From NCBI RefSeq assembly GCF_018326005.1, contig NZ_AP021903.1:1056001-1120000 (forward strand): 64,000 nt of DNA, read 5' to 3'. Positions 1-64,000 of the stretch are shown one piece after another (the stretch's first letter is position 1; each line of letters starts with the position of its first letter). The stretch comes from Pseudomonas sp. Seg1. Its GTDB lineage: Bacteria; Pseudomonadota; Gammaproteobacteria; Pseudomonadales; Pseudomonadaceae. The position numbers and the translations under genes are program-made. The notes under the pieces are model-generated. The model saw only the letters and a list, made by a program, of their open reading frames with translations, was not told the origin of the DNA and did not search any database.

Positions 1-31
1 GGCGCACAGGGCGACCACCCGGTGACGAATA

Positions 32-556
32 TCAACGCAGTCCGCGTTGAGTCTCGTCCAGTTCACGGATGTACTTGAAGATCTTGCGGCTGGAAGCAGG
101 AGGTTTGTTTTGCGCAACCTCATGCTGAGCCTGACGGATCAGGGAACGCAGTTGCTGGCGATCGGCGTCCGGGTACTCGACGACGAATTTTTCCAGCACG
201 GCATCGTCGCCTGCGATCAGGCGATCACGCCAGCGTTCGAGATTGTGGAAACGCTCGTTGTACTGACGAGTCGAGGCATCGAGTTGATCGAGCAGCGTGA
301 GAATCGCGTCAGTGTCCTGATCGCGCATCAGTTTGCCGATGAACTGCAAGTGCCGTTTACGCGCAATGTTCGCGGTGTGCTTGGGCGCATCGGCCAAGGC
401 CCGGCGCATGGCGTCGGTCAACGGCAGTTTTGCGATCAAGTCGGGCTTGAGTGTGGTCAGGCGCTCGCCGAGGTCAACCAGAGCATGCAGCTCGCGTTTG
501 ACCTGAGATTTGCTTTTTTCTCCCGTATCGAGGGAGTCGTCGTAAGAATCAACCAT
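32..556 (-). CDS. darP: DarP/YjgA ribosome-associated assembly factor
   Basis: The 174-residue protein is highly charged and mostly helical. It matches the YjgA (DarP, DUF615) family, which binds late 50S ribosomal intermediates and helps subunit maturation. I chose the ATG at 556, giving [20 protein letters not shown]; the open frame runs upstream to 745 but that part overlaps pmbA and reads like an antisense shadow. The gene diverges from pmbA, as usual in Pseudomonas. Full length for the family. Recognition is by family resemblance and context, not by a catalytic motif. Confidence 0.9.
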
Positions 557-665
557 GGGTGGCAGTCCGCAAAGAAACGCCGCCATGATAACCAGTCGGG
601 GGCCGCTTGTCCGGCCCGGTCGCTCGATGACCCCAGCCGAAAGCAGAATTTGAGTGGAGATGAGC

Positions 666-2012
666 ATGAGTGCAGTTGAAAGCGTCGGCCCGCAGGCATT
701 GCCGGCACTGCAGGAACAGGTCGAGCAGATCATCGCCGAAGCCAAGCGTCAGGGCGCCAGTGCCTGCGAAGTCGCGGTGTCGCTAGAGCAGGGCCTGTCG
801 ACTTCGGTGCGCCAGCGCGAAGTCGAAACGGTCGAATTCAACCGTGATCAGGGTTTTGGCATCACGCTGTATGTCGGTCAGCGAAAGGGTTCTGCGAGCA
901 CCTCGGCTACTGGCCCGGATGCCATTCGCGAAACAGTCGCCGCCGCACTGGCGATCGCCAAACACACGTCTGAAGACGAAGCCTCAGGCCTGGCCGATGC
1001 AGCGCTAATGGCCAGGGACCTGCAGGATTTCGATCTATTCCACGAATGGGACATCACCCCGGAGCAAGCCATCGAGAAGGCATTGCTCTGTGAAGCGGCG
1101 GCATTCGACGCCGATGCGCGGATCAAGAACGCCGATGGCACTACCCTCAGCACCCATCAGGGTTGCCGCGTGTATGGCAACAGCCACGGTTTCATTGGTG
1201 GGTATGCGTCGACCCGGCACAGCCTGAGCTGCGTGATGATCGCCGAGGCCGATGGCCAGATGCAGCGTGATTACTGGTATGACGTGAGTCGTCAGGGCAC
1301 ATTGCTCGCCGATCCGGTAAGCATTGGCCAGAAGGCCGCGCAACGAGCGGCGAGCCGCTTGGGCGCGCGCCCGGTGCCGACATGCGAGGTGCCGGTGCTG
1401 TTTTCCGCTGAGCTGGCGGGCGGATTGTTTGGCAGTTTCCTTTCGGCAGTTTCCGGAGGCAGTCTGTATCGCAAATCGTCGTTCCTGGAAGGCACGCTGG
1501 GGCAGAAGCTGTTCCCGGAATGGCTGACCATCGACGAGCGCCCACACTTGATGCGTGCAATGGGCAGCGCTTCGTATGACGGTGACGGCTTGGCGACTTA
1601 TGCCAAACCGTTCGTCGAAAAGGGCGAGTTGGTTTCATACATTCTCGGCACTTACTCCGGCCGTAAGCTCGGTATGCCGAGCACTGCCAACGCCGGTGGC
1701 GTGCACAACCTGTTCGTCACCCATGGCGACGAAGATCAGACTGCACTGTTGAAGCGTATGGGCCGTGGCTTGTTGGTCACCGAATTGATGGGCCATGGCT
1801 TGAACATGGTTACCGGCGATTATTCGCGCGGGGCGGCGGGGTTCTGGGTCGAGAACGGTGAAATCCAGTTCGCGGTGCAGGAAGTGACCATCGCCGGCAA
1901 CATGCGCGACATGTTCAAACAGATCGTCGCCGTGGGTAACGATCTTGAGCTGCGCAGCAACATTCGCACCGGTTCGGTGTTGATCGAGCGGATGACCGTC
2001 GCGGGCAGCTAA
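666..2012 (+). CDS. pmbA: PmbA/TldE metalloprotease subunit
   Basis: This 448-residue protein is the PmbA (TldE) subunit of the TldD/TldE protease, which degrades unfolded leader peptides and matures modified peptides such as microcins; in pseudomonads it is a housekeeping gene. The C-terminal half has the conserved Gly-rich stretch around [17 protein letters not shown] and the [12 protein letters not shown] segment. PmbA lacks the zinc-binding HExxxH found in its partner TldD, and none is seen here. GGAG at 657-660 is well spaced for ATG 666; ATG 660 and GTG 654 are poorer starts. tldD is not in the window. Confidence 0.93.
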
Positions 2013-2031
2013 GCTTCGGATTTCGTTCAGC

Positions 2032-2069
2032 AAAAAGGCGCGCCATCTCATCGGATGGCGCGCCTTTTT
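2032..2069 (+). terminator. Rho-independent terminator after pmbA
   Basis: A stem pairs AAAAAGGCGCGCCATC with GATGGCGCGCCTTTTT around a short loop, ending in a T run. It sits 20 bp after the pmbA stop and can work in both directions. Confidence 0.85.
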
Positions 2070-2090
2070 CGTTGGTGTCACACAAAACCC

Positions 2091-2180
2091 TGTGGGAGCG
2101 AGCCTGCTCGCGAAGGCGATTTAACTGCCAATCTCCATGGTGACTGACACGACGCCTTCGCGAGCAGGCTCGCTCCCACA
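2091..2180. repeat. REPIN (inverted REP pair)
   Basis: The arms TGTGGGAGCGAGCCTGCTCG and CGAGCAGGCTCGCTCCCACA face each other about 50 bp apart. This is the classic Pseudomonas REP doublet, mobilised in trans by RAYT transposases. Related copies occur at 27121, 58641 and 61182. Confidence 0.9.
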
Positions 2181-2213
2181 ATGAAATCTGCATGGCTCGG
2201 CACTCTTGTTTTG

Positions 2214-2246
2214 GTTCTCATTATCATCTAATAATAAATCTCATTA
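2214..2246 (+). promoter_or_regulatory. Putative Fur box and promoter of the fagA operon
   Basis: The AT-rich stretch TTCTCATTATCATCTAATAA and what follows carries imperfect hexamers of the Fur type (GATAAT/ATTATC), 20-50 bp before fagA. Iron repression of fagA-fumC-sodA is known in P. aeruginosa. The match to the 19-bp consensus is partial, so the exact site is an inference. Confidence 0.5.
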
Positions 2247-2263
2247 CCGAATGAGTCCGGATC

Positions 2264-2671
2264 ATGAGTTCTGCCTTGCACGAGCAGCCGTACCTCGAAA
2301 ACTGGCGCTGGATGAGTCGCCAGATCCGTTGCGCGATGGATCCTGACGAGCCGCGCCTGATCGAGCATTACCTCGCCGAAGGGCGGTATCTGGCCTGCTG
2401 TACGGCAACTTCCCCGTGGACCATCGCTGAAACCTCTTTCCGTCTGCTGCTCGACACCGCCACCGACATCGCCTTGCCGTGGCACTGGCGCAGCTTCTGT
2501 CTCGACCAAGCCTGGCGCCCATTGCGTGAAATGGAGCGTCTGTCCCTGTGCAAGTGCCGGCTCAAGCGCTGGCAGCGCTACACCTGGCAACTGGCGACCT
2601 GCGAGTTGCTTCCCTCGATTCCTCTTATTGAACTGGTGCAAGGATTTTCAGATGACCAAGACACGTATTGA
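2264..2671 (+). CDS. fagA: FagA, Fur-associated gene A
   Basis: This 135-residue soluble protein matches FagA, the first gene of the iron-repressed fagA-fumC-orfX-sodA operon of P. aeruginosa. Its biochemical role is unknown; it is made under iron starvation with the iron-independent fumarase and Mn-SOD. Cys and Trp residues are frequent (CCTATSPWTIAE, LSLCKCRLKRW). The last 20 bases overlap the fumC start, implying translational coupling. A Fur-like AT-rich element lies just upstream. Identification rests on the sequence feel and the exact gene order. Confidence 0.88.
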   Translation: MSSALHEQPYLENWRWMSRQIRCAMDPDEPRLIEHYLAEGRYLACCTATSPWTIAETSFRLLLDTATDIALPWHWRSFCLDQAWRPLREMERLSLCKCRLKRWQRYTWQLATCELLPSIPLIELVQGFSDDQDTY

Positions 2672-4028
2672 GCGCGACAGCATGGGCGAACTGCAGGTGC
2701 CGGTGGACGCTCTCTACGGCGCGCAAACCCAGCGCGCAGTGTATAACTTCCCGATCAGCGGCAAGCCGATGCCGACCCAGTTCATTCGTGCGCTGATTCT
2801 TGCTAAAGCGGCCGCCGCCCGGGCCAACGTCGAACTCAACCAGATCAGCGCCGCCCAGGGCAAAGCCATCAGCGACGCCGCCCAGGGCCTGCTCGAAGGC
2901 GACTTCATGCAGCATTTCCCGGTGGATATCTTCCAGACCGGTTCCGGCACCAGCTCCAACATGAACGCCAACGAAGTGATCGCCACCCTGGCCAGTCGCC
3001 TGCTCGACGAGCCAGTCAACGCCAACGATCACGTCAACTGCGGCCAAAGCAGCAACGACATCATCCCGACCACCATTCACGTCAGCGCGGCATTGGCCCT
3101 GCACGAGCAATTGCTGCCAGCGCTGCTGCACCTGGTGCAAGTCATCGAGCACAAAGCCGAGCAGGTGCATCATCACGTCAAAACCGGTCGCACTCACTTG
3201 ATGGACGCGATGCCGGTGCGCATGAGTCAGGTGCTCAACGGCTGGGCGCAGCAACTCAAGGCCAACATCGGCCACTTGCAGGACCTGCTGCCAAGTCTGC
3301 AATCCCTGGCGCAGGGCGGCACGGCCGTCGGCACCGGGATCAATGCGCATCCTGAGTTCGCCGCACGTTTCAGCCGTCAACTCAGCCAATTGACCCACGT
3401 GCAATTCACTCAAGGCAAGGATCTGTTCGCCCTGATCGGCTCACAAGACACTGCCGTCGCCGTCTCTGGCCAGCTCAAGGCCATAGCCGTTTCGTTGATG
3501 AAAATCGCCAACGACCTGCGTTGGATGAACTCCGGCCCGCTCGCCGGTCTCGGTGAAATCGAATTGGAAGGCCTGCAACCGGGCTCGTCGATCATGCCGG
3601 GCAAGGTCAACCCGGTGATCCCGGAAGCCACTGCCATGGTTGCTGCGCAAGTGATCGGCAACGACTCGGTGATCACCATTGCCGGTCAGTCGGGCAATTT
3701 CGAGTTGAACGTAATGCTGCCGATCATCGCCCAGAACCTGTTGAGCAGCATCGAACTGCTGGCCAATTCCAGCCGTCTGCTCGGTGACAAGGCCATCGCC
3801 ACATTCAAGGTCAACGAGTCGCGGCTCAAGGAAGCGCTGTCGCGCAACCCGATTCTGGTCACCGCGCTCAACCCGATCATCGGTTACCAGAAAGCCGCGG
3901 AAATCGCCAAGCAGGCCTACAAGCAGGGCCGCCCGGTAATTGATGTCGCCCTGGAACACACCGACCTGTCGCGCAGCCAACTGGAAGAGCTACTCAATCC
4001 CGAGAAGCTCACCGCCGGCGGCGTGTAA
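2652..4028 (+). CDS. fumC: Class II fumarate hydratase FumC
   Basis: This 458-residue iron-free fumarase interconverts fumarate and malate in the TCA cycle. The fumarase/aspartase signature GSSIMPGKVNP is present, as are the substrate-binding segments SGTSSNMNANEV and CGQSSNDIIPT and the catalytic TGRTHLMDAMP. The start ATG 2652 gives MTKTRIERDSMGELQVP; an upstream frame to 2526 lies inside fagA and is rejected. In iron limitation this oxygen-stable enzyme replaces Fe-S fumarases, which fits its place in the fagA operon. Confidence 0.97.
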   Translation: MTKTRIERDSMGELQVPVDALYGAQTQRAVYNFPISGKPMPTQFIRALILAKAAAARANVELNQISAAQGKAISDAAQGLLEGDFMQHFPVDIFQTGSGTSSNMNANEVIATLASRLLDEPVNANDHVNCGQSSNDIIPTTIHVSAALALHEQLLPALLHLVQVIEHKAEQVHHHVKTGRTHLMDAMPVRMSQVLNGWAQQLKANIGHLQDLLPSLQSLAQGGTAVGTGINAHPEFAARFSRQLSQLTHVQFTQGKDLFALIGSQDTAVAVSGQLKAIAVSLMKIANDLRWMNSGPLAGLGEIELEGLQPGSSIMPGKVNPVIPEATAMVAAQVIGNDSVITIAGQSGNFELNVMLPIIAQNLLSSIELLANSSRLLGDKAIATFKVNESRLKEALSRNPILVTALNPIIGYQKAAEIAKQAYKQGRPVIDVALEHTDLSRSQLEELLNPEKLTAGGV

Positions 4029-4055
4029 ACCCCGCAACCGCTTTGGAGGCTCACC

Positions 4056-4496
4056 ATGGAGCACTGGAAACGCACGATCGAACGGGCCAATCGCTGCTTC
4101 ATGCTGGGCGAATTGATCGACGCCCGCGAGGCTTACCTGCAAGCCCTGGCCCTGGCGCAAGTGTTGTTCGAGCGCTGGGCGGATGCCGACGAAGCGGTGG
4201 CGGCCTGCGTCATCTCCCATCACAACCTGGCGGATCTGCACCTGCGCCTGAATCAGCCCGAGGAGAGCGCCGAGTATCTCTGCGCGATTCACCAACGGCT
4301 GTTGCAGACCATGCAGGACGAGCGCCTACGCCCGGCCCTGCGTGAGGCGGCGCTGCGCCAGAGCAGCAAGACCTACGTTGAATTACTGAACTTCATCAGC
4401 GAACACGGCGAATACCCGCGCACTCAGCGCCTGCTGCATCCGGATACCGGCAATGCGCGTCGCGCGCCTGCCCCACATCACCATGGAGTCCATTGA
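4056..4496 (+). CDS. OrfX-type protein of the fumC-sodA operon
   Basis: This 146-residue, helix-rich protein corresponds to orfX of the P. aeruginosa fagA-fumC-orfX-sodA operon; its function is unknown. The pattern of helices ([20 protein letters not shown], then [20 protein letters not shown]) resembles tetratricopeptide-like repeats. A good GGAGG lies 8 bp before ATG 4056. The stop is 1 base before the sodA start, so the two are likely co-translated. An overlapping frame at 4043-4345 is a shadow. Confidence 0.85.
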
Positions 4497-4497
4497 A

Positions 4498-5109
4498 ATG
4501 GCTTTTACTTTGCCTGCCTTGCCTTACGCCTACGACGCCCTCGAACCGCATATCGATGCGCAGACCATGGAGATCCACTACACCAAGCATCACCAGACTT
4601 ACATCAACAACCTCAACGCCGCCGTAGAAGGCACTGAATACGCCGAGTGGCCGGTGGAAAAACTGGTCGCCAGCGTGCAGCAGTTGCCGGAAAAACTCCG
4701 TGCGGCGGTGATCAATCAGGGCGGCGGTCATGCCAATCATTCGCTGTTCTGGGAAGTCATGGTGCCAAGCGGTGGCGGCAACCCCGATGGCGCGCTGGCC
4801 AAGGCCATTGATGAACAACTGGGTGGTCTGGACAGTTTCAAAGAGGTCTTCACCAAAGCCGCGCTGACCCGTTTCGGCAGCGGTTGGGCCTGGCTCAGCG
4901 TGACCCCGCAGAAGAGACTGATCGTGGAAAGCAGCGGCAACCAGGACAGTCCACTGATGAACGGCAACACGCCAATTCTCGGTCTCGATGTCTGGGAGCA
5001 CGCCTACTACCTGCGTTACCAGAACCGTCGTCCGGAATACATCAACGCCTTTTACAACGTGATCAATTGGCCTGAAGTGGCTGCGCGCTACAAAGCCGCA
5101 CTGGTTTAA
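4498..5109 (+). CDS. sodA: Manganese superoxide dismutase SodA
   Basis: This 203-residue cytoplasmic SOD converts superoxide to peroxide and oxygen. The four metal ligands are visible: His27, His81, Asp164 and His168 (DVWEHAYY). The Gln in GNQDSPL and GGGHANHS indicate the Mn rather than the Fe type. ATG 4498 gives [20 protein letters not shown]; the frame extends upstream into orfX without a better start. As the fourth gene of the Fur-type operon it would be induced when iron is scarce and Fe-SOD cannot be filled. Confidence 0.97.
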
Positions 5110-5139
5110 GTCTTCTATAAAAACAATCCAAGGCTGACT

Positions 5140-6033
5140 ATGGGCACTGAAACACTGGCGATCGGAAGTGGGCGTATGTTTCGTTACGCGGTGGGCTCGC
5201 TCTTGCTGTTGGCGGGCATGACCTTGCTGGTCGCTCACGGGCTGGAATGGCTGGATCTGGAACCGAGGCTGTCGCGCGCGTTGCAAGGCGGGGCGATCTG
5301 CGCGCTCGGCACGGCGCTCGGCGCGGTTCCGGTACTGGTGATTCGGCGCATGCCCCAGGCGCTCAGCGATACATTGCTGGGTTTTGGCGCTGGCGTGATG
5401 TTGGCAGCGACGGCGTTTTCGTTGATCGTGCCGGGCATTGCCGCCGCTGAAAGCCTCGGCCTGACAGCGTGGGCCGCCAGCGGCTTGATCTGCTTCGGCA
5501 TCATGCTCGGTGCGTTCGGGCTGTTTCTGGTCGACCGGCAATTGGCTGGTGCGTCTCCGGAGATGCTCGTGGGCACGGTCGAACGGCCGGTGATTCCGCC
5601 GCGGATCTGGCTGTTCGTGTTCGCCATCATTGCTCATAACATTCCGGAGGGCATGGCGGTCGGTGTCTCCGCTGGCGGCGGCATGCCGGATGCCGATAGT
5701 CTGGCCATGGGGATTGCCTTGCAGGATGTGCCGGAAGGTCTGGTGATTGCGCTGGTACTGGCCGGGGCGGGGATGTCGCGGGTCAAGGCGTTCTTGATCG
5801 GCGCGGCGTCGGGTCTGGTTGAGCCGGTTTTTGCCCTGCTGTGTGCGTGGCTGGTGAGCCTGGCGCAGGTGCTGTTGCCGTTAGGTCTGGCGCTGGCGGC
5901 CGGTGCAATGTTGCTGGTGGTGACCCACGAAGTGATCCCCGAGTCGCGACGCAATGGTCACGACAAACTGGCCAGTCTTGGCCTGTTGATCGGGTTTTGT
6001 CTGATGATGGTGATGGATACAGCGCTGGGTTGA
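5140..6033 (+). CDS. ZIP-family metal transporter
   Basis: This 297-residue inner-membrane protein has about eight hydrophobic segments and the ZIP signatures HNIPEGMAVG and QDVPEGLVIAL, plus HEVIPES near the C-terminus. ZIP proteins bring divalent metals (Zn, Mn, Fe) into the cytoplasm. In the second motif the usual leading His is Gln, which may affect selectivity. It starts 30 bp after sodA on the same strand and probably belongs to the same transcript; supplying manganese to SodA is an attractive inference. A strong hairpin follows the stop. Confidence 0.88.
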   Translation: MGTETLAIGSGRMFRYAVGSLLLLAGMTLLVAHGLEWLDLEPRLSRALQGGAICALGTALGAVPVLVIRRMPQALSDTLLGFGAGVMLAATAFSLIVPGIAAAESLGLTAWAASGLICFGIMLGAFGLFLVDRQLAGASPEMLVGTVERPVIPPRIWLFVFAIIAHNIPEGMAVGVSAGGGMPDADSLAMGIALQDVPEGLVIALVLAGAGMSRVKAFLIGAASGLVEPVFALLCAWLVSLAQVLLPLGLALAAGAMLLVVTHEVIPESRRNGHDKLASLGLLIGFCLMMVMDTALG

Positions 6034-6040
6034 GTTGAAT

Positions 6041-6070
6041 TGTGGCGAGGGAGCAAGCTCCCTCGCCACA
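6041..6070. terminator. Perfect hairpin between ZIP transporter and ptsO
   Basis: Fourteen-base arms (TGTGGCGAGGGAGC and its complement) flank an AA loop. No T run follows on either strand, so it may be a single REP-like element acting as a barrier between two convergent operons rather than a canonical terminator. Confidence 0.6.
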
Positions 6071-6075
6071 GGCGA

Positions 6076-6351
6076 TCAGCCACCTTCGTCGAAGTAGTTG
6101 TTGATCAACGCCACCAGCGCATCCAGCGCTTCCTGTTCCTGATGCCCTTCGGTACTCAAATAGATTTTGGTGCCTTTGCCAGCCGCCAACATCATCATCG
6201 CCATGATGCTTTTGCCATCAACCGTAGTCTCCGGCGTGCGGCCTACTCGGATCGTGCAATCGGGATACTGGCCGGCAACCCCGACAAACTTCGCCGACGC
6301 TCGGGCATGCAAACCCAGTTTATTGATGATTTCGATTTCCAGAGCAGGCAT
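6076..6351 (-). CDS. ptsO: NPr, HPr-like phosphocarrier of the nitrogen PTS
   Basis: This 91-residue HPr-fold protein relays phosphate from PtsP (EI-Ntr) to PtsN. The phosphorylated His15 lies in NKLGLHARASAKF, and the conserved DGKSIMAMMMLAAGKG segment, normally holding the regulatory Ser, follows. It is the last gene of the rpoN-hpf-ptsN-rapZ-ptsO run, 15 bp after rapZ. Full length. Confidence 0.95.
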   Translation of the reverse strand: MPALEIEIINKLGLHARASAKFVGVAGQYPDCTIRVGRTPETTVDGKSIMAMMMLAAGKGTKIYLSTEGHQEQEALDALVALINNYFDEGG

Positions 6352-6366
6352 CGCGGTGTGAATCCT

Positions 6367-7224
6367 TTAAGTGAGGTCGCGGTGGCGAACCTGGACATTC
6401 TTCAGGGTTTTCTGCAGGGCCTGACCCAAGCGTTCGGTCAGGTAGACGGAGCGGTGATGCCCGCCGGTACAGCCAATGGCAATGGTGACGTAGGCGCGGT
6501 TACTCGCGGCGAAGCGTGGCAACCATTTGTGCAGATAAGTGAAGATGTCCTGGAACATTTCCTCCACCTCGGGCTGTGCTGCCAGATACTCGGCCACCGG
6601 CGCATCGAGACCCGATTGTGCACGCAACTCAGGTTTCCAGTAAGGATTGGGCAGGCAGCGCACATCGAACACCAGGTCCGCATCCACCGGCATGCCGCGC
6701 TTGAAGCCGAATGACTCGACCAGGAACGCGGTGCCCGGCTCCGGCTGATTCAGCAAACGCAGCTTGATGGTGTCGCGCAACTGGTACAGGTTCAGATGGG
6801 TGGTGTTGATTTTCAGGTCAGCGAGGTCGGCGATAGGGCCGAGCAGGGCGGTTTCATCCTGAATCGCCTCGGCCAGCGAGCGGTTGGCGTTGCTCAGTGG
6901 ATGGCGACGGCGGGTTTCGGAAAAACGCTTGAGCAGGGTCTCCTCGTCGGCATCCAGATACAAGACATCGCACTGGATGTGTTTGCTGCGGACATCTTCC
7001 AGCAGTTCCGGAAAACGGGTCAGATGGCTCGGCAGGTTACGCGCATCGATAGACACGGCCACCAGCGGCTGCGCCAGTTCGGTGTGAATCAGCGCCCGTT
7101 CGGCCAGTTCTGGCAGCAGGCCAGCCGGCAGATTGTCGATGCAGTAGTAACCGTTGTCCTCAAGGACATCCAGGGCGGTACTTTTACCCGAGCCGGAACG
7201 GCCACTGACGATGATCAAGCGCAT
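6367..7224 (-). CDS. rapZ: RapZ, nucleotide-binding RNase adapter protein
   Basis: This 285-residue protein has a Walker A motif GRSGSGKST at residues 8-16 and the conserved C-terminal region with GCTGGHHRS. RapZ binds glucosamine-6-phosphate and, in enterobacteria, guides small RNA decay controlling glmS; the pseudomonad role is less defined. It lies 2 bp after ptsN, clearly co-transcribed with the nitrogen PTS genes. Confidence 0.95.
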
Positions 7225-7226
7225 GA

Positions 7227-7691
7227 TTACTGCCCGTTTTGCTCGTCCAGTACGACCTGGTACAAGGCTTCGTTGCTCGGAGCGCTGCGCAGCTTATCGC
7301 GCACGTCCTTTCGATCGAGCATGCTGGCGATCTGGCGCAGCAACTCCAGATGGGCATCGGTAGCCGCTTCCGGGACCAGCAGAACGAACAGCAGGTCAAC
7401 CGGGGCGCCGTCGATGGCATCGAAATCGATAGGGGCTTCAAGGTGCATCAAGGCGCTGATTGGCGACTGGCAACCCTTGAGGCGGCAGTGAGGAATGGCG
7501 ATGCCGTTGCCGAAACCGGTAGAGCCGAGTTTCTCACGGGCGATCAGGGCCTCGAAGACATCTTGCATCTCCAGATCCGGCACTTCGCGGGCGATCAGGT
7601 TGGCAATTTGTTCGAGGGCTTTCTTTTTACTGCCGCCCGGCACGTTCACCAGGGAACGGCCGGGGGTCAGGATACTTTCAAGTCGGATCAT
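7227..7691 (-). CDS. ptsN: EIIA-Ntr, nitrogen regulatory PTS protein
   Basis: This 154-residue cytoplasmic EIIA domain accepts phosphate from NPr on His68 in [11 protein letters not shown]. It is a regulator, not a sugar transporter: its phosphorylation state affects potassium handling, carbon storage and RpoN-linked processes in Pseudomonas. Full length, 11 bp after hpf and 2 bp before rapZ. Confidence 0.96.
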
Positions 7692-7702
7692 GGAATGGGG
7701 GG

Positions 7703-8011
7703 TTATCGACCGGTGGCGCCCTGTAGCAGGCTCTGGGTCTTTTCCTTATGCTTTTTGAGTTGTTTATCCAGCTTGTCGGTCAAGGCGTCGATCGCCGCGT
7801 ACATATCGGTATGTTCCGCATTGGCGACCACTTCGCTGCCGGGTATATGCAAGGTGGCTTCGATTTTCTGCTTCAGCTTTTCGACGCACATCGTGACTTG
7901 CACGTTGGTGATCTTGTCGAAATGTCGTTCCAGTCGTTGGAGTTTTTCCTCGATGTAGGAACGCAGAGGTTGGGTCACTTCCAGTTGGTGTCCACTGATG
8001 TTGACTTGCAT
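7703..8011 (-). CDS. hpf: Ribosome hibernation promoting factor HPF
   Basis: This 102-residue short-form HPF binds the 30S decoding centre and helps 100S dimers form in stationary phase. It shows the typical start MQVNISGHQLEVTQPLRSYI and the Lys-rich helix DKLDKQLKKHKEK. The ATG at 8011 is preceded by AAGGAG at good spacing; the open frame upstream to 8065 has no support. It lies between rpoN and ptsN as in most proteobacteria. Confidence 0.95.
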   Translation of the reverse strand: MQVNISGHQLEVTQPLRSYIEEKLQRLERHFDKITNVQVTMCVEKLKQKIEATLHIPGSEVVANAEHTDMYAAIDALTDKLDKQLKKHKEKTQSLLQGATGR

Positions 8012-8084
8012 ACAGCTTCTCCTTCGTTGCCAGTGCATAAAGCGGCAGGCTGGATAGCCTGCCACTGGAACGCTGTAACGTGGC

Positions 8085-9578
8085 TTACATCAACCGCTTG
8101 CGTTCGCTCGAAGGCGCGATCCCTAAGGACTCGCGGTACTTGGCGACGGTGCGGCGAGCCACCTGAATGCCTTGTGCCTCCAGTAAACCAGCGATCTTGC
8201 TGTCACTCAACGGCTTTTTCTGATTTTCCGCCGCAACCAGTTTTTTGATGATCGCGCGGATCGCCGTGGACGAGCATTCACCGCCTTCGGAGGTGCTGAC
8301 GTGGCTGGAGAAAAAGTATTTCAGTTCATAAATACCACGCGGGGTATGCATGAATTTCTGTGTGGTCACCCGGGAAATCGTCGATTCATGCATGCCGACC
8401 GCTTCAGCGATGTCATGCAGGACCAGCGGCTTCATGGCTTCGTCGCCGTATTCCAGGAAGCCGCGCTGATGCTCGACGATCTGGGTGGCCACTTTCATCA
8501 GGGTTTCGTTGCGGCTTTGCAGGCTTTTGATGAACCAGCGAGCTTCCTGCAACTGATTGCGCATGAAAGTGTTGTCGGCACTGGTATCGGCGCGACGCAC
8601 GAAACCGGCGTACTGGGCGTTTACCCGCAGGCGTGGCACTGACTCCTGATTCAGCTCGACCAGCCAGCGCTCGTTGTCCTTGCGCACGATGACGTCCGGG
8701 ACGACATACTCGGCTTCAGTGGATTCGATCTGCGAGCCTGGACGCGGGTTGAGGCTCTGCACCAGTTCGATGACCTGACGCAGCTCGTCTTCCTTGAGCT
8801 TCATGCGGCGCATCAATTGGCTGTAATCACGGCTGCCGAGCAAGTCGATGTAGTCGGTGACCAGGCGCTTCGCTTCGGCCAGCCAAGGGGTCTTGGCCGA
8901 GAGCTGACGCAGTTGCAGCAGCAGGCATTCACTGAGGTTGCGGGCGCCAATGCCTGCCGGTTCGAATTGCTGGATGCGGTGCAGGACGGCTTCGATCTCG
9001 TCCAGTTCGATGTCCAGTTCCGGATCGAACGCTTCAAGAATCTCCTCGAGGGTTTCGTCCAGGTAGCCCTGATTGTTGATGCAATCGATCAGGGTCACGG
9101 CGATCAGTCGATCGGTGTCGGACATCGGTGCGAGGTTCAATTGCCACAGCAGGTGACTTTGCAGACTTTCGCCAGCGGAGGTGCGGGTGGTGAAATCCCA
9201 CTCGTCGTCATCGCTGGTTGGCAGGCTGCTGGCACTGGTCTGGTAAACGTCCTCCCAGGCCGTATCGACCGGAAGCTCGTTGGGGATACGCTCGCTCCAG
9301 TCGCCGTCCTCAAGGTTATCCACCGTTGGGGCGGTTTCCTGATAGGAGGGTTCCTGGATCTCGGTGTTGGGCTTCTGTTCGGCGTTGTCGGCCAGGGGAT
9401 CGGAGTTGTCGAAGTCGTCGCCTTCTTCCTGGCGTTCGAGCATCGGATTGGATTCCAGGGCCTCCTGGATTTCCTGTTGCAGATCCAGGGTCGACAATTG
9501 GAGCAGGCGGATGGCCTGTTGCAGCTGCGGTGTCATCGTCAGCTGCTGGCCCATTCTCAAGACTAGCGATGGTTTCAT
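8085..9578 (-). CDS. rpoN: RNA polymerase sigma-54 factor RpoN
   Basis: This 497-residue sigma factor reads -24/-12 promoters and needs ATP-driven enhancer-binding proteins. Region I is the Gln/Leu-rich N-terminus ([20 protein letters not shown]), region II is acidic (about 55-130), and the RpoN box [10 protein letters not shown] lies at residues 474-483. It controls nitrogen use, flagella and type VI genes; a sigma-54-type promoter occurs in this window before hcp. A 186-bp spacer separates it from lptB. Confidence 0.98.
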
Positions 9579-9764
9579 GGCAGGGGCTTAACACCTTATT
9601 CGCCGGCGCTATGCGCCATCCACTACAGGGCGCCGGAGCGCCAAACTTAAGCAAATTATATGCCTGAAACTGAAGTGTTTGCCTAGAGCGCTGTAACAAT
9701 TAAAGCGTATTAAATCCTGCTTGAATCGATACAGCACCCGGGCGGCTCACCGGGCACTTTGCGC

Positions 9765-10490
9765 TTACAGGCGGAATTCGTGGCCCAGATACACTTCCTT
9801 GACCAGATCGTTGGCCAGGATGGTCGCGGAGTCACCCTCGGCGATCAGTTGACCGTCGTTGACGATGTAGGCGGTTTCGCAGATGTCCAGCGTCTCACGC
9901 ACGTTGTGGTCGGTGATCAGTACACCGATGCCCTTGGCCTTGAGATGGTGGATGATCTGCTTGATGTCGCCGACCGAAATCGGGTCGACACCGGCGAACG
10001 GTTCGTCGAGCAGGATGAATTTTGGCGCAGTCGCCAGAGCGCGGGCGATTTCCACCCGGCGGCGTTCACCACCCGACAGGCTCATGCCGAGGTTGTCGCG
10101 GATGTGGCTGATGTGGAATTCCTGCAGCAGGCTTTCCAGCTCTTTGCGACGGCCGGCCTTGTCGAGCTCCTGACGGGTCTCGAGGATGGCCATGATGTTG
10201 TCGGCCACCGACAGTTTGCGGAAGATCGATGCTTCTTGCGGCAGATAGCCGATACCGGCCTTGGCGCGGCCATGCATTGGCTGGTGGCTGACGTCCAGAT
10301 CGTCGATCAGCACACGACCCTGATCGGCCTGTACCAGGCCGACTATCATATAGAAGCAGGTGGTCTTGCCGGCGCCGTTCGGGCCGAGCAGGCCGACGAT
10401 CTGGCCGCTGTCGATCGACAGGCTGACGTCACGCACGACCTGGCGGCTTTTATAGGCCTTGGCCAGGTGCTGAGCTTTCAGAGTTGCCAT
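9765..10490 (-). CDS. lptB: LPS export ABC transporter ATPase LptB
   Basis: This 241-residue cytoplasmic ATPase drives extraction of LPS from the inner membrane with LptF and LptG. Walker A GPNGAGKT is at residues 36-43, the signature [15 protein letters not shown] follows, and Walker B is [11 protein letters not shown]. Its start overlaps the lptA stop by one base. It ends the kdsD-kdsC-lptC-lptA-lptB operon. Confidence 0.97.
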
Positions 10491-11035
10491 TACTGGGTTT
10501 TCTCGTCGGTTTTCTTCTTCGGCTGGATCACCATGTCGATGCGCGGACGCGACTCGGTGACCTTGCTGCCGGTAGCGCGACCGGCGCTGGCGAGTTTCTT
10601 CACGGTGTCATAGACGATTTTCTCGCCTTGAGTCGTGTTGTTGTCCTTGTCGACAACCTTGGCCTTGTCGATCAGCACAACGCGGTTTTGCGCGGCGTGG
10701 TACTGAATCGTCACGCCCCAGCCCTGAACAGGCTTGGTGTCGCCAGCGGTCTGCAGTTGTTCGAAGTAGGCGAGGTTGCCCACCGAGGTCACCACGTCGA
10801 TGTCACCGGTCGGCGTGCGAGTGATGGTCACGGTGTTGCCGGTAACCTTCATCGAGCCCTGAGTGATGATGACGTCGCCTTTATAAGTGGCAATGCCATT
10901 CTTGTCGTCCAGTTGGGCGTCGTCGGCCTGGATGCGGATCGGCTGTTGCTGATCGTTCGGCAGAGCCCAGGCGCTCACGCTTCCCAGTGCTGCGCCCAGA
11001 CTGAGCAAAATAGGGAGGGTTTTAACGAGCCTCAT
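10490..11035 (-). CDS. lptA: LPS periplasmic bridge protein LptA
   Basis: This 181-residue protein has a cleavable signal peptide ending near SVSAWA. The OstA-type beta-jellyroll follows ([20 protein letters not shown]), which oligomerises into the LPS-conducting bridge between LptC and LptD. The C-terminus is Lys-rich. It overlaps lptC by 14 bp and lptB by 1 bp. Confidence 0.95.
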
Positions 11036-11606
11036 ACTGTCCTCTTACGTTCGATAGCAGGTGTATCCTGCTTTCCTTCAGATACGCTTTCATTCCCACG
11101 CCAGTCGATACACCGCCAGCGCCGTCGATTCTAACGGGTTGCTCGGTCTGCGCATATTGTTCCTGCGGGAACACGGTCATGCGCGTGGAGGTAACCAGCA
11201 AATCGCGGTTTTGCTCATCGGTGCGCTTGATGCGTACCGAATCGATCAATTCGACCTGGGTGCCGCCCGAATTCACTTCGCCGCGCTCACTGGTCACATG
11301 CCACGGAAATTCCGTCCCGCGGTACATGTTCAGGTCAGGCTTGGTGACCAGCGTGATGTCGGTCGCCTTGACGTGCTCGGCCTTGTCGGAGGTCATTTCA
11401 TATTGCACTTTGCCGTCCGGCAGGTATTGCAGGGTATGCGTATTGGTTGCATACCAGTCGATAGGGGTTTCGACGGACGTGACCGGAGGCTTGTCGAGGA
11501 AGCGTTCCGGGCTGATGTTCCAGTAGCCTACCGCAGCGAATATCGCCGCGATGCAGCCGAACAGCAGGAAGTTGCGAAATTTTTTGCTAAACATGGTTTG
11601 GCTCAC
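11022..11606 (-). CDS. lptC: LPS transport membrane-anchored protein LptC
   Basis: This protein of about 194 residues has one N-terminal membrane helix (FLLFGCIAAIFAAVGYW) and a periplasmic jellyroll domain that passes LPS from LptBFG to LptA. The start is uncertain: a GTG at 11606 overlaps the kdsC stop (GTGA), while ATG 11594, four codons later, gives MFSKKFRN. Both leave the domain intact. Confidence 0.93.
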   Translation of the reverse strand: MSQTMFSKKFRNFLLFGCIAAIFAAVGYWNISPERFLDKPPVTSVETPIDWYATNTHTLQYLPDGKVQYEMTSDKAEHVKATDITLVTKPDLNMYRGTEFPWHVTSERGEVNSGGTQVELIDSVRIKRTDEQNRDLLVTSTRMTVFPQEQYAQTEQPVRIDGAGGVSTGVGMKAYLKESRIHLLSNVRGQYEAR

Positions 11607-12127
11607 AGGTACGCGGCGTTGGCCGCATCAAGGCGGCCCTGGGCGCGCAGGATCAATTCGCAGAATTCGCGGGCGGCACCTTCGCCGCCACGGGCCCGAG
11701 TCACGCCGTGAGCGTGTTCGCGGACGAAATCGGCAGCGTTGGCAACGGCCATGCCCAGTCCCACGCGGCGAATCACCGGCAGGTCGGGCAGATCGTCACC
11801 GAGGTAGGCGACCTGTTCATAGCTTAGGCCCAGTTGTTCAAGTAGACCGTCCAGAACCACCAATTTGTCTTCGCGCCCCTGAAACAGGTGCGGGATGCCC
11901 AGGTTTTTCGCCCGGCGCTCGACCACGGGGGTTTTGCGTCCGCTGATGATGGCGGTCTGTACGCCGGCGTTCATCAGCATTTTGATGCCTTGGCCGTCGA
12001 GCGTATTGAATGTCTTGAATTCACTGCCGTCTTCAAGGAAATACAGACGTCCGTCAGTGAGGACGCCGTCGACATCGAAAACTGCCAGTTTGATGGCTTT
12101 GCCGCGTTGCAGCAGATCGGTGCTCAT
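11603..12127 (-). CDS. kdsC: 3-deoxy-D-manno-octulosonate 8-phosphate phosphatase KdsC
   Basis: This 174-residue HAD-family phosphatase removes phosphate from Kdo-8-phosphate in LPS inner-core synthesis. The HAD nucleophile motif DVDGVLTDG is at residues 18-26, and the later metal-binding motif is GDDLPDLPV. It abuts kdsD (stop at 12128) and overlaps lptC, coupling Kdo supply to LPS export. Confidence 0.96.
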   Translation of the reverse strand: MSTDLLQRGKAIKLAVFDVDGVLTDGRLYFLEDGSEFKTFNTLDGQGIKMLMNAGVQTAIISGRKTPVVERRAKNLGIPHLFQGREDKLVVLDGLLEQLGLSYEQVAYLGDDLPDLPVIRRVGLGMAVANAADFVREHAHGVTRARGGEGAAREFCELILRAQGRLDAANAAYL

Positions 12128-13102
12128 TTACATCACTCCTGCGCGCAGCAGATCGGAGAGGTTGAACGCGCCGACCGGGCGATCTTCCTCATCGACAACG
12201 ACCAGTGCGTTGATTCGGTGGTCTTCCATGATTTTCAGGGCTTCGGCGGCGAGCATCTCCGGCCGGGCGGTCTTGCCGTGGGCGGTCATGACCTGGTCGA
12301 TGGTGGCGCTGCGAATGTCGATGCTGCGATCCAGGGTGCGGCGCAAATCGCCGTCGGTGAAGATCCCGGCCAGTTTGCCGTCGGCTTCAAGGATTACGGT
12401 CATGCCCAGACCCTTGCGGGTCATTTCCATCAGCGCGTCCTTGAGCAGCGTGCCGCGCTGCACTTGCGGCAATTCCTGCCCGGCGTGCATGACGTTTTCC
12501 ACCTTCAGCAGCAGACGACGGCCGAGGGCGCCACCCGGGTGGGAGAAGGCGAAGTCTTCGGCGGTGAAACCGCGCGCTTCCAGCAATGCCACAGCCAGGG
12601 CATCGCCCATGACCAGTGCGGCAGTGGTGGAGGAGGTCGGGGCCAGGTTCAGCGGGCAGGCTTCATGCTCGACGTGTACGTTGAGGTTGACTTCGGCGGC
12701 CTTGGCCAGCGGCGAGGCCGGGTTGCCGGTCACGCTGATCAACTGGATGCCCAGTCGCTTGATCAGCGGCAGCAGGGTGACGATTTCGTTGGTCGAGCCG
12801 GAATTCGACAGCGCGAGGATCACGTCATCGCGAGTGATCATGCCCATGTCGCCATGACTGGCTTCGGCCGGGTGTACGAAAAATGCCGGGGTGCCGGTGC
12901 TGGCCAGCGTCGCGGCAATCTTGTTACCGACGTGCCCGGATTTGCCCATGCCGACCACCACAACACGGCCCTTGCTGGCCAGAATCATCTCGCAAGCGCG
13001 TACGAAATCGGCGTCGATATGGGGCAACAAGCCTTGTACGGCTTCCACTTCGAGGCGGATGGTGCGTTGTGCCGATTGGATCAGGTCGCTGGATTGGCTC
13101 AT
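12128..13102 (-). CDS. kdsD: Arabinose-5-phosphate isomerase KdsD
   Basis: This 324-residue enzyme converts ribulose-5-phosphate to arabinose-5-phosphate, the first step to Kdo. It has an N-terminal SIS domain (VVGMGKSGHVGNKIA, SNSGSTNEIV) and two C-terminal CBS domains. ATG 13102 gives MSQSSDLIQSAQRTIRLEV; the frame extends upstream to 13201 without a better start. It is the first gene of the kdsDC-lptCAB operon and diverges from mlaF. Confidence 0.95.
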   Translation of the reverse strand: MSQSSDLIQSAQRTIRLEVEAVQGLLPHIDADFVRACEMILASKGRVVVVGMGKSGHVGNKIAATLASTGTPAFFVHPAEASHGDMGMITRDDVILALSNSGSTNEIVTLLPLIKRLGIQLISVTGNPASPLAKAAEVNLNVHVEHEACPLNLAPTSSTTAALVMGDALAVALLEARGFTAEDFAFSHPGGALGRRLLLKVENVMHAGQELPQVQRGTLLKDALMEMTRKGLGMTVILEADGKLAGIFTDGDLRRTLDRSIDIRSATIDQVMTAHGKTARPEMLAAEALKIMEDHRINALVVVDEEDRPVGAFNLSDLLRAGVM

Positions 13103-13377
13103 GTCAGAAATCGTATAGCCCGATGAAAAGGCGGCGATTATAGCGGTTATGTTGGAAAGCCTCACGCAAGTTCGTCGTGCTTTGTCATTACTCGTTACCA
13201 AAACCCGGGGAAACAGCCGCCAGACCTGTCATATCGCCGAACACGGGCCGGTACAAGCCTTGGGCGCTTGGCCTTTGCAGTGATATAGTTCGCCGCCAGT
13301 TCGGCCTGCCCGGGATGTACGTGCTTTTTAAGTAAAGCCAGGCGTCCGAGTGAGAGGTTGCATCGCAAGGAGTTTAG

Positions 13378-14187
13378 ATGAGTGCCGATAACGCCTACGC
13401 GGTCGAGCTGAAGGGAGTCTCCTTCAAGCGCGGTGCGCGCAGCATTTTCAATAACGTCGATATTCGCATCCCGCGCGGCAAGGTCACCGGCATCATGGGG
13501 CCTTCCGGGTGTGGCAAGACCACGCTGTTACGGTTGATGGGCGCACAGTTGCGTCCGTCCAGTGGCGAAGTCTGGGTCAACGGTCAGAATCTGCCTGCGC
13601 TGTCGCGCAGCGATCTGTTCGATGCGCGCAAGCACATGGGTGTGCTGTTTCAGAGCGGCGCACTGTTCACCGATCTCGATGTGTTCGAGAACGTCGCTTT
13701 TCCCCTGCGCGTTCATACCCAATTGCCCGAAGAAATGATCCGCGACATCGTTCTGCTGAAATTGCAGGCGGTCGGTCTGCGCGGCGCTATCGAGCTGATG
13801 CCCGATGAACTGTCCGGCGGCATGAAACGCCGCGTGGCGCTGGCACGGGCGATTGCGCTCGATCCGCAGATTCTCATGTACGACGAACCGTTCGTCGGTC
13901 AGGATCCGATTGCCATGGGCGTGCTGGTGCGACTGATCCGTCTGCTTAACGATGCGTTGGGGATCACCAGCATCGTGGTGTCCCACGATCTGGCCGAAAC
14001 CGCGAGCATCGCCGACTACATCTATGTAGTGGGTGATGGTCAGGTGCTGGGGCAGGGCACGCCGGATGAATTGATGAACTCGGATGAACCGCGTATTCGT
14101 CAGTTCATGACCGGCAATCCCGATGGCCCGGTGCCGTACCATTTTCCAGCGACGGATTACCGCGCAGATCTTCTGGGGAAGCGCTGA
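13378..14187 (+). CDS. mlaF: Phospholipid transport ABC ATPase MlaF
   Basis: This 269-residue ATPase powers the Mla system, which keeps phospholipids out of the outer leaflet of the outer membrane. Walker A GPSGCGKT is at residues 41-48 and the signature is [20 protein letters not shown] lies 6 bp before the start. It overlaps mlaE by 1 bp and heads the mlaFEDCB operon. Confidence 0.96.
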
Positions 14188-14984
14188 TGCGCAGAATTTC
14201 ATTAATAGAACGCGTGCGCCGTTTCGGCGAAGCGGCGATCGACGCCATTGCGGTGTTCGGTCGAGCAACGCTATTCCTGTTTCACGCCTTGTTGGGGCGT
14301 GGCGGGATCAGCGGCGGTTTCGGTTTGCTGGTCAAACAACTGCATTCGGTCGGCGTGATGTCGCTGGTGATCATCGTGGTCTCCGGTATTTTCATCGGCA
14401 TGGTGCTGGCGCTGCAGGGCTTCAGCATTCTGTCGAGCTATGGTTCGGAGCAGGCAGTGGGGCAGATGGTTGCACTGACGCTGTTGCGTGAACTCGGCCC
14501 GGTGGTGACCGCACTGCTGTTCGCCGGGCGCGCCGGATCGGCACTGACCGCAGAAATCGGCAACATGAAGTCCACCGAACAGCTTTCCAGCCTGGAAATG
14601 ATCGGTGTCGACCCGCTCAAATACATTATTGCCCCGCGTCTGTGGGCCGGTTTCATTTCCCTGCCGGTGCTGGCGATGATTTTCAGCGTGGTGGGTATCT
14701 GGGGCGGCTCGTGGGTGGCTGTCGACTGGCTGGGCGTGTATGAAGGCTCGTACTGGGCGAACATGCAAAACAGCGTGAACTTCACCAGTGACGTGCTCAA
14801 CGGCGTCATCAAAAGTATCGTGTTTGCCTTCGTAGTGACCTGGATCGCCGTATTTCAAGGCTATGACTGTGAGCCCACTTCCGAGGGCATCAGTCGCGCC
14901 ACCACCAAGACCGTAGTGTTTGCCTCGCTGGCAGTGCTGGGCCTGGACTTTATTCTGACCGCTTTGATGTTTGGAGATTTCTGA
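14187..14984 (+). CDS. mlaE: Phospholipid transport permease MlaE
   Basis: This 265-residue inner-membrane permease has about five hydrophobic segments and the MlaE-family block [21 protein letters not shown]. It forms the membrane core of MlaFEDB. The start ATG overlaps the mlaF stop and its stop overlaps mlaD. Confidence 0.95.
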
Positions 14985-15451
14985 TGCAAAACCGCACCCT
15001 GGAAATCGGTGTCGGCCTGTTCCTGCTGGCAGGGATCCTGGCTTTGTTGCTGCTTGCTTTGCGGGTCAGTGGCCTGTCTCCGACTTCGACCACCGACACC
15101 TATAAACTTTATGCCTACTTCGACAATATCGCCGGTTTGACGGTCAGAGCCAAAGTGACCATGGCCGGTGTGACCATCGGCAAGGTCACCGCAATCGATC
15201 TGGATCGCGACAGCTTCACCGGTCGGGTGACCTTGCAAGTGGACAAGAAGGTCGACAATCTGCCGACCGACTCCACAGCATCTATCCTGACTGCGGGTCT
15301 GCTGGGCGAGAAATACATCGGTATCAGCGTGGGAGGGGAGGACACCCGTCTGAAGGATGGTGGAACCATCCACGACACGCAGTCGTCTCTGGTACTGGAA
15401 GACCTGATCGGTAAATTCCTGCTCAATACCGTTAGCAAAGACGCCAAATGA
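14984..15451 (+). CDS. mlaD: MCE-domain phospholipid-binding protein MlaD
   Basis: This 155-residue protein has one N-terminal membrane anchor (VGLFLLAGILALLLLALRV) and a periplasmic MCE domain (FDNIAGLTVRAKVTMAGVTI) that forms a hexameric ring on MlaE. The LLGEKYIGI segment is typical. Length is normal for the family. Confidence 0.95.
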   Translation: MQNRTLEIGVGLFLLAGILALLLLALRVSGLSPTSTTDTYKLYAYFDNIAGLTVRAKVTMAGVTIGKVTAIDLDRDSFTGRVTLQVDKKVDNLPTDSTASILTAGLLGEKYIGISVGGEDTRLKDGGTIHDTQSSLVLEDLIGKFLLNTVSKDAK

Positions 15452-15462
15452 GGAGCTTTTGA

Positions 15463-16116
15463 ATGATCTCTACCTTGCGACGTGGCCTGTTGGTGTTACT
15501 CGCGACACTGCCACTGATGGGTACCGCTGTGGCGGCACAGTCGGCGCACGATCTGGTTCAGGACACCACGAACCGGATGCTTTCCGATCTGCAGGCCAAT
15601 AAAGAGAAGTACAAGCAGGATCCGCAGGATTTCTATACGGCGTTGAACACCATCGTCGGCCCGGTGGTGGATGCCGAAGGTATTTCCAAAAGCATCATGA
15701 CGGTCAAGTATTCGCGCAAGGCTACGCCGGCGCAGATGCGGACCTTCGAGGAAAACTTCAAGAAAGGCCTGTTTCAGTTCTACGGCAACGCCTTGCTCGA
15801 ATACAACAACCAGGGCATTACCGTCGATCCTGCCAAGGATGAGTCGGGTGACCGCACCAGCGTTGGCATGACCGTCAAGGGCAGCAACGGCGCGATCTAT
15901 CCTGTGCAATACACGCTGGAGAAGATCAACGGCGAGTGGAAACTGCGCAACGTGATCATCAACGGCATCAACATCGGCAAGCTGTTCCGTGATCAGTTCG
16001 CCGACGCGATGCAGCGCAACGGCAATGATCTGGACAAGACCATCAACAACTGGGCAGGTGAAGTGGCCAAGGCCAAGCAAACCACCGAGCAAGCTGCCGA
16101 GAAGCCAGCGCAATGA
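15463..16116 (+). CDS. mlaC: Periplasmic phospholipid shuttle MlaC
   Basis: This 217-residue protein has a signal peptide ending near GTAVAA. It matches MlaC (Tol_Tol_Ttg2), which carries phospholipid between MlaD and the outer-membrane MlaA complex. The domain runs from about residue 30 to 190, and the tail is Lys/Glu/Ala-rich. It overlaps mlaB by 4 bp. MlaA is not in the window. Confidence 0.95.
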   Translation: MISTLRRGLLVLLATLPLMGTAVAAQSAHDLVQDTTNRMLSDLQANKEKYKQDPQDFYTALNTIVGPVVDAEGISKSIMTVKYSRKATPAQMRTFEENFKKGLFQFYGNALLEYNNQGITVDPAKDESGDRTSVGMTVKGSNGAIYPVQYTLEKINGEWKLRNVIINGINIGKLFRDQFADAMQRNGNDLDKTINNWAGEVAKAKQTTEQAAEKPAQ

Positions 16117-16418
16117 ATGAGGCGGCAGTTCGTATGAGTGATGTCGACGAGCTATTGCTCAGCGGAGTGCTGGACTACCGCACCGGCCCTGACCTGCGCA
16201 AGGAAGGTCAGGCGCTGATCAAGTCGAGCAAGGCTGCTTCGCTGGTCATTGATTGCTCGGCAGTGAAGAAGTCCAGCAGCGTCGGTTTGTCGTTGCTGCT
16301 GTGCTTCATCCGTGATGCACAAGCCGCCGGCAAAGCGGTCAGCATCCGGGCGATGCCCGAAGACATGCGCGAAATCGCTCAGGTCAGCGAACTGACCGAG
16401 CTGTTGGCGCAACCCTGA
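16113..16418 (+). CDS. mlaB: STAS-domain protein MlaB
   Basis: This 101-residue STAS domain has the core VIDCSAVKKSSSVGLSLLL, typical of MlaB, the cytoplasmic partner that stabilises MlaF. The ATG at 16113 overlaps the mlaC TGA; a second in-frame ATG is 7 codons on. It ends the operon and is followed by a terminator-like hairpin. Confidence 0.92.
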   Translation: MNEAAVRMSDVDELLLSGVLDYRTGPDLRKEGQALIKSSKAASLVIDCSAVKKSSSVGLSLLLCFIRDAQAAGKAVSIRAMPEDMREIAQVSELTELLAQP

Positions 16419-16430
16419 ACCCGCATCGAT

Positions 16431-16489
16431 AAAGAAGCCCCCCGTCAGAGTCCTGCCAATGCGGGGTTCGCAGGCGCGGGGCTTTTTTG
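16431..16489 (+). terminator. Terminator after mlaB
   Basis: AAGCCCC at the left pairs with GGGGCTTTTTT at the right, around an inner GC-rich stem (CCTGC/GCAGG). The T run completes a rho-independent terminator just before ibaG. Confidence 0.75.
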
Positions 16490-16534
16490 TATGATGTCCG
16501 ACCCGTGCGCACAGGGCGCCGATTGAGGTTGAGC

Positions 16535-18062
<1,528 letters not shown>

Positions 18063-18108
18063 TCGCTGCATCGGGACACAGGGACGTGTCCACTGAATTC
18101 GTTTCGAA

Positions 18109-18136
18109 TCGAGGTTTTCATCCGTGAAAACCTCGA
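18109..18136. repeat. Perfect inverted repeat between murA and hisG
   Basis: TCGAGGTTTTCA and TGAAAACCTCGA flank a 4-base loop, 60 bp before hisG. No T run follows. It could be a weak terminator or leader hairpin of hisG. Confidence 0.6.
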
Positions 18137-18196
18137 TGTGTGTCCGGCGCCGATTGCGACCGGACATGAGTACCTTGATAAGGACTGACGTTTCCC

Positions 18197-18832
18197 ATGT
18201 TGACCATCGCACTGTCCAAGGGCCGTATCCTTGACGACACGCTGCCGCTTCTCGCTGAAGCGGGCATCGTGCCGACCGAGAATCCGGACAAGAGCCGCAA
18301 GCTGATCATCCCCACGACGCAGGACGACGTACGCCTGCTGATCGTGCGCGCCACCGACGTGCCGACCTATGTCGAGCATGGCGCGGCCGACCTCGGCGTT
18401 GCCGGTAAAGATGTGCTGATGGAATACACCGGCCAGGGCCTGTACGAGCCACTGGATCTGCAGATCGCTCAGTGCAAACTGATGACCGCCGGCAAGATCG
18501 GCGCCGCCGAGCCCAAGGGCCGTCTGCGCGTGGCGACCAAGTTCGTCAACGTTGCCAAGCGTTACTACGCCGAACAGGGCCGTCAGGTCGACATCATCAA
18601 GCTCTATGGCTCGATGGAGCTGGCGCCGCTGATCGGTCTGGCGGACAAGATCATCGACGTGGTCGACACCGGCAACACCCTGCGCGCCAACGGCCTGGAA
18701 CCTCAGGAACTGATCGCTACGATCAGCTCGCGCCTGGTGGTCAACAAGGCTTCGATGAAAATGCAACACGCCCGAATCCAGGCGTTGATCGATACCCTGC
18801 GCAACGCAGTGGAATCGCGACACCGCGGCTGA
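18197..18832 (+). CDS. hisG: ATP phosphoribosyltransferase HisG, short form
   Basis: This 211-residue enzyme makes phosphoribosyl-ATP, the first step of histidine synthesis. At this length it is the short catalytic form that lacks the C-terminal regulatory domain and works with HisZ, encoded elsewhere. Typical segments are [15 protein letters not shown] and [14 protein letters not shown] terminator-like hairpin separates it from hisD. Confidence 0.97.
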
Positions 18833-18884
18833 TCTACCTGCGCGACCCCAGGTCGCGCCGTCTATCCGCCTCATAGCCAGAATT

Positions 18885-18934
18885 CTCAGGTGCCCAAGCG
18901 GATCGAATGATAGTTTCGGGCGCCTGAGTTTTTT
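18885..18934 (+). terminator. Hairpin with T run between hisG and hisD
   Basis: CTCAGGTGCCC pairs with GGGCGCCTGAG and is followed by TTTTTT. It probably reduces read-through from hisG, so hisD-hisC may have their own promoter. Confidence 0.7.
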
Positions 18935-18957
18935 GCCATTCCTATGAGGCTCTCGCT

Positions 18958-20295
18958 ATGACCGCACCGACTGCAATTCGCCGACTCAACGCTGCTGACC
19001 CGGATTTCGCGCATCATCTGGATCATCTGCTGAGCTGGGAAAGTGTGTCTGACGACTCGGTCAATCAGCGCGTGCTGGACATCATCAAGGCTGTGCGCGA
19101 GCGCGGTGACGCGGCGCTGGTCGAGTTCACTCAGAAGTTCGACGGCCTCGAAGTCGCCTCGATGGCCGACCTGATCCTGCCGCGCGAGCGCCTGGAGCTG
19201 GCCCTGACTCGCATCACCGTGGCGCAGCGCGAAGCGCTGGAAAAAGCCGCCGCCCGTGTGCGCAGCTATCACGAAAAACAGAAACAGGACTCGTGGAGCT
19301 ACACCGAAGCCGACGGCACTGTGCTCGGCCAGAAGGTCACGCCACTGGATCGCGCCGGCCTGTACGTGCCGGGCGGCAAGGCGTCGTACCCGTCGTCGGT
19401 GTTGATGAACGCGATTCCGGCCAAGGTTGCCGGCGTGACCGAAGTGGTCATGGTCGTGCCGACCCCGCGCGGTGAAATCAACGAACTGGTGCTGGCGGCC
19501 GCGTGCATCGCTGGTGTTGACCGGGTGTTCACCATCGGTGGCGCGCAAGCGGTTGCTGCTCTGGCTTATGGCACCGAAAGCGTGCCGCAAGTGGACAAGG
19601 TCGTTGGCCCGGGCAACATTTATGTCGCGACGGCCAAACGTCACGTATTTGGTCAGGTCGGCATCGACATGATCGCCGGCCCTTCGGAAATCCTTGTGGT
19701 CTGCGACGGCCAGACCGACCCGGACTGGATCGCCATGGATCTGTTCTCGCAAGCCGAGCACGACGAAGACGCCCAGGCGATTCTGGTCAGCCCTGACGCC
19801 GAGTTCCTCGACAAGGTCGCCGCCAGCATCGACAAACTGCTGCCGACCATGGACCGCGCGACCATCATCGAAACCTCGATCAATGGTCGCGGCGCGCTGA
19901 TTCACGTGCGCGACATGGCGCAAGCCATCGAAGTCGCCAACCGTATCGCCCCGGAGCACCTGGAGTTGTCGGTCGCCGACCCGCAAGCGTGGTTGCCACA
20001 GATCCGTCACGCCGGCGCGATCTTCATGGGCCGTCACACCTCCGAAGCGCTGGGCGATTACTGCGCAGGCCCGAACCACGTATTGCCGACTTCCGGCACT
20101 GCGCGGTTCTCTTCGCCGCTGGGCGTGTACGACTTCCAGAAACGTTCGTCGATCATCTTCTGCTCCGAAGCAGGTGCTTCCGAGCTGGGTAAAACTGCAT
20201 CGGTACTGGCCCGTGGCGAATCGCTCAGCGCGCACGCCCGCAGCGCCGAATACCGCATAAAAGACGACGACTTTCTTCAAGGGCAGGGGGAATGA
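18958..20295 (+). CDS. hisD: Histidinol dehydrogenase HisD
   Basis: This 445-residue zinc enzyme performs the last two oxidations, from histidinol to histidine, with NAD. Conserved blocks include the [11 protein letters not shown] region, the [13 protein letters not shown] zinc-site segment and [14 protein letters not shown]. It overlaps hisC by 4 bp (ATGA), so the two are translationally coupled. Confidence 0.97.
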
Positions 20296-21350
20296 GCATG
20301 AGTAAATTCTGGAGCCCGTTCGTCAAGGATCTGGTGCCTTATGTGCCGGGCGAACAGCCGAAGCTGACCAAGTTGGTCAAGCTCAACACCAACGAAAACC
20401 CGTATGGCCCATCGCCAAAAGCCTTGGCGGCGATGCAGACCGAACTCAATGACAACCTGCGCCTGTACCCGGATCCGAACAGCGATCTGCTGAAAAACGC
20501 CGTCGCCAAGTATTACGGCGTGCAGAGCAATCAGGTATTCCTCGGCAACGGCTCGGACGAAGTGCTTGCGCACATCTTCCACGGTCTGTTGCAGCACGAG
20601 CAGCGGATTCTGTTCCCGGACATCAGCTACAGCTTCTACCCGGTCTATTGCGGGTTGTATGGCATCAAGTTCGACGCCGTGCCGCTGGATGCGCAATTCC
20701 GGATCAACCCGGCGGACTACGCCAAGCCGAACGGCGGGATCATTTTCCCTAACCCGAACGCCCCGACCGGTTGCCTGTTGGCGCTGGACGCGGTCGAGCA
20801 AATCCTCAAGGCCAGCGCGGATTCGGTGGTGGTCGTGGACGAGGCTTACATCGACTTCGGCGGAGAGACGGCGATCAGTCTGGTGGATCGTTATCCAAAC
20901 CTGTTGGTGACGCAGACCCTGTCCAAGTCGCGTTCGCTGGCCGGCCTGCGGGTCGGTCTGGCGGTTGGGCATCCGGATCTGATCGAGGCGCTGGAGCGGA
21001 TCAAGAACAGCTTCAACTCCTATCCACTGGATCGTCTGGCGAATGTCGGCGCGGCGGCGGCATTCGAGGATCGCGAGTACTTCGACAAGACTTGCCGATT
21101 GGTCATCGAGAGTCGCGAGTGGGTGATTGCGCAGTTGCAGGCCAAAGGTTTTGAAGTGCTGCCGTCGGCAGCCAACTTCATCTTTGCCCGTCACCCGCAA
21201 CACGATGCGGCAGGGCTGGCGGCGAAACTGCGCGAGCAGGGCGTGATCGTGCGGCACTTCAAGCAGGAGCGGATTGCACAGTTCCTGCGGATTTCGATTG
21301 GTACGCCGGAGCAGAATCAGGCGCTGATCGATGGGTTGGGTGATTTATAA
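20292..21350 (+). CDS. hisC: Histidinol-phosphate aminotransferase HisC
   Basis: This 352-residue PLP aminotransferase (fold type I) acts in histidine synthesis. The PLP lysine is Lys212 in [25 protein letters not shown] at the N-terminus is characteristic. Two starts are possible, ATG 20292 overlapping hisD or ATG 20298; the GGGGGA upstream does not settle it. This is the copy in the murA-his cluster. Confidence 0.96.
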
Positions 21351-21360
21351 CTTTGTAAGT

Positions 21361-21393
21361 TGATCGTTCCCATACTGCGTGTGGGAACGATCA
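21361..21393 (+). terminator. Hairpin after hisC
   Basis: TGATCGTTCCCA and TGGGAACGATCA pair around a short loop 10 bp after the hisC stop. There is no adjacent T run; the same sequence class is common as an intergenic palindrome in pseudomonads. Confidence 0.55.
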
Positions 21394-21426
21394 GTACAGG
21401 TTGGTTTTTACTGCTGTTTGAATGGT

Positions 21427-21816
21427 TTATTTGCTTATTTGTTTGACATTAAAATTTCCGTTTAACATGACAGCTTTATCACCATCAAGAAATAAAAAAG
21501 ATCCATTTACAGATTTTAAGCCGTTGACTGTTCCAATCACGATGGATGCCGTGCCAAAGCTTGGGTAGCGGGTATCTTGTCCCGGGAGTTGGTAGGACCA
21601 AAAATGTGCGACATTCCCGTTATCCAAGTCCGCAGGATAGTCGAAGATATGAGTACCATCTTCAAGAGCAGGAGGGAAAACCAGCGTCACACCCGAATGT
21701 TCGTCGTTGCCAGTAATCGAGAAGGTAAACTGGATTTGTTTTCCTATAATAGTCAGCCCTTCAGGTGATCTTGCTTCCAACGTTCCGGTGCCGTTGCTTG
21801 TTTTAGATGACTTCAT
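21427..21816 (-). CDS. Orphan beta-rich hypothetical protein, AT-rich gene
   Basis: I do not recognise this 129-residue protein. It has no signal peptide or membrane helix, no cysteine, many Gly, Thr, Asn and Phe residues and alternating hydrophobics, suggesting a small beta-sandwich (SGVTLVFPPALEDGTHIFDY, GSFLFLDGDKAVMLNGNF). AAAGGA lies 7 bp before the ATG, supporting a real gene. Base use is clearly more AT-rich than in its neighbours, a sign of recent acquisition. It stands alone between hisC and the receptor genes. Confidence 0.65.
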   Translation of the reverse strand: MKSSKTSNGTGTLEARSPEGLTIIGKQIQFTFSITGNDEHSGVTLVFPPALEDGTHIFDYPADLDNGNVAHFWSYQLPGQDTRYPSFGTASIVIGTVNGLKSVNGSFLFLDGDKAVMLNGNFNVKQISK

Positions 21817-22155
21817 AACGTTATCCTTTTTTCGTTAATGATTCTGTTTGAGAGGGCAGAGAGCTCTATTCGTTTTTTCAGTCGTTAGTTTATTTTTATG
21901 AGTTGGCGCATGCCTACTGATATAAATGACAGGTTTTTAGCATGATTTGGAATATGTCGGAGGATTCTTGCTTCTAATGAATCAAGCCAGAGTTGAGTTT
22001 TTTTACTTGGATTCATAATTCGGAGCGGTAAACGGTAAATGTAAAAAGCCCCTTACCCTCTACCCAATATAGAGGGGATCGATTGAGGGGCTTTTCAGTA
22101 TCTACACCGATCTGAGATATCGAGGTGTTTTGACGGAATAGGTGGGTGACTCCGC
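21817..22155. other. AT-rich intergenic stretch
   Basis: About 340 bases without a gene, markedly AT-rich to about 22020, then a terminator. It must hold the promoter of the orphan gene at 21427-21816, but I see no clear -35/-10 pair or repeat in it. Confidence 0.6.
22042..22095. terminator. Bidirectional terminator
   Basis: AAAAAGCCCCT at the left pairs with AGGGGCTTTT at the right, with an inner CCTCTA/TAGAGG stem. A and T runs on both sides allow termination in either direction; it ends the TonB receptor-DUF4198 transcript. Confidence 0.75.
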
Positions 22156-22875
22156 TTACTCGTGATGCGGCTCGCCAAGGAACGTCAGTGAGCTGAACAA
22201 CCCACGACTGTCCACATCAGTGCTGCCCTTCACCGGTACCTCAACCTGCGCCGCAATCACATTCAACCCTTCATTACGCACCAGCACTTGCGCACGCCCA
22301 TCCTTGTCAGTCTCGGTGCTCAAGGTGTTCGGCGAACTGCGATAATCGCCAATCAGTTTCACCCCCGCCGCCGGTTTGCCATCGAGCAACACCCGCACCG
22401 GCAATGAATTCCCCGGCCCAACGGTCAGCGGATCAACCTCCGGCAGAATCAGCAATTTGATCTGATCCAGTTTCGGCAACTTTGCGCCCGGCTGATAAAT
22501 CGCCAGGCTGTATTTGAACGTCTCCGTCGCCTCGACAGCGCCGGGGACTTTGCTGCGTCCTTCGTTGATCCACTTCTTGTCGGCGGTTTGCGACCACATG
22601 CCGTTATTCAATGCCACGGCCATAACCGCAGGCGACTTCAATGGTTTTAGCCGTGCGTGATCCGCCAGGCGCTCGACGCTGACCGGAATCATCTTGCCGC
22701 CCGCGTCATATGCCCAGGCACCACTGATCTTCTGCGCCTTGAACGCGTTGTCTTCAGCGCCATGGCCGTAGATCACTTCGATATTGCCGCGTCGTTGTTC
22801 GGTCCACAGGCCGTGGGCCGAGACTTGGCCGGCGAACAGCGCGGCGATAAGCACGAGGGTTTTGCCGTATTGCAT
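22156..22875 (-). CDS. DUF4198 periplasmic protein linked to a TonB receptor
   Basis: This 239-residue protein has a signal peptide ending near GQVSA, directly followed by HGLWTEQRRG, the usual His start of mature DUF4198 proteins. The C-terminal half resembles an immunoglobulin-like metal or ligand domain (VDPLTVGPGNSLPVRVLLDG). The family was once labelled NikM and is often found next to metal uptake genes, but its function is not established. It starts 12 bp after the receptor gene and is surely co-transcribed, so a role in handling the same metal or siderophore is likely. Confidence 0.85.
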   Translation of the reverse strand: MQYGKTLVLIAALFAGQVSAHGLWTEQRRGNIEVIYGHGAEDNAFKAQKISGAWAYDAGGKMIPVSVERLADHARLKPLKSPAVMAVALNNGMWSQTADKKWINEGRSKVPGAVEATETFKYSLAIYQPGAKLPKLDQIKLLILPEVDPLTVGPGNSLPVRVLLDGKPAAGVKLIGDYRSSPNTLSTETDKDGRAQVLVRNEGLNVIAAQVEVPVKGSTDVDSRGLFSSLTFLGEPHHE

Positions 22876-22887
22876 GGGGGCTTCCTT

Positions 22888-24993
22888 TTACAGGTTGAGG
22901 GTCAGGCTGACAGTGAAGTTGCGCGGCTCACCGGGGTTGACCCAGTAATTGCTGTAGGAGCGCTCGTAATACTTCTCGTCGAAGACGTTGTTCAGGTTCA
23001 GCCCGACGGTGACGTTGTCGCTGGCCTTGTAATGGGCGAGCAGGTCGACGGTCCGGTAGGCCGGCAATTCGAAATCGCTGCCGGACTCCCCCGAGCGGTC
23101 ACCGATATAAGTGAACGCCGCGCCGACGTCCGAGCCGCGCAAATGACCATCCTGAAACTCATAAACACCGAGCAGACTGCCACTGCGTTTGGCCACACCG
23201 AGGATGCGGCTGCCGGTGGGAATCTTCGCGTCGCCCTTGGTCACTTCGGCGTCGATGTAAGCGAAGGCGCCGATCACCCGCAGCGCATCGGTCACTTGCC
23301 CGGTCACTTGCCAATCGAAACCGCGACTGCGCGCCTTGCCCATCGCACGGCTGGTGTCAGTGGCCGGGTCGAGGGCGAGGACGTTTTCCTTGTCGATGTG
23401 GAAGAAGGCGAGGGTGCTGCTCAGGCGTTCGTCGAACAGTTCGTTCTTGATGCCGACTTCGTAGCCGACGCCTTCTTCGGGGGCGAAGGATTTGCCGGAG
23501 GCGTCGAGGCCGTTGTTCGGTTTGAACGAGGTCGAGGCGTTGGCGAACAGGCCGGTGTTCGGCGTCAGTTGATAGAGCAGACCGGCGCGTTGGGTGAGCG
23601 CGTCATGACGCTGGCTGCTCTTGGCGTTACGGCTGTGGTCGTCGATGCGCTGGTCGAAATGCTCGAAACGCGCACCGATCATCCCGCGTAATTTATCGCT
23701 GAAGACGATTTGATCCTGCAGGTTCAAGGCGTGGCTTTCGACGTGTTCGAAGAAGTCCGTGCCTGAGCGAGCGCCACTGGGTTTCGGCTGGCCGTAGATC
23801 GGTTTGTAGATGTCGATGGCGTAAGGGCCACCGGCAATGGTGGTGACGCGCTCGTTCTTGCGGAAGTTTTCGTATTCGCTGCCGATCAGCAGTTCGTGTT
23901 GCCACGGGCCGAGGTCGAAGAGGCCGCGCAATTCCAGTTGGGTGATGCTGTCGTGCCAGTTGGTATCGCGTTCGCGATAGCGGCGGTTGACGGTGTGACC
24001 GTCGGCATTCAACGGGCGAGATTCGGAGGCGTCGCCCCAGAGTTTGCCTTCTTTGTAATGGCTGGCCAGACGCAGTTTCCAGCTGTCATTGAGGTGATGT
24101 TCGAGGGTCGCCTGCAGCAAGTTGTTGTGGTTGTCGATGTTGCCGTCGTTGGGTTCGCCGAGGAAAGTCGAGCGCGAGACGCCGCTCCACTTGTTGTTCG
24201 GCGCAACGATGCCACGATCGAAGGTGGAGCTGTGCCGGACGATTTCGCTCTCAATCAACAGCGACGTGTCCGGGTTCAATTGCCAACTGATCGAGGGTGC
24301 GACGAAGAGGCGCTGGCTGTCGACGTGATCGCGAAAGCTGTTGTTGTCTTCGACCGCGAGGTTGATCCGCGAGAGCACATTGCCCTGATCATCCAGCGGC
24401 GTGTTGACATCCAGGGCGGTGCGGTAGCGGTCCCAACTGCCGGCGCTGGTTTGCAGGGTGGTGAAGGCTTCGGGCTGCGGTTTCTTGGTGACGATGTTCA
24501 CTGTGCCGCCGGGATCGCCTCGACCATAAAGGCTGGCCGCCGGGCCTTTGAGCACTTCGATACGTTCGATGTTGGCCGCGTCAGGCGTGCTCGGATAACC
24601 GCGATTGGCGCTGAAGCCGTCCTTGTAGAACTCCGACGTGGTGAAGCCGCGCACGCTGTATTCGTAGAGGGTGAGGCCGCCAAAGTTGTTTTGCTTCGAC
24701 ACGCCACCGGCAAAGTCCAGTGCGCGCTCGACGCTGGTACTGCCCAGATCCTTGAGCACGCTGGCGGGCACCACGCTGATCGCTTGCGGGATATCGCGAA
24801 TCGCCGTGTCGGTTTTGGTCGCGCTGGAGGAGCGGGTGGCGCGGTAGCCTTTGACCGGTCCGGTCGGGGATTCGTAGTCGGAGATGACGCTGATGGCGTC
24901 GAGTTCGAGGGGTTTGGGTTCTTCAGCGCAGGCTGGATCGACCAGCAAACCGAGGCTAAGGCCCAGCAAGGAAGCCTTTGTTCGAGACGACAT
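22888..24993 (-). CDS. TonB-dependent siderophore or metal receptor
   Basis: This 701-residue outer-membrane receptor has a signal peptide ending near ACA, a TonB-box-like DAISVIS, a plug domain (IRDIPQAISVVPASVLKDLG, VLKGPAASLYGRGDPGGTVN) and a beta barrel ending in NFTVSLTLNL with terminal aromatic/Leu pattern. No N-terminal signalling domain is present, so it is not a sigma-regulator type. ATG 24993 is preferred; a TTG at 25008 extends it by five residues. The ligand cannot be read from sequence. The DUF4198 partner and the palindrome at its start point to metal control. Confidence 0.92.
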   Translation of the reverse strand: MSSRTKASLLGLSLGLLVDPACAEEPKPLELDAISVISDYESPTGPVKGYRATRSSSATKTDTAIRDIPQAISVVPASVLKDLGSTSVERALDFAGGVSKQNNFGGLTLYEYSVRGFTTSEFYKDGFSANRGYPSTPDAANIERIEVLKGPAASLYGRGDPGGTVNIVTKKPQPEAFTTLQTSAGSWDRYRTALDVNTPLDDQGNVLSRINLAVEDNNSFRDHVDSQRLFVAPSISWQLNPDTSLLIESEIVRHSSTFDRGIVAPNNKWSGVSRSTFLGEPNDGNIDNHNNLLQATLEHHLNDSWKLRLASHYKEGKLWGDASESRPLNADGHTVNRRYRERDTNWHDSITQLELRGLFDLGPWQHELLIGSEYENFRKNERVTTIAGGPYAIDIYKPIYGQPKPSGARSGTDFFEHVESHALNLQDQIVFSDKLRGMIGARFEHFDQRIDDHSRNAKSSQRHDALTQRAGLLYQLTPNTGLFANASTSFKPNNGLDASGKSFAPEEGVGYEVGIKNELFDERLSSTLAFFHIDKENVLALDPATDTSRAMGKARSRGFDWQVTGQVTDALRVIGAFAYIDAEVTKGDAKIPTGSRILGVAKRSGSLLGVYEFQDGHLRGSDVGAAFTYIGDRSGESGSDFELPAYRTVDLLAHYKASDNVTVGLNLNNVFDEKYYERSYSNYWVNPGEPRNFTVSLTLNL

Positions 24994-25035
24994 GTTATGT
25001 TGTTCCAATTATCAAAATTGAAACAATATAACATG
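24991..25035. promoter_or_regulatory. 45-bp near-perfect inverted repeat over the receptor start
   Basis: The left arm CATGTTATGTTGTTCCAATT is repeated inverted at the right end (AATTGAAACAATATAACATG) with few mismatches. It covers the start codon and ribosome site of the receptor gene and lies between it and algW. This looks like an operator. The outer TGTTAT/ATAACA ends recall Zur-type sites, but spacing differs. Confidence 0.7.
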
Positions 25036-25081
25036 CCTGTTGAGAATGTCTTTTATCCGCGCTGTCGGCGCGAAAAAAGTT

Positions 25082-26239
25082 TTACTCTTCTTTTTCCTGC
25101 ACTGGCGCCGGCGGTGGACGCAGGCCGATTTCAGCGGTGAGTTTCAGCTCCTTGCCGTTACGCATCACCTGAATTGTCACTTTGTCAGTCGGTTTGATCC
25201 GCGCGACCTGGTTCATCGAACGGCGACCATCACCGGCCGGTTCGCCATCAATGCTCAGAATCACGTCGCCCAATTGCAGGCCGGCCTTCTGCGCCGGGCC
25301 GTCGCGGAAGATCCCGGCGACGACAATCCCCGGACGTCCGGACAAGCCAAACGACTCGGCCAATTCCTGGGTCAGCGGTTGCACTTCGATCCCCAGCCAG
25401 CCACGAATCACCTGGCCGTGCTCGATGATCGACTTCATCACTTCCATCGCCAGTTTCACCGGGATGGCGAAGCCGATACCTTGCGAGCCGCCGGACTTGG
25501 AGAAAATTGCCGTGTTGATGCCGGTGAGGTTGCCGTTGGCATCGACCAGCGCGCCGCCGGAGTTGCCCGGGTTGATCGCTGCGTCGGTCTGGATGAAATC
25601 TTCGTAGTTGTTCAGGCCCAACTGATTACGCCCGGTGGCACTGATGATGCCCATGGTCACGGTCTGGCCAACGCCGAACGGGTTGCCGATGGCCAGCGCG
25701 ACGTCGCCGATGCGAATGTTGTCGGAGCGGCCGACGGTGATGGCCGGCAGGTTTTTCAGGTCGATCTTCAAGACCGCGAGGTCGGTTTCCGGGTCACTGC
25801 CGATCACCCGGGCGAGGGTTTCACGGCCATCCTTCAGCGCCACAACGATTTGGTCGGCACCGCTGGTCACGTGGTTGTTGGTGAGGATGTAGCCTTCCGG
25901 GCTCATGATCACGCCGGAGCCGAGGCTCGATTCCATGCGCTTTTGCTTCGGCGAGTTGTCACCGAAGAAGCGGCGGAACTGCGGATCTTCAAACAGCGGA
26001 TGCGCCGGTTTGTTGATGACTTTGGTGGTGTACAGGTTAACCACCGACGGCGCGGCGATGGTCACTGCGTCCGCATAGGACACCGGCCCCTGCTGCACGC
26101 TGGTGGTTTGCGGAGCCTGTTGCAGGTTGACGTCGAGGCTCGGCAGCCCGACCCACTGCGGGTAACGCTGAATAATCAACAGAGCGATAAGCACGCCGGC
26201 CAACAGCGGCCAACCCATAAAACGCAGCGCCTTGAGCAT
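25082..26239 (-). CDS. algW: Periplasmic HtrA-type serine protease AlgW (DegS-like)
   Basis: This 385-residue inner-membrane-anchored protease has one N-terminal helix (residues about 8-25), the catalytic triad His123 (LTNNHV), Asp153 and Ser227 (NPGNSGGA), and one C-terminal PDZ domain. In Pseudomonas it senses misassembled outer-membrane proteins and cleaves MucA to release AlgU, controlling alginate and envelope stress. The location near his/murA and cysD is conserved. Full length. Confidence 0.95.
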   Translation of the reverse strand: MLKALRFMGWPLLAGVLIALLIIQRYPQWVGLPSLDVNLQQAPQTTSVQQGPVSYADAVTIAAPSVVNLYTTKVINKPAHPLFEDPQFRRFFGDNSPKQKRMESSLGSGVIMSPEGYILTNNHVTSGADQIVVALKDGRETLARVIGSDPETDLAVLKIDLKNLPAITVGRSDNIRIGDVALAIGNPFGVGQTVTMGIISATGRNQLGLNNYEDFIQTDAAINPGNSGGALVDANGNLTGINTAIFSKSGGSQGIGFAIPVKLAMEVMKSIIEHGQVIRGWLGIEVQPLTQELAESFGLSGRPGIVVAGIFRDGPAQKAGLQLGDVILSIDGEPAGDGRRSMNQVARIKPTDKVTIQVMRNGKELKLTAEIGLRPPPAPVQEKEE

Positions 26240-26342
26240 TAAGCACGTCCTGGAAAAGTTGCAGGCGGGGTCAGACCGCCCATAATGTCGCGCATTATAC
26301 GAGGCCGCGCGTGCCTCTGAACGGGATATTTAGGAGTCTTTC

Positions 26343-27101
26343 ATGGCCGTTGCCCTCAGCACCCTCGTCGAAGAAGCCGACCGCTATCTTGGCGCTGCAA
26401 AAATTGCCGATTATTGCCCCAACGGCTTGCAGGTCGAGGGCCGACCGCAGGTGATGCGCATCGTCAGTGGCGTCACCGCCAGTCAGGCGTTGCTCGATGC
26501 TGCTGTCGAAGCCGAGGCCGATCTGGTGCTGGTGCACCACGGTTATTTCTGGAAAGGCGAGAACCCGTGCATCACCGGCATGAAGCAGCGTCGCCTCAAG
26601 ACCCTGCTCAAGCACGACATCAGCCTGCTCGCCTACCACTTGCCGCTGGACCTGCACCCGGACGTCGGCAACAACGTGCAACTGGCGCGTCAACTGGACA
26701 TCACCGTCGAAGGCCCGCTGGACCCGGATAATCTGAAAATCGTCGGGCTGGTGGGGTCGCTGGACGAGCCGGTGAACGCCCGTGATTTTGCCCGTCGAGT
26801 GCAAGAACGCATGGGGCGCGAACCGCTGCTGATCGAAGGCAGCGGCATGATTCGCCGGGTCGGCTGGTGCACCGGTGGTGGTCAGGGCTACATCGATAAC
26901 GCCATCGCTGCCGGCGTTGATCTGTTCATCAGCGGCGAGGCCTCCGAGCAAACCTTCCACAGTGCCCGGGAAAACAACATCAGCTTCATTGCCGCCGGCC
27001 ACCATGCCACCGAACGTTATGGCGTGCAGGCGCTCGGTGATTACCTGGCGAAGCGTTTCGCCGTCGAACACATCTTCATCGACTGCCCGAATCCGATCTG
27101 A
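26343..27101 (+). CDS. Nif3-like dinuclear metal centre protein (YbgI family)
   Basis: This 252-residue protein belongs to the NIF3/YbgI family, hexameric rings with a dinuclear metal site; some members hydrolyse GTP or repair nucleotides, but the physiological role is unclear. Metal-binding His residues are visible in LVLVHHGYFWKG and in AAGHHATERYGV. TAGGAG lies about 10 bp before the start. It diverges from algW, as in P. aeruginosa. Confidence 0.92.
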   Translation: MAVALSTLVEEADRYLGAAKIADYCPNGLQVEGRPQVMRIVSGVTASQALLDAAVEAEADLVLVHHGYFWKGENPCITGMKQRRLKTLLKHDISLLAYHLPLDLHPDVGNNVQLARQLDITVEGPLDPDNLKIVGLVGSLDEPVNARDFARRVQERMGREPLLIEGSGMIRRVGWCTGGGQGYIDNAIAAGVDLFISGEASEQTFHSARENNISFIAAGHHATERYGVQALGDYLAKRFAVEHIFIDCPNPI

Positions 27102-27120
27102 TTCACAGCGCATCCCCCGG

Positions 27121-27205
27121 TAGGAGTGAGCCTGCTCGCGATAGCTTTGTCACATTCAACATAGCAGTGACTGACACACTGCTATCGCGAGCAGGCTCAC
27201 TCCTA
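27121..27205. repeat. REPIN (inverted REP pair)
   Basis: TAGGAGTGAGCCTGCTCGCG at the left is matched inverted by CGCGAGCAGGCTCACTCCTA at the right, about 45 bp apart, after the Nif3-like gene. A T-for-C variant of the 2091 family. Confidence 0.9.
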
Positions 27206-27350
27206 CAGGGGGTGGGTGCCCAAACGAGTGGGCATATTCATATACCCTTTCGATCTAGTTGGCTTCCTGATTAGAAGAGGTCGCTGTGCTAGGATTCCCC
27301 GCTCGAACACGGCCCGCTGGCCGTTCATAAGAAAGCTTTCGTGAGTAGCC

Positions 27351-28268
27351 ATGGTCGACAAACTGACGCATCTGAAACAGCTGGAGGCGGAAAGCATCCA
27401 CATCATCCGCGAGGTGGCCGCCGAGTTCGACAACCCGGTGATGCTGTACTCCATCGGTAAAGACTCCGCCGTGATGCTGCACCTGGCACGCAAGGCGTTC
27501 TTCCCGGGCAAACTGCCGTTTCCGGTGATGCACGTCGACACCCGGTGGAAATTCCAGGAGATGTACAAGTTCCGCGACAAGATGGTCGAAGAACTGGGCC
27601 TGGACCTCATCACTCACATCAACCCGGACGGCGTGGCGCAGAACATCAACCCGTTCACCCACGGTAGCGCCAAGCACACCGACATCATGAAAACCGAGGG
27701 CCTCAAGCAGGCACTCGACAAGCATGGTTTCGACGCAGCATTCGGCGGCGCCCGTCGCGATGAAGAGAAATCCCGTGCCAAAGAGCGCGTGTACTCGTTC
27801 CGCGACAGCAAGCACCGCTGGGATCCGAAAAACCAGCGTCCGGAGCTGTGGAACGTCTACAACGGCAAGGTCAACAAGGGCGAATCCATTCGCGTGTTCC
27901 CGTTGTCGAACTGGACCGAGCTGGACATCTGGCAGTACATCTACCTCGAAGGCATCCCGATCGTGCCGCTGTACTTTGCCGCCGAGCGTGAAGTGATCGA
28001 GAAGAACGGCACGCTGATCATGATCGACGACGAGCGCATCCTTGAGCACCTGTCCGACGAAGACAAAGCGCGCATCGTCAAAAAGAAAGTGCGTTTCCGT
28101 ACCCTTGGCTGCTACCCGTTGACGGGCGCGGTGGAGTCCGAGGCCGAAAGCCTGACGGACATCATTCAGGAAATGCTCCTGACGCGAACTTCCGAGCGCC
28201 AGGGCCGTGTCATCGACCACGATGGCGCAGGCTCGATGGAAGACAAAAAACGTCAAGGCTATTTCTAA
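27351..28268 (+). CDS. cysD: Sulfate adenylyltransferase subunit CysD
   Basis: This 305-residue ATP sulfurylase subunit makes APS from sulfate and ATP with CysN. The PP-loop-type segment is [12 protein letters not shown], and the conserved [16 protein letters not shown] follows. Start ATG 27351 gives [15 protein letters not shown]. It is followed 9 bp later by cysNC. A very long frame on the opposite strand is a codon-bias shadow. Confidence 0.97.
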
Positions 28269-28277
28269 GGGGCTGTC

Positions 28278-30176
28278 ATGTCGCATGTTTCTGATTTGAT
28301 CAGCGAGGACATCCTCGCCTACCTGGGCCAGCACGAACGTAAAGAGCTGCTGCGCTTTTTGACCTGCGGTAACGTCGATGACGGCAAGAGCACCCTGATC
28401 GGGCGCCTGCTGCACGACTCGAAGATGATCTACGAAGATCACCTGGAAGCGATCACCCGCGATTCGAAGAAAGTCGGCACCACCGGTGATGACATCGACC
28501 TGGCATTGCTGGTCGACGGCTTGCAGGCCGAGCGCGAGCAGGGCATCACCATCGATGTCGCTTACCGCTATTTCTCCACCGCCAAACGCAAATTCATCAT
28601 CGCCGACACCCCCGGCCATGAGCAGTACACCCGCAACATGGCCACGGGTGCGTCCACCTGTGACCTGGCGATCATCCTCGTCGACGCCCGTTACGGCGTG
28701 CAGACCCAGACCCGTCGCCACAGCTTTATCGCCTCCCTTTTGGGGATCAAGCACATCGTCGTCGCCATCAACAAGATGGACTTGAAGGGCTTCGATGAAG
28801 GCGTGTTCGAGTCGATCAAGGCCGACTACCTGAAGTTCGCCGAAGGCTTGAAGATGAAGCCGACCAGCATGCACTTCGTGCCGATGTCTGCCCTCAAGGG
28901 CGACAACGTGGTGAACAAGTCCGAGCGCTCGCCTTGGTACAAAGGCCAGTCGCTGATGGAAATTCTCGAGACCGTGGAAGTGGCGGGCGACCGCAACTTC
29001 ACCGATCTGCGTTTCCCGGTGCAGTACGTCAACCGTCCTAACCTGAACTTCCGCGGTTTCGCCGGCACGCTGGCCAGCGGCATCGTCAAGAAGGGCGACG
29101 AAGTCGTGGTGCTGCCGTCGGGCAAGAGCAGCCGCGTGAAGTCCATCGTCACTTTCGAAGGTGAGCTGGAGCACGCCGGTCCTGGTCAGGCTGTGACGCT
29201 GACCATGGAAGACGAAATCGACATCTCCCGGGGCGACCTGCTGGTGCATGCCGACAACGTGCCGCCGGTCACCGACAGCTTCGAAGCGATGCTGGTGTGG
29301 ATGGCTGAAGAGCCGATGCTGCCGGGCAAGAAATACGACATCAAACGCGCCACCAGTTACGTGCCGGGCTCTATCGCCAGCATCGTCAACAAGGTCGACG
29401 TGAATACCCTTGAAGAAGGCCCGGCGAGCGCGTTGCAGCTCAACGAAATCGGCAAGGTGAAGATCGCGCTCGACGCGCCGATCGCCCTCGACGGTTACGA
29501 GAGCAACCGCACCACTGGCGCGTTCATCATCATCGATCGTTTGACCAACGGCACCGTCGGCGCCGGCATGATCGTCGCGCAGCCAGTGGCTCATGGCACG
29601 GCTTCGCACCACGGCAAACTGGCCCACGTTGCCACCGAAGAGCGCGCTCAGCGTTTCGGTCAGCAACCGGCCACCGTGTTGTTCAGCGGTCTGTCGGGCG
29701 CGGGCAAGAGCACTCTGGCCTACGCGGTTGAACGCAAGCTGTTCGACATGGGCCGCGCGGTGTTTGTGCTGGATGGCCAGAACCTGCGTCACGACCTCAA
29801 CAAAGGTCTGCCACAGGATCGCGCCGGCCGCACCGAGAACTGGCGTCGTGCCGCGCACGTGGCGCGTCAGTTCAACGAGGCCGGTCTGCTGACGTTAGCG
29901 GCCTTCGTCGCGCCAAGTGCCGAAGGGCGCGAGCAGGCCAAGGATCTGATTGGCAAGGATCGTCTGTTGACGGTTTACGTGCAGGCCTCGCCAGCCGTGT
30001 GCGCCGAGCGTGATCCGCAAGGCCTGTACGCGGCTGGCGGCGACAACATCCCGGGCGAGTCCTTCCCGTACGACGTGCCGCTGAATGCCGATCTGGTGAT
30101 CGACACCCAGTCGCTGTCGCTGGAAGAAAGCGTCAAGCAAGTGCTGGATCTGCTGCGCAAGCGTGGCGCGATCTAA
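28278..30176 (+). CDS. cysNC: Bifunctional CysN GTPase / CysC APS kinase
   Basis: This 632-residue fusion has an N-terminal EF-Tu-like GTPase ([25 protein letters not shown]) that drives ATP sulfurylase, and a C-terminal APS kinase starting near residue 460 with Walker [10 protein letters not shown] at about 471-479. It produces PAPS for sulfate reduction. The fusion is normal in Pseudomonas. A terminator follows. Confidence 0.97.
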
Positions 30177-30219
30177 GCAATAAAGCAGCGACAAGCTTCT
30201 AGTTTCAAGCTGCAAGAAA

Positions 30220-30256
30220 AAGCCCGCCGATGAGTAGTCTTCGGCGGGCTTTTTTG
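30220..30256 (+). terminator. Terminator after cysNC
   Basis: AAGCCCGCCGA pairs with TCGGCGGGCTT, followed by a run of T; a clear rho-independent terminator. Confidence 0.88.
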
Positions 30257-30272
30257 TTGTCTTGAGATTGCT

Positions 30273-30363
30273 ATCGCTGGCAAGCCAGCTCCCACAGGGA
30301 TTTTCAGCGCACACAAAGATTGTGTAACGCAGAGAAACCTGTGGGAGCTGGCTTGCCAGCGAT
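30273..30363. repeat. REPIN, GCTGGC variant
   Basis: ATCGCTGGCAAGCCAGCTCC at the left is the inverse of GGAGCTGGCTTGCCAGCGAT at the right, with CCCACAGG/CCTGTGGG inside. A different REP subfamily from the one at 2091. Confidence 0.88.
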
Positions 30364-30372
30364 GAGGGCGGA

Positions 30373-31287
30373 TCAGGCGCCTGAGGACTTCGCTGGGTAT
30401 TCGCGGTGCATCTGTTCCAGCAACGCATCCTTGTCCAGCCACAGCTGATTGATCCAGCCCTGGAATTGCAGGCGATATTCGCCGTCCTGGTCGTAGTTCT
30501 TGCCAATGAACTGCTGCGGGATCTTCAGCTCTTCAAAGTGCACCACCACATCGCGCACATTGCCACACAGCAAATCCCAGAAGCCCGGACGGCCGCCCGG
30601 ATAGTGAATGGTCACGTTGACGATCGACTCCAGCTGTTCGCCCATCGCATCCAGCACAAACGCGATGCCGCCAGCCTTGGGCTTGAGCAGGTATTTGAAC
30701 GGCGACTGCTGCTGCGCATGCTTGCCTTCGGTGAAGCGCGTGCCTTCAACGAAGTTGAAGATCCCCACCGGATTATTACGAAACTTCGCGCAGGTCTTGC
30801 GCGTGGTTTCCAGGTCTTTGCCTTTCTTTTCCGGGTGCTTTTCCAGATACGCCTTGGAATAGCGCTTCATGAACGGAAAGCCCAGCGCCCACCAAGCCAG
30901 GCCGATCACCGGCACCCAGATCAGCTCCTGCTTAAGGAAGAACTTCAGCGGCTGAATTTTCCGGTTGAGCACGTATTGCAGCACCAGAATATCGACCCAG
31001 CTCTGATGGTTGCTGGTGATCAGGTACGAGTGCTTGTAGTCCAGGCCTTGCAGCCCGCTGATGTGCCAACGGGTGCGCCGCACCAGATTCATCCAGCCTT
31101 TGTTGTTGCTGATCCACGCTTCATGCGTGTGGCTCATCAACCAGAGTGAGGCACGCCGGGCGAGGTCGAATGGCAGCACTTTGATCAGCGCCACACAGAA
31201 CAGAAACGAGCACAGCAGAATCGTATTGAGTGCCAACAGCAGCGAGGCGATCACGCCGCGCAACGGTGCAGGTAGAAAATCCAGCAT
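30373..31287 (-). CDS. PlsC-family 1-acylglycerol-3-phosphate acyltransferase (YihG-like)
   Basis: This 304-residue membrane acyltransferase has two N-terminal hydrophobic segments and the motifs NHQSWVD (HX4D, His94-Asp99) and FVEGTRF (about 179-185). It is closest in character to the YihG branch of acyl-phosphatidate acyltransferases, which tune phospholipid acyl composition. It abuts pta by no gap (stop 31288), so the two may be co-transcribed. Confidence 0.9.
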   Translation of the reverse strand: MLDFLPAPLRGVIASLLLALNTILLCSFLFCVALIKVLPFDLARRASLWLMSHTHEAWISNNKGWMNLVRRTRWHISGLQGLDYKHSYLITSNHQSWVDILVLQYVLNRKIQPLKFFLKQELIWVPVIGLAWWALGFPFMKRYSKAYLEKHPEKKGKDLETTRKTCAKFRNNPVGIFNFVEGTRFTEGKHAQQQSPFKYLLKPKAGGIAFVLDAMGEQLESIVNVTIHYPGGRPGFWDLLCGNVRDVVVHFEELKIPQQFIGKNYDQDGEYRLQFQGWINQLWLDKDALLEQMHREYPAKSSGA

Positions 31288-33387
31288 TTACACATCCATA
31301 GGTCGGTTGGCGGCTTGAATCGCGGTGAGGGCGATGGTGTAGACGATGTCATCAACTTGCGCGCCGCGCGGCAAATCATTCACCGGTTTGCGCAGGCCTT
31401 GCAGCATCGGCCCGAGGCTGACGCAATCGGCGCTGCGTTGCACGGCTTTGTGCGTGGTGTTGCCGGTGTTCAGATCAGGGAAGACGAACACCGTGGCGCG
31501 ACCGGCCACCTGGCTGTTCGGCGCCAGTTGCCGGGCAACCTCCGCGTTGGCGGCAGCGTCGTATTGCAGCGGGCCGTCGATCAGCAGCGAGTGCTGTTGT
31601 TCGTGGGCGAGCAGGGTGGCTTCGCGGACTTTCTCGACTTCTTCGCCGGTGGCCGATTCGCCGCTGGAGTAACTGATCATTGCCACGCGCGGGGTAATGC
31701 CGAACGCCGCAGCCGAGTCGGCGCTTTGCAGGGCAATCTCGGCCAGTTCCACGGCGCTTGGATGCGGATTCATCACGCAGTCGCCATACACCAGCACTTC
31801 TTCCGGAAACAGCATGAAGAACACCGACGACACCAGCGTGCAGCCCGGTGCGGTTTTAATCAGTTGCAGGGCCGGGCGGATGGTGTTGGCGGTGGTGTTG
31901 ATCACGCCGGACACCAGCCCGTCGACCTCATCCAGCGCCAGCATCATGGTGCCGATCACCACGGTGTCTTCCAGTTGTTGCTCGGCCATCGGCGCATTGA
32001 GGCTCTTGGTTTTGCGCAGGGCCACCATCGGTTCGACGTAGCGCTCGCGGATCAGGTCCGGATCGAGAATCTCCAGCCCCGGCGGCAGCACGATGCCTTG
32101 GGCGCGGGCCACCGCTTCGACGTCTTCGGGTTTGGCCAGCAAGACGCAACGGGCAATCCCGCGTTCCTGGCAGATCGCCGCCGCTTGCACGGTGAACGGC
32201 TCGCTGCCTTCGGGCAGAACGATGCGCTTGTTGGCGGCCTGGGCGCGCTGGATCAGTTGATAGCGGAATACGGCAGGTGACAGGCGCATTTCCCGTGGCG
32301 TGCCGCAGCGCTGGTGCAGCCAGTTGGCGTCGAGATGGCTGGCGACGAAATCGGTGATGATCTCCGCACGCTCGCGGTCGTCGATCGGGATTTCCTTGTT
32401 CAGGCCATTGAGCAAGTTGGCGGTGTCGTAGGAGCCAGTGCTCACCGACAACACCGGCAAACCGGCCTGCAACGCGCCACGGCACAGATCCATGATGCGC
32501 GGATCGGGCAGGGTGTCGCTGGTCAGCAGCAGACCGGCCAGCGGCACGCCGTTGATCGCCGCGAGGCTGACGGCGAGGATGATGTCGTCGCGATCGCCCG
32601 GTGTCACCACCAGCACGCCGGGCTTGAGCAGCTCGACGGTGTTGCGCATGGTGCGTGCGCAAATGATGATTTTGGTCATCCGCCGGGTTTCGTAGTCGCC
32701 GGCGTTGAGCACCTGCGCGCCCATCAGGTCGGCGACGTCGCGGGTGCGCGGCGCGTTGAGTTCCGGTTGATAGGGGATGCAGCCGAGCAGGCGGAAATCA
32801 CCGCTGCGCAGCAATGGCGAATGTTCTTTCAGACGCGCGGCGAAGGCGTCCATGCTTTCTTCGGTCTTGACCTTGTTGAGGATCACACCGAGGACTTTCG
32901 GGTCTTTCGGGCCACCGAACAACTGCGCCTGCAATTCGACACGGCCAGAGAGTTCGGCCAGCACTTCGTTTTCCGGCGCCGAGACCAGAATCACCTCGGC
33001 ATCGAGGCTTTTGGCCAGGTGCAGATTGACCCGTGCGGCGTAACTGGCGCTGCGGGTCGGCACCATGCCTTCCACCACCAGCACGTCCTTGCCGATGGCG
33101 GCCTGTTGATACAGGGCGATGATTTCTTCGAGTAACTCATCGAGCTGACCGTCACCGAGCATCCGCTCGACGTGGGCCAGGCCCAGCGGTTGCGGCGGCT
33201 TCAGGCCGTGAGTGCGCGCCATCAGTTCAGTCGAGCGCTCGGGGCCGGTGTCACCCGGATGCGGCTGGGCAATCGGTTTGAAGAAGCCGACTTTCAAGCC
33301 CGCTCGCTCCAATGTACGCACCAGCCCGAGGCTGATGGAGGTCAGACCCACGCCAAAATCGGTGGGGGCGATAAAAAAAGTTTGCAT
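31288..33387 (-). CDS. pta: Phosphate acetyltransferase Pta, long form
   Basis: This 699-residue enzyme interconverts acetyl-CoA and acetyl-phosphate. It has an N-terminal P-loop-like/DRTGG regulatory portion (MQTFFIAPTDFGVGLTSISL) and a C-terminal PTA domain (IVLPEGSEPFTVQAAAIC, DCVMNPHPSAVELAEIAL). The length matches the long proteobacterial type. ackA is not next to it in this window. Confidence 0.95.
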   Translation of the reverse strand: MQTFFIAPTDFGVGLTSISLGLVRTLERAGLKVGFFKPIAQPHPGDTGPERSTELMARTHGLKPPQPLGLAHVERMLGDGQLDELLEEIIALYQQAAIGKDVLVVEGMVPTRSASYAARVNLHLAKSLDAEVILVSAPENEVLAELSGRVELQAQLFGGPKDPKVLGVILNKVKTEESMDAFAARLKEHSPLLRSGDFRLLGCIPYQPELNAPRTRDVADLMGAQVLNAGDYETRRMTKIIICARTMRNTVELLKPGVLVVTPGDRDDIILAVSLAAINGVPLAGLLLTSDTLPDPRIMDLCRGALQAGLPVLSVSTGSYDTANLLNGLNKEIPIDDRERAEIITDFVASHLDANWLHQRCGTPREMRLSPAVFRYQLIQRAQAANKRIVLPEGSEPFTVQAAAICQERGIARCVLLAKPEDVEAVARAQGIVLPPGLEILDPDLIRERYVEPMVALRKTKSLNAPMAEQQLEDTVVIGTMMLALDEVDGLVSGVINTTANTIRPALQLIKTAPGCTLVSSVFFMLFPEEVLVYGDCVMNPHPSAVELAEIALQSADSAAAFGITPRVAMISYSSGESATGEEVEKVREATLLAHEQQHSLLIDGPLQYDAAANAEVARQLAPNSQVAGRATVFVFPDLNTGNTTHKAVQRSADCVSLGPMLQGLRKPVNDLPRGAQVDDIVYTIALTAIQAANRPMDV

Positions 33388-33447
33388 GCGAATTCTCTAA
33401 AGTTGCATGGCAATGGTGTCAGCTTATGTCTGGCTGACTACCGAAAT

Positions 33448-33744
33448 TCAGTCGCCAAGGTTATCGCTAACCGAGCCTTGCGCGCACCAACCACAGGCAA
33501 AGGGTTGGCCTATTTTTTCAATACGTTGCGCCGGGTCAAGGACCCAGGCTCGCGATTGCCACGGCGGCTGATGACGCAGGTGTTGGGTGTGGCCGCAGGA
33601 AAGCTCGGCCACCCAGTGACCTTCCTCGTCCTGATGAAAGCCGGTAATGGTCGAATCCCGTTTGTCCGGGTTGTGTTCGCTTTCGCGCGATTGCTTCGCT
33701 AAACTTGGCCTTTCTATATTCTTATGCAAAAGGTCTCGCCCCAT
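33448..33744 (-). CDS. DUF3565 domain protein
   Basis: This protein of about 98 residues contains the DUF3565 core (GFHQDEEGHWVAELSCGHTQ, WVLDPAQRIEKIGQPFACGW), with paired Cys/His that may bind metal. Function unknown. ATG 33744 overlaps, back to back, the ATG of the FKBP gene (shared CATG); a start at 33774 is also open. The first 30-odd residues lie over the FKBP promoter region and are less certain. Confidence 0.75.
   Translation of the reverse strand: MGRDLLHKNIERPSLAKQSRESEHNPDKRDSTITGFHQDEEGHWVAELSCGHTQHLRHQPPWQSRAWVLDPAQRIEKIGQPFACGWCAQGSVSDNLGD
33691..33720 (+). promoter_or_regulatory. Putative sigma-70 promoter of the FKBP gene
   Basis: TTGCTT and TATATT are separated by 18 bp, 23 bp before the FKBP start. 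The spot lies inside the opposite-strand DUF3565 reading frame. Confidence 0.4.
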
Positions 33745-34228
33745 GCTGATCGCCGCCAATAAGGCTGTCTCCATCGACTATACCCTCACCAACGACGCTG
33801 GTGAGGTCATCGACAGCTCCGCCGGCGGCGCTCCGCTGGTTTACCTGCAAGGCGCAGGCAACATCATCCCGGGCCTGGAAAAAGCTCTGGAAGGTAAAGC
33901 TGTTGGTGATGAGCTGGAAGTTTCCGTTGAACCGGAAGACGCTTACGGCGAATACGCCGCTGAACTGGTCAGCACCCTGAGCCGCAGCATGTTCGAAGGC
34001 GTTGACGAGCTGGAAGTCGGCATGCAGTTCCACGCTTCGGCGCCGGACGGCCAGATGCAGATCGTCACCATTCGTGACCTGGACGGCGACGACGTGACTG
34101 TCGACGGCAACCACCCACTGGCCGGTCAGCGCCTGAACTTCAAAGTGAAGATCGTTGACATCCGTGATGCCAGCCAGGAAGAAGTCGCTCATGGTCACGT
34201 CCATGGCGAAGGTGGCCATCACCACTGA
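33743..34228 (+). CDS. slyD: FKBP-type peptidyl-prolyl isomerase, SlyD-like
   Basis: This 161-residue isomerase and chaperone has the split FKBP fold (IDYTLTNDAGEVIDSSAGGA, PGLEKALEGKAVGDELEVSV) with an inserted chaperone flap, and a His-rich tail HGHVHGEGGHHH that can bind nickel. ATG 33743 gives MLIAANKAVS; the upstream frame to 33647 is not used. A terminator follows. Confidence 0.92.
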   Translation: MLIAANKAVSIDYTLTNDAGEVIDSSAGGAPLVYLQGAGNIIPGLEKALEGKAVGDELEVSVEPEDAYGEYAAELVSTLSRSMFEGVDELEVGMQFHASAPDGQMQIVTIRDLDGDDVTVDGNHPLAGQRLNFKVKIVDIRDASQEEVAHGHVHGEGGHHH

Positions 34229-34258
34229 TTTCTGCGCTAAGCTTTCGAGAACTGGAGA

Positions 34259-34280
34259 GGCGCCTGCGGGCGCCTTTTTA
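34259..34280 (+). terminator. Terminator after the FKBP gene
   Basis: GGCGCC-TGCG-GGCGCC followed by TTTTTA. Confidence 0.8.
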
Positions 34281-34351
34281 GTCCGCGGCTGTCCTTGGTG
34301 GCCTCGCCAAGTGGCTGTTTCGAGTAGAACACGGGAATCCTGGAGTCCGTC

Positions 34352-34834
34352 ATGAGTGCTTTTCACGACCTTAAGTTGACAGCCCTGGATGGTCAGGAGC
34401 TACCGCTGGCACCGTTCAAGGGCCAAGTCGTGCTGGTGGTCAACGTCGCCTCCAAGTGCGGCTTGACCCCACAGTATGCGGCGCTGGAAAACCTCTATCA
34501 GCAATTCAAAGGCCGAGGCTTCAGTGTGCTGGGCCTGCCGTGCAACCAATTTGCCGGTCAGGAACCGGGCACCGAGCAGGAAATTCAGGAATTTTGCAGC
34601 CTCAACTATGGCGTGACGTTTCCGTTGTCGAGCAAGCTTGAAGTCAACGGTCACGATCGTCATCAGTTGTACCGTTTGCTGGCGGGCGAGGGTGCGGAGT
34701 TCCCCGGTGACATCACCTGGAATTTCGAGAAGTTCCTGCTCGGCAAGGACGGCCGGGTGCTGGCTCGGTTCTCGCCGCGCACGGCGCCGGATGATCCGAC
34801 GGTGATTGCCGCGATCGAGAAAGCGCTGGGTTAA
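34352..34834 (+). CDS. Glutathione peroxidase-family thiol peroxidase
   Basis: This 160-residue enzyme reduces hydroperoxides. The peroxidatic Cys36 lies in NVASKCGLTPQY, the usual Sec position, and WNFEKFLLGKDG carries the conserved Trp-Asn. LPCNQFAGQEPG is also typical. Bacterial members often use thioredoxin rather than glutathione. A single gene bounded by hairpins. Confidence 0.94.
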   Translation: MSAFHDLKLTALDGQELPLAPFKGQVVLVVNVASKCGLTPQYAALENLYQQFKGRGFSVLGLPCNQFAGQEPGTEQEIQEFCSLNYGVTFPLSSKLEVNGHDRHQLYRLLAGEGAEFPGDITWNFEKFLLGKDGRVLARFSPRTAPDDPTVIAAIEKALG

Positions 34835-34847
34835 ATCGCCAAAGATC

Positions 34848-34902
34848 AAAAGATCGCAGCTTTCGGCAGCTCCCACAGGGATTGCCGATGCTGCGATCTT
34901 TT
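34848..34902. terminator. Terminator hairpin after glutathione peroxidase
   Basis: AAAAGATCGCAGC and GCTGCGATCTTTT pair, enclosing an inner REP-like CAGCTCCCACAGG segment. The T run gives a bidirectional terminator. Confidence 0.75.
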
Positions 34903-35001
34903 CGTTTCTATCCCTTAATCATTCAAATCAATAGTGCTGTTCAAAGCTTGCAACGCTCCATATTATCGCCGTCATAAAGTCATTCCCTGTGGAGCCTTCC
35001 A

Positions 35002-36105
35002 ATGCCGGTTCAAGCCTTGTTCAAACCGTTTCATCTCGGTGCCCTCGAACTGCCGACCCGCGTGGTCATGGCGCCTATGACCCGTTCGTTTTCTCCAGGC
35101 GGCGTGCCTAATTCGAAAGTCATCGAGTACTACCGCCGTCGCGCAGCAGCCGGTGTCGGCCTGATCATCACCGAAGGCACGACCGTCGGCCACATTGCCT
35201 CCAATGGTTATCCGAACGTGCCGCAATTTTTTGGTGACGCGCCATTGGCCGGCTGGAAGAAAGTTGTCGATGCGGTTCACGCCGAGGGCGGCAAGATCGT
35301 TCCGCAACTGTGGCACGTGGGCAGCGTGCGGCGCATCGGCACCGAGCCGGACGCCAGCGTGCCGGGTTACGGCCCGTCGGAAAAACTCAAGGACGGTCAG
35401 GTCGTCGTGCACGGCATGAGCAAACAAGACATTCAGGACGTGATCGCCGCGTTCGCTCAAGCGGCTAAAGATGCACAAAACATTGGCATGGACGGCGTGG
35501 AAATCCACGGCGCTCACGGCTACCTGATCGACCAGTTCTTCTGGGAAGGCAGCAACCAGCGCACTGACGAATACGGCGGCAGCCTGGCCAACCGTTCGCG
35601 TTTTGCCATCGAACTGATTCAAGCCGTGCGTGCGGCGGTCGGTGAAAGCTTTCCGATCATCTTCCGCTTCTCGCAGTGGAAGCAGCAGGATTACACCGCG
35701 CGTCTGGTGCAAACCCCGGAAGCGCTGGGCGAGTTCCTCAAGCCGCTGTCCGACGCTGGCGTGGATATTTTCCACTGCTCGACGCGGCGCTTCTGGGAGC
35801 CGGAATTCGATGGCTCCGATCTGAATCTGGCCGGCTGGACACGCAAACTGACTGGCAAGCCGACCATCACCGTTGGCAGTGTTGGCCTGGATGGCGAGTT
35901 CCTGCAGTTCATGGTCAACACCGACAAGGTTGCGCAGCCGGCCAGTCTGGAGAAACTGCTGGAGCGCCTGAATAAAGAGGAATTCGATCTGGTAGCGGTG
36001 GGGCGTGCGCTGCTGGTCGATCCGGACTGGGCGCTGAAAGTGCGTGAAGGGCGTGAGCAGGACATTCTGCCGTTCAGCCGTGAGGCGTTGATGACGCTGG
36101 TTTAA
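35002..36105 (+). CDS. Old yellow enzyme-type FMN oxidoreductase
   Basis: This 367-residue TIM-barrel flavoprotein belongs to the NADH:flavin oxidoreductase family, which reduces activated alkenes such as enones and maleimides. MAPMTRSFSPGGVPN and DGVEIHGAHGYLIDQFF-WEGSNQRTDEYGG are family signatures, with the C-terminal VGRALLVDPDWALKV phosphate-binding segment. Natural substrate unknown. A single gene with its own promoter region. Confidence 0.92.
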   Translation: MPVQALFKPFHLGALELPTRVVMAPMTRSFSPGGVPNSKVIEYYRRRAAAGVGLIITEGTTVGHIASNGYPNVPQFFGDAPLAGWKKVVDAVHAEGGKIVPQLWHVGSVRRIGTEPDASVPGYGPSEKLKDGQVVVHGMSKQDIQDVIAAFAQAAKDAQNIGMDGVEIHGAHGYLIDQFFWEGSNQRTDEYGGSLANRSRFAIELIQAVRAAVGESFPIIFRFSQWKQQDYTARLVQTPEALGEFLKPLSDAGVDIFHCSTRRFWEPEFDGSDLNLAGWTRKLTGKPTITVGSVGLDGEFLQFMVNTDKVAQPASLEKLLERLNKEEFDLVAVGRALLVDPDWALKVREGREQDILPFSREALMTLV

Positions 36106-36123
36106 GCGTCGCTCTCACTGACG

Positions 36124-36247
36124 CTATCGCTGGCAAGTCGAAACGTCGCACCGCAGCTCCCACAGGTTTTGCGGGTGTTCACAAAAATTGTGTTCATCAC
36201 AGCCCCTTGTGGGAGCTGCGGTGCGACGTTTTCGACTTGCCAGCGAT
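36124..36247. repeat. Long-armed REPIN-like inverted repeat
   Basis: Arms of about 43 bases run from ATCGCTGGCAAGTCG to CGCAGCTCCCACA on the left and are mirrored on the right, with a one-base indel (GAAACG against TTTTCG). It carries the REP core plus an extra CGTCGCACCGC block absent from the other copies. Confidence 0.85.
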
Positions 36248-36271
36248 GGCGGCTTCAAAATCAGCGAAGAC

Positions 36272-37447
36272 CTAAGGCAGTGTCTGTGCATTCGGCACAA
36301 CCTGCTCCCCCACGCACGCCCCACGCAAATGACTTTCAAACTGCTCAATCACCGCTGGCCAGCCTTGGCGACTTGCATGCTGCCGCGCATTGAGCCGCAC
36401 GCAACGCAACGTTTCGTCCTCCTCCAGCAACCACGCCGCTGCATCGCAAAACGCGTCTTCATCGCCTGGCATTGCCAGCACGCCGTTGTAGCCATGGCGA
36501 ATATGTTGCGCCGCCGCTGCCTGATCGTAAGCCACGACACCCAGCCCTGAAGCCAGCGCTTCCAGCACCACATTGCCGAAGGTTTCGGTCAGGCTCGGGA
36601 ACAGAAAAACATCCCCCGACGCATAGTGCGTAGCCAACGCTTCCCCGCGCTGTGAACCACAGAAAATCGCCTCGGGCAGATCCTTTTCCAGTGCCATGCG
36701 TTGCGGCCCGTCACCGACCACGATGAGCTTCATATTGCGCTGTGGATAAGTGCTGCGCAGTTTTTCAAAGCTGCGTTTGAGTAAACCAAGGTTTTTCTCT
36801 GGTGCGAGCCGTCCTACATGAATCACCGCAATGTCACGCTCGCCCAGTCCCCATTGCTCACGTAAAGCGTTCAGCCGTTTCGCCGGATGAAATAGCTGGC
36901 TGTCCACACCTCGCGACAACAACGCCAGACGCTCGAAATGCCGGCGCTCCAGTTCCAGGCGCTGACTGACGCTCGGCACCAGTGTCAGCGCCGAACGGTT
37001 GTGAAACCAGCGCAGGTAATGGGTCAGCATCCGGGTCAGCAGACCGAGGCCGTATTGACTGGTGTATTGCTGGAAATTGGTGTGAAAGCCGCTGACAACC
37101 GAAATCCCCAGTCGCCGCGCCGCGCGCAACGCCGATAAACCGAGCGGGCCTTCAGTGGCGATATACAGCACATCCGGGCGCTGACGCTTCCAGCGCCGCA
37201 GCAGTTTGTGCATCGACGACTGACCCCATTGCAAGCCCGGATAACCGGGTAACGGCCAGCCGCGACACAACAGCAGCGCATCATCTTCACTGCGCTGCGG
37301 ATCATCGGCCTGACGCGGACGCACCAGTTCGACGCGATGCCCGCGCGCGCGCAAGCCATCGCACAAGCGGCCGAGGGTATTGGCCACCCCGTTGATTTCC
37401 GGTGGGAAGGTTTCGCTGATCAGAGTGATATGCAGAGCTGTCGTCAT
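36272..37447 (-). CDS. Glycosyltransferase family 4 protein
   Basis: This 391-residue GT-B glycosyltransferase has the acceptor-binding N-terminus ISETFPPEINGVANTLGRL and the nucleotide-sugar-binding C-terminus (VIHVGRLAPEKNLGLLKRSF, FPSLTETFGNVVLEALASGL). It resembles the cytoplasmic mannosyl- or glucosyl-transferases of GT4 that build glycolipids. The acceptor is unknown. A single gene ending near the REPIN. Confidence 0.9.
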   Translation of the reverse strand: MTTALHITLISETFPPEINGVANTLGRLCDGLRARGHRVELVRPRQADDPQRSEDDALLLCRGWPLPGYPGLQWGQSSMHKLLRRWKRQRPDVLYIATEGPLGLSALRAARRLGISVVSGFHTNFQQYTSQYGLGLLTRMLTHYLRWFHNRSALTLVPSVSQRLELERRHFERLALLSRGVDSQLFHPAKRLNALREQWGLGERDIAVIHVGRLAPEKNLGLLKRSFEKLRSTYPQRNMKLIVVGDGPQRMALEKDLPEAIFCGSQRGEALATHYASGDVFLFPSLTETFGNVVLEALASGLGVVAYDQAAAAQHIRHGYNGVLAMPGDEDAFCDAAAWLLEEDETLRCVRLNARQHASRQGWPAVIEQFESHLRGACVGEQVVPNAQTLP

Positions 37448-37587
37448 GACCTCAGTGTCGGCTGAGGCGATGTCGCCATTGTGTCAAGTTGATGATGGAT
37501 TAATGACAGATGCTTATCTGTCTGCCTAAACCTTTGGCCTATGCGGTCGTTAGCTTTGGCTTAAACTCTTTTTCCAGGAAAACGGCT

Positions 37588-38163
37588 GTGTCCGAGAATG
37601 CTTATGCGCCGGCTGAGGCGCAACTGTTGGTTGCGGGTGAACAAACTCCAGAGTTTTATGTTGTCGCACGGTGGAAGTTCATTCTGCTGTCGATCCTCAG
37701 TTTTGGCCTGTATTTCTATTTCTGGATTTACAAGAACTGGAGCCTGCACAAGCGCAGTACTCAACAAGAGCTATGGCCGTGGGCGCGAGCTTTTTTCTAT
37801 TTGTTTTTTGTGCATCAGCTTTACCGGCTCGCCAAAAAACGAATTCTCGACAGGGGCGGTAAATCCAATTGGGATCTTGAGCAGTGGGCGACAGTCTTTG
37901 TCGTATTGACCGTAGTCGCGCACATATTCGAAAAGCTTCCCAAGCAGATTCCTGAGCTGAGTTTTCTTGGTCTTGTCGCCTTGATCATGTTGCCGATAAG
38001 AGTTTATGTCGCGAGCGAAGGTCAACAACTGATCAATTTGGCTGCGAACGACCCGCAAGGCCTGAGTAACAATCGCCTCAACGCCTGGAACTTGCTGATC
38101 ATCCTGCCAGGCGTTGCGGTGTGGGTGTTGGTAGGGCTGTTGTTAGCTGGCGTTTACCCCTGA
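37588..38163 (+). CDS. Hypothetical four-helix membrane protein
   Basis: I do not recognise a named family beyond a loose likeness to DUF4234-type proteins. The protein of about 191 residues has a polar N-terminus, then hydrophobic segments (FILLSILSFGLYFYFWIY, LWPWARAFFYLFFV, LIILPGVAVWVLVGLLL). I prefer GTG 37588 because AGGA precedes it at 8 bp; an ATG at 37510 would add 26 residues. The short WIYKNW segment after the first helix recalls putative membrane-embedded subunits. Single gene. Confidence 0.6.
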   Translation: MSENAYAPAEAQLLVAGEQTPEFYVVARWKFILLSILSFGLYFYFWIYKNWSLHKRSTQQELWPWARAFFYLFFVHQLYRLAKKRILDRGGKSNWDLEQWATVFVVLTVVAHIFEKLPKQIPELSFLGLVALIMLPIRVYVASEGQQLINLAANDPQGLSNNRLNAWNLLIILPGVAVWVLVGLLLAGVYP

Positions 38164-38188
38164 GTTATCAGGATTAAAGACTGGAGGC

Positions 38189-38944
38189 TCAGGCTTTTTC
38201 CTGAGCCAGTGCCTCGGCACCACGCTCACGCACCCAGAACAGCGTTGCCCCGGCTACAGCAGCCGGCATCATCAGGATGTTGACCAGCGGAATCAGCAGC
38301 ACCAGATAAACAATCCCGCCGAAACTCATACTCTGCCAGCGCTTCTGGCGCAGCCAGGCGAGCATTTCGTTCCAGCCCAGTTTGTGGTTGTCCGCCGGGT
38401 AGTCGATGTACTGGATCGCCATCATCCAGACGCCGAACAATAGCCACAGCGGTGCGGCGATGATGTTCACCACCGGGATGAACGAGAGGATGAACAGGCC
38501 GATGGCCCGTGGCAGAAAGTAGCCGAGTTTGCGCATTTCCCGGGCGAGGGTGCGCGGGATCATTTCGATCAGTTCACCCCAGCTGAACGCCGGGAAATCA
38601 TCGGTGCCGCGCACCACCACTTCGACTTTTTCCGCGAGGAAACCGTTGAACGGCGCGGCGATGATATTGGCCAGCATGGTGAAGCTGAAAAACACCATCA
38701 ACGCCACCAGCACCACGAACAAGGGCCAGAGGATGTAGCTGAGGAAACTCAGCCAGTCGGGCAGCGAGGGCATCAACGTATCGACCCACAGGCTGAACTG
38801 GTGGCCGGCCAGATAGATCAATCCGACGAACAGCACCAGATTGATGGCCAGCGGCAACAACACGAACAGTCGCAGGCCGGGGCTGAGGACCAGTTTGAGG
38901 CCTTCGCGAAGGTATTGCGGGCCGGACAGAACAGGGGCGGGCAT
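38189..38944 (-). CDS. cysZ: Sulfate transporter CysZ
   Basis: This 251-residue inner-membrane protein takes up sulfate for assimilation. Start ATG 38944 gives [20 protein letters not shown], the expected N-terminus. Long hydrophobic segments occur at about 30-50, 70-95 and 150-170, and the tail is rich in Ala/Glu/Lys. It marks the last core gene before the accessory block. Confidence 0.92.
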
Positions 38945-39083
38945 AAGGTGCTCCGAGCATAGGGAAAACGCGCCGACCTTACCGACTTTGCAACAGCTGC
39001 GAAAGCACGGCAGAGCGATCGACATTCACTGTAACAAAGATCAGAGGAACGCTATTCGTCAGTGAATCGTTTACCGTCCGCTC

Positions 39084-40169
39084 TCAAAGCTCGAAGCGAA
39101 TCCGCGATTCACGGCGTTGTGCTGGTGGTAACGCTTCTCCGCGTTTTACGGCGGCCAGTAGCTGCTCGACCCCTATATGAACGGCATCGGCCTGCACGTT
39201 GCACGGTTTGAAATCCGCGACATTGTCGAGGCCTTGGCGGTGCGCCTGAATGATTTTCACGTCCTGGCGAATCACGATGTGGGTGTACAGATGAATGAAA
39301 GGGCGCAACAGGCCCAGTACCCAGCGAGGTAAGCGGAAGCGGTAGGCGATGTAGGTGTAGACGCGCGACTGGCGCGAATCGATGGGCGTGATCTGACTGA
39401 TGATGAAGAATGCCGAACGCTCGCCCCACCGATAGTCGCAGCGGGTGACGTTGGGCGCAAAAAAACGATCGGTGTGCACCAGCGGCTCGCCGTCTGGGTT
39501 GCTCAGCCAGTCCATCAAACCGATCTTGTCGCCGTCGTCGTGATACGTCACTTCAATGCTCTGCGCTTTACACGCCAGCGTGGCTTCCATCGTTCGCCCG
39601 CTGCTGGAACGGAAGATACCCTCGTGGACAAAAACAGTGTGTGGCACATCCATGAAGTTCTGCACGAGGCTGCCGACGTCGGCCTCGAAGGTGTTGATCA
39701 TGAAATAGGACTGCCAGGGTTTTTCGCCGTAGACCGGGAGCTTGAACACGGTTTTGCTTTGCGGGTCACCCGTGCCGGTGTAGACCCAGACCAGTCCGTC
39801 CTGTTCCTGCACCGCAAAGTGACGCTGGCGGTAGCGATACGCGGGGGATGTCGACGAGCACGACGTCTCGCCGACGCTGGGGATATGCACCACTTGCCCC
39901 TGAGCGTTGTAGCGCCAGCCATGATAAGGGCACACCAGGCAATCGTCGGCAATCTTGCCCGCCGACAGGCGCGTGCCGCGATGCACGCACTGGTCGAGCA
40001 ATGCGGCTACCTGGCCGTCACGCTGGCGGAAAAGCACCAGGTTCAAGCCTAGAATCTTCGCCCGGTAAGGTTTGTTTTTGCGCAGTTCTTTCTGTGCGCA
40101 CGCCACATACCACTGTTCGAGGGTGCCATCGTCGGGCGTCTCGAGGAGGTTGTTCAAAGGTGCCGACAT
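39084..40169 (-). CDS. Rieske-type ring-hydroxylating oxygenase
   Basis: This 361-residue protein has an N-terminal Rieske [2Fe-2S] site (Cys61-x-His63 and Cys80-x2-His83 in CVHRGTRLSAG and CPYHGW) and a C-terminal mononuclear iron domain with the NFMDVPHTVFVHEG motif. Such enzymes hydroxylate or demethylate aromatic, sterol or other small substrates, using electrons from a separate reductase; none is encoded nearby. Its start overlaps the end of the GH3 gene by 16 bp, so they form one operon with the desaturase. Substrate unknown. Confidence 0.9.
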   Translation of the reverse strand: MSAPLNNLLETPDDGTLEQWYVACAQKELRKNKPYRAKILGLNLVLFRQRDGQVAALLDQCVHRGTRLSAGKIADDCLVCPYHGWRYNAQGQVVHIPSVGETSCSSTSPAYRYRQRHFAVQEQDGLVWVYTGTGDPQSKTVFKLPVYGEKPWQSYFMINTFEADVGSLVQNFMDVPHTVFVHEGIFRSSSGRTMEATLACKAQSIEVTYHDDGDKIGLMDWLSNPDGEPLVHTDRFFAPNVTRCDYRWGERSAFFIISQITPIDSRQSRVYTYIAYRFRLPRWVLGLLRPFIHLYTHIVIRQDVKIIQAHRQGLDNVADFKPCNVQADAVHIGVEQLLAAVKRGEALPPAQRRESRIRFEL

Positions 40170-41755
40170 GAGCTTTCCGTCAGAGCGAGAAGGGCTTCGG
40201 CTGTTTCCAGTCGATTGATAAGCGAACGCGGCTTGAAGTCGCCCGCACGAATGCCGCTCGACTCCGCCGCCTGTTGCAGCACCTGCGCGAGCTGATCAGC
40301 GCCGCCGTCGAGCAGGCGCACCTGCACCGGTCCCAGTTGCCCGAGCTGGCGTGCCTGGCCGTAATGAAAGGCGTCGGACAGTGCCGCCTCGATCGTCAGC
40401 GCCAAAGCACTGGCATCGAGGTCTCGGGACATCGCCACCAGCGCCGTGTAATGCGGTGGCGAAGCATAGGCATTGGGGATCAGACATGCGCCAGCCTGGG
40501 TGGTCGGGCAACGCTCGAACAGGTTCTGCACGACGTGTTCATCGAGTTTTTCTCCGACCAGATCACTGGTCCCCGTGGCACGTCCCACAAACTCGACCCG
40601 TGGCGTGGCGCCCGACATGCCGACGACGCGGACCCGATCGCCCAAAGCGTAGCGGTACAAGCCGCCACCGGTGCTCAGCAGCACCTGCGCCGTTTCGCCC
40701 AGACGTAACGAATGAGCGTGGCGCAGGCTGCCGTCTTCGCAAAGAAATTCCAGATAATGGCTGCCGATCGCCAACGGGCAACCCGGTCCGTCGCCGAAGG
40801 GAACACTCACGACGCCTTCGGTGGCAAACAGACTTTTTGGCAGCCACTGCGCCTGCGGAAAACGCGCGGCCAGTTGCGTGAAGTAATGGCGACTCGGACC
40901 TTCCATCCAGCAACTGACGGCGGCCAGGCGTGGCCATAACTCGCTGCAGTCACCCTGGGCGCGCGCGCGGCGTAACGCCGAGCGGCGCGGCGCGGGGAGC
41001 GCGGCCTCCAGCCATGCAAACGTCTGCAACTGTTCGGGTGTTTCGGCGTCGAACAGTGGCTGTAACAGGCTGGTCAGAAAGGTCGGGCTCCATACGCTGA
41101 TAAAGCTCAAATCAGCATCGGCCAGCAAGGCCAGCAGGGTCTGGCGGCGCCATTGCGACAGTGCACCGTTAAACTCTGGAATCAGCAACGTCCCTGCCAG
41201 ACCGGCCAGATGACTGCCGCTCAAATACTCCAGATCACTGGCCGAGCCGAGACAAATGCCATTGGGCCCGGCGACGGGCATTTGCAGGGGCGGCGACATC
41301 GACCAATAACTCGAGCCATGACTGATGCCCGGCACCTGGCGATGCATGTCGGCGAGCCACACGGTCAGCGCGCTGTGCATTTCTGCGAGGAAGGCGCGCG
41401 TATAGGGAATCGCTTTTTGCAGCGCGCTGTTGCCGCTCGTACGCTCGAAAAACAGCGGTGTGGCGGTGGTCAGAATCGCTGCGGATTCATGTTGAGCGCG
41501 CTCGATCCACGGCTGCAGTTGTGCGTAGGTGTGGACCGGTACGTTATCGCGAAACTGCGACGAGTCCTGCAGTCGGGCAAAGTGGTGGGCGCGGCCGAAT
41601 GCGCAATCACGATTGGTTTCGAGCAGGCGCTGCAATAAGCGTTCTTGCGTTGCTTGCGGTTGCTCGAGTTGCGCGTGCCATTGATCGAGTGTCGGCTTGG
41701 CGTGCTCGAGGAAGGTCTGCCACAGCGCGCGTTTGACATCCATGTTGGCGCTCAT
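40154..41755 (-). CDS. GH3-family acyl-acid amido synthetase-like protein
   Basis: This 533-residue protein belongs to the GH3 family of adenylate-forming enzymes, known from plants for joining jasmonate, auxin or benzoate to amino acids. Visible segments are LFFERTSGNSALQKAIPYTR (the phosphate-binding loop region), YWSMSPPLQMP, STGGGLYRYALGDRV and GRATGTSDLVGEKL. Bacterial members have mostly unknown products. Middle gene of the desaturase-GH3-Rieske operon, with its ATG overlapping the desaturase TGA by one base. Confidence 0.88.
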   Translation of the reverse strand: MSANMDVKRALWQTFLEHAKPTLDQWHAQLEQPQATQERLLQRLLETNRDCAFGRAHHFARLQDSSQFRDNVPVHTYAQLQPWIERAQHESAAILTTATPLFFERTSGNSALQKAIPYTRAFLAEMHSALTVWLADMHRQVPGISHGSSYWSMSPPLQMPVAGPNGICLGSASDLEYLSGSHLAGLAGTLLIPEFNGALSQWRRQTLLALLADADLSFISVWSPTFLTSLLQPLFDAETPEQLQTFAWLEAALPAPRRSALRRARAQGDCSELWPRLAAVSCWMEGPSRHYFTQLAARFPQAQWLPKSLFATEGVVSVPFGDGPGCPLAIGSHYLEFLCEDGSLRHAHSLRLGETAQVLLSTGGGLYRYALGDRVRVVGMSGATPRVEFVGRATGTSDLVGEKLDEHVVQNLFERCPTTQAGACLIPNAYASPPHYTALVAMSRDLDASALALTIEAALSDAFHYGQARQLGQLGPVQVRLLDGGADQLAQVLQQAAESSGIRAGDFKPRSLINRLETAEALLALTESSCRHL

Positions 41756-42684
41756 CAGAAGTAGGTCTTGTCCAGTTGCGTCAAGTCATCGGGTAACCGC
41801 TGGGGCGGCAGGAAAACCAGCAGCCAGCCATACCAGAGTGGCCGGGTTTCCTTCAGGTTGGAGGCCTCATGCATTTGCTGCCAATGCATGGCCGAGTGCC
41901 GATGATGAGTGAGGTTGTAGTTGAAGTTCAGAAACGCCCAGCGAACCAGTCGCGGGGCGCGCATGTTATAGGCGCCCTCGACGACATCCAGCGGCGTACG
42001 CATGTGGTACACCCACTGCAGCGACGACCAGGAAAATGCAAAAGCGCTATAGGTGATGAGCACAACGTGCCACGTCCACCCCAGCAACAGCCCGATCAAT
42101 AACCACGCGGCGACACCGGCAATGACTTCGTAGCGGATTCGTTTGAAGTCGGCGCTGGAGAAGTCCTTGAAGGCTGCGGCATAGGTGTTGACCTCTGCGG
42201 TTTGCGACCACTTGTCCGTGATGCGCGCCGGCAGCACCGGCAATAAAAGACTGCCGATAAACGCCGCCAACCAGATACCGCCCAGCACCGCGAAGTAGTA
42301 CTCGATTCGTTTGCGCCACAGCGACTCACCCGCAACTGCAAAGTCGGCCAGCTCTGCGCGTGTGCGATTGCGGACGTGATGACCCAGGTGATTGATATGG
42401 ATCAGCGTGGCCGAAGCACCAAACAGGGTAGAAGCCCACCACATGACAAAGTAGTTGAGTTTTTTGCGACTGTGCGCCAGTCCATGAAAGGACTCGTGCA
42501 TCATCGAGAAGACGCCTTGCATGACCAGACAAAACGGAATGAGCACCAGCCATTTGAGCCCGCCCGCATCGGTGTGGGACAGCCACGTCAGGGTCATACC
42601 CCAAACCAGCGTCTGCAGTGCCAGAACACACAGATTGCCCACGTCGAAACGACGCATTTGCGAAATGTCACTGGAACTGCGCAT
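41755..42684 (-). CDS. Membrane fatty acid desaturase
   Basis: This 309-residue protein has the three His boxes of membrane di-iron desaturases: HESFH (63-67), HINHLGHH (96-103) and HHRHSAMHWQQ near residue 265. Four or more hydrophobic segments surround them. Such enzymes desaturate or hydroxylate fatty acyl chains, sphingolipids or carotenoid ends. AAGGA precedes ATG 42684. First gene of the operon; diverges from the di-iron protein at 42791. Confidence 0.9.
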   Translation of the reverse strand: MRSSSDISQMRRFDVGNLCVLALQTLVWGMTLTWLSHTDAGGLKWLVLIPFCLVMQGVFSMMHESFHGLAHSRKKLNYFVMWWASTLFGASATLIHINHLGHHVRNRTRAELADFAVAGESLWRKRIEYYFAVLGGIWLAAFIGSLLLPVLPARITDKWSQTAEVNTYAAAFKDFSSADFKRIRYEVIAGVAAWLLIGLLLGWTWHVVLITYSAFAFSWSSLQWVYHMRTPLDVVEGAYNMRAPRLVRWAFLNFNYNLTHHRHSAMHWQQMHEASNLKETRPLWYGWLLVFLPPQRLPDDLTQLDKTYF

Positions 42685-42790
42685 ATGGGGTCCTTGAGAA
42701 TGCTCGAGTCGAAAAAGTATACCGTCCTGACCGCTTTGCTAACGATCAAATGCTGACGCGGCGGAGCGATGAGGAACCGCAGAAAACTTT

Positions 42791-43669
42791 ATGTCGTATC
42801 TAAAACGCCTTTTCAGCAGACGCTCGCTGACAAAATCCGTAAGTGCAGACATCCCCCGGCGTACCCTGCGGTTTGCACTTGATGAGCAGGTTCCTCGCTA
42901 TTGGTACCGTGGCTGGCCTCATGTAACACGCTTTTTCGATGGCCTGTCGATCATGTTTCCACTTGGCGAAAAACTCTTCATCGACAGTGTCGTGCACTTT
43001 CGAAAGGCGATCGACGAAGATCCGGCGCTGGCCCAGGCCGTTGACGCGTTCGTTTATCAGGAAGCGTCGCATATCCGCGAACATCGTTCGTATAACCAGC
43101 TACTCGCGGCACAAGGCGCCCCGATTGATGCGCTGGAACAACTGCTGATGCGCCGCCAGGAGGTGGGCAACAAATTTTCCCCGGTGATGCGCCTGGCCAT
43201 GACGGCCAGCCTGGAACATTTCACCGCGATCCTCTCCGATCAACTCTTGCGTCATCCCGCGATCCTTGAAGGCGCCGATACGAAGATGGCCATGCTGTGG
43301 CGCTGGCATGCGATCGAAGAAACCGAACACAAGGCCGTCGCCTACGATGTGCTGGGCGTGGTAGTGAGCAATCTGCTGCGGCGATACCTGATGCGTTGCG
43401 GGGTCATGCTGATCATGACGGGCTACTTTGCCATCGATGTCCTGTATTTCATTTACCGACTGGCAAGCAATGATGGGCAGCGTCGCAACGGGCGCGAATG
43501 GCTGCGTTTGCTCGCATGGTTATTCGTCCGACCCGGCCCACTGATCCGTGTGTTTCCGAAATGGCTTGCCTGGTTCATTCCGGGGTTTCACCCCAACCAT
43601 CTCGACACCCGTGAAGCGTTGGCAACGGCGCGGCAAACCCTCGACGAATACGCTGGGCGCACACCATGA
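42791..43669 (+). CDS. PF10118-type metal-dependent hydrolase, ferritin-like di-iron protein
   Basis: This 292-residue protein matches the family annotated as predicted metal-dependent hydrolases. Repeated Glu-x2-His motifs in long helices (QEASHIREH with Glu91/His94, SLEHFTAIL with Glu142/His143, IEETEHKAVAYDV with Glu177/His180) indicate a ferritin-like di-iron centre, more typical of oxidases or deformylating enzymes than hydrolases. The C-terminal part is hydrophobic around VMLIMTGYFAIDVLYFIY, suggesting membrane contact. Overlaps the hydrolase gene by 4 bp. Confidence 0.82.
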   Translation: MSYLKRLFSRRSLTKSVSADIPRRTLRFALDEQVPRYWYRGWPHVTRFFDGLSIMFPLGEKLFIDSVVHFRKAIDEDPALAQAVDAFVYQEASHIREHRSYNQLLAAQGAPIDALEQLLMRRQEVGNKFSPVMRLAMTASLEHFTAILSDQLLRHPAILEGADTKMAMLWRWHAIEETEHKAVAYDVLGVVVSNLLRRYLMRCGVMLIMTGYFAIDVLYFIYRLASNDGQRRNGREWLRLLAWLFVRPGPLIRVFPKWLAWFIPGFHPNHLDTREALATARQTLDEYAGRTP

Positions 43670-44577
43670 AAGGGCCTTCGGCGATGACACCCGCCTGGAC
43701 ACCTGAGGGATTTGCCGAGTGGTCACGGCATTTTCCGGCAACCGAATTCGTCGCGCCCGACGCATTGCTGGACTGCACGGAGCAATTTATCGCGTCCTGG
43801 CCCAAGCCCACGCTCAACCTTTCCCAGGACACGTTGGTGGTACTGGTGGCCGGGCTGTTTTCCGAATGGTTGCCCGGCTGTTTTCAGGATTGCGCGCGGA
43901 CGTTGCGGCGCCGGGGCTATCCGGTTTTGCGCATGCCTGTGCGTTCCTCTCGGGGCGTCATGGCGCAAGGTCGACATATCAGTCAGGTGCTGACGGCCCG
44001 ACTCAGGCAGGGGCAGCGATTTGTCGTGTTGGCGCACAGCAAGGGTGGGCTTGACGCGCTCGCGGCATTGGCAGAGGACAAACTGTTGAGTCAGGCGTGT
44101 GACGGTGTGGTGCTGGTGCAACCACCGACAGGTCCGTCCACAGTCATCGATGACGTGTTGGCTTGCAGCGCAGGGCAGTCGAACCTCGACTACCCGTTTG
44201 ATCGCCTTCGCCGGGTGTTGGCAAAAACCCGTTGGGTGGCCGCTGGCGCGCGGGATATCAGCAGTCTGCGCGACCCGCACATCAGCGACCTGCTCAAACA
44301 TTTGCCCGCCGACGTGCAATGCCTGCACGTGATCAGTTGGAGCGCCGTCCCCAGTTCGCGCTTCGATACCCATCATGCTCGCCTCAATGCGCGACGACCG
44401 GGTTGGGCCCATGACGGCCAGTTTTACCTCGAACATCAACGCATCGCGGGCATGCCGCAGATCTGCCTGCCCCGGCTCGACCATGGTCAACCGGTGCTGG
44501 GCGGCGGTGGCTTTGACGCCACGCGTTTCTGGTTGACGCTATTGGATGTCCTGCACGGTTGCGCTCAGACGAGATAG
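43666..44577 (+). CDS. Alpha/beta hydrolase-like protein
   Basis: This 303-residue protein has the nucleophile elbow-type motif AHSKGG (Ser125) after a central strand (RFVVLAHSKGGLDALAALA), and an N-terminal oxyanion region VVLVAGLFSEWLPG. It has no signal peptide. The late His is possibly in LPRLDHGQPVLGG. An esterase, lipase or thioesterase role in the neighbouring lipid pathway is inferred. It is coupled to the di-iron gene and runs tail to tail (13-bp overlap) with the GNAT gene. Confidence 0.8.
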   Translation: MKGPSAMTPAWTPEGFAEWSRHFPATEFVAPDALLDCTEQFIASWPKPTLNLSQDTLVVLVAGLFSEWLPGCFQDCARTLRRRGYPVLRMPVRSSRGVMAQGRHISQVLTARLRQGQRFVVLAHSKGGLDALAALAEDKLLSQACDGVVLVQPPTGPSTVIDDVLACSAGQSNLDYPFDRLRRVLAKTRWVAAGARDISSLRDPHISDLLKHLPADVQCLHVISWSAVPSSRFDTHHARLNARRPGWAHDGQFYLEHQRIAGMPQICLPRLDHGQPVLGGGGFDATRFWLTLLDVLHGCAQTR

Positions 44578-45680
44578 ATTTCAAACCCTGGGATGCGCTC
44601 GGCATCCTGCGGCGTCAACGCCGTGGCATTGCCCACACAAGGCGCCGTGTACAAGTCCATGGCTATGGACACGGCGCGATAGCGCTTCATGGCCAGCCAG
44701 AATGGGTCATGGTCATACAGGCATAGTTGCATCAACGCGTACTGACCGCGAACGCGCATCCACGTCGCGTCCAGCAGTGCCGCAAAAATCTGCGGGTCGC
44801 GTTGTCGGACGTGCAAATGGGTCAGGTAAACGTCGCGCAGCGCCTCGCCGGGCGCGGCAATGGCGGGGCGCCCCAACAGCGGCGCACAGGTGTTGAACGC
44901 GAGGCGCAGGGCCTGGTGGGTCAGCGGCAAAGTCTCAACCACCACGCGTTTGATCCGCCCGGCATCCCAGGGCGCGACGCAGCCCAGCAGGTTGTCTCGG
45001 GTGTCCAGTGCCAGCAGAAATGACGAGAGGCCGAAGTCCGGCCAAGTCTCCAGGCGCCTGGCAAACAGCGCCTCACTGAAGACGTTGCCGAAGGGCTGAT
45101 CTGCCGATTCCCGGTCTAGAAACGCGCGAAGTGCGTCGGCGTGACACGGCTGCGCTTGCACGATGCGCACGTGCTCAGGCGTTCGCGGGGTGCTTCCCCA
45201 GCCACGCTGGGCATACACGGCGACGTTGCTGTAGCCCCGCCAGTGCGCCAGCCCGAGTGGATTGGCGCGCCGTCCGCCGAGCAGTGACTGGGTGGCGAGA
45301 CGGTTGTCGCGGATGACACAGCAATAGGCGTGCTGCACCCCCGTTTCACCGGCCAGTGCTGCAAGACGGACTTTGACCTCGGCCATCCACGACAGCGACA
45401 GGCGTCGGTCAGGCACCAGCCGCAGGTCACCCAGATAGGCCACGGGCTGAATGTCGCCCTGAAGATAGCCCTCACGCACCACCAGGCTGGCGATGCCCTT
45501 CAGATCACCGGTTTCGTTCTCGGCCAGCCAGGTGCGATGGTCGCTGGCATGACAACGGTGCAGCGCAAAGTAGTCCGGCCCGCGATCGAAGCGCATTGGC
45601 AAACCACCCTGCATGGCCCGCTGCGCCTGAAAATCGAGCAACTGCCGATTGTCCGCCGCGCTGGCCTGGCGGATCAGCAT
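44565..45680 (-). CDS. GNAT-superfamily acyltransferase-like protein
   Basis: This 371-residue protein starts like a GNAT N-acyltransferase (MLIRQASAADNRQLLDFQAQ) with strands around PVAYLGDLRLVPDRRLS. Its length suggests a second, degenerate GNAT half (HVRIVQAQPCHADALRAFLD at the start of that half). The acceptor and donor are unknown; N-acylation of an amine in the pathway is a possibility. Its start overlaps the end of the next upstream gene by 7 bp. Confidence 0.72.
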   Translation of the reverse strand: MLIRQASAADNRQLLDFQAQRAMQGGLPMRFDRGPDYFALHRCHASDHRTWLAENETGDLKGIASLVVREGYLQGDIQPVAYLGDLRLVPDRRLSLSWMAEVKVRLAALAGETGVQHAYCCVIRDNRLATQSLLGGRRANPLGLAHWRGYSNVAVYAQRGWGSTPRTPEHVRIVQAQPCHADALRAFLDRESADQPFGNVFSEALFARRLETWPDFGLSSFLLALDTRDNLLGCVAPWDAGRIKRVVVETLPLTHQALRLAFNTCAPLLGRPAIAAPGEALRDVYLTHLHVRQRDPQIFAALLDATWMRVRGQYALMQLCLYDHDPFWLAMKRYRAVSIAMDLYTAPCVGNATALTPQDAERIPGFEIYLV

Positions 45681-46393
45681 GGTTGCACGGCGGCAAACAG
45701 ACGCAGCGCCAATGGCCGAAGGTTTTCGGGGTGCAATTCACATAGACAGACCAGCTCATCGCCCGACGCATAACGAGGATTCTGCTGTAGAAAATACGCG
45801 ACGTTTTCCAGGCGCAGGTGAGGGGCGGGGACGTGTGCCAGCTCGGTCGTCAAGCGACCTTGTGGCACTGTGAAAGACAGCACGCCCGTTGCGGGATCAT
45901 AGGCCTCGCCGAAACGATCCACTGCCAGATAATCCGCCAGTGCCTTAACCGCAGGGTCCGTCACCACGCCAGCGCGGGGGGCGTAGTTCAACGCCATGGC
46001 GGCCAGATAACGGTAGGTGCGGTGACCCTTGCAGATCAGAAACCAGTACAGCGGAACGTCAGGCTGCTCCTGCCAGATCTCACCGGCCAGGCGCATCCAC
46101 GCGAAAGCCAGTTGCTGGCTGCCCCAGTGTTCGCGGTCAATGATAGTGTCGCCGGAAAAAATCACCCTGATCGATTGCCCGCACCACGTGCGCTCATAGC
46201 GTTTGAGTGTGGTGAAACCGACGATAGTCTGATCCGCGCAACGCAACACGATGCAATGGGTCTTGTCCTGCAAATCCTGATCAAATTGCGGGCGAGAGAT
46301 GTCGCAGTAGGAGGCGGAATAAATCTCGAACATCCGATTGATTTCATGTGGATGCAGATCGGAGCATTCAACTGACGTTGCGCTCAAACGCAT
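45674..46393 (-). CDS. GNAT-like hypothetical protein
   Basis: This 239-residue protein is not firmly recognised. The first 140 residues look like an acyl/acetyltransferase fold (HEINRMFEIYSASYCDISRP, TIVGFTTLKRYERTWCGQSI). There is no signal peptide. I chose ATG 46393 because GAGGA lies 6 bases before it; ATG 46408 is an alternative. Co-transcribed with the preceding GNAT gene and divergent from the PAP2-desaturase fusion. Confidence 0.65.
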   Translation of the reverse strand: MRLSATSVECSDLHPHEINRMFEIYSASYCDISRPQFDQDLQDKTHCIVLRCADQTIVGFTTLKRYERTWCGQSIRVIFSGDTIIDREHWGSQQLAFAWMRLAGEIWQEQPDVPLYWFLICKGHRTYRYLAAMALNYAPRAGVVTDPAVKALADYLAVDRFGEAYDPATGVLSFTVPQGRLTTELAHVPAPHLRLENVAYFLQQNPRYASGDELVCLCELHPENLRPLALRLFAAVQPC

Positions 46394-46577
46394 GGAGATC
46401 CTCGGCATCGCAAGCAAGATGTCTGGAGTTTGGCGAGTTGAAAGGGTCAATGCAACGTAGACTTCCTTTCGTCGCTGTCATTTTCTGAAGGTGCAAACCT
46501 TGAATAACCGAGCAGAAATCGCCGTTCATGGCGGTATGAAAAATTGAGTTTGTTCTAACCTATCAGGCGCCTTATTC

Positions 46578-48038
46578 ATGTCATCCACGTTTGTCAGTCA
46601 TCACTTTGATACTTCGATCGTGACGCGACCCTTCCTCTGGCTGGTGATCTACACCGTCGTCACTGGCGCGCTGTATTTTCTCGTCACGCACTATCCGATG
46701 GGCGCGGTGCGGGTGATTCAACCGACAGGTTTTGACGCGCACATTGCTCGACTGCCTTACACCTTGCCGCTGTACCTGAGCTATGTATTGATCATGCCGG
46801 CACTGGTGCTACTGGGGCGGCGCCGCGAATGGCTGTTGCCCGCTTTTTTTGCGGCGGCCGTGGCGTCCGGAACCTGCCTGCTGAGCCACTTGTTCTGGCC
46901 AACCATGATCGAGCGTCCGGAGAACTCGTCGCAGTGGCTCACGTGGTTCTACCAACTCGACTCACCGCTGGCCGCCTCGCCCAGTGGGCACTTGGCTTTG
47001 CCGGTGGCGATCAGCGTTGTCCTCGCTTGCCTGCGCGTCCGTACGGCCTGGCTCTTCAGTCTGTGGAGCGTGGTGCTGGGGATTACCGTGTTGACGACGG
47101 GCCAGCACGTGCTGCTCGACGTGGTGTATGGCGCTGCGATCGGCGGCTTGGCAGGCCTGTTCACCGTCATGCTCAAGCGCCTGAAAGTGGATCTGCGCAG
47201 CATGGCGGCGATCCTGCTGGAATGGCTGTGCATCATCGTCACGTTGCGCATCGCCCTGTACGTGGGGGACTGGCGACTGTATGGCGTGGCCTTCGTGGTG
47301 ATTGCCGCGCGCCAACATGCGCTGTTCATCCTGTACCACGACGCGACGCACTATCACCTGACCCGTCATCGCACGCTCAACGACTTTCTGATCAACCTGG
47401 CAATCGGTGTGCCGGGAATGGTCCCGGTGGAATTCTATCGGCCCCTGCACCTCGAACATCATCAACAGACCGGAACCGCCAACGACCCGGAGCGCCGCTT
47501 TTTGTATCACCGCCAGCCTTGGGATTTCCGTCCACTGAGCGGCAAATTGTTGCTGCGACAATTGCTCGGGGATCTGTTGTTGATCAACACGCTGCGCAAT
47601 CTGCGCGCCTATAAGGCGGCGGGCGGAGCATCACCGAAGATGACCCGGCCGGCATTGGCTGCCGGCGTGATCTGGCTGTTCCTTTTATCTTTCATCGCTT
47701 GGCAAACGTCCGCCCAGACGCTCTTGCTGATGGTTTTTTTCTGGTTGGTGCCACTGGCCACGCTGGGCACCCTGCTGCAGAAAATCCGCAGCATTGCCGA
47801 GCACAGTGGCGGACCAGACGTCACCCCCGGTTGGCGGGAATGGACATATGCCTGGAAAGTCGGGTGCGTCGGGCGGTTTTTCATTTGGCCTTATCACATC
47901 AATCTGCACCTGCATCATCACCGCAGTGCCAACCATCCCTGGCATGTTCTCCCGCGTCTGGTTACGGCTGATGAAACGTTGCTGGACTCACGGACGCTGC
48001 CCTCGCTGCTCTGGTCGGGGGTGAACAAGAACCGTTGA
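46578..48038 (+). CDS. PAP2 phosphatase / fatty acid desaturase fusion
   Basis: This 486-residue membrane protein joins two enzymes. Residues about 60-200 form a PAP2-type domain with PSGH (135-138) and His177-x3-Asp181 (TGQHVLLDVVYG); the KX6RP motif is absent, as in inositolphosphotransferase-like members. From about 205 on is a desaturase with HDATHYH (254-260), HLEHHQQ (291-297) and HLHHHRSANHPWH near 450. It may dephosphorylate and desaturate a lipid, or act on a phospholipid head and chain. I know of no characterised example. Confidence 0.82.
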   Translation: MSSTFVSHHFDTSIVTRPFLWLVIYTVVTGALYFLVTHYPMGAVRVIQPTGFDAHIARLPYTLPLYLSYVLIMPALVLLGRRREWLLPAFFAAAVASGTCLLSHLFWPTMIERPENSSQWLTWFYQLDSPLAASPSGHLALPVAISVVLACLRVRTAWLFSLWSVVLGITVLTTGQHVLLDVVYGAAIGGLAGLFTVMLKRLKVDLRSMAAILLEWLCIIVTLRIALYVGDWRLYGVAFVVIAARQHALFILYHDATHYHLTRHRTLNDFLINLAIGVPGMVPVEFYRPLHLEHHQQTGTANDPERRFLYHRQPWDFRPLSGKLLLRQLLGDLLLINTLRNLRAYKAAGGASPKMTRPALAAGVIWLFLLSFIAWQTSAQTLLLMVFFWLVPLATLGTLLQKIRSIAEHSGGPDVTPGWREWTYAWKVGCVGRFFIWPYHINLHLHHHRSANHPWHVLPRLVTADETLLDSRTLPSLLWSGVNKNR

Positions 48039-48089
48039 TCCAGCTTGTTTCCCGGGCAGCAGCGCAGACGTAAAGAACGCCCCACGTTT

Positions 48090-48350
48090 TCAACTTGCAG
48101 CTTCGCCCTTGGGGTTGCTGGCAATCAGGCTGGCGCCGCACGCGGTTTTCATCCCGTGAAGCGCCACTGCGATGCCGCCGACATCCAGCAGGGCGCTGCC
48201 CTGCGTGATCGGGAAAACCCCTTTGCACAGTGGGCAAACCACCTTATGACCAACACCGGACATGGGTTTGCCGTTCAGGTCCGTCTGGTTGAAAGCTTCA
48301 AGAACGGTGCCACCATGACTGGTGGAGTCGCCGAGCCGAATGATGTCCAT
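48090..48350 (-). CDS. PAAR-domain type VI spike tip
   Basis: This 86-residue protein has the PAAR pattern (DIIRLGDSTSHGGTVLEA, VVCPLCKGVFPITQGS, VALHGMKTACGASL) that makes a zinc-bound cone on VgrG. No toxin extension is present. ATG 48350 gives MDIIRLGD; the frame upstream to 48467 overlaps tla3 and is rejected. Last gene of the island, 13 bp after tla3. Confidence 0.9.
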   Translation of the reverse strand: MDIIRLGDSTSHGGTVLEAFNQTDLNGKPMSGVGHKVVCPLCKGVFPITQGSALLDVGGIAVALHGMKTACGASLIASNPKGEAAS

Positions 48351-48363
48351 GGCAGCAGGCCTC

Positions 48364-49950
48364 CTAGAGATCGTCCATCCAGTTGGTTTTCGGTTTCTGG
48401 TCGGCGAGGAATTCTTCCAGCGTGTGATCCTGTTCAATGACATGCATTTTTGGCGCCGAATGGGCATTCGGTGCGGCTGGCGGCTCCTCGGTGCTCGCGG
48501 TCTGTGGCATCAGGTTGACGCCGAAATGATCATTGCCTGAAGGCTTTTTGCCGGGCGTTGGCGAGGTCACGGCAATGATCGTTGCCTGGTCAGGGCGGCG
48601 CATCGGAATGACCACGCTGGTGTCCGCGTTCAGATAACTGGCCATCGTTGCCAGGGTGAGGCCGACAAACGGCGAGGCCGAGCCAGTGTCGCCCAAGCGC
48701 TGGGTCAAATCGTAGCTCTCGCGCGAATCGAGCAGGTCTAGCGGACTGTGCGCGGCGGTGAGCGCTGGCAGCAGTTCAGCCAGAGGTGTGGTGTTCAAGC
48801 CACCATCAAAGAAAACTCGAGCCGGTTTTTGAGGGAGCCCGTCAGTAGCGCTTTTCCAGCCTGCGGCCAGTTTGACGGTCAAGGCTTCGCGCTTGAGGCG
48901 TTCTCCGTTGTCAGGCCGTAGCAGCGACACGGTGACTGGTCGATGCAGTTTGGCCAGCACGGGCAGTGCGTCCCATTGCTCGAAAGCGCGTTGAGTCCAT
49001 GGTTGAGGAATGAACTCCGACGGTTGGAACTCCACAGTTGGTTTACGTGCGCCCCAACCGGAGAATTCCGGGTCGATCTTGTTCTCGTTCACCTTCGCGA
49101 ACTGGGCGTAATAACGCAGCCATTCCACGCGCTCGGGACGGCCGACGACCAAGGCGACCATTGAGTCGGTGAGTTCGCCGGGTTGTCGCGGCCCGGTGCC
49201 GAGGCCGATGGGTTTATTACCTTTCGTGCTCAACGCCAAGGCCATGTTGAAGCCTTCATTGGCGTAGACCAGCAGTGCCGGCAAATCTGGATTGTGCTCG
49301 AAGGTCTGGAACAACGTCTCCAGTAAATCTTCGGGGGTATCACTGCAGACAATTCCGTCCTGCATATTACGAATGCGATGCCAGTGCAACCCGGCGGGGC
49401 CGCGCAGGTCATTGACCATCACCGACAGGCTTTTCCGGGTTCTTTCAGGCGTAAAGCGCAGATTCGGTGTATCGGGTTTCCAGCCACGAACCACGGTCAC
49501 GGTCGGAATGGGCCATTTCTCCAGGAAATCGCGCAAGCCCAGCTCCAAGGCATCTGCCTCCCTCTTCTCAGAGGCGGCATCCTTGTCATCGGCGGTTACC
49601 GGGTACTTCTTCGGGTCCATGGGCAGGATGCTGCCGACGTGCAGGGCTTCGGATTGTCTGGCATTTTGTTCTTGCAGGGTTTGCCAGGCCTGGCCTTGGC
49701 GGTAGACGTCAAGGCTCATTCCGATGCTGAGCACATCGAGTGTTTCCAGGCGAGGCGAAGTGGCAGGGGCGCGGTAACGAGTATCAGCAGGCATGGCGGC
49801 GGCCTCCTTGGCCGAAGTATAGGAAGCCACGGGCGAAGCCGGGCTGACAAAGCAACGGCTAGCCGTCAATAAATGTTCAGCCGATTGAGCCAGATGACTG
49901 GTCAGCAGAAGGCTGGTGAAAGACAGGTACGTAAGTAGCTCGCGCATCAA
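48364..49950 (-). CDS. tla3: DUF2875 type VI lipase adaptor, Tla3-like
   Basis: This 528-residue protein matches the DUF2875 adaptors that load Tle3 lipases onto VgrG; in P. aeruginosa Tla3 (next to tle3) is described as cytoplasmic. Here the first 25 residues (MRELLTYLSFTSLLLTSHLAQSA after the initial Met) look like a signal peptide or anchor, which is unexpected. It overlaps tle3 by 4 bp (ATGA), so adaptor and effector are made together. The C-terminal tail is Pro/Ala/Lys-rich. Confidence 0.82.
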   Translation of the reverse strand: MMRELLTYLSFTSLLLTSHLAQSAEHLLTASRCFVSPASPVASYTSAKEAAAMPADTRYRAPATSPRLETLDVLSIGMSLDVYRQGQAWQTLQEQNARQSEALHVGSILPMDPKKYPVTADDKDAASEKREADALELGLRDFLEKWPIPTVTVVRGWKPDTPNLRFTPERTRKSLSVMVNDLRGPAGLHWHRIRNMQDGIVCSDTPEDLLETLFQTFEHNPDLPALLVYANEGFNMALALSTKGNKPIGLGTGPRQPGELTDSMVALVVGRPERVEWLRYYAQFAKVNENKIDPEFSGWGARKPTVEFQPSEFIPQPWTQRAFEQWDALPVLAKLHRPVTVSLLRPDNGERLKREALTVKLAAGWKSATDGLPQKPARVFFDGGLNTTPLAELLPALTAAHSPLDLLDSRESYDLTQRLGDTGSASPFVGLTLATMASYLNADTSVVIPMRRPDQATIIAVTSPTPGKKPSGNDHFGVNLMPQTASTEEPPAAPNAHSAPKMHVIEQDHTLEEFLADQKPKTNWMDDL

Positions 49951-52094
49951 GGGACACCACCAAAACGAATGGGCTCGCCATTCTTCAGTTCAGTCCGGGT
50001 CTGCGTGGCCACCAATGCGGGCATTTGATCATTCACAGCGTCAGGCAGCTTGCCACTCTTTCGATAGATCACCGTGGCGTCGATCAGCGGTTTATTTTCA
50101 TCCTGAAGATAAAGCGCCTCCACATCGTCATCCGGTCCGTCACTCTGTAATTCCGCGTCAGCCTGGGCCCTCCCTCTGGCGCGGGTGCTCCCACAATCCA
50201 GTCGCCAATCCGCAACACGACACAGATACGCATAAAAGGTCGCATCATCAACGCTCTCACCTGCACCAATTGCCACGTCATAGGCCAGCACTTGTCGGCT
50301 ATGTTCAGGGTTGTTGGGAATGGATGAGTGAAAGGACTGAGCTTCCGAGTACTCCTCGCCTTGGAGACGTAGCCGCGCCTCATAAGGCGTTTCCCCGCGA
50401 GTGATCAGAACCATGCCATTGCCTTGAGACCGAGCGGCAAACACATGAGCCCACTGCGAGGCGTCCTTGCCCTTGTTGCGGGCCTCTTCAACGCTCTTGA
50501 TGTCTTGTCCATATTGGAAAGCCAAGGCCTCTTCCATGGTCTCCTGACGGCTGCGGCGTGGGTTTTCTGGCTCCCAGCCTCCATTGGCCACGCCGATCGA
50601 AGCATCGACAGGATCCAGTTTGTCCTTGACCTGGTACACCCCGCTTTTTGATTGCTCTCCAGGGGCGGTGACGACGCCGTCGTTAGCAAAGTTCACGTCA
50701 CCCGGTACCGGTAATTGAGGTGCGGTCAATACCACGCTGGCGCCCTTGTCCAGGCTACCATTGGGTATCCGGTCCATGAAGCCCAGTCCGGTGTCTTCCC
50801 ATGGTTGCTCACTGTCCTGGCGCAATAGGTAGACGTAAGGAGGCACATGTTTACCGACGGGTTCTTTTTCGCCTTTACGTTTGCGCAGGGTAAATACCCG
50901 TTGATGGAAACGTTGCGGAAGGATCTTGCGCGCGGGCTGGCCATCGACCTCCTCGCCGATACCCTGCCAACCGATACCCTGGACGTTCTTCAGGCCCACA
51001 ACCTGATCCTGAGGGGTGAAATAGAGAAAAGTGCAGCCGCGGTTGTCACGTTCATTGAAGGTGATTTTTTCTCCACGGATCGTGGTTTGACATGCTGATG
51101 TACCCGTCCAGCCAGGTCCGCCAATCGCGCCGTAGCCCTGTTTGTTTTTCAGGGCTACGCCCGATAGGGCTGGCACCGGATTAGGGCTGCCCGCGATGAA
51201 TTGCAAGATGCCGTTGAGCGTAGCGATGCGCGCGCCGGTCGTTTGCTGACCGCCCAATTTCTGGACTTTATCCATATTGGGCTGAAACAGGCTGTAGGGT
51301 GAGTTGAGCATGACCACGCCATCGGCGGGTTTGGCACCGTCTTCTTTGAGGAAAGCATGGGCCAACAGCGTAAGAAGCGTGCCCTGACTGTGGCCAACCA
51401 CGTTGATCGTATCGTTCGGATGGCGTTTGTGAATGATCTTGATCAACATGGCCAGGCGCATGGCAGCCAGCACCATGTAGCGCCGACCGGCGGCTGAAAA
51501 CAACGGGTGGGTCAGTGTGCCACCGATCCTGTTCAGGGAAATGAATCCGAGCAGCATGCCGTTGAAACCCTTGCCCCACATATCCGGCAGGTTGGTGGTG
51601 GCGTTGGCGAACTGGCCGCCTTCCTTGGTACCGGCCTTGTCCAGGCGGTTGCCATCTCGATCCAGCCACTGACCGTGCTTCTCGTCTTTCTGAATGAACG
51701 CCTCTTCCTCGCGAAACCCCCAATAGAATGGCACTACCACACTGCGCGGCTGGCATCCCTCGCTAGTGGTTCCTGACTTGCGACGAAAGTACACGGCGTC
51801 AGGGTTAATGGCCTTGCCGTCATCATCGTCGGGCACACTGTAGCTGGCCGGCAACAGGTATCCCGGGTTGTTCGCGCCGTTGGGGAAGGTACGTGGCATA
51901 TCGAGACGTTCGTTCAGCCCCGCGCACAGACCCTGCTCAATACGTGCGTAGCAACCCGCCAGGTCGTTGACGCCGTGCACGAGGATCGTCACACAGGGCT
52001 TCGGTGGTGGTGGAATCAGGTGGATATCGCCACCGCTGGGCATGGTGATCGATTGGCTGGAAGCGATCTTTTTCGGCTGGGTAGGATCAGTCAT
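49947..52094 (-). CDS. tle3: Tle3-family type VI lipase effector
   Basis: This 715-residue antibacterial effector has an alpha/beta hydrolase N-terminal half with TILVHGVND (oxyanion, about 36-44) and the nucleophile GHSQG (Ser236), and a DUF3274-like C-terminal half. Tle3 acts in the periplasm of the target cell. ATG 52094 follows an AAGGAGG; an ORF start at 52121 covers that ribosome site and is rejected. It has no signal peptide, as expected for a type VI cargo. Sits 74 bp after its likely immunity gene. Confidence 0.85.
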   Translation of the reverse strand: MTDPTQPKKIASSQSITMPSGGDIHLIPPPPKPCVTILVHGVNDLAGCYARIEQGLCAGLNERLDMPRTFPNGANNPGYLLPASYSVPDDDDGKAINPDAVYFRRKSGTTSEGCQPRSVVVPFYWGFREEEAFIQKDEKHGQWLDRDGNRLDKAGTKEGGQFANATTNLPDMWGKGFNGMLLGFISLNRIGGTLTHPLFSAAGRRYMVLAAMRLAMLIKIIHKRHPNDTINVVGHSQGTLLTLLAHAFLKEDGAKPADGVVMLNSPYSLFQPNMDKVQKLGGQQTTGARIATLNGILQFIAGSPNPVPALSGVALKNKQGYGAIGGPGWTGTSACQTTIRGEKITFNERDNRGCTFLYFTPQDQVVGLKNVQGIGWQGIGEEVDGQPARKILPQRFHQRVFTLRKRKGEKEPVGKHVPPYVYLLRQDSEQPWEDTGLGFMDRIPNGSLDKGASVVLTAPQLPVPGDVNFANDGVVTAPGEQSKSGVYQVKDKLDPVDASIGVANGGWEPENPRRSRQETMEEALAFQYGQDIKSVEEARNKGKDASQWAHVFAARSQGNGMVLITRGETPYEARLRLQGEEYSEAQSFHSSIPNNPEHSRQVLAYDVAIGAGESVDDATFYAYLCRVADWRLDCGSTRARGRAQADAELQSDGPDDDVEALYLQDENKPLIDATVIYRKSGKLPDAVNDQMPALVATQTRTELKNGEPIRFGGVP

Positions 52095-52168
52095 CGCCCA
52101 TTTCCTCCTTGAAAATTCCATTGGTCTGCGCGTGGGGGCAAGGTCATGACGGATTTGTCCGCTGGCGC

Positions 52169-52906
52169 CTATTGGCGCTGCGCCTCAAAAACGAAGGGAT
52201 CGCCCTGATTCGGGAAGTGCAACAGGTACTGCACCACCGGTTTTTTTGCTTGGGGTACCCGGTAATCCACTTGCAGCCCGGTCGGATTGTTTTCCAGCTC
52301 TGCCCCAAGGTATGCGTTTTCCGGATAGCTGAACTGATTGCCGGGCGCCTTGCGAATGGCCGAGCAAGATGAGAAAAGTCGCGGTAACGCGTAGAGATGC
52401 TGCTCGTGTACCAGCAACACCAAGGGATAGCGACTACCGTAGCCACTGCTGACGTAATGCAACTCCAGGCACGTTGAGGCGCCTTGGCGCCAAGCCGTGG
52501 CGGTCGCCACGTTTTCCGGATCGATGGGGTCACCGACGGGCCATTGCGGCGAGGCGAGGTTGACCGCCTCGCGCAGCGGCCAACGTTGTTTGCCGACCGT
52601 CAGGGCCTCTCCGTCAAAGACAATGACGGGTGTGCCTTTGGGCGGGTCGAGCTTCAGTTCGTCGGGCGCGCTCCACTGCGCATCCTCAAAACGTTCAAAT
52701 GCCGGGCGCATGGCGTTGACCCACAGGCAATGCCTTGGCGATTCAGAGCAAGGCCTGGCCAGCTCGCTGCCGTCTCCGGCGAACAGGTTGTCGCCCAGCG
52801 ACCGATAGAACGCACGGTAATCGGTGAACTGTACCGGGGCGGCCTGCGCCAGAAAGGGTAGGCCCGCAACGAGAAACAGGCTCAGACAACGGGTGAGTTT
52901 GCTCAT
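52169..52906 (-). CDS. Periplasmic immunity protein, Tli3-like
   Basis: This 245-residue protein has a signal peptide ending near FLAQA and a secreted, Trp- and Cys-containing domain. By position (upstream of tle3, after vgrG) it corresponds to Tli3, the periplasmic immunity protein to Tle3. Its start overlaps the SleB-like gene by 4 bp, so it may equally guard against that enzyme. Sequence alone does not say which; a dual role is possible. Confidence 0.72.
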   Translation of the reverse strand: MSKLTRCLSLFLVAGLPFLAQAAPVQFTDYRAFYRSLGDNLFAGDGSELARPCSESPRHCLWVNAMRPAFERFEDAQWSAPDELKLDPPKGTPVIVFDGEALTVGKQRWPLREAVNLASPQWPVGDPIDPENVATATAWRQGASTCLELHYVSSGYGSRYPLVLLVHEQHLYALPRLFSSCSAIRKAPGNQFSYPENAYLGAELENNPTGLQVDYRVPQAKKPVVQYLLHFPNQGDPFVFEAQRQ

Positions 52907-53517
52907 CGATATTCCTTGGCGCCGGTTGCCTTGATGTACTCCGGATTGGTGGTCCAGAAGATCGTTTTGCCGATGGCGGCAGTGGACCGGTATACGTGGT
53001 TATAACGCCCCCGCTCGCGGACATTGACCATGGTGTTGGTCTTTTTGTTGAGCTGCTTCCAGTAGGTGATTTTTTCCGGCTTCGAGACTTGCGCAACACC
53101 GAAAATGTTGTGCGAGGGGGAGCCGTAGTGGAACCCGTCCGAGTGTCGGGGGTTGGTCGAATCCTTGATATCGATGCCATCCCACCAGTAAGCACCATTG
53201 GAGGGATCATTGCCGCGCTGGGCGAGAGCATCCCGCGCACTCTCCACTGCCGAGCGCATGTTCGGATCTGCATTGATGTCCGCTTCCGAAGCCGCCATGA
53301 GTTGGTTGTAACGCTCATTCTTGCCCCGCGCTGCAACGATATAACTGTCCCCGGTCTCCTTGAGCAGGCTGGCGACGTCGGCCAGCCCCCACGCGCGCAT
53401 ACGGTTGGTCACCGTAAAGCAAATGCCGCGGACTTCCTGCGGATTGTTGTCCGTCGAGGCTTCGCCATATCCGATGGCCGCGAGTTTGCGCACCTGTGGC
53501 GTGATGAGATCAGGCAT
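52903..53517 (-). CDS. SleB-like cell-wall hydrolase, candidate type VI effector
   Basis: This 204-residue protein resembles the SleB/cell-wall hydrolase family, lytic enzymes that act on peptidoglycan. The likely catalytic Glu19 is in IGYGEAS, and the C-terminal half has YWWDG and HYGSPSHNIFGV, comparable to the family HxxY/NHIFY region. It lacks a signal peptide, fitting delivery by VgrG. It overlaps vgrG by 8 bp and the periplasmic gene by 4 bp. Confidence 0.7.
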   Translation of the reverse strand: MPDLITPQVRKLAAIGYGEASTDNNPQEVRGICFTVTNRMRAWGLADVASLLKETGDSYIVAARGKNERYNQLMAASEADINADPNMRSAVESARDALAQRGNDPSNGAYWWDGIDIKDSTNPRHSDGFHYGSPSHNIFGVAQVSKPEKITYWKQLNKKTNTMVNVRERGRYNHVYRSTAAIGKTIFWTTNPEYIKATGAKEYR

Positions 53518-56269
53518 TTTGTGTCTCCTTTACCGGCCACGACTCCAGCTCCAGCTCCATGTCAGCGGGGAAGTCAGGCGTGCGATCACCGGATCCCTCG
53601 GCCACGACTTCCCCGGCGGACATCACCTTGAAGTGGTGTGGCGCGGGACCACCCTGGTCATCCTTGAATTCAAAAAACTGCACAATTTCCTCCGCCTCGT
53701 CAGCAGCACCAGCATCGGCCGCACTGGCGGCTGCCCCTGCGCCTCCTCCCGCCGCGCCTGCCGCTGCGGGGGCGGGCGGCTTGAGCATGGCGACGTTGGC
53801 AATGCTCATCACATCTTTCTGCAGCAACTGTGTGGCGCCCTGAGCATCCGTCACGCCTTCGACCACTTCGCCATCGGACAGGGTTATTTTGTACGGCATG
53901 TTGGGCATCGCCGACGTCCCGTCGATCTGCTTGAGCATGAAGCGTCGCTGGGTATCGCCGACTTTGAATTTCGGCAGTTCGGCTTCCAGGCTGGTCGCAC
54001 CGAGCAGGCTGTGCTTGGCCGCTTTGACGATCAGGTTGCCGGGCATGCCCAGTTCGATATTGCCGCCCTTGAGGGTGATGTAGGCCCCGCCACACATCAG
54101 GGTGATGTGCTCTTTCGCCGACACCAGCACATGCTGGTTGCTCGCGCTGACTTCCACACTCTGATCCGCCTCCAGGCGGATGTTGTTTTTCTGCGCCTGC
54201 AACAGCATTGGGCCCTGGTGGGTGATCTGGCGCATTTCGCCGCTGTGGGCAAACATCCCCAGGTCGCTCCCGGCATTGAGCACAAACTTCTGCCCCGAGG
54301 TCTGTTGCTGATTCTGTTGGGCAATGGTGTCGATATGCTCACCCGCTGCCACCGTGATGCTCTTGGGGGATGCCGCCGCAATGCCGGCTTCACCGCTCAT
54401 GGCAATCGCCGGATTGCCACCGTTGGTCTTGCCCGACTCGTCGTTCGCGCCGTTGCCCAGGTCGCGAACCGCATCGCTGAGGGTTTTCTGCGGTGCCTTG
54501 TCATGGCCGACACCCTGGTTGTCCTGGGCGTAGTCCCCCAAGTCCTTGGCCAGTTTCAACGCTGCTTCCAGTACCTGTATGACCGAGCCGCGATTGAGGT
54601 GGCCGCCGCTGGCGTTCATTTGCTCCTCGGTACTGAGCAGCAGACCTTTGGCCGCCCGCAGCGCGCCGTGTTCGTCGGTGCGCAACTCGAAACCTTCGCC
54701 GCGCGGCTCACCACCGCTCGGCCGCGGATGCGTCAGGTAACCCAGATGCAATGCGGTGCTGCCGTGATCACTCATCAAGGCAGCACTGATCTGCTTGGTA
54801 GTGTCGTCAATGCGCAGTTCGTTGGCCCGAGTGCCCTTGTATTCCTTGCTTTTGATGGTACTGAGAATCTTGTGATCGGGCAGTTGGTAAGGCGGCATGT
54901 TCGTTGCCCGGTACGTGCGACCGGTAATGATCGGCTGATCGCAGTCGCCGTCCAGGTAATCGACGATGACCTCCTGGCCGATGCGCGGGATCGCCATATG
55001 GCCCCAGTCCGCGCCCGCCCAGTTCTGCGCCACGCGCACCCAGCAGGAGCTGAATTCGTTGTTCTTGCCTTCCCGGTCCCATGGGAACTGGACCTTTACC
55101 CGACCAAATTCATCCGTGTAGATCTCTTCCCCGTCCGGCCCGGTCACCGTCGCAATTTGCGGCCCGTCGACAATCGGTTTGGGCATCGGCGGGGTGCGCC
55201 ATTCGGTTTCTTCGCAAACGATCTCTGCGACAAAGTCATAACTCACGCCGACATCGGCACCGGCGGACTCTTCTTCCTGACTGGCGTGCTGGATGCCCTT
55301 GTGAGTGATCCTCAGCGAGCGCCACCAGCGATTGAAATCTTCTCGGGGGTGGCCGGTGAGCTGGAAAGAGAAACCCGGGATCAGGCGCGGATCGTCGCCT
55401 TCGACAACGGCGATCCGCGCGTCGCCACGGTGCCCCAGCAAGCGATTCTGGGTGAAGGGTTTACCGGCAGCGGTGGCCTTGTAGCGGCCCGGATAGTCAT
55501 AGCGTTCGTAGTTAGGCGTTTGATGTTGCAAATCATCGCCGGCGAAGTTCTGCTGCTGGTCGAAGGTCGGGCGCTTGAAGGTGTAGTCGCGTTGGGTCTG
55601 CTCGGCCGTGCGGACGTTCTCGGTGTAACTGAACGCATAGAGGACGGGTTGCGTGGCATCCGCTGCAGGTTCAGTGGTGTAGAGCACCGGAGCGCCTTGA
55701 ATACGCTCCTGCACATAGAGTTTGTCGCCCTGGATCAGCGTGTGAGTGCTTTCATTGCATTTGAAGAAATAGAACAAGCCTTCTTCACTGGACAGCCGAT
55801 CGAACAGGTACAAGTCGGTGTCGCCGACCTGCGTACAGTATTCGCGCGGCAAATGTTCGCTGTTGATGTGTTGCTGATAGTCGAGGATGCCGTGCTCGCT
55901 CAACACGGACTTGATGATGTCCGGCACGTTTTTCTGCTGAAAAATACGCCAGTTGGAACTCAGGGCGAGGCGAGCGAGTTGTGGTTCGACAACGGCGCGA
56001 TAACGCGTGCGGCGAAAGCCGGTTTTGCCTTGTGTGAAGCTGGACACCAGCCCGTGGACATGGCGCACGACCGTGCCGCCCTGCCAGATCGTGAGTAGTG
56101 AGGGCTGATCGAGAACCTTGCCGAAATCGATGTTCGGGTTGTGGCTGGCCAACTCGATGCTGAGTCGAAAAGGTTCACAAACGGCTTCCTCCAGCGTGAA
56201 CTCTACGACCTCGAACTCCATCTGCCCTGACAACACGGAAAACGTGAACTTCAAATCCCTTTGACGCAT
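53510..56269 (-). CDS. VgrG type VI spike protein with C-terminal extension
   Basis: This 919-residue spike has the gp27-like N-terminus (FTFSVLSGQMEFEVVEFTLE), gp5 OB domain (ATVTGPDGEEIYTDEFGRVK, then VQFPWDREG), a DUF2345 region and, from about residue 790, an extra domain (ITLSDGEVVEGVTDAQGATQ) and an Ala/Gly-rich linker of about 35 residues before the end. The extension probably docks cargo. No zinc-protease HExxH is visible, unlike VgrG2b. Full length; start ATG 56269. Confidence 0.93.
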   Translation of the reverse strand: MRQRDLKFTFSVLSGQMEFEVVEFTLEEAVCEPFRLSIELASHNPNIDFGKVLDQPSLLTIWQGGTVVRHVHGLVSSFTQGKTGFRRTRYRAVVEPQLARLALSSNWRIFQQKNVPDIIKSVLSEHGILDYQQHINSEHLPREYCTQVGDTDLYLFDRLSSEEGLFYFFKCNESTHTLIQGDKLYVQERIQGAPVLYTTEPAADATQPVLYAFSYTENVRTAEQTQRDYTFKRPTFDQQQNFAGDDLQHQTPNYERYDYPGRYKATAAGKPFTQNRLLGHRGDARIAVVEGDDPRLIPGFSFQLTGHPREDFNRWWRSLRITHKGIQHASQEEESAGADVGVSYDFVAEIVCEETEWRTPPMPKPIVDGPQIATVTGPDGEEIYTDEFGRVKVQFPWDREGKNNEFSSCWVRVAQNWAGADWGHMAIPRIGQEVIVDYLDGDCDQPIITGRTYRATNMPPYQLPDHKILSTIKSKEYKGTRANELRIDDTTKQISAALMSDHGSTALHLGYLTHPRPSGGEPRGEGFELRTDEHGALRAAKGLLLSTEEQMNASGGHLNRGSVIQVLEAALKLAKDLGDYAQDNQGVGHDKAPQKTLSDAVRDLGNGANDESGKTNGGNPAIAMSGEAGIAAASPKSITVAAGEHIDTIAQQNQQQTSGQKFVLNAGSDLGMFAHSGEMRQITHQGPMLLQAQKNNIRLEADQSVEVSASNQHVLVSAKEHITLMCGGAYITLKGGNIELGMPGNLIVKAAKHSLLGATSLEAELPKFKVGDTQRRFMLKQIDGTSAMPNMPYKITLSDGEVVEGVTDAQGATQLLQKDVMSIANVAMLKPPAPAAAGAAGGGAGAAASAADAGAADEAEEIVQFFEFKDDQGGPAPHHFKVMSAGEVVAEGSGDRTPDFPADMELELESWPVKETQNA

Positions 56270-56377
56270 TGAACTGTTCCTTGGTCAGGTGAGAAAGAGA
56301 GTCCGCACATCAACTCTGCAAGACATCCATCACATCGACCAGCAGAGCTGGCCGATGTGTGAAGCGATCAGCCGTAA

Positions 56378-56893
56378 TTAAACGACTGGAGCACGCCAGT
56401 CATCGGAACCCGAAGTACCGGATACTTCGTGGGTCCAGGTGATTTTGCGGTAGGTGAACTGCACTTCTTCCAGGTGGGTGAAGTGCGAGTTGCCTGGATC
56501 CTGGCAGTTGTGCATTTTGTTGTTGATGGCGACGATGATCGCGTCTTCCAGTTTGGTGGTGTAGTAGTGCTCTTGGGTACCTTGAGCCGAAGTACGGAAC
56601 CACTGGATAACGATTTCGCTCATGCGCTCGCCCGAAGTCAGAGCAGCTTGCAGCAGAGGCGAAGCCTTGTCGTAGACCTTGGTGATCACAACTGGCTTGT
56701 GTACGCGCTGACCGGTTGGCTGACCGGATTGCGGGTCACGCGGGATGATCACGTCGTGGCTGAAAGCCTGAACCATGACCTGGTCTTCGTGGCCCTCTTG
56801 AAAAGTGTTGCCAACCGAGTCGGCGGTAAAAGCGCCGGCAGTGATCAGACCTTGTTTTTCGCCAGTGACCGACATGTACGCTGGTGTTGCCAT
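56378..56893 (-). CDS. Hcp type VI tube protein
   Basis: This 171-residue protein is an Hcp of the Hcp1/H2-type (MATPAYMSVTGEKQGLITAG, SHDVIIPRDPQSGQPTGQRV). It hexamerises into the inner tube of the secretion system. AAGGAG lies about 9 bp before ATG 56893. First gene of the island; a sigma-54-type promoter and dyad array lie upstream. The sheath, baseplate and ClpV genes must be elsewhere on the chromosome. Confidence 0.95.
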   Translation of the reverse strand: MATPAYMSVTGEKQGLITAGAFTADSVGNTFQEGHEDQVMVQAFSHDVIIPRDPQSGQPTGQRVHKPVVITKVYDKASPLLQAALTSGERMSEIVIQWFRTSAQGTQEHYYTTKLEDAIIVAINNKMHNCQDPGNSHFTHLEEVQFTYRKITWTHEVSGTSGSDDWRAPVV

Positions 56894-56963
56894 GGGAATG
56901 CTCTCCTTGCTCGAAGTGACACGTTAAACAAGCACTATTGCCTGTCCGTGTAAGTTCTGAGAT

Positions 56964-56979
56964 ATCAACTTTCGTGCCA
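56964..56979 (-). promoter_or_regulatory. Sigma-54 -24/-12 promoter of hcp
   Basis: On the minus strand the sequence reads TGGCACGAAAGTTGAT, close to the RpoN consensus TGGCACG-N4-TTGCW with one substitution. It places the transcript start near 56952, about 60 bases before the hcp ATG. RpoN is encoded in the same window. Confidence 0.75.
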
Positions 56980-57062
56980 GTGATTCGATAGTCATTTCGG
57001 ATCAAGGATTTAAGTGAATTACCTCATCCGTGCAGGTTAGTTGGACAGGCAGAACCCGCGAA

Positions 57063-57108
57063 AAGTGCGCAAGAAGTTGCGCAGTACTGCGCAACTTCTT
57101 GCGCACTT
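57063..57108. promoter_or_regulatory. 46-bp perfect palindrome, two abutting TGCGCAA-N4-TTGCGCA dyads
   Basis: The whole 46-base segment is its own reverse complement; it contains two copies of the 18-base dyad TGCGCAAGAAGTTGCGCA in opposite orientation around GTAC-type centre. It lies about 85-130 bp upstream of the sigma-54 promoter of hcp, as an enhancer site would. The regulator is unknown. Confidence 0.75.
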
Positions 57109-57111
57109 GGC

Positions 57112-57129
57112 TACAGCCCTTTGGCTGTA
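57112..57129. promoter_or_regulatory. TACAGCC-N4-GGCTGTA dyad
   Basis: An 18-base dyad with the same 7-4-7 layout as its neighbours but a different sequence, between the 46-bp palindrome and the third TGCGCAA site. Confidence 0.45.
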
Positions 57130-57170
57130 AGGTCTGTAGCGGTTTCAGGGGGTGTTTTATTATGAGCAGT

Positions 57171-57188
57171 TGCGCAACTTCTTGCGCA
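57171..57188. promoter_or_regulatory. Third TGCGCAA-N4-TTGCGCA dyad
   Basis: TGCGCAACTTCTTGCGCA is identical to one half of the palindrome at 57063, placed about 65 bp farther upstream of hcp. Confidence 0.7.
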
Positions 57189-58567
<1,379 letters not shown>

Positions 58568-58577
58568 ATCGCAGACG

Positions 58578-58609
58578 CAAAAAAACCGGCCAATTGGCCG
58601 GTTTTTTTA
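58578..58609 (+). terminator. Terminator after trxB
   Basis: AAAACCGGCCAATTGGCCGG followed by TTTTTTT, a perfect stem with T run. Confidence 0.92.
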
Positions 58610-58640
58610 TGCCCGAGTTTCAGGTTCAACACAGTTCCAA

Positions 58641-58730
58641 TGTGGGAGCGAGCCTGCTCGCGAATGCGGTGTTTCAGTCGACATCAATGTCGAATGTCAG
58701 TCCGTATTCGCGAGCAGGCTCGCTCCCACA
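58641..58730. repeat. REPIN (inverted REP pair)
   Basis: TGTGGGAGCGAGCCTGCTCG and its inverse flank about 50 bp; same family as at 2091. Confidence 0.92.
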
Positions 58731-58751
58731 GGAATTGGGTTGCAGCTGAAG

Positions 58752-59090
58752 TTAGCGGCGGGTCAGGGGGTGGGCGGTGAATTTCACACCGGCCAGACCG
58801 TGCTGGATCAACGCACGAATGTTGCCGTGATCGCTGCCCTCAGGCGTCGCCACTACCGAACGGTAATGTTCGCCAAATGCCAGCAGCGCTTCTTCATCGC
58901 TCAGGCCTTCCAGCAACGCCAGACCCAGGGTCTTGCACGAACCTTCGTTCTGCCCGGCCGCGTTTTCCACGCCACCGTTATTGAATGCCTGTGGCTGATA
59001 ATCGTAACCGGCGGCGATGAACGCGAGGGTGTCGGCGAAGGCATGCTCGCCGCTCTTCAGGCTGGCGCGCAGGGTGTTCAGGTCACTCAT
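58752..59090 (-). CDS. HopJ-family protein
   Basis: This 112-residue protein matches the HopJ type III effector family, which despite the name is widespread in non-pathogenic Gammaproteobacteria and of unknown function. Typical segments are FIAAGYDYQPQAFNNG and GSCKTLGLALLEGLSD. AAAGGA precedes ATG 59090. Overlaps the DUF1244 gene by 8 bp. Confidence 0.85.
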   Translation of the reverse strand: MSDLNTLRASLKSGEHAFADTLAFIAAGYDYQPQAFNNGGVENAAGQNEGSCKTLGLALLEGLSDEEALLAFGEHYRSVVATPEGSDHGNIRALIQHGLAGVKFTAHPLTRR

Positions 59091-59379
59091 GGGTTTTTCC
59101 TTTGGCAAACGCCGCTTGCTGATCGGCGCTGGCTTCTTGCTGATATTGGGCTTTCCACTCGGCGTACGGCATGCCGTAAACCACTTCGCGGGCGTAGTCG
59201 AGGCTGACCTCGATCTGGCGCTCGTCGGCTTCGGCCTTGTACCACTTCGACAGGCAGTTGCGGCAGAACCCGGCGAGGTTCATCAGGTCGATGTTCTGCA
59301 CGTCCTTGCGGCTGTCCAGGTGGGCGACCAGCCGGCGGAAGGCGGCGGCTTCGAGTTCGAGGCGTTGTTGCTCGGTCAT
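59083..59379 (-). CDS. DUF1244 domain protein
   Basis: This 98-residue protein matches DUF1244, with the Cys pair GFCRNCLSKWY that may bind metal and a helical C-terminus (EWKAQYQQEASADQQAAFAK). Function unknown; the pairing with HopJ-like genes is common in pseudomonads. ATG 59379 is chosen because the upstream frame to 59445 lacks support. Confidence 0.85.
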   Translation of the reverse strand: MTEQQRLELEAAAFRRLVAHLDSRKDVQNIDLMNLAGFCRNCLSKWYKAEADERQIEVSLDYAREVVYGMPYAEWKAQYQQEASADQQAAFAKGKTHE

Positions 59380-59447
59380 GATGGGCTCTGTGCAGTCAAT
59401 TCGTGGCGCGGATGATAAAAGTCTGGCGGCCAATGCGCCAGACACGC

Positions 59448-59819
59448 TCAGCGGCTGGCGGCGAGGGTGATCGACACCGATTCGGCAAACCGCAGCGCAT
59501 GCGGCTTGTCGACTTCGACTTCGGCGTACAGCACCGAACCGTTGCTCATCACCAGATCGAGCAGTTCCTGCGTCAGCCGTTCGAGCAGTGCGAAACGGTT
59601 GCCCTCGACGTGCGCAATAATCGCTTTGGTGATGGTGCGGTAATTCAGCGCATGGTCGATATCGTTGTCACGCACTGCTTCCTGCGCGGCATACAGAATG
59701 GTCAGGTTGATCAACACATCCTGCTTGTTGAGGATCTCGTCCTCGTTGATCCCGATAAAGGTGCGCAAGCGCAGATCCTTGACCCGGATGCGCGCCATTC
59801 CCGGTTGAAGTTGTGGCAT
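59448..59819 (-). CDS. folX: Dihydroneopterin triphosphate 2'-epimerase FolX
   Basis: This 123-residue FolB-like enzyme belongs to the FolX type, which epimerises dihydroneopterin triphosphate to the monapterin form. [20 protein letters not shown] and [11 protein letters not shown] are typical. With FolE and FolM it makes tetrahydromonapterin, the cofactor of phenylalanine hydroxylase in Pseudomonas. It starts 1 base after folE. Confidence 0.88.
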
Positions 59820-60380
59820 TTACTTGCTCCGTCCAATCAATTGCAGGAACTCCTGGCGGGTGTTGCTCGACTCGCGAAAGGCGCCAAGCATGACCGAGGT
59901 GTTCATGGTCGAATTCTGTTTCTCGACACCGCGCATCATCATGCACATGTGCCGGGCCTCGATGACCACCGCGACGCCGGCGGCATCGGTGACCTGTTGC
60001 ACCGCATCGGCAATCTGCCGGGTGAGGTTTTCCTGAATCTGCAGGCGCCGGGCGAACATGTCCACCAGTCGCGCGATCTTCGACAGCCCCAGCACCTTGC
60101 CCGTCGGAATATAAGCCACATGGGCCTTGCCGATGAAGGGCAGCAGGTGATGTTCGCACAACGAGTACAACTCGATGTCGGCGACGATGATCATCTCGTC
60201 ACTGTCCGAGGCAAACAACGCGCCATTGACGATGTCGTGGACGCTCTGTTCGTAACCGTGACACAGATACTGCATGGCCTTGGCCGCGCGCGTCGGCGTG
60301 TCGAGCAACCCTTCGCGGTCGGGGTTTTCACCGAGGCCGATGAGGATTTCGCGGTAATTCTCGGACAGGGAGCGGGTCAT
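59820..60380 (-). CDS. folE: GTP cyclohydrolase I FolE
   Basis: This 186-residue zinc enzyme converts GTP to dihydroneopterin triphosphate. Zinc ligands Cys75 and His78 (LCEHHLLPF) and Cys146 ([10 protein letters not shown]) are seen. ATG 60380 gives [16 protein letters not shown]; the long frame extending to 60851 is antisense to folM and rejected. Pseudomonas has more than one folE; this one is in the monapterin operon. Confidence 0.95.
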
Positions 60381-60400
60381 TGAACATCCTCGCGAGGCGA

Positions 60401-61111
60401 CTACTTGATATGCCTTCCGCCGTTGACGGTCAGGGTCGTACCGGTGACATACGGGTTGTCGAGCAGATAGCGCAGGCTCTGGTAGATCACTTCGCTGCCG
60501 GGCTCGATGCCCAGCGCGGATTTGGCCAGCGCCCTGGCACGGTACGCCGCGTCGTCGTCGGGATTGAACAATAACAGGGCGGGCGCGATGCCGTTGACCT
60601 TGATTGCCGGTGCATAGCGAGCAGCAAAAGACAGGGTCAGGCTGTCGAGCCCCGCTTTGCTGGCGCAATAGCCGATGTGCTTGCTGCTGCCTTTGCGGGT
60701 GACATCGTCGCTGATATGGACGATGTCCGCGGGCGTCGATTGCCTGAGCAGGTCGGCGCAATGCAGGTTGATCAGATAGGGCGCGAGCATGTGGATGTTG
60801 AACATCCGGCTGAATGCTTCGGCTTCGTTGTCCGGGGTTTCTGCCAGCCATTCGGAGGCGTTGTGCACGATTGCGCGCAGGCTGTCGGTATAGGTTTTCA
60901 GTTCGCTGATGAAGGCCAGAATGCCGGCTTCGCTGGAGAAATCCGCGAACACGCCAATGGCGCCAAGATCGCGCAGCGTTTGCACGCCGGGCCGTTCGCT
61001 GCGGTAAGTGAAAATGACGCGATGGCCGTCTTCAAGCAATCGCTGCGCGCAGTGCAGACCGACACGCTGGCCGGCGCCGGTGATCAGAATCGGGGCGGAA
61101 GTGGGGGTCAT
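60401..61111 (-). CDS. folM: Dihydromonapterin reductase FolM
   Basis: This 236-residue SDR enzyme reduces dihydromonapterin to the tetrahydro cofactor. The N-terminal [14 protein letters not shown] is the nucleotide-binding loop (TGxxxxxG variant) and [11 protein letters not shown] the catalytic Tyr-x3-Lys. It heads folM-folE-folX, 20 bp before folE. Confidence 0.92.
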
Positions 61112-61181
61112 GAACGGCTCGCATCGCAGTTAGAGCAAAAACTATAACAGCGGCGCGAGTTCTGGTGCAGAACGGGCTTCA

Positions 61182-61270
61182 TGTGGGAGCGGGCTTGCTC
61201 GCGAACGCGGTATGTCAGTCACCTTCAATGCTGAATGACACAACGCATTCGCGAGCAAGCCCTCTCCCAC
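61182..61270. repeat. REPIN, GGGCTTGCTCGCG variant
   Basis: TGTGGGAGCGGGCTTGCTCG pairs with CGAGCAAGCCCTCTCCCAC, one mismatch in the right arm. Confidence 0.88.
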
Positions 61271-61276
61271 GGGGTT

Positions 61277-61852
61277 TCACTGGTTTTGCGTTGAGGGCGC
61301 GGCAGGCAAAGGCTGTGTTGGAACACTGTTCAGCCAGTTAGCCAGCAATCGCGTCGACAGCGGAATAAAGAAATAAACCATCAGCGGCGTCAGGCACGCC
61401 GTGCTGATCAACACGCGCGGCAGCAGACTCATTTCATTCAGCAGCGGGCCCAGGACGAAGTTGAACAGCAGCGATACCGGGAAGAAAGCCAGCCAGATCG
61501 CCACCGCCTGTTTCCAGCGCGGCGGACGCTGACCGATGACGTTGGCGCCGAACCAGCCTTCAATGCCACTGACGCGGTGCTCCTTCGGATGGGCAAACAG
61601 ATCGGAACCGCGATCCAGCCAGGCGGTGCGCGAGGCCGAGTGCTCCCACGCATGCAGGGTCTGCTCATCGACAAAACGGAAAATGATTTGAAACTCGTTA
61701 TCGCCGGGCGGTGGCGCGAGCACGCCGGAGCCCAGATAACCGGGAAAGTCAGTGGCCAGTTGTTCGCCTTCACGTAGCCAGGCGATCAGATCCTGATAGC
61801 GGCCATCGGCGACGCGACGCGCAACCATCAGCGTGACGGGGGAAGTAGACAT
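61277..61852 (-). CDS. ABM-domain membrane protein
   Basis: This 191-residue protein has an N-terminal antibiotic-biosynthesis-monooxygenase (ABM) dimeric barrel (VTLMVARRVADGRYQDLIAW) and two C-terminal membrane helices (AIWLAFFPVSLLFNFVLGPL and LISTACLTPLMVYFFIPLS). ABM folds bind small ligands or heme; the membrane version is common and uncharacterised. ATG 61852 is chosen over the upstream frame to 61939. Confidence 0.82.
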   Translation of the reverse strand: MSTSPVTLMVARRVADGRYQDLIAWLREGEQLATDFPGYLGSGVLAPPPGDNEFQIIFRFVDEQTLHAWEHSASRTAWLDRGSDLFAHPKEHRVSGIEGWFGANVIGQRPPRWKQAVAIWLAFFPVSLLFNFVLGPLLNEMSLLPRVLISTACLTPLMVYFFIPLSTRLLANWLNSVPTQPLPAAPSTQNQ

Positions 61853-62026
61853 TGTGTATCTCCGTATTTCGAGTGCATCGCTCCGGGTAGGAGTTTCGCC
61901 AGACGCAGGCCGGGGGTAGAGGCCAGCGTTTTTTTGCAAGCAAGGATTATTCCCGATTTTAATGATTAAACCAGTGACTTTCGTCGCATATCATCGCTTG
62001 AACCTAAACAGGGCATCGAGAGTAGA

Positions 62027-63022
62027 ATGGGATCCAAAATCCACAAGGACGTAGATCGCACAATGCCTGTCATGACGGACATAAGCCCTGCTTCGCAGGC
62101 ATCTGTTGCGCTCGAGCGCGAAGATTTGTTTCCCATACGTGAAGTGTCGCGGCTGACTGGCGTCAACCCGGTCACGCTACGTGCGTGGGAGCGACGTTAT
62201 GGTTTGATTCAGCCAACACGCACCGAAAGTGGGCATCGGTTGTATTCAATGACCGAAATCGAGCGCGTTCGCAGCATCGTCGAGTGGATCGATCGAGGCG
62301 TGGCGGTCAGCAAGGTCGGCAAGATCCTGGCGAAGACCGAGCCATTGAAGGTATTGGCGCACTTCATTCCCGATGATCTGGTGCAGGCCGATTACCAGCA
62401 ATGGCAGCTTCAGGTGCAGCGGGCGGTGAGCGCTTTCGACGATGCCGAACTGGACCGGGTCTACGGTCAGATCTTTTCCTCGTACGCGTTGCCCGTGGTG
62501 TTTCAGGACATTCTGATGCCGCTGTGGCGGCAACTGCTGCAGCGTCAGGACGCTTTCGGGCAAACCAGTGAATGGCTGTTTCTCGACGGTTATCTGCGCA
62601 CGCGCGCATTGCAGAGAATCATTGCACTGCGCGGCGCGCAACCGCGCAAGATCATTGTCAGTGCTCTGGCTGGCCAGTGTCGGGAACTGGAGCTGCTGGT
62701 CGCGGCACTGTTTCTCAGCAGCAGTGATTCGGGTGTGCGGGTGTTGACCACCGGACAACCGTTCGACGAACTGACCCTGGTGTGCGAAAAGATCAAACCG
62801 CACGCTTTGGTGCTGTTTTCCAATCACGCACCGGCTCCGGAATTGCCGCGGCGCTTGAACCGGTTGGCCTTGAGTCTCGATTGTCAGTTGTTGCTGGCGG
62901 GGGATGCCTCCGACCTTGCGCAGGAGAGCCTGGCGGGAACGTCAATCGGATGCATTGGCAACGAAGGGGCGACGATGCGTCAGCGTTTGACACAGATGCT
63001 GGCGGGCAAGCTCGATACCTGA
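62027..63022 (+). CDS. MerR-family regulator, class II LitR-like (cobalamin site lost)
   Basis: This 331-residue regulator has a MerR helix-turn-helix at about 35-75 (PIREVSRLTGVNPVTLRAWE) and a C-terminal CarH/LitR-like domain. The cobalamin-binding Trp...EH and PGEQHELG motifs are replaced (GQCRELEL at about 217-224), as in class II LitR of Pseudomonas (PplR1-type), which work with a short-LOV protein. Such a LOV gene lies 660 bp away. An internal ATG at 62063 is an alternative start. Light control of nearby genes is likely. Confidence 0.8.
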   Translation: MGSKIHKDVDRTMPVMTDISPASQASVALEREDLFPIREVSRLTGVNPVTLRAWERRYGLIQPTRTESGHRLYSMTEIERVRSIVEWIDRGVAVSKVGKILAKTEPLKVLAHFIPDDLVQADYQQWQLQVQRAVSAFDDAELDRVYGQIFSSYALPVVFQDILMPLWRQLLQRQDAFGQTSEWLFLDGYLRTRALQRIIALRGAQPRKIIVSALAGQCRELELLVAALFLSSSDSGVRVLTTGQPFDELTLVCEKIKPHALVLFSNHAPAPELPRRLNRLALSLDCQLLLAGDASDLAQESLAGTSIGCIGNEGATMRQRLTQMLAGKLDT

Positions 63023-63025
63023 AAA

Positions 63026-63631
63026 TCAGGTGTGCAGGGCAGGGTGCGTCAAGCGATGTTGTTGCAGGATGAACTGGCGCAAACGCTCGGTTTCATCCGC
63101 ATCGGTCTGGCTGAGTTCGTAAGCGTAGAAACCGCTTTCGGTTTCCCGCTCGAAATTCCCGCGTAGCGAAATTCGCTCATAACCGGAAGGGCTGAACCAC
63201 AGCGCGAAATGTTTGGGCGGCTTGGTCTTGTTGCGCATTTCCAGCAGCACGCCTTTATGCGAAACCTCGTGCACCCACATTGTGCCCGGTTGGCCCTTGG
63301 CGTTTTCCAGTGCAACGGGTTCTTCGAGTGTCAGTCGCCACGGCCGCACCATCGGGCCATCTTCGTAAATGCTCGGTACGCCGAGGCGCAAATGCAGCGC
63401 ATGAAACTCGTCTTCCACCAGGTGCAGCGGAAAGGTCATTTGCTGATTTTCGAAGTTGGCCTGAATGGTGACTTGCTCGTGAGCGGCCAGGCGCGTGAGC
63501 AAGTCACGGATCTGCGAACCACCATTAACCAGCAGACTCGACGTCGCATCCCGCACGTTCAATTGCGGGTTGTGCTGCATGGTCTGGATAAAATCCAGCT
63601 CATCCTGGGTCAGGAGGGCGTCGCGTTGCAT
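63026..63631 (-). CDS. PilZ-like domain protein
   Basis: This 201-residue protein has a C-terminal half with the beta-barrel and the VHEVSHKGVLLE motif, which loosely fits the (D/N)xSxxG signature of c-di-GMP-binding PilZ domains; Arg-rich PWRLTLEEP precedes it. No membrane helix. The N-terminal half resembles the flagellar brake YcgR N-domain type only weakly. A TTG start at 63685 is possible, but ATG 63631 is preferred. Stops 3 bp from the end of the LitR-like gene, tail to tail. Confidence 0.65.
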   Translation of the reverse strand: MQRDALLTQDELDFIQTMQHNPQLNVRDATSSLLVNGGSQIRDLLTRLAAHEQVTIQANFENQQMTFPLHLVEDEFHALHLRLGVPSIYEDGPMVRPWRLTLEEPVALENAKGQPGTMWVHEVSHKGVLLEMRNKTKPPKHFALWFSPSGYERISLRGNFERETESGFYAYELSQTDADETERLRQFILQQHRLTHPALHT

Positions 63632-63685
63632 GGTTGGCTCGTAAGAAGTAGTTACAAAGTCATTGGTGATTGTAGTTAATGACAA

Positions 63686-64000
63686 TTAGTTCGCTGTTTT
63701 GTTTTCGCCGTTCGTCGCTTTCAACGCCGCGAGCTCGGTTTGCAGGGCGGCGACTTGTGCTTCCAGTTGCGCAACCCGCTGCTGAGCCTTGACCTGAACC
63801 GTCACATCCTTTTGCACGCCAACGAAATACGTCTGCCCGTCATCGGCGTTTTTCACCGTCGACAGCGACAGCTCATTCCAGAACGGGGTGCCGTCCTTGC
63901 GATAGTTGCGCAGGATTTCCCGACATGAGCCGCCATCGCGCAGCGTGTCGCGAATCAGCGTCAGATTTTCCTGATCACGGTCTCCAGACTGCAGAAAACG
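63686..64000 (-). CDS. Short LOV-domain photoreceptor, partial (5' end outside window)
   Basis: The last 104 residues are present, beginning RFLQSGDRDQEN, which directly follows the photoactive Cys of the LOV motif (GRNCRFLQ); the Cys codon is the first beyond the window edge. FWNELSLSTVKNADDGQTYF and FVGVQKDVT are typical of LOV cores, followed by a coiled-coil tail (RVAQLEAQVAALQTELAAL). Flavin-binding blue-light sensor without an output domain. Stop TAA at 63686-63688. Confidence 0.88.
   Translation of the reverse strand, partial: RFLQSGDRDQENLTLIRDTLRDGGSCREILRNYRKDGTPFWNELSLSTVKNADDGQTYFVGVQKDVTVQVKAQQRVAQLEAQVAALQTELAALKATNGENKTAN

What the first reader, a model, noticed from the sequence alone, without database searches (positions are those of the whole stretch)
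39084..48038. Unassigned GH3-ligase and iron-oxygenase lipid pathway cluster
Within 9 kb lie a Rieske oxygenase, a GH3-type acyl-acid amido synthetase, a membrane desaturase, a ferritin-like di-iron protein, an alpha/beta hydrolase, two GNAT-like proteins and a PAP2-desaturase fusion, with tight overlaps and two divergent promoter regions. GH3 enzymes join carboxylic acids to amines, and the others oxidise or release lipid chains. Together this reads as a route to a modified N-acyl or aryl-amide lipid. I can match it to no described Pseudomonas product.
Basis: partly seen in the sequence, partly recalled or inferred. Interest (0 to 1): 0.85.

Follow-up and report, generated by a model that had tools for sequence, protein, structure and literature searches.

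The report
Conserved uncharacterised GH3 amide-lipid gene cluster
Eight neighbouring genes in this Pseudomonas form a conserved, apparently intact assembly line that probably makes an oxidised fatty-amide lipid not yet described, and its three-gene heart recurs in very distant bacteria, where radical enzymes often stand in for the oxygen-using ones.

Summary
The set is co-conserved: in the 27 closest loci (Pseudomonas, Burkholderia, Paraburkholderia, Robbsia, Cupriavidus, one Granulosicoccaceae bin) seven of the eight genes match in 27 of 27 and the eighth (D) in 22; dN/dS is 0.07-0.23 and nearly all active-site residues are invariant. In 149 genomes of the genus, full-length Rieske, close GH3 and the PAP2-desaturase fusion occur in the same 4. 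Beyond the stated coordinates, the core is a trio: single GNAT (G), GH3 ligase, tandem GNAT (F). In 369 genomes of the class, G was found in 9, exactly the 9 with a strong GH3 match, and F in 8 of these. In 52 more distant loci radical SAM genes were found in 30 and Rieske in 12. Best reading: a pathway for an oxidised N-acyl (amide) lipid or lipid-like metabolite. The GH3 is not OlsH (47.6 bits against a cut-off of 620). Nine literature searches listed no account of the cluster. Product and substrates are inferred, not shown.

The parts
39084..40169 (-). A: Rieske non-heme iron oxygenase (361 aa) with VanA_C domain
   Evidence: PF00355 90.6 bits, PF19112 39.7 bits; closest solved structures by sequence SxtDIOX, SxtT, DdmC; C61/H63/C80/H83 and D174/H177/H182 invariant in the 27 closest loci
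40154..41755 (-). B: GH3-type acyl-acid amido synthetase (533 aa); only PF03321 match in the genome
   Evidence: PF03321 125.4 bits, GH3_M, GH3_C; single match in the genome; motifs T106SG and GLYRYALGD conserved; plant GH3 structures found by sequence
41755..42684 (-). C: membrane fatty-acid-desaturase-family enzyme (309 aa)
   Evidence: PF00487 82.3 bits; His boxes invariant; relatives at tblastn E <= 1e-15 in 13 of 52 distant loci
42685..42790 (.). Divergent intergenic gap between C and D; putative promoter region
   Evidence: coordinates; no sigma-70 consensus found
42791..43669 (+). D: PF10118 'Metal_hydrol' protein (292 aa), E/H motifs, possible di-iron oxidase
   Evidence: 262.7 bits; E91, H94, E142, H143, H173, E176, E177, E179, H180 invariant in the 22 loci that have it
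43666..44577 (+). E: alpha/beta-hydrolase-like protein (303 aa), candidate thioesterase, lipase or O-acyltransferase
   Evidence: sub-threshold Pfam hits; H124-S125-K126 and D272-H273 invariant in 27 loci
44565..45680 (-). F: tandem-GNAT acyltransferase (371 aa), core trio member
   Evidence: AlphaFold pLDDT 92.2; Foldseek to tandem GNATs and N-myristoyltransferases, best E 7e-11; 12 of 44 alignment members match PF00583
45674..46450 (-). G: divergent single-GNAT acyltransferase (up to 258 aa; true start may be an in-frame ATG near 46408 or 46393), core trio member
   Evidence: AlphaFold pLDDT 92.9; Foldseek to GNATs, best E 7e-7; most relatives align only from about residue 11-20 on, or later
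46451..46577 (.). Divergent intergenic gap between G and H; putative promoter region
   Evidence: coordinates; no sigma-70 consensus found
46578..48038 (+). H: PAP2-like domain (about 1-205) fused to a second fatty-acid-desaturase domain (about 206-486)
   Evidence: PF00487 83.3 bits; PAP2 26.8 bits, just under cut-off; PSGH and His boxes; fusion in 26 of 27 closest loci, weak stand-alone PAP2 relatives in distant clusters

Best explanation
The eight genes are one functional biosynthetic cluster for an oxidised N-acyl (amide-linked) lipid or lipid-like metabolite. Inferred mechanism: the GH3 ligase adenylates a carboxylic acid, most likely a free long-chain acid, and joins it to an amine. The two GNAT enzymes place further acyl groups on the amine or on a hydroxyl. 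The membrane desaturases (C and the second half of H), the Rieske oxygenase and the PF10118 protein unsaturate or hydroxylate the chain or head group. The alpha/beta hydrolase supplies the free acid or acts as an O-acyltransferase, as OlsI does beside OlsH. The PAP2 domain removes or swaps a phosphate group at the membrane. Shown here: co-conservation, conserved active-site motifs, purifying selection, predicted folds, and a trio core shared with very distant clusters. Inferred: every substrate, the order of steps, and the lipid nature of the product.
For: Same genes, order and orientation in three other genomes of the genus and in Burkholderia arboris at 55-72% identity. A, B, C, E, F, G, H matched in 27 of 27 closest genome-contig loci, D in 22 of 27 (some matches are in pieces or cut by contig ends, and L050 has only the desaturase part of H). 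dN/dS 0.07-0.23 for all eight genes against L024, L025, L027 and L029; active-site residues invariant with one exception in PAP2. The trio is co-inherited: in the same 369 genomes of the class G is found in 9, the strong GH3 match in those same 9, F in 8 of them (about 1e-15 and 3e-18 if independent; relatedness ignored). GH3 motifs conserved. Foldseek matches of F include long-chain N-myristoyltransferases. Partners point to membranes and lipids: FA_desaturase and PAP2, PAP2 fused to a C-type desaturase in a Myxococcales bin too (L090), and radical SAM proteins whose weak best matches include HpnJ and TIGR04072 'lipid biosynthesis'. GH3 plus alpha/beta hydrolase parallels OlsH/OlsI, shown to make N-acyl ornithine and its O-acyl form (PMC12493201: abstract, two Results sections, first part of the Discussion and passages read).
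Against: No substrate or product data. No acyl carrier protein, fatty acyl-AMP ligase or thioesterase family was recognised among the eight. The GH3 scores only 47.6 bits on the OlsH model (cut-off 620), so its acyl and amine partners cannot be carried over. The nearest solved relatives of the Rieske include enzymes of polar or aromatic small molecules (SxtDIOX/SxtT, DdmC), and the H desaturase half matches the arginine hydroxylase GntB (69.8 bits, cut-off 380), which would fit a polar substrate. In two Pseudomonas (L015, L016) and A. baumannii (L022) the trio stands with efflux genes and none of the other five was matched, which suggests an exported small molecule rather than a membrane lipid.
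Confidence: 0.55

Rival explanations
1. A cluster for a small polar amide or amino-acid-derived specialised metabolite, not a lipid: GH3 joins a small acid to an amino acid, the GNATs acylate it, the Rieske enzyme and the GntB-like half of H oxidise it, and it is exported.
For: Closest solved Rieske relatives by sequence are the saxitoxin enzymes SxtDIOX and SxtT and dicamba demethylase. H matches GntB arginine hydroxylase weakly. The trio alone stands with HlyD and MFS genes (L015 and L016 by my reading of the frames; L022 by Pfam) and in L022 an outer-membrane efflux gene. Distribution is patchy (4 of 149 genomes of the genus carry the eight-gene set).
Against: These matches are at family level only (69.8 bits against a cut-off of 380 for GntB). 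Desaturases, PAP2 relatives and membrane proteins recur with the core in distant clusters.
Confidence: 0.25
2. A structural membrane-lipid remodelling pathway (an aminolipid made under stress such as phosphate limitation), used by the cell itself and not secreted.
For: PAP2, desaturases and GH3 plus alpha/beta hydrolase resemble the OlsH/OlsI membrane-lipid pathway. Wide spread among Planctomycetota, Myxococcota and Gammaproteobacteria.
Against: Patchy within the genus, with decayed remnants in two other genomes and efflux genes beside the trio in another clade.
Confidence: 0.15
3. Chance neighbours or a catabolic island without a common product.
For: Single domains have weaker relatives elsewhere: 12 genomes of the genus hold only partial matches to H, mostly to its desaturase half.
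Against: Conserved order and orientation across genera; co-inheritance of G, F and this GH3 branch.
Confidence: 0.03

Closest known systems
OlsH/OlsI ornithine-lipid pathway of Singulisphaera (PMC12493201)
   Same: A bacterial GH3-family ligase beside an alpha/beta-hydrolase-fold gene; nucleotide-binding motifs of the same kind; amide bond formation proposed.
   Different: The window GH3 scores 47.6 bits on NCBIfam OlsH (cut-off 620). Two GNAT partners, Rieske, desaturases and PAP2 are present; no OlsG-type N-methyltransferase family among the eight. The held main text contains neither 'Rieske' nor 'desaturase'.
Plant GH3 acyl-acid amido synthetases (JAR1, GH3.5, GH3.6, GH3.12)
   Same: Three GH3 Pfam domains and motif III GLYRYxLGD; found by sequence in the PDB.
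   Different: Partial, weak sequence matches (best E 4e-14); motif I departs after TSG (TSGNSALQK); the genomic setting is a multi-enzyme cluster.
Bacterial polyyne clusters (protegencin, caryoynencin; recalled, PMC8406139 seen only in a search listing)
   Same: Several membrane fatty-acid desaturases in one cluster, in Pseudomonas and Burkholderia.
   Different: No acyl carrier protein or fatty acyl-AMP ligase family among the eight; GH3 and GNATs instead.
B12-binding radical SAM lipid enzymes (HpnJ, TIGR04072)
   Same: Distant versions of the cluster carry radical SAM proteins; two of the Citrobacter plasmid have weak matches to these models.
   Different: At best 77.3 and 66 bits against cut-offs of 577.6 and 360; no radical SAM hit in the window cluster.

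Membership tests
OlsH lyso-ornithine-lipid synthetase (NF052613) | Score over the curated cut-off of 620 bits | tested here: not met
   47.6 bits
OlsH lyso-ornithine-lipid synthetase (NF052613) | Operon with the O-acyltransferase OlsI and the N-methyltransferase OlsG | tested here: inconclusive
   An alpha/beta-hydrolase-like gene (E) is present but was not compared with OlsI; no methyltransferase family among the eight
OlsH lyso-ornithine-lipid synthetase (NF052613) | ATP-dependent N-acylation of ornithine | not testable with these tools
   needs enzyme assay
GH3 acyl-acid amido synthetase superfamily | GH3 Pfam domains over cut-off | tested here: met
   PF03321 125.4, GH3_M 45.3, GH3_C 27.5 bits against 23.6 each
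GH3 acyl-acid amido synthetase superfamily | Nucleotide-binding motifs I-III | tested here: met
   T106SG, T312E313 and G365LYRYALGD373 present (motif definitions); motif I is divergent after TSG
GNAT acyltransferase superfamily (F and G) | GNAT fold | tested here: met
   Foldseek best E 7e-11 for F and 7e-7 for G with predicted models of pLDDT 92.2 and 92.9
PAP2 superfamily (N-terminal half of H) | Pfam gathering score and catalytic motifs | tested here: inconclusive
   26.8 bits against 27.2; PSGH His and QHxxxD His invariant, the Asp of QHxxxD not; weak LpxE match (E 0.035)
Bacterial polyyne cluster (definition recalled) | Fatty acyl-AMP ligase, acyl carrier protein and thioesterase with desaturases | tested here: not met
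   None of these families among the eight genes or the two tested neighbours, apart from the unassigned hydrolase E
Saxitoxin-type Rieske oxygenase (SxtT/SxtDIOX) | Close relationship beyond family level | tested here: inconclusive
   Best PDB sequence hits, E 9e-26 and 4e-23; no phylogeny was made and no curated model of it appeared

The most novel reading that the evidence does not exclude
The trio G - GH3 - F defines an undescribed class of bacterial amide lipids, with an oxygen-dependent edition (Rieske, desaturases) and an oxygen-independent edition (radical SAM enzymes, at least some of them B12-binding) of the same chemistry. It is spread over Pseudomonadota, Planctomycetota, Myxococcota, Cyanobacteriota, Verrucomicrobiota and several candidate phyla; the window carries one oxygen-dependent edition with a PAP2-desaturase fusion.
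Probability: 0.35. Interest if true: 0.85.

Novelty: new variant of a known kind. Interest (0 to 1): 0.66.

Why it matters
The searches turned up one characterised bacterial GH3 pathway (OlsH/OlsI). Here a different GH3 branch is locked to two specific acyltransferases across very distant bacteria, with oxygenases and radical SAM enzymes apparently alternating as the modifying chemistry. If the product is a new lipid class, a widespread membrane or signalling compound has been overlooked, and the cluster gives a genetically tractable Pseudomonas in which to find it. It also predicts a role for protein families without a Pfam name (F, G and several partners).

Tried and rejected
OlsH identity for the GH3: rejected on score. 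Polyyne cluster: rejected for lack of ligase and carrier protein. PDB sequence search for G gave nothing, and for F only weak hits, mostly GNATs; predicted folds settled it. NCBIfam on G relatives gave no coherent family (rimI for 3 of 43, best E 0.0024). PDB sequence searches for C and D gave no relative. Literature searches for the cluster, for GH3 with radical SAM or Rieske, for UnbU/UnbV and for PF10118 listed no description of it; several lists were capped (for instance 25 of 34,481 and 25 of 45), only listings were seen except for two papers, and the library lacks most subscription papers and bioRxiv preprints. The sigma-70 scan gave no promoters. Fixed island beside cysZ: the flanks are shared on both sides in L012; in L013 only the type VI side matched, with no cysZ match in the 8.5 kb beyond the Rieske gene; in L014 neither side. 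No empty-site test was done. The GH3 tree was made quickly with SH-aLRT only; one row (L047) is a wrong-frame pick of my crude ORF caller and sits on an artefactual long branch, and its tblastn match is normal. The HMM label 'DES' mixes desaturases with PAP2 because H is a fusion; one search separates them. The HMM label 'D' gives extra hits that I did not trust; D counts are from tblastn. The other Pseudomonas GH3 genes (L017, L018, L019) lie in other settings and were set aside.
Full report
WHAT IS THERE. The window lies in a 6.6 Mb single-contig genome (G000:C1:1056001-1120000), a Pseudomonas by its named neighbours. The eight frames of the finding are present: A Rieske (39084-40169, -), B GH3 (40154-41755, -), C desaturase (41755-42684, -), D PF10118 (42791-43669, +), E alpha/beta-hydrolase-like (43666-44577, +), F (44565-45680, -), G (45674-46450, -), H PAP2-desaturase (46578-48038, +). 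The layout suggests four transcription units: C-B-A, D-E, G-F and H. B is the only PF03321 match in the genome.

THE TWO UNNAMED PROTEINS. F and G had no Pfam family. Alignments of 44 and 43 sequences from the window and genome-contig loci gave AlphaFold models with mean pLDDT 92.2 (F) and 92.9 (G). Foldseek places F among tandem GNATs: a Clostridium glucosamine N-acetyltransferase, Eis2, MAB_4324 and many N-myristoyltransferases (best E 7e-11). It places G among GNATs (best E 7e-7). TM-scores normalised by query are 0.44-0.60 for F and 0.34-0.45 for G in the 50 rows shown, so these are fold assignments, not functions.

CO-CONSERVATION, CLOSE. In 149 genomes of the genus the GH3 protein matched in 9: four at 81% or more including the window genome, two at 34-35%, and three weaker. 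Three other genomes carry all eight genes in the same order and orientation. Searches from other members agree: the fusion H is full length in the same 4 of 149, the other 12 of its 16 genomes having only partial matches; the Rieske at E <= 1e-40 is full length in the same 4, plus one broken remnant (weaker Rieske relatives were not listed at that limit); F is in those 4 plus the two trio-only genomes. So in this sample Rieske, close GH3 and the fusion co-occur 4 of 4. Outside the genus all eight are in Burkholderia arboris at 55-72% identity. The genome-contig scan confirmed 438 of 476 candidate stretches and kept the best 80 (79 distinct loci), so the counts below are from those 79 of 438. 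In the 27 closest (L024-L050) A, B, C, E, F, G and H are matched in 27 of 27 and D in 22 of 27 (missing in L039, L041, L044, L045, L050). In L033 A and F match in pieces, in L039 A runs into the contig end, and L050 has only the desaturase part of H. A quick GH3 tree has a clade of 31 rows, support 100: the window, L012-L014, L020 and 26 of the 27 closest loci; the missing one, L047, is a wrong-frame pick of mine.

FUNCTIONAL CONSTRAINT. dN/dS for each of the eight genes against L024, L025, L027 and L029 is 0.07-0.23. Putative metal ligands of A, C, D and H, the GH3 motif residues, and the hydrolase H-S-K and D-H are invariant among the loci compared (27; 22 for D; up to two loci may lack a column). 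In the PAP2 half the two histidines are invariant but the Asp of QHxxxD is not. Against L024 the cluster genes have dS 0.16-0.36, the flanking glycosyltransferase-like gene 0.66, but cysZ 0.32; exchange of the cluster is hinted at, not shown. Two other genomes of the genus hold scars: the C-terminal half of the Rieske (79% identity) in G056 and 70 residues of H (60%) in G094. The cluster thus seems to be gained and lost.

THE CORE IS A TRIO. In 52 more distant loci (L051-L102; GH3 identity 28-39%), profiles found G in 47, F in 42, radical SAM in 30, the mixed desaturase/PAP2 label in 18, Rieske in 12, a SnoaL-like protein in 11, and in 9 each a NQR2/RnfD - FG-GAP - UnbV_ASPIC protein (c14) and a small protein without Pfam hit that reads as membrane-bound (c13). 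Of the five loci without G, three (L077, L079, L085) have the GH3 at or near a contig end; L051 and L087 (Bdellovibrionota) have neither G nor F. By edition: Rieske without radical SAM 8, radical SAM without Rieske 26, both 4, neither 14 (short contigs make 'neither' an upper bound). Because these loci were fetched through GH3, the test was reversed. A G profile against 369 genomes of the class hit 9. The F profile hit 8, all among those 9; in the ninth, G149, G lies on a 9 kb contig. The GH3 profile hit 18: nine strong (403.9 bits or more, or 239 plus 191 in two pieces), which are exactly the nine G genomes, and nine weaker (193 bits or less) without G or F. If independent, such overlaps have chance about 1e-15 and 3e-18, though related genomes make the true figure less extreme. 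Of the eight G loci fetched, six show GH3 clearly beside G; in L116 there is only a 24-bit GH3 fragment at the contig end, the rest of that genome's GH3 and its F lying together on another contig; in L114 none was found within 19 kb, while GH3 and F of that genome lie about 4 kb apart on another contig. So G, F and this GH3 branch behave as dedicated partners.

TWO EDITIONS. The 27 closest loci all carry Rieske and none the radical SAM family. Distant loci from Clostridia, Melainabacteria, Muiribacteriota and Saganbacteria carry radical SAM genes (names from record titles, many of them metagenome bins that can be misassigned). The one radical SAM protein of the main family scanned against Pfam has a B12-binding domain; it and a second one from the same Citrobacter plasmid have weak best matches to BchE, HpnJ, PhpK and TIGR04072. 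C-type desaturases (13 of 52 distant loci) and weak stand-alone PAP2 relatives (20-41 bits) stand near the core in distant loci, and in the Myxococcales bin L090 one 536-residue frame holds PAP2 and a C-type desaturase. The fusion in the window thus joins parts that recur in this setting. In another clade (two Pseudomonas, L015 and L016, with A. baumannii L022; support 100) the trio stands with HlyD and MFS genes (my reading of the frames; Pfam for L022), and in L022 also with an outer-membrane efflux gene and a SurE-like gene. One paper lists an A. baumannii GH3 gene only as an interaction partner of a membrane protein in an efflux network (PMC5997985, one passage read).

HOW IT MOST LIKELY WORKS. 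GH3 enzymes adenylate a carboxylate and pass it to an amine. OlsH does so with free fatty acids and ornithine and needs neither ACP nor CoA, and its neighbour OlsI, an alpha/beta-hydrolase-fold protein, adds the second acyl chain (PMC12493201: abstract, the discovery and structure sections, the first of two parts of the Discussion, and passages). By analogy, B forms an amide, F and G add acyl groups, E releases the acid or acts like OlsI, and A, C, D and H oxidise the product, with the PAP2 half of H acting on a phosphate group. Only family, predicted fold, motifs and co-conservation are shown; every substrate and step is inference. The lipid reading rests on desaturases, PAP2, the myristoyltransferase-like fold of F and the OlsH parallel. 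The polar-metabolite rival rests on the SxtT- and GntB-like matches and on the efflux genes.

NOVELTY. The GH3 is not OlsH, the set is not a polyyne cluster as I recall that kind, and nine full-text searches listed no account of it (lists capped, see Tried and rejected). The held text of PMC12493201 mentions neither Rieske nor desaturase; it notes that bacterial GH3 homologues are widespread and that their functions need study, which agrees with this finding. I file it as a new variant of a known kind (a GH3-based amide-forming cluster); the bolder reading, a new lipid class with two redox editions, is not excluded.

Noticed in passing
window 48090-52121: Directly downstream lies type VI secretion cargo: a PAAR-like small protein (my reading of the frame), a Tla3 lipase adapter (Pfam Tla3_N and Tla3_C) and a large lipase-like protein (my reading); the frame at 53510-56269 looks like VgrG (my reading, no call).
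   Followed up: no
L015, L016 and L022: Trio-only versions of the system stand with HlyD and MFS efflux genes in two Pseudomonas genomes (my reading) and, with an outer-membrane efflux gene and a SurE-like gene too, in Acinetobacter baumannii (Pfam); the A. baumannii record is a 4.1 Mb 'plasmid', probably a mislabelled chromosome.
   Followed up: partly
L021 11268-23363 (Citrobacter portucalensis plasmid): A plasmid-borne radical SAM edition: G, GH3, F, five radical SAM genes, PAP2, a SnoaL-like protein and a desaturase.
   Followed up: partly
L054 12484-15213 and eight other loci: A fused NQR2/RnfD - FG-GAP - UnbV_ASPIC protein recurs beside the trio, with Rieske in 7 of 9 loci and with the small protein c13 in 7 of 9. 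I recall UnbV-type genes from enediyne clusters; the search did not confirm it.
   Followed up: partly
L090 18518-20125: A Myxococcales bin has one open frame of 536 residues with a PAP2 part and a C-type desaturase part, a second PAP2-desaturase fusion unlike that of the window.
   Followed up: partly
L017 and L018: A different conserved Pseudomonas gene set holds another GH3 with, by my reading of the frames, phytanoyl-CoA dioxygenase-like, MFS, aldo-keto reductase, alpha/beta hydrolase, enolase-superfamily, TPP-dependent, FAH-like and SDR proteins.
   Followed up: no
L161 9844-10365 and L162 9676-9885: Scars of the cluster in two other genomes of the genus: half a Rieske gene and the end of the fusion gene, with no match to the other seven genes within the 19 kb fetched.
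   Followed up: yes
L023: A Streptomyces linear plasmid has a GH3 gene beside type I polyketide synthase genes, a P450, an F420-dependent oxidoreductase and a FAH-like protein.
   Followed up: no
window 36272-48038 against L024: Synonymous divergence of the cluster (0.16-0.36) is below that of the flanking glycosyltransferase-like gene (0.66) though near that of cysZ (0.32), a hint of recent exchange.
   Followed up: partly
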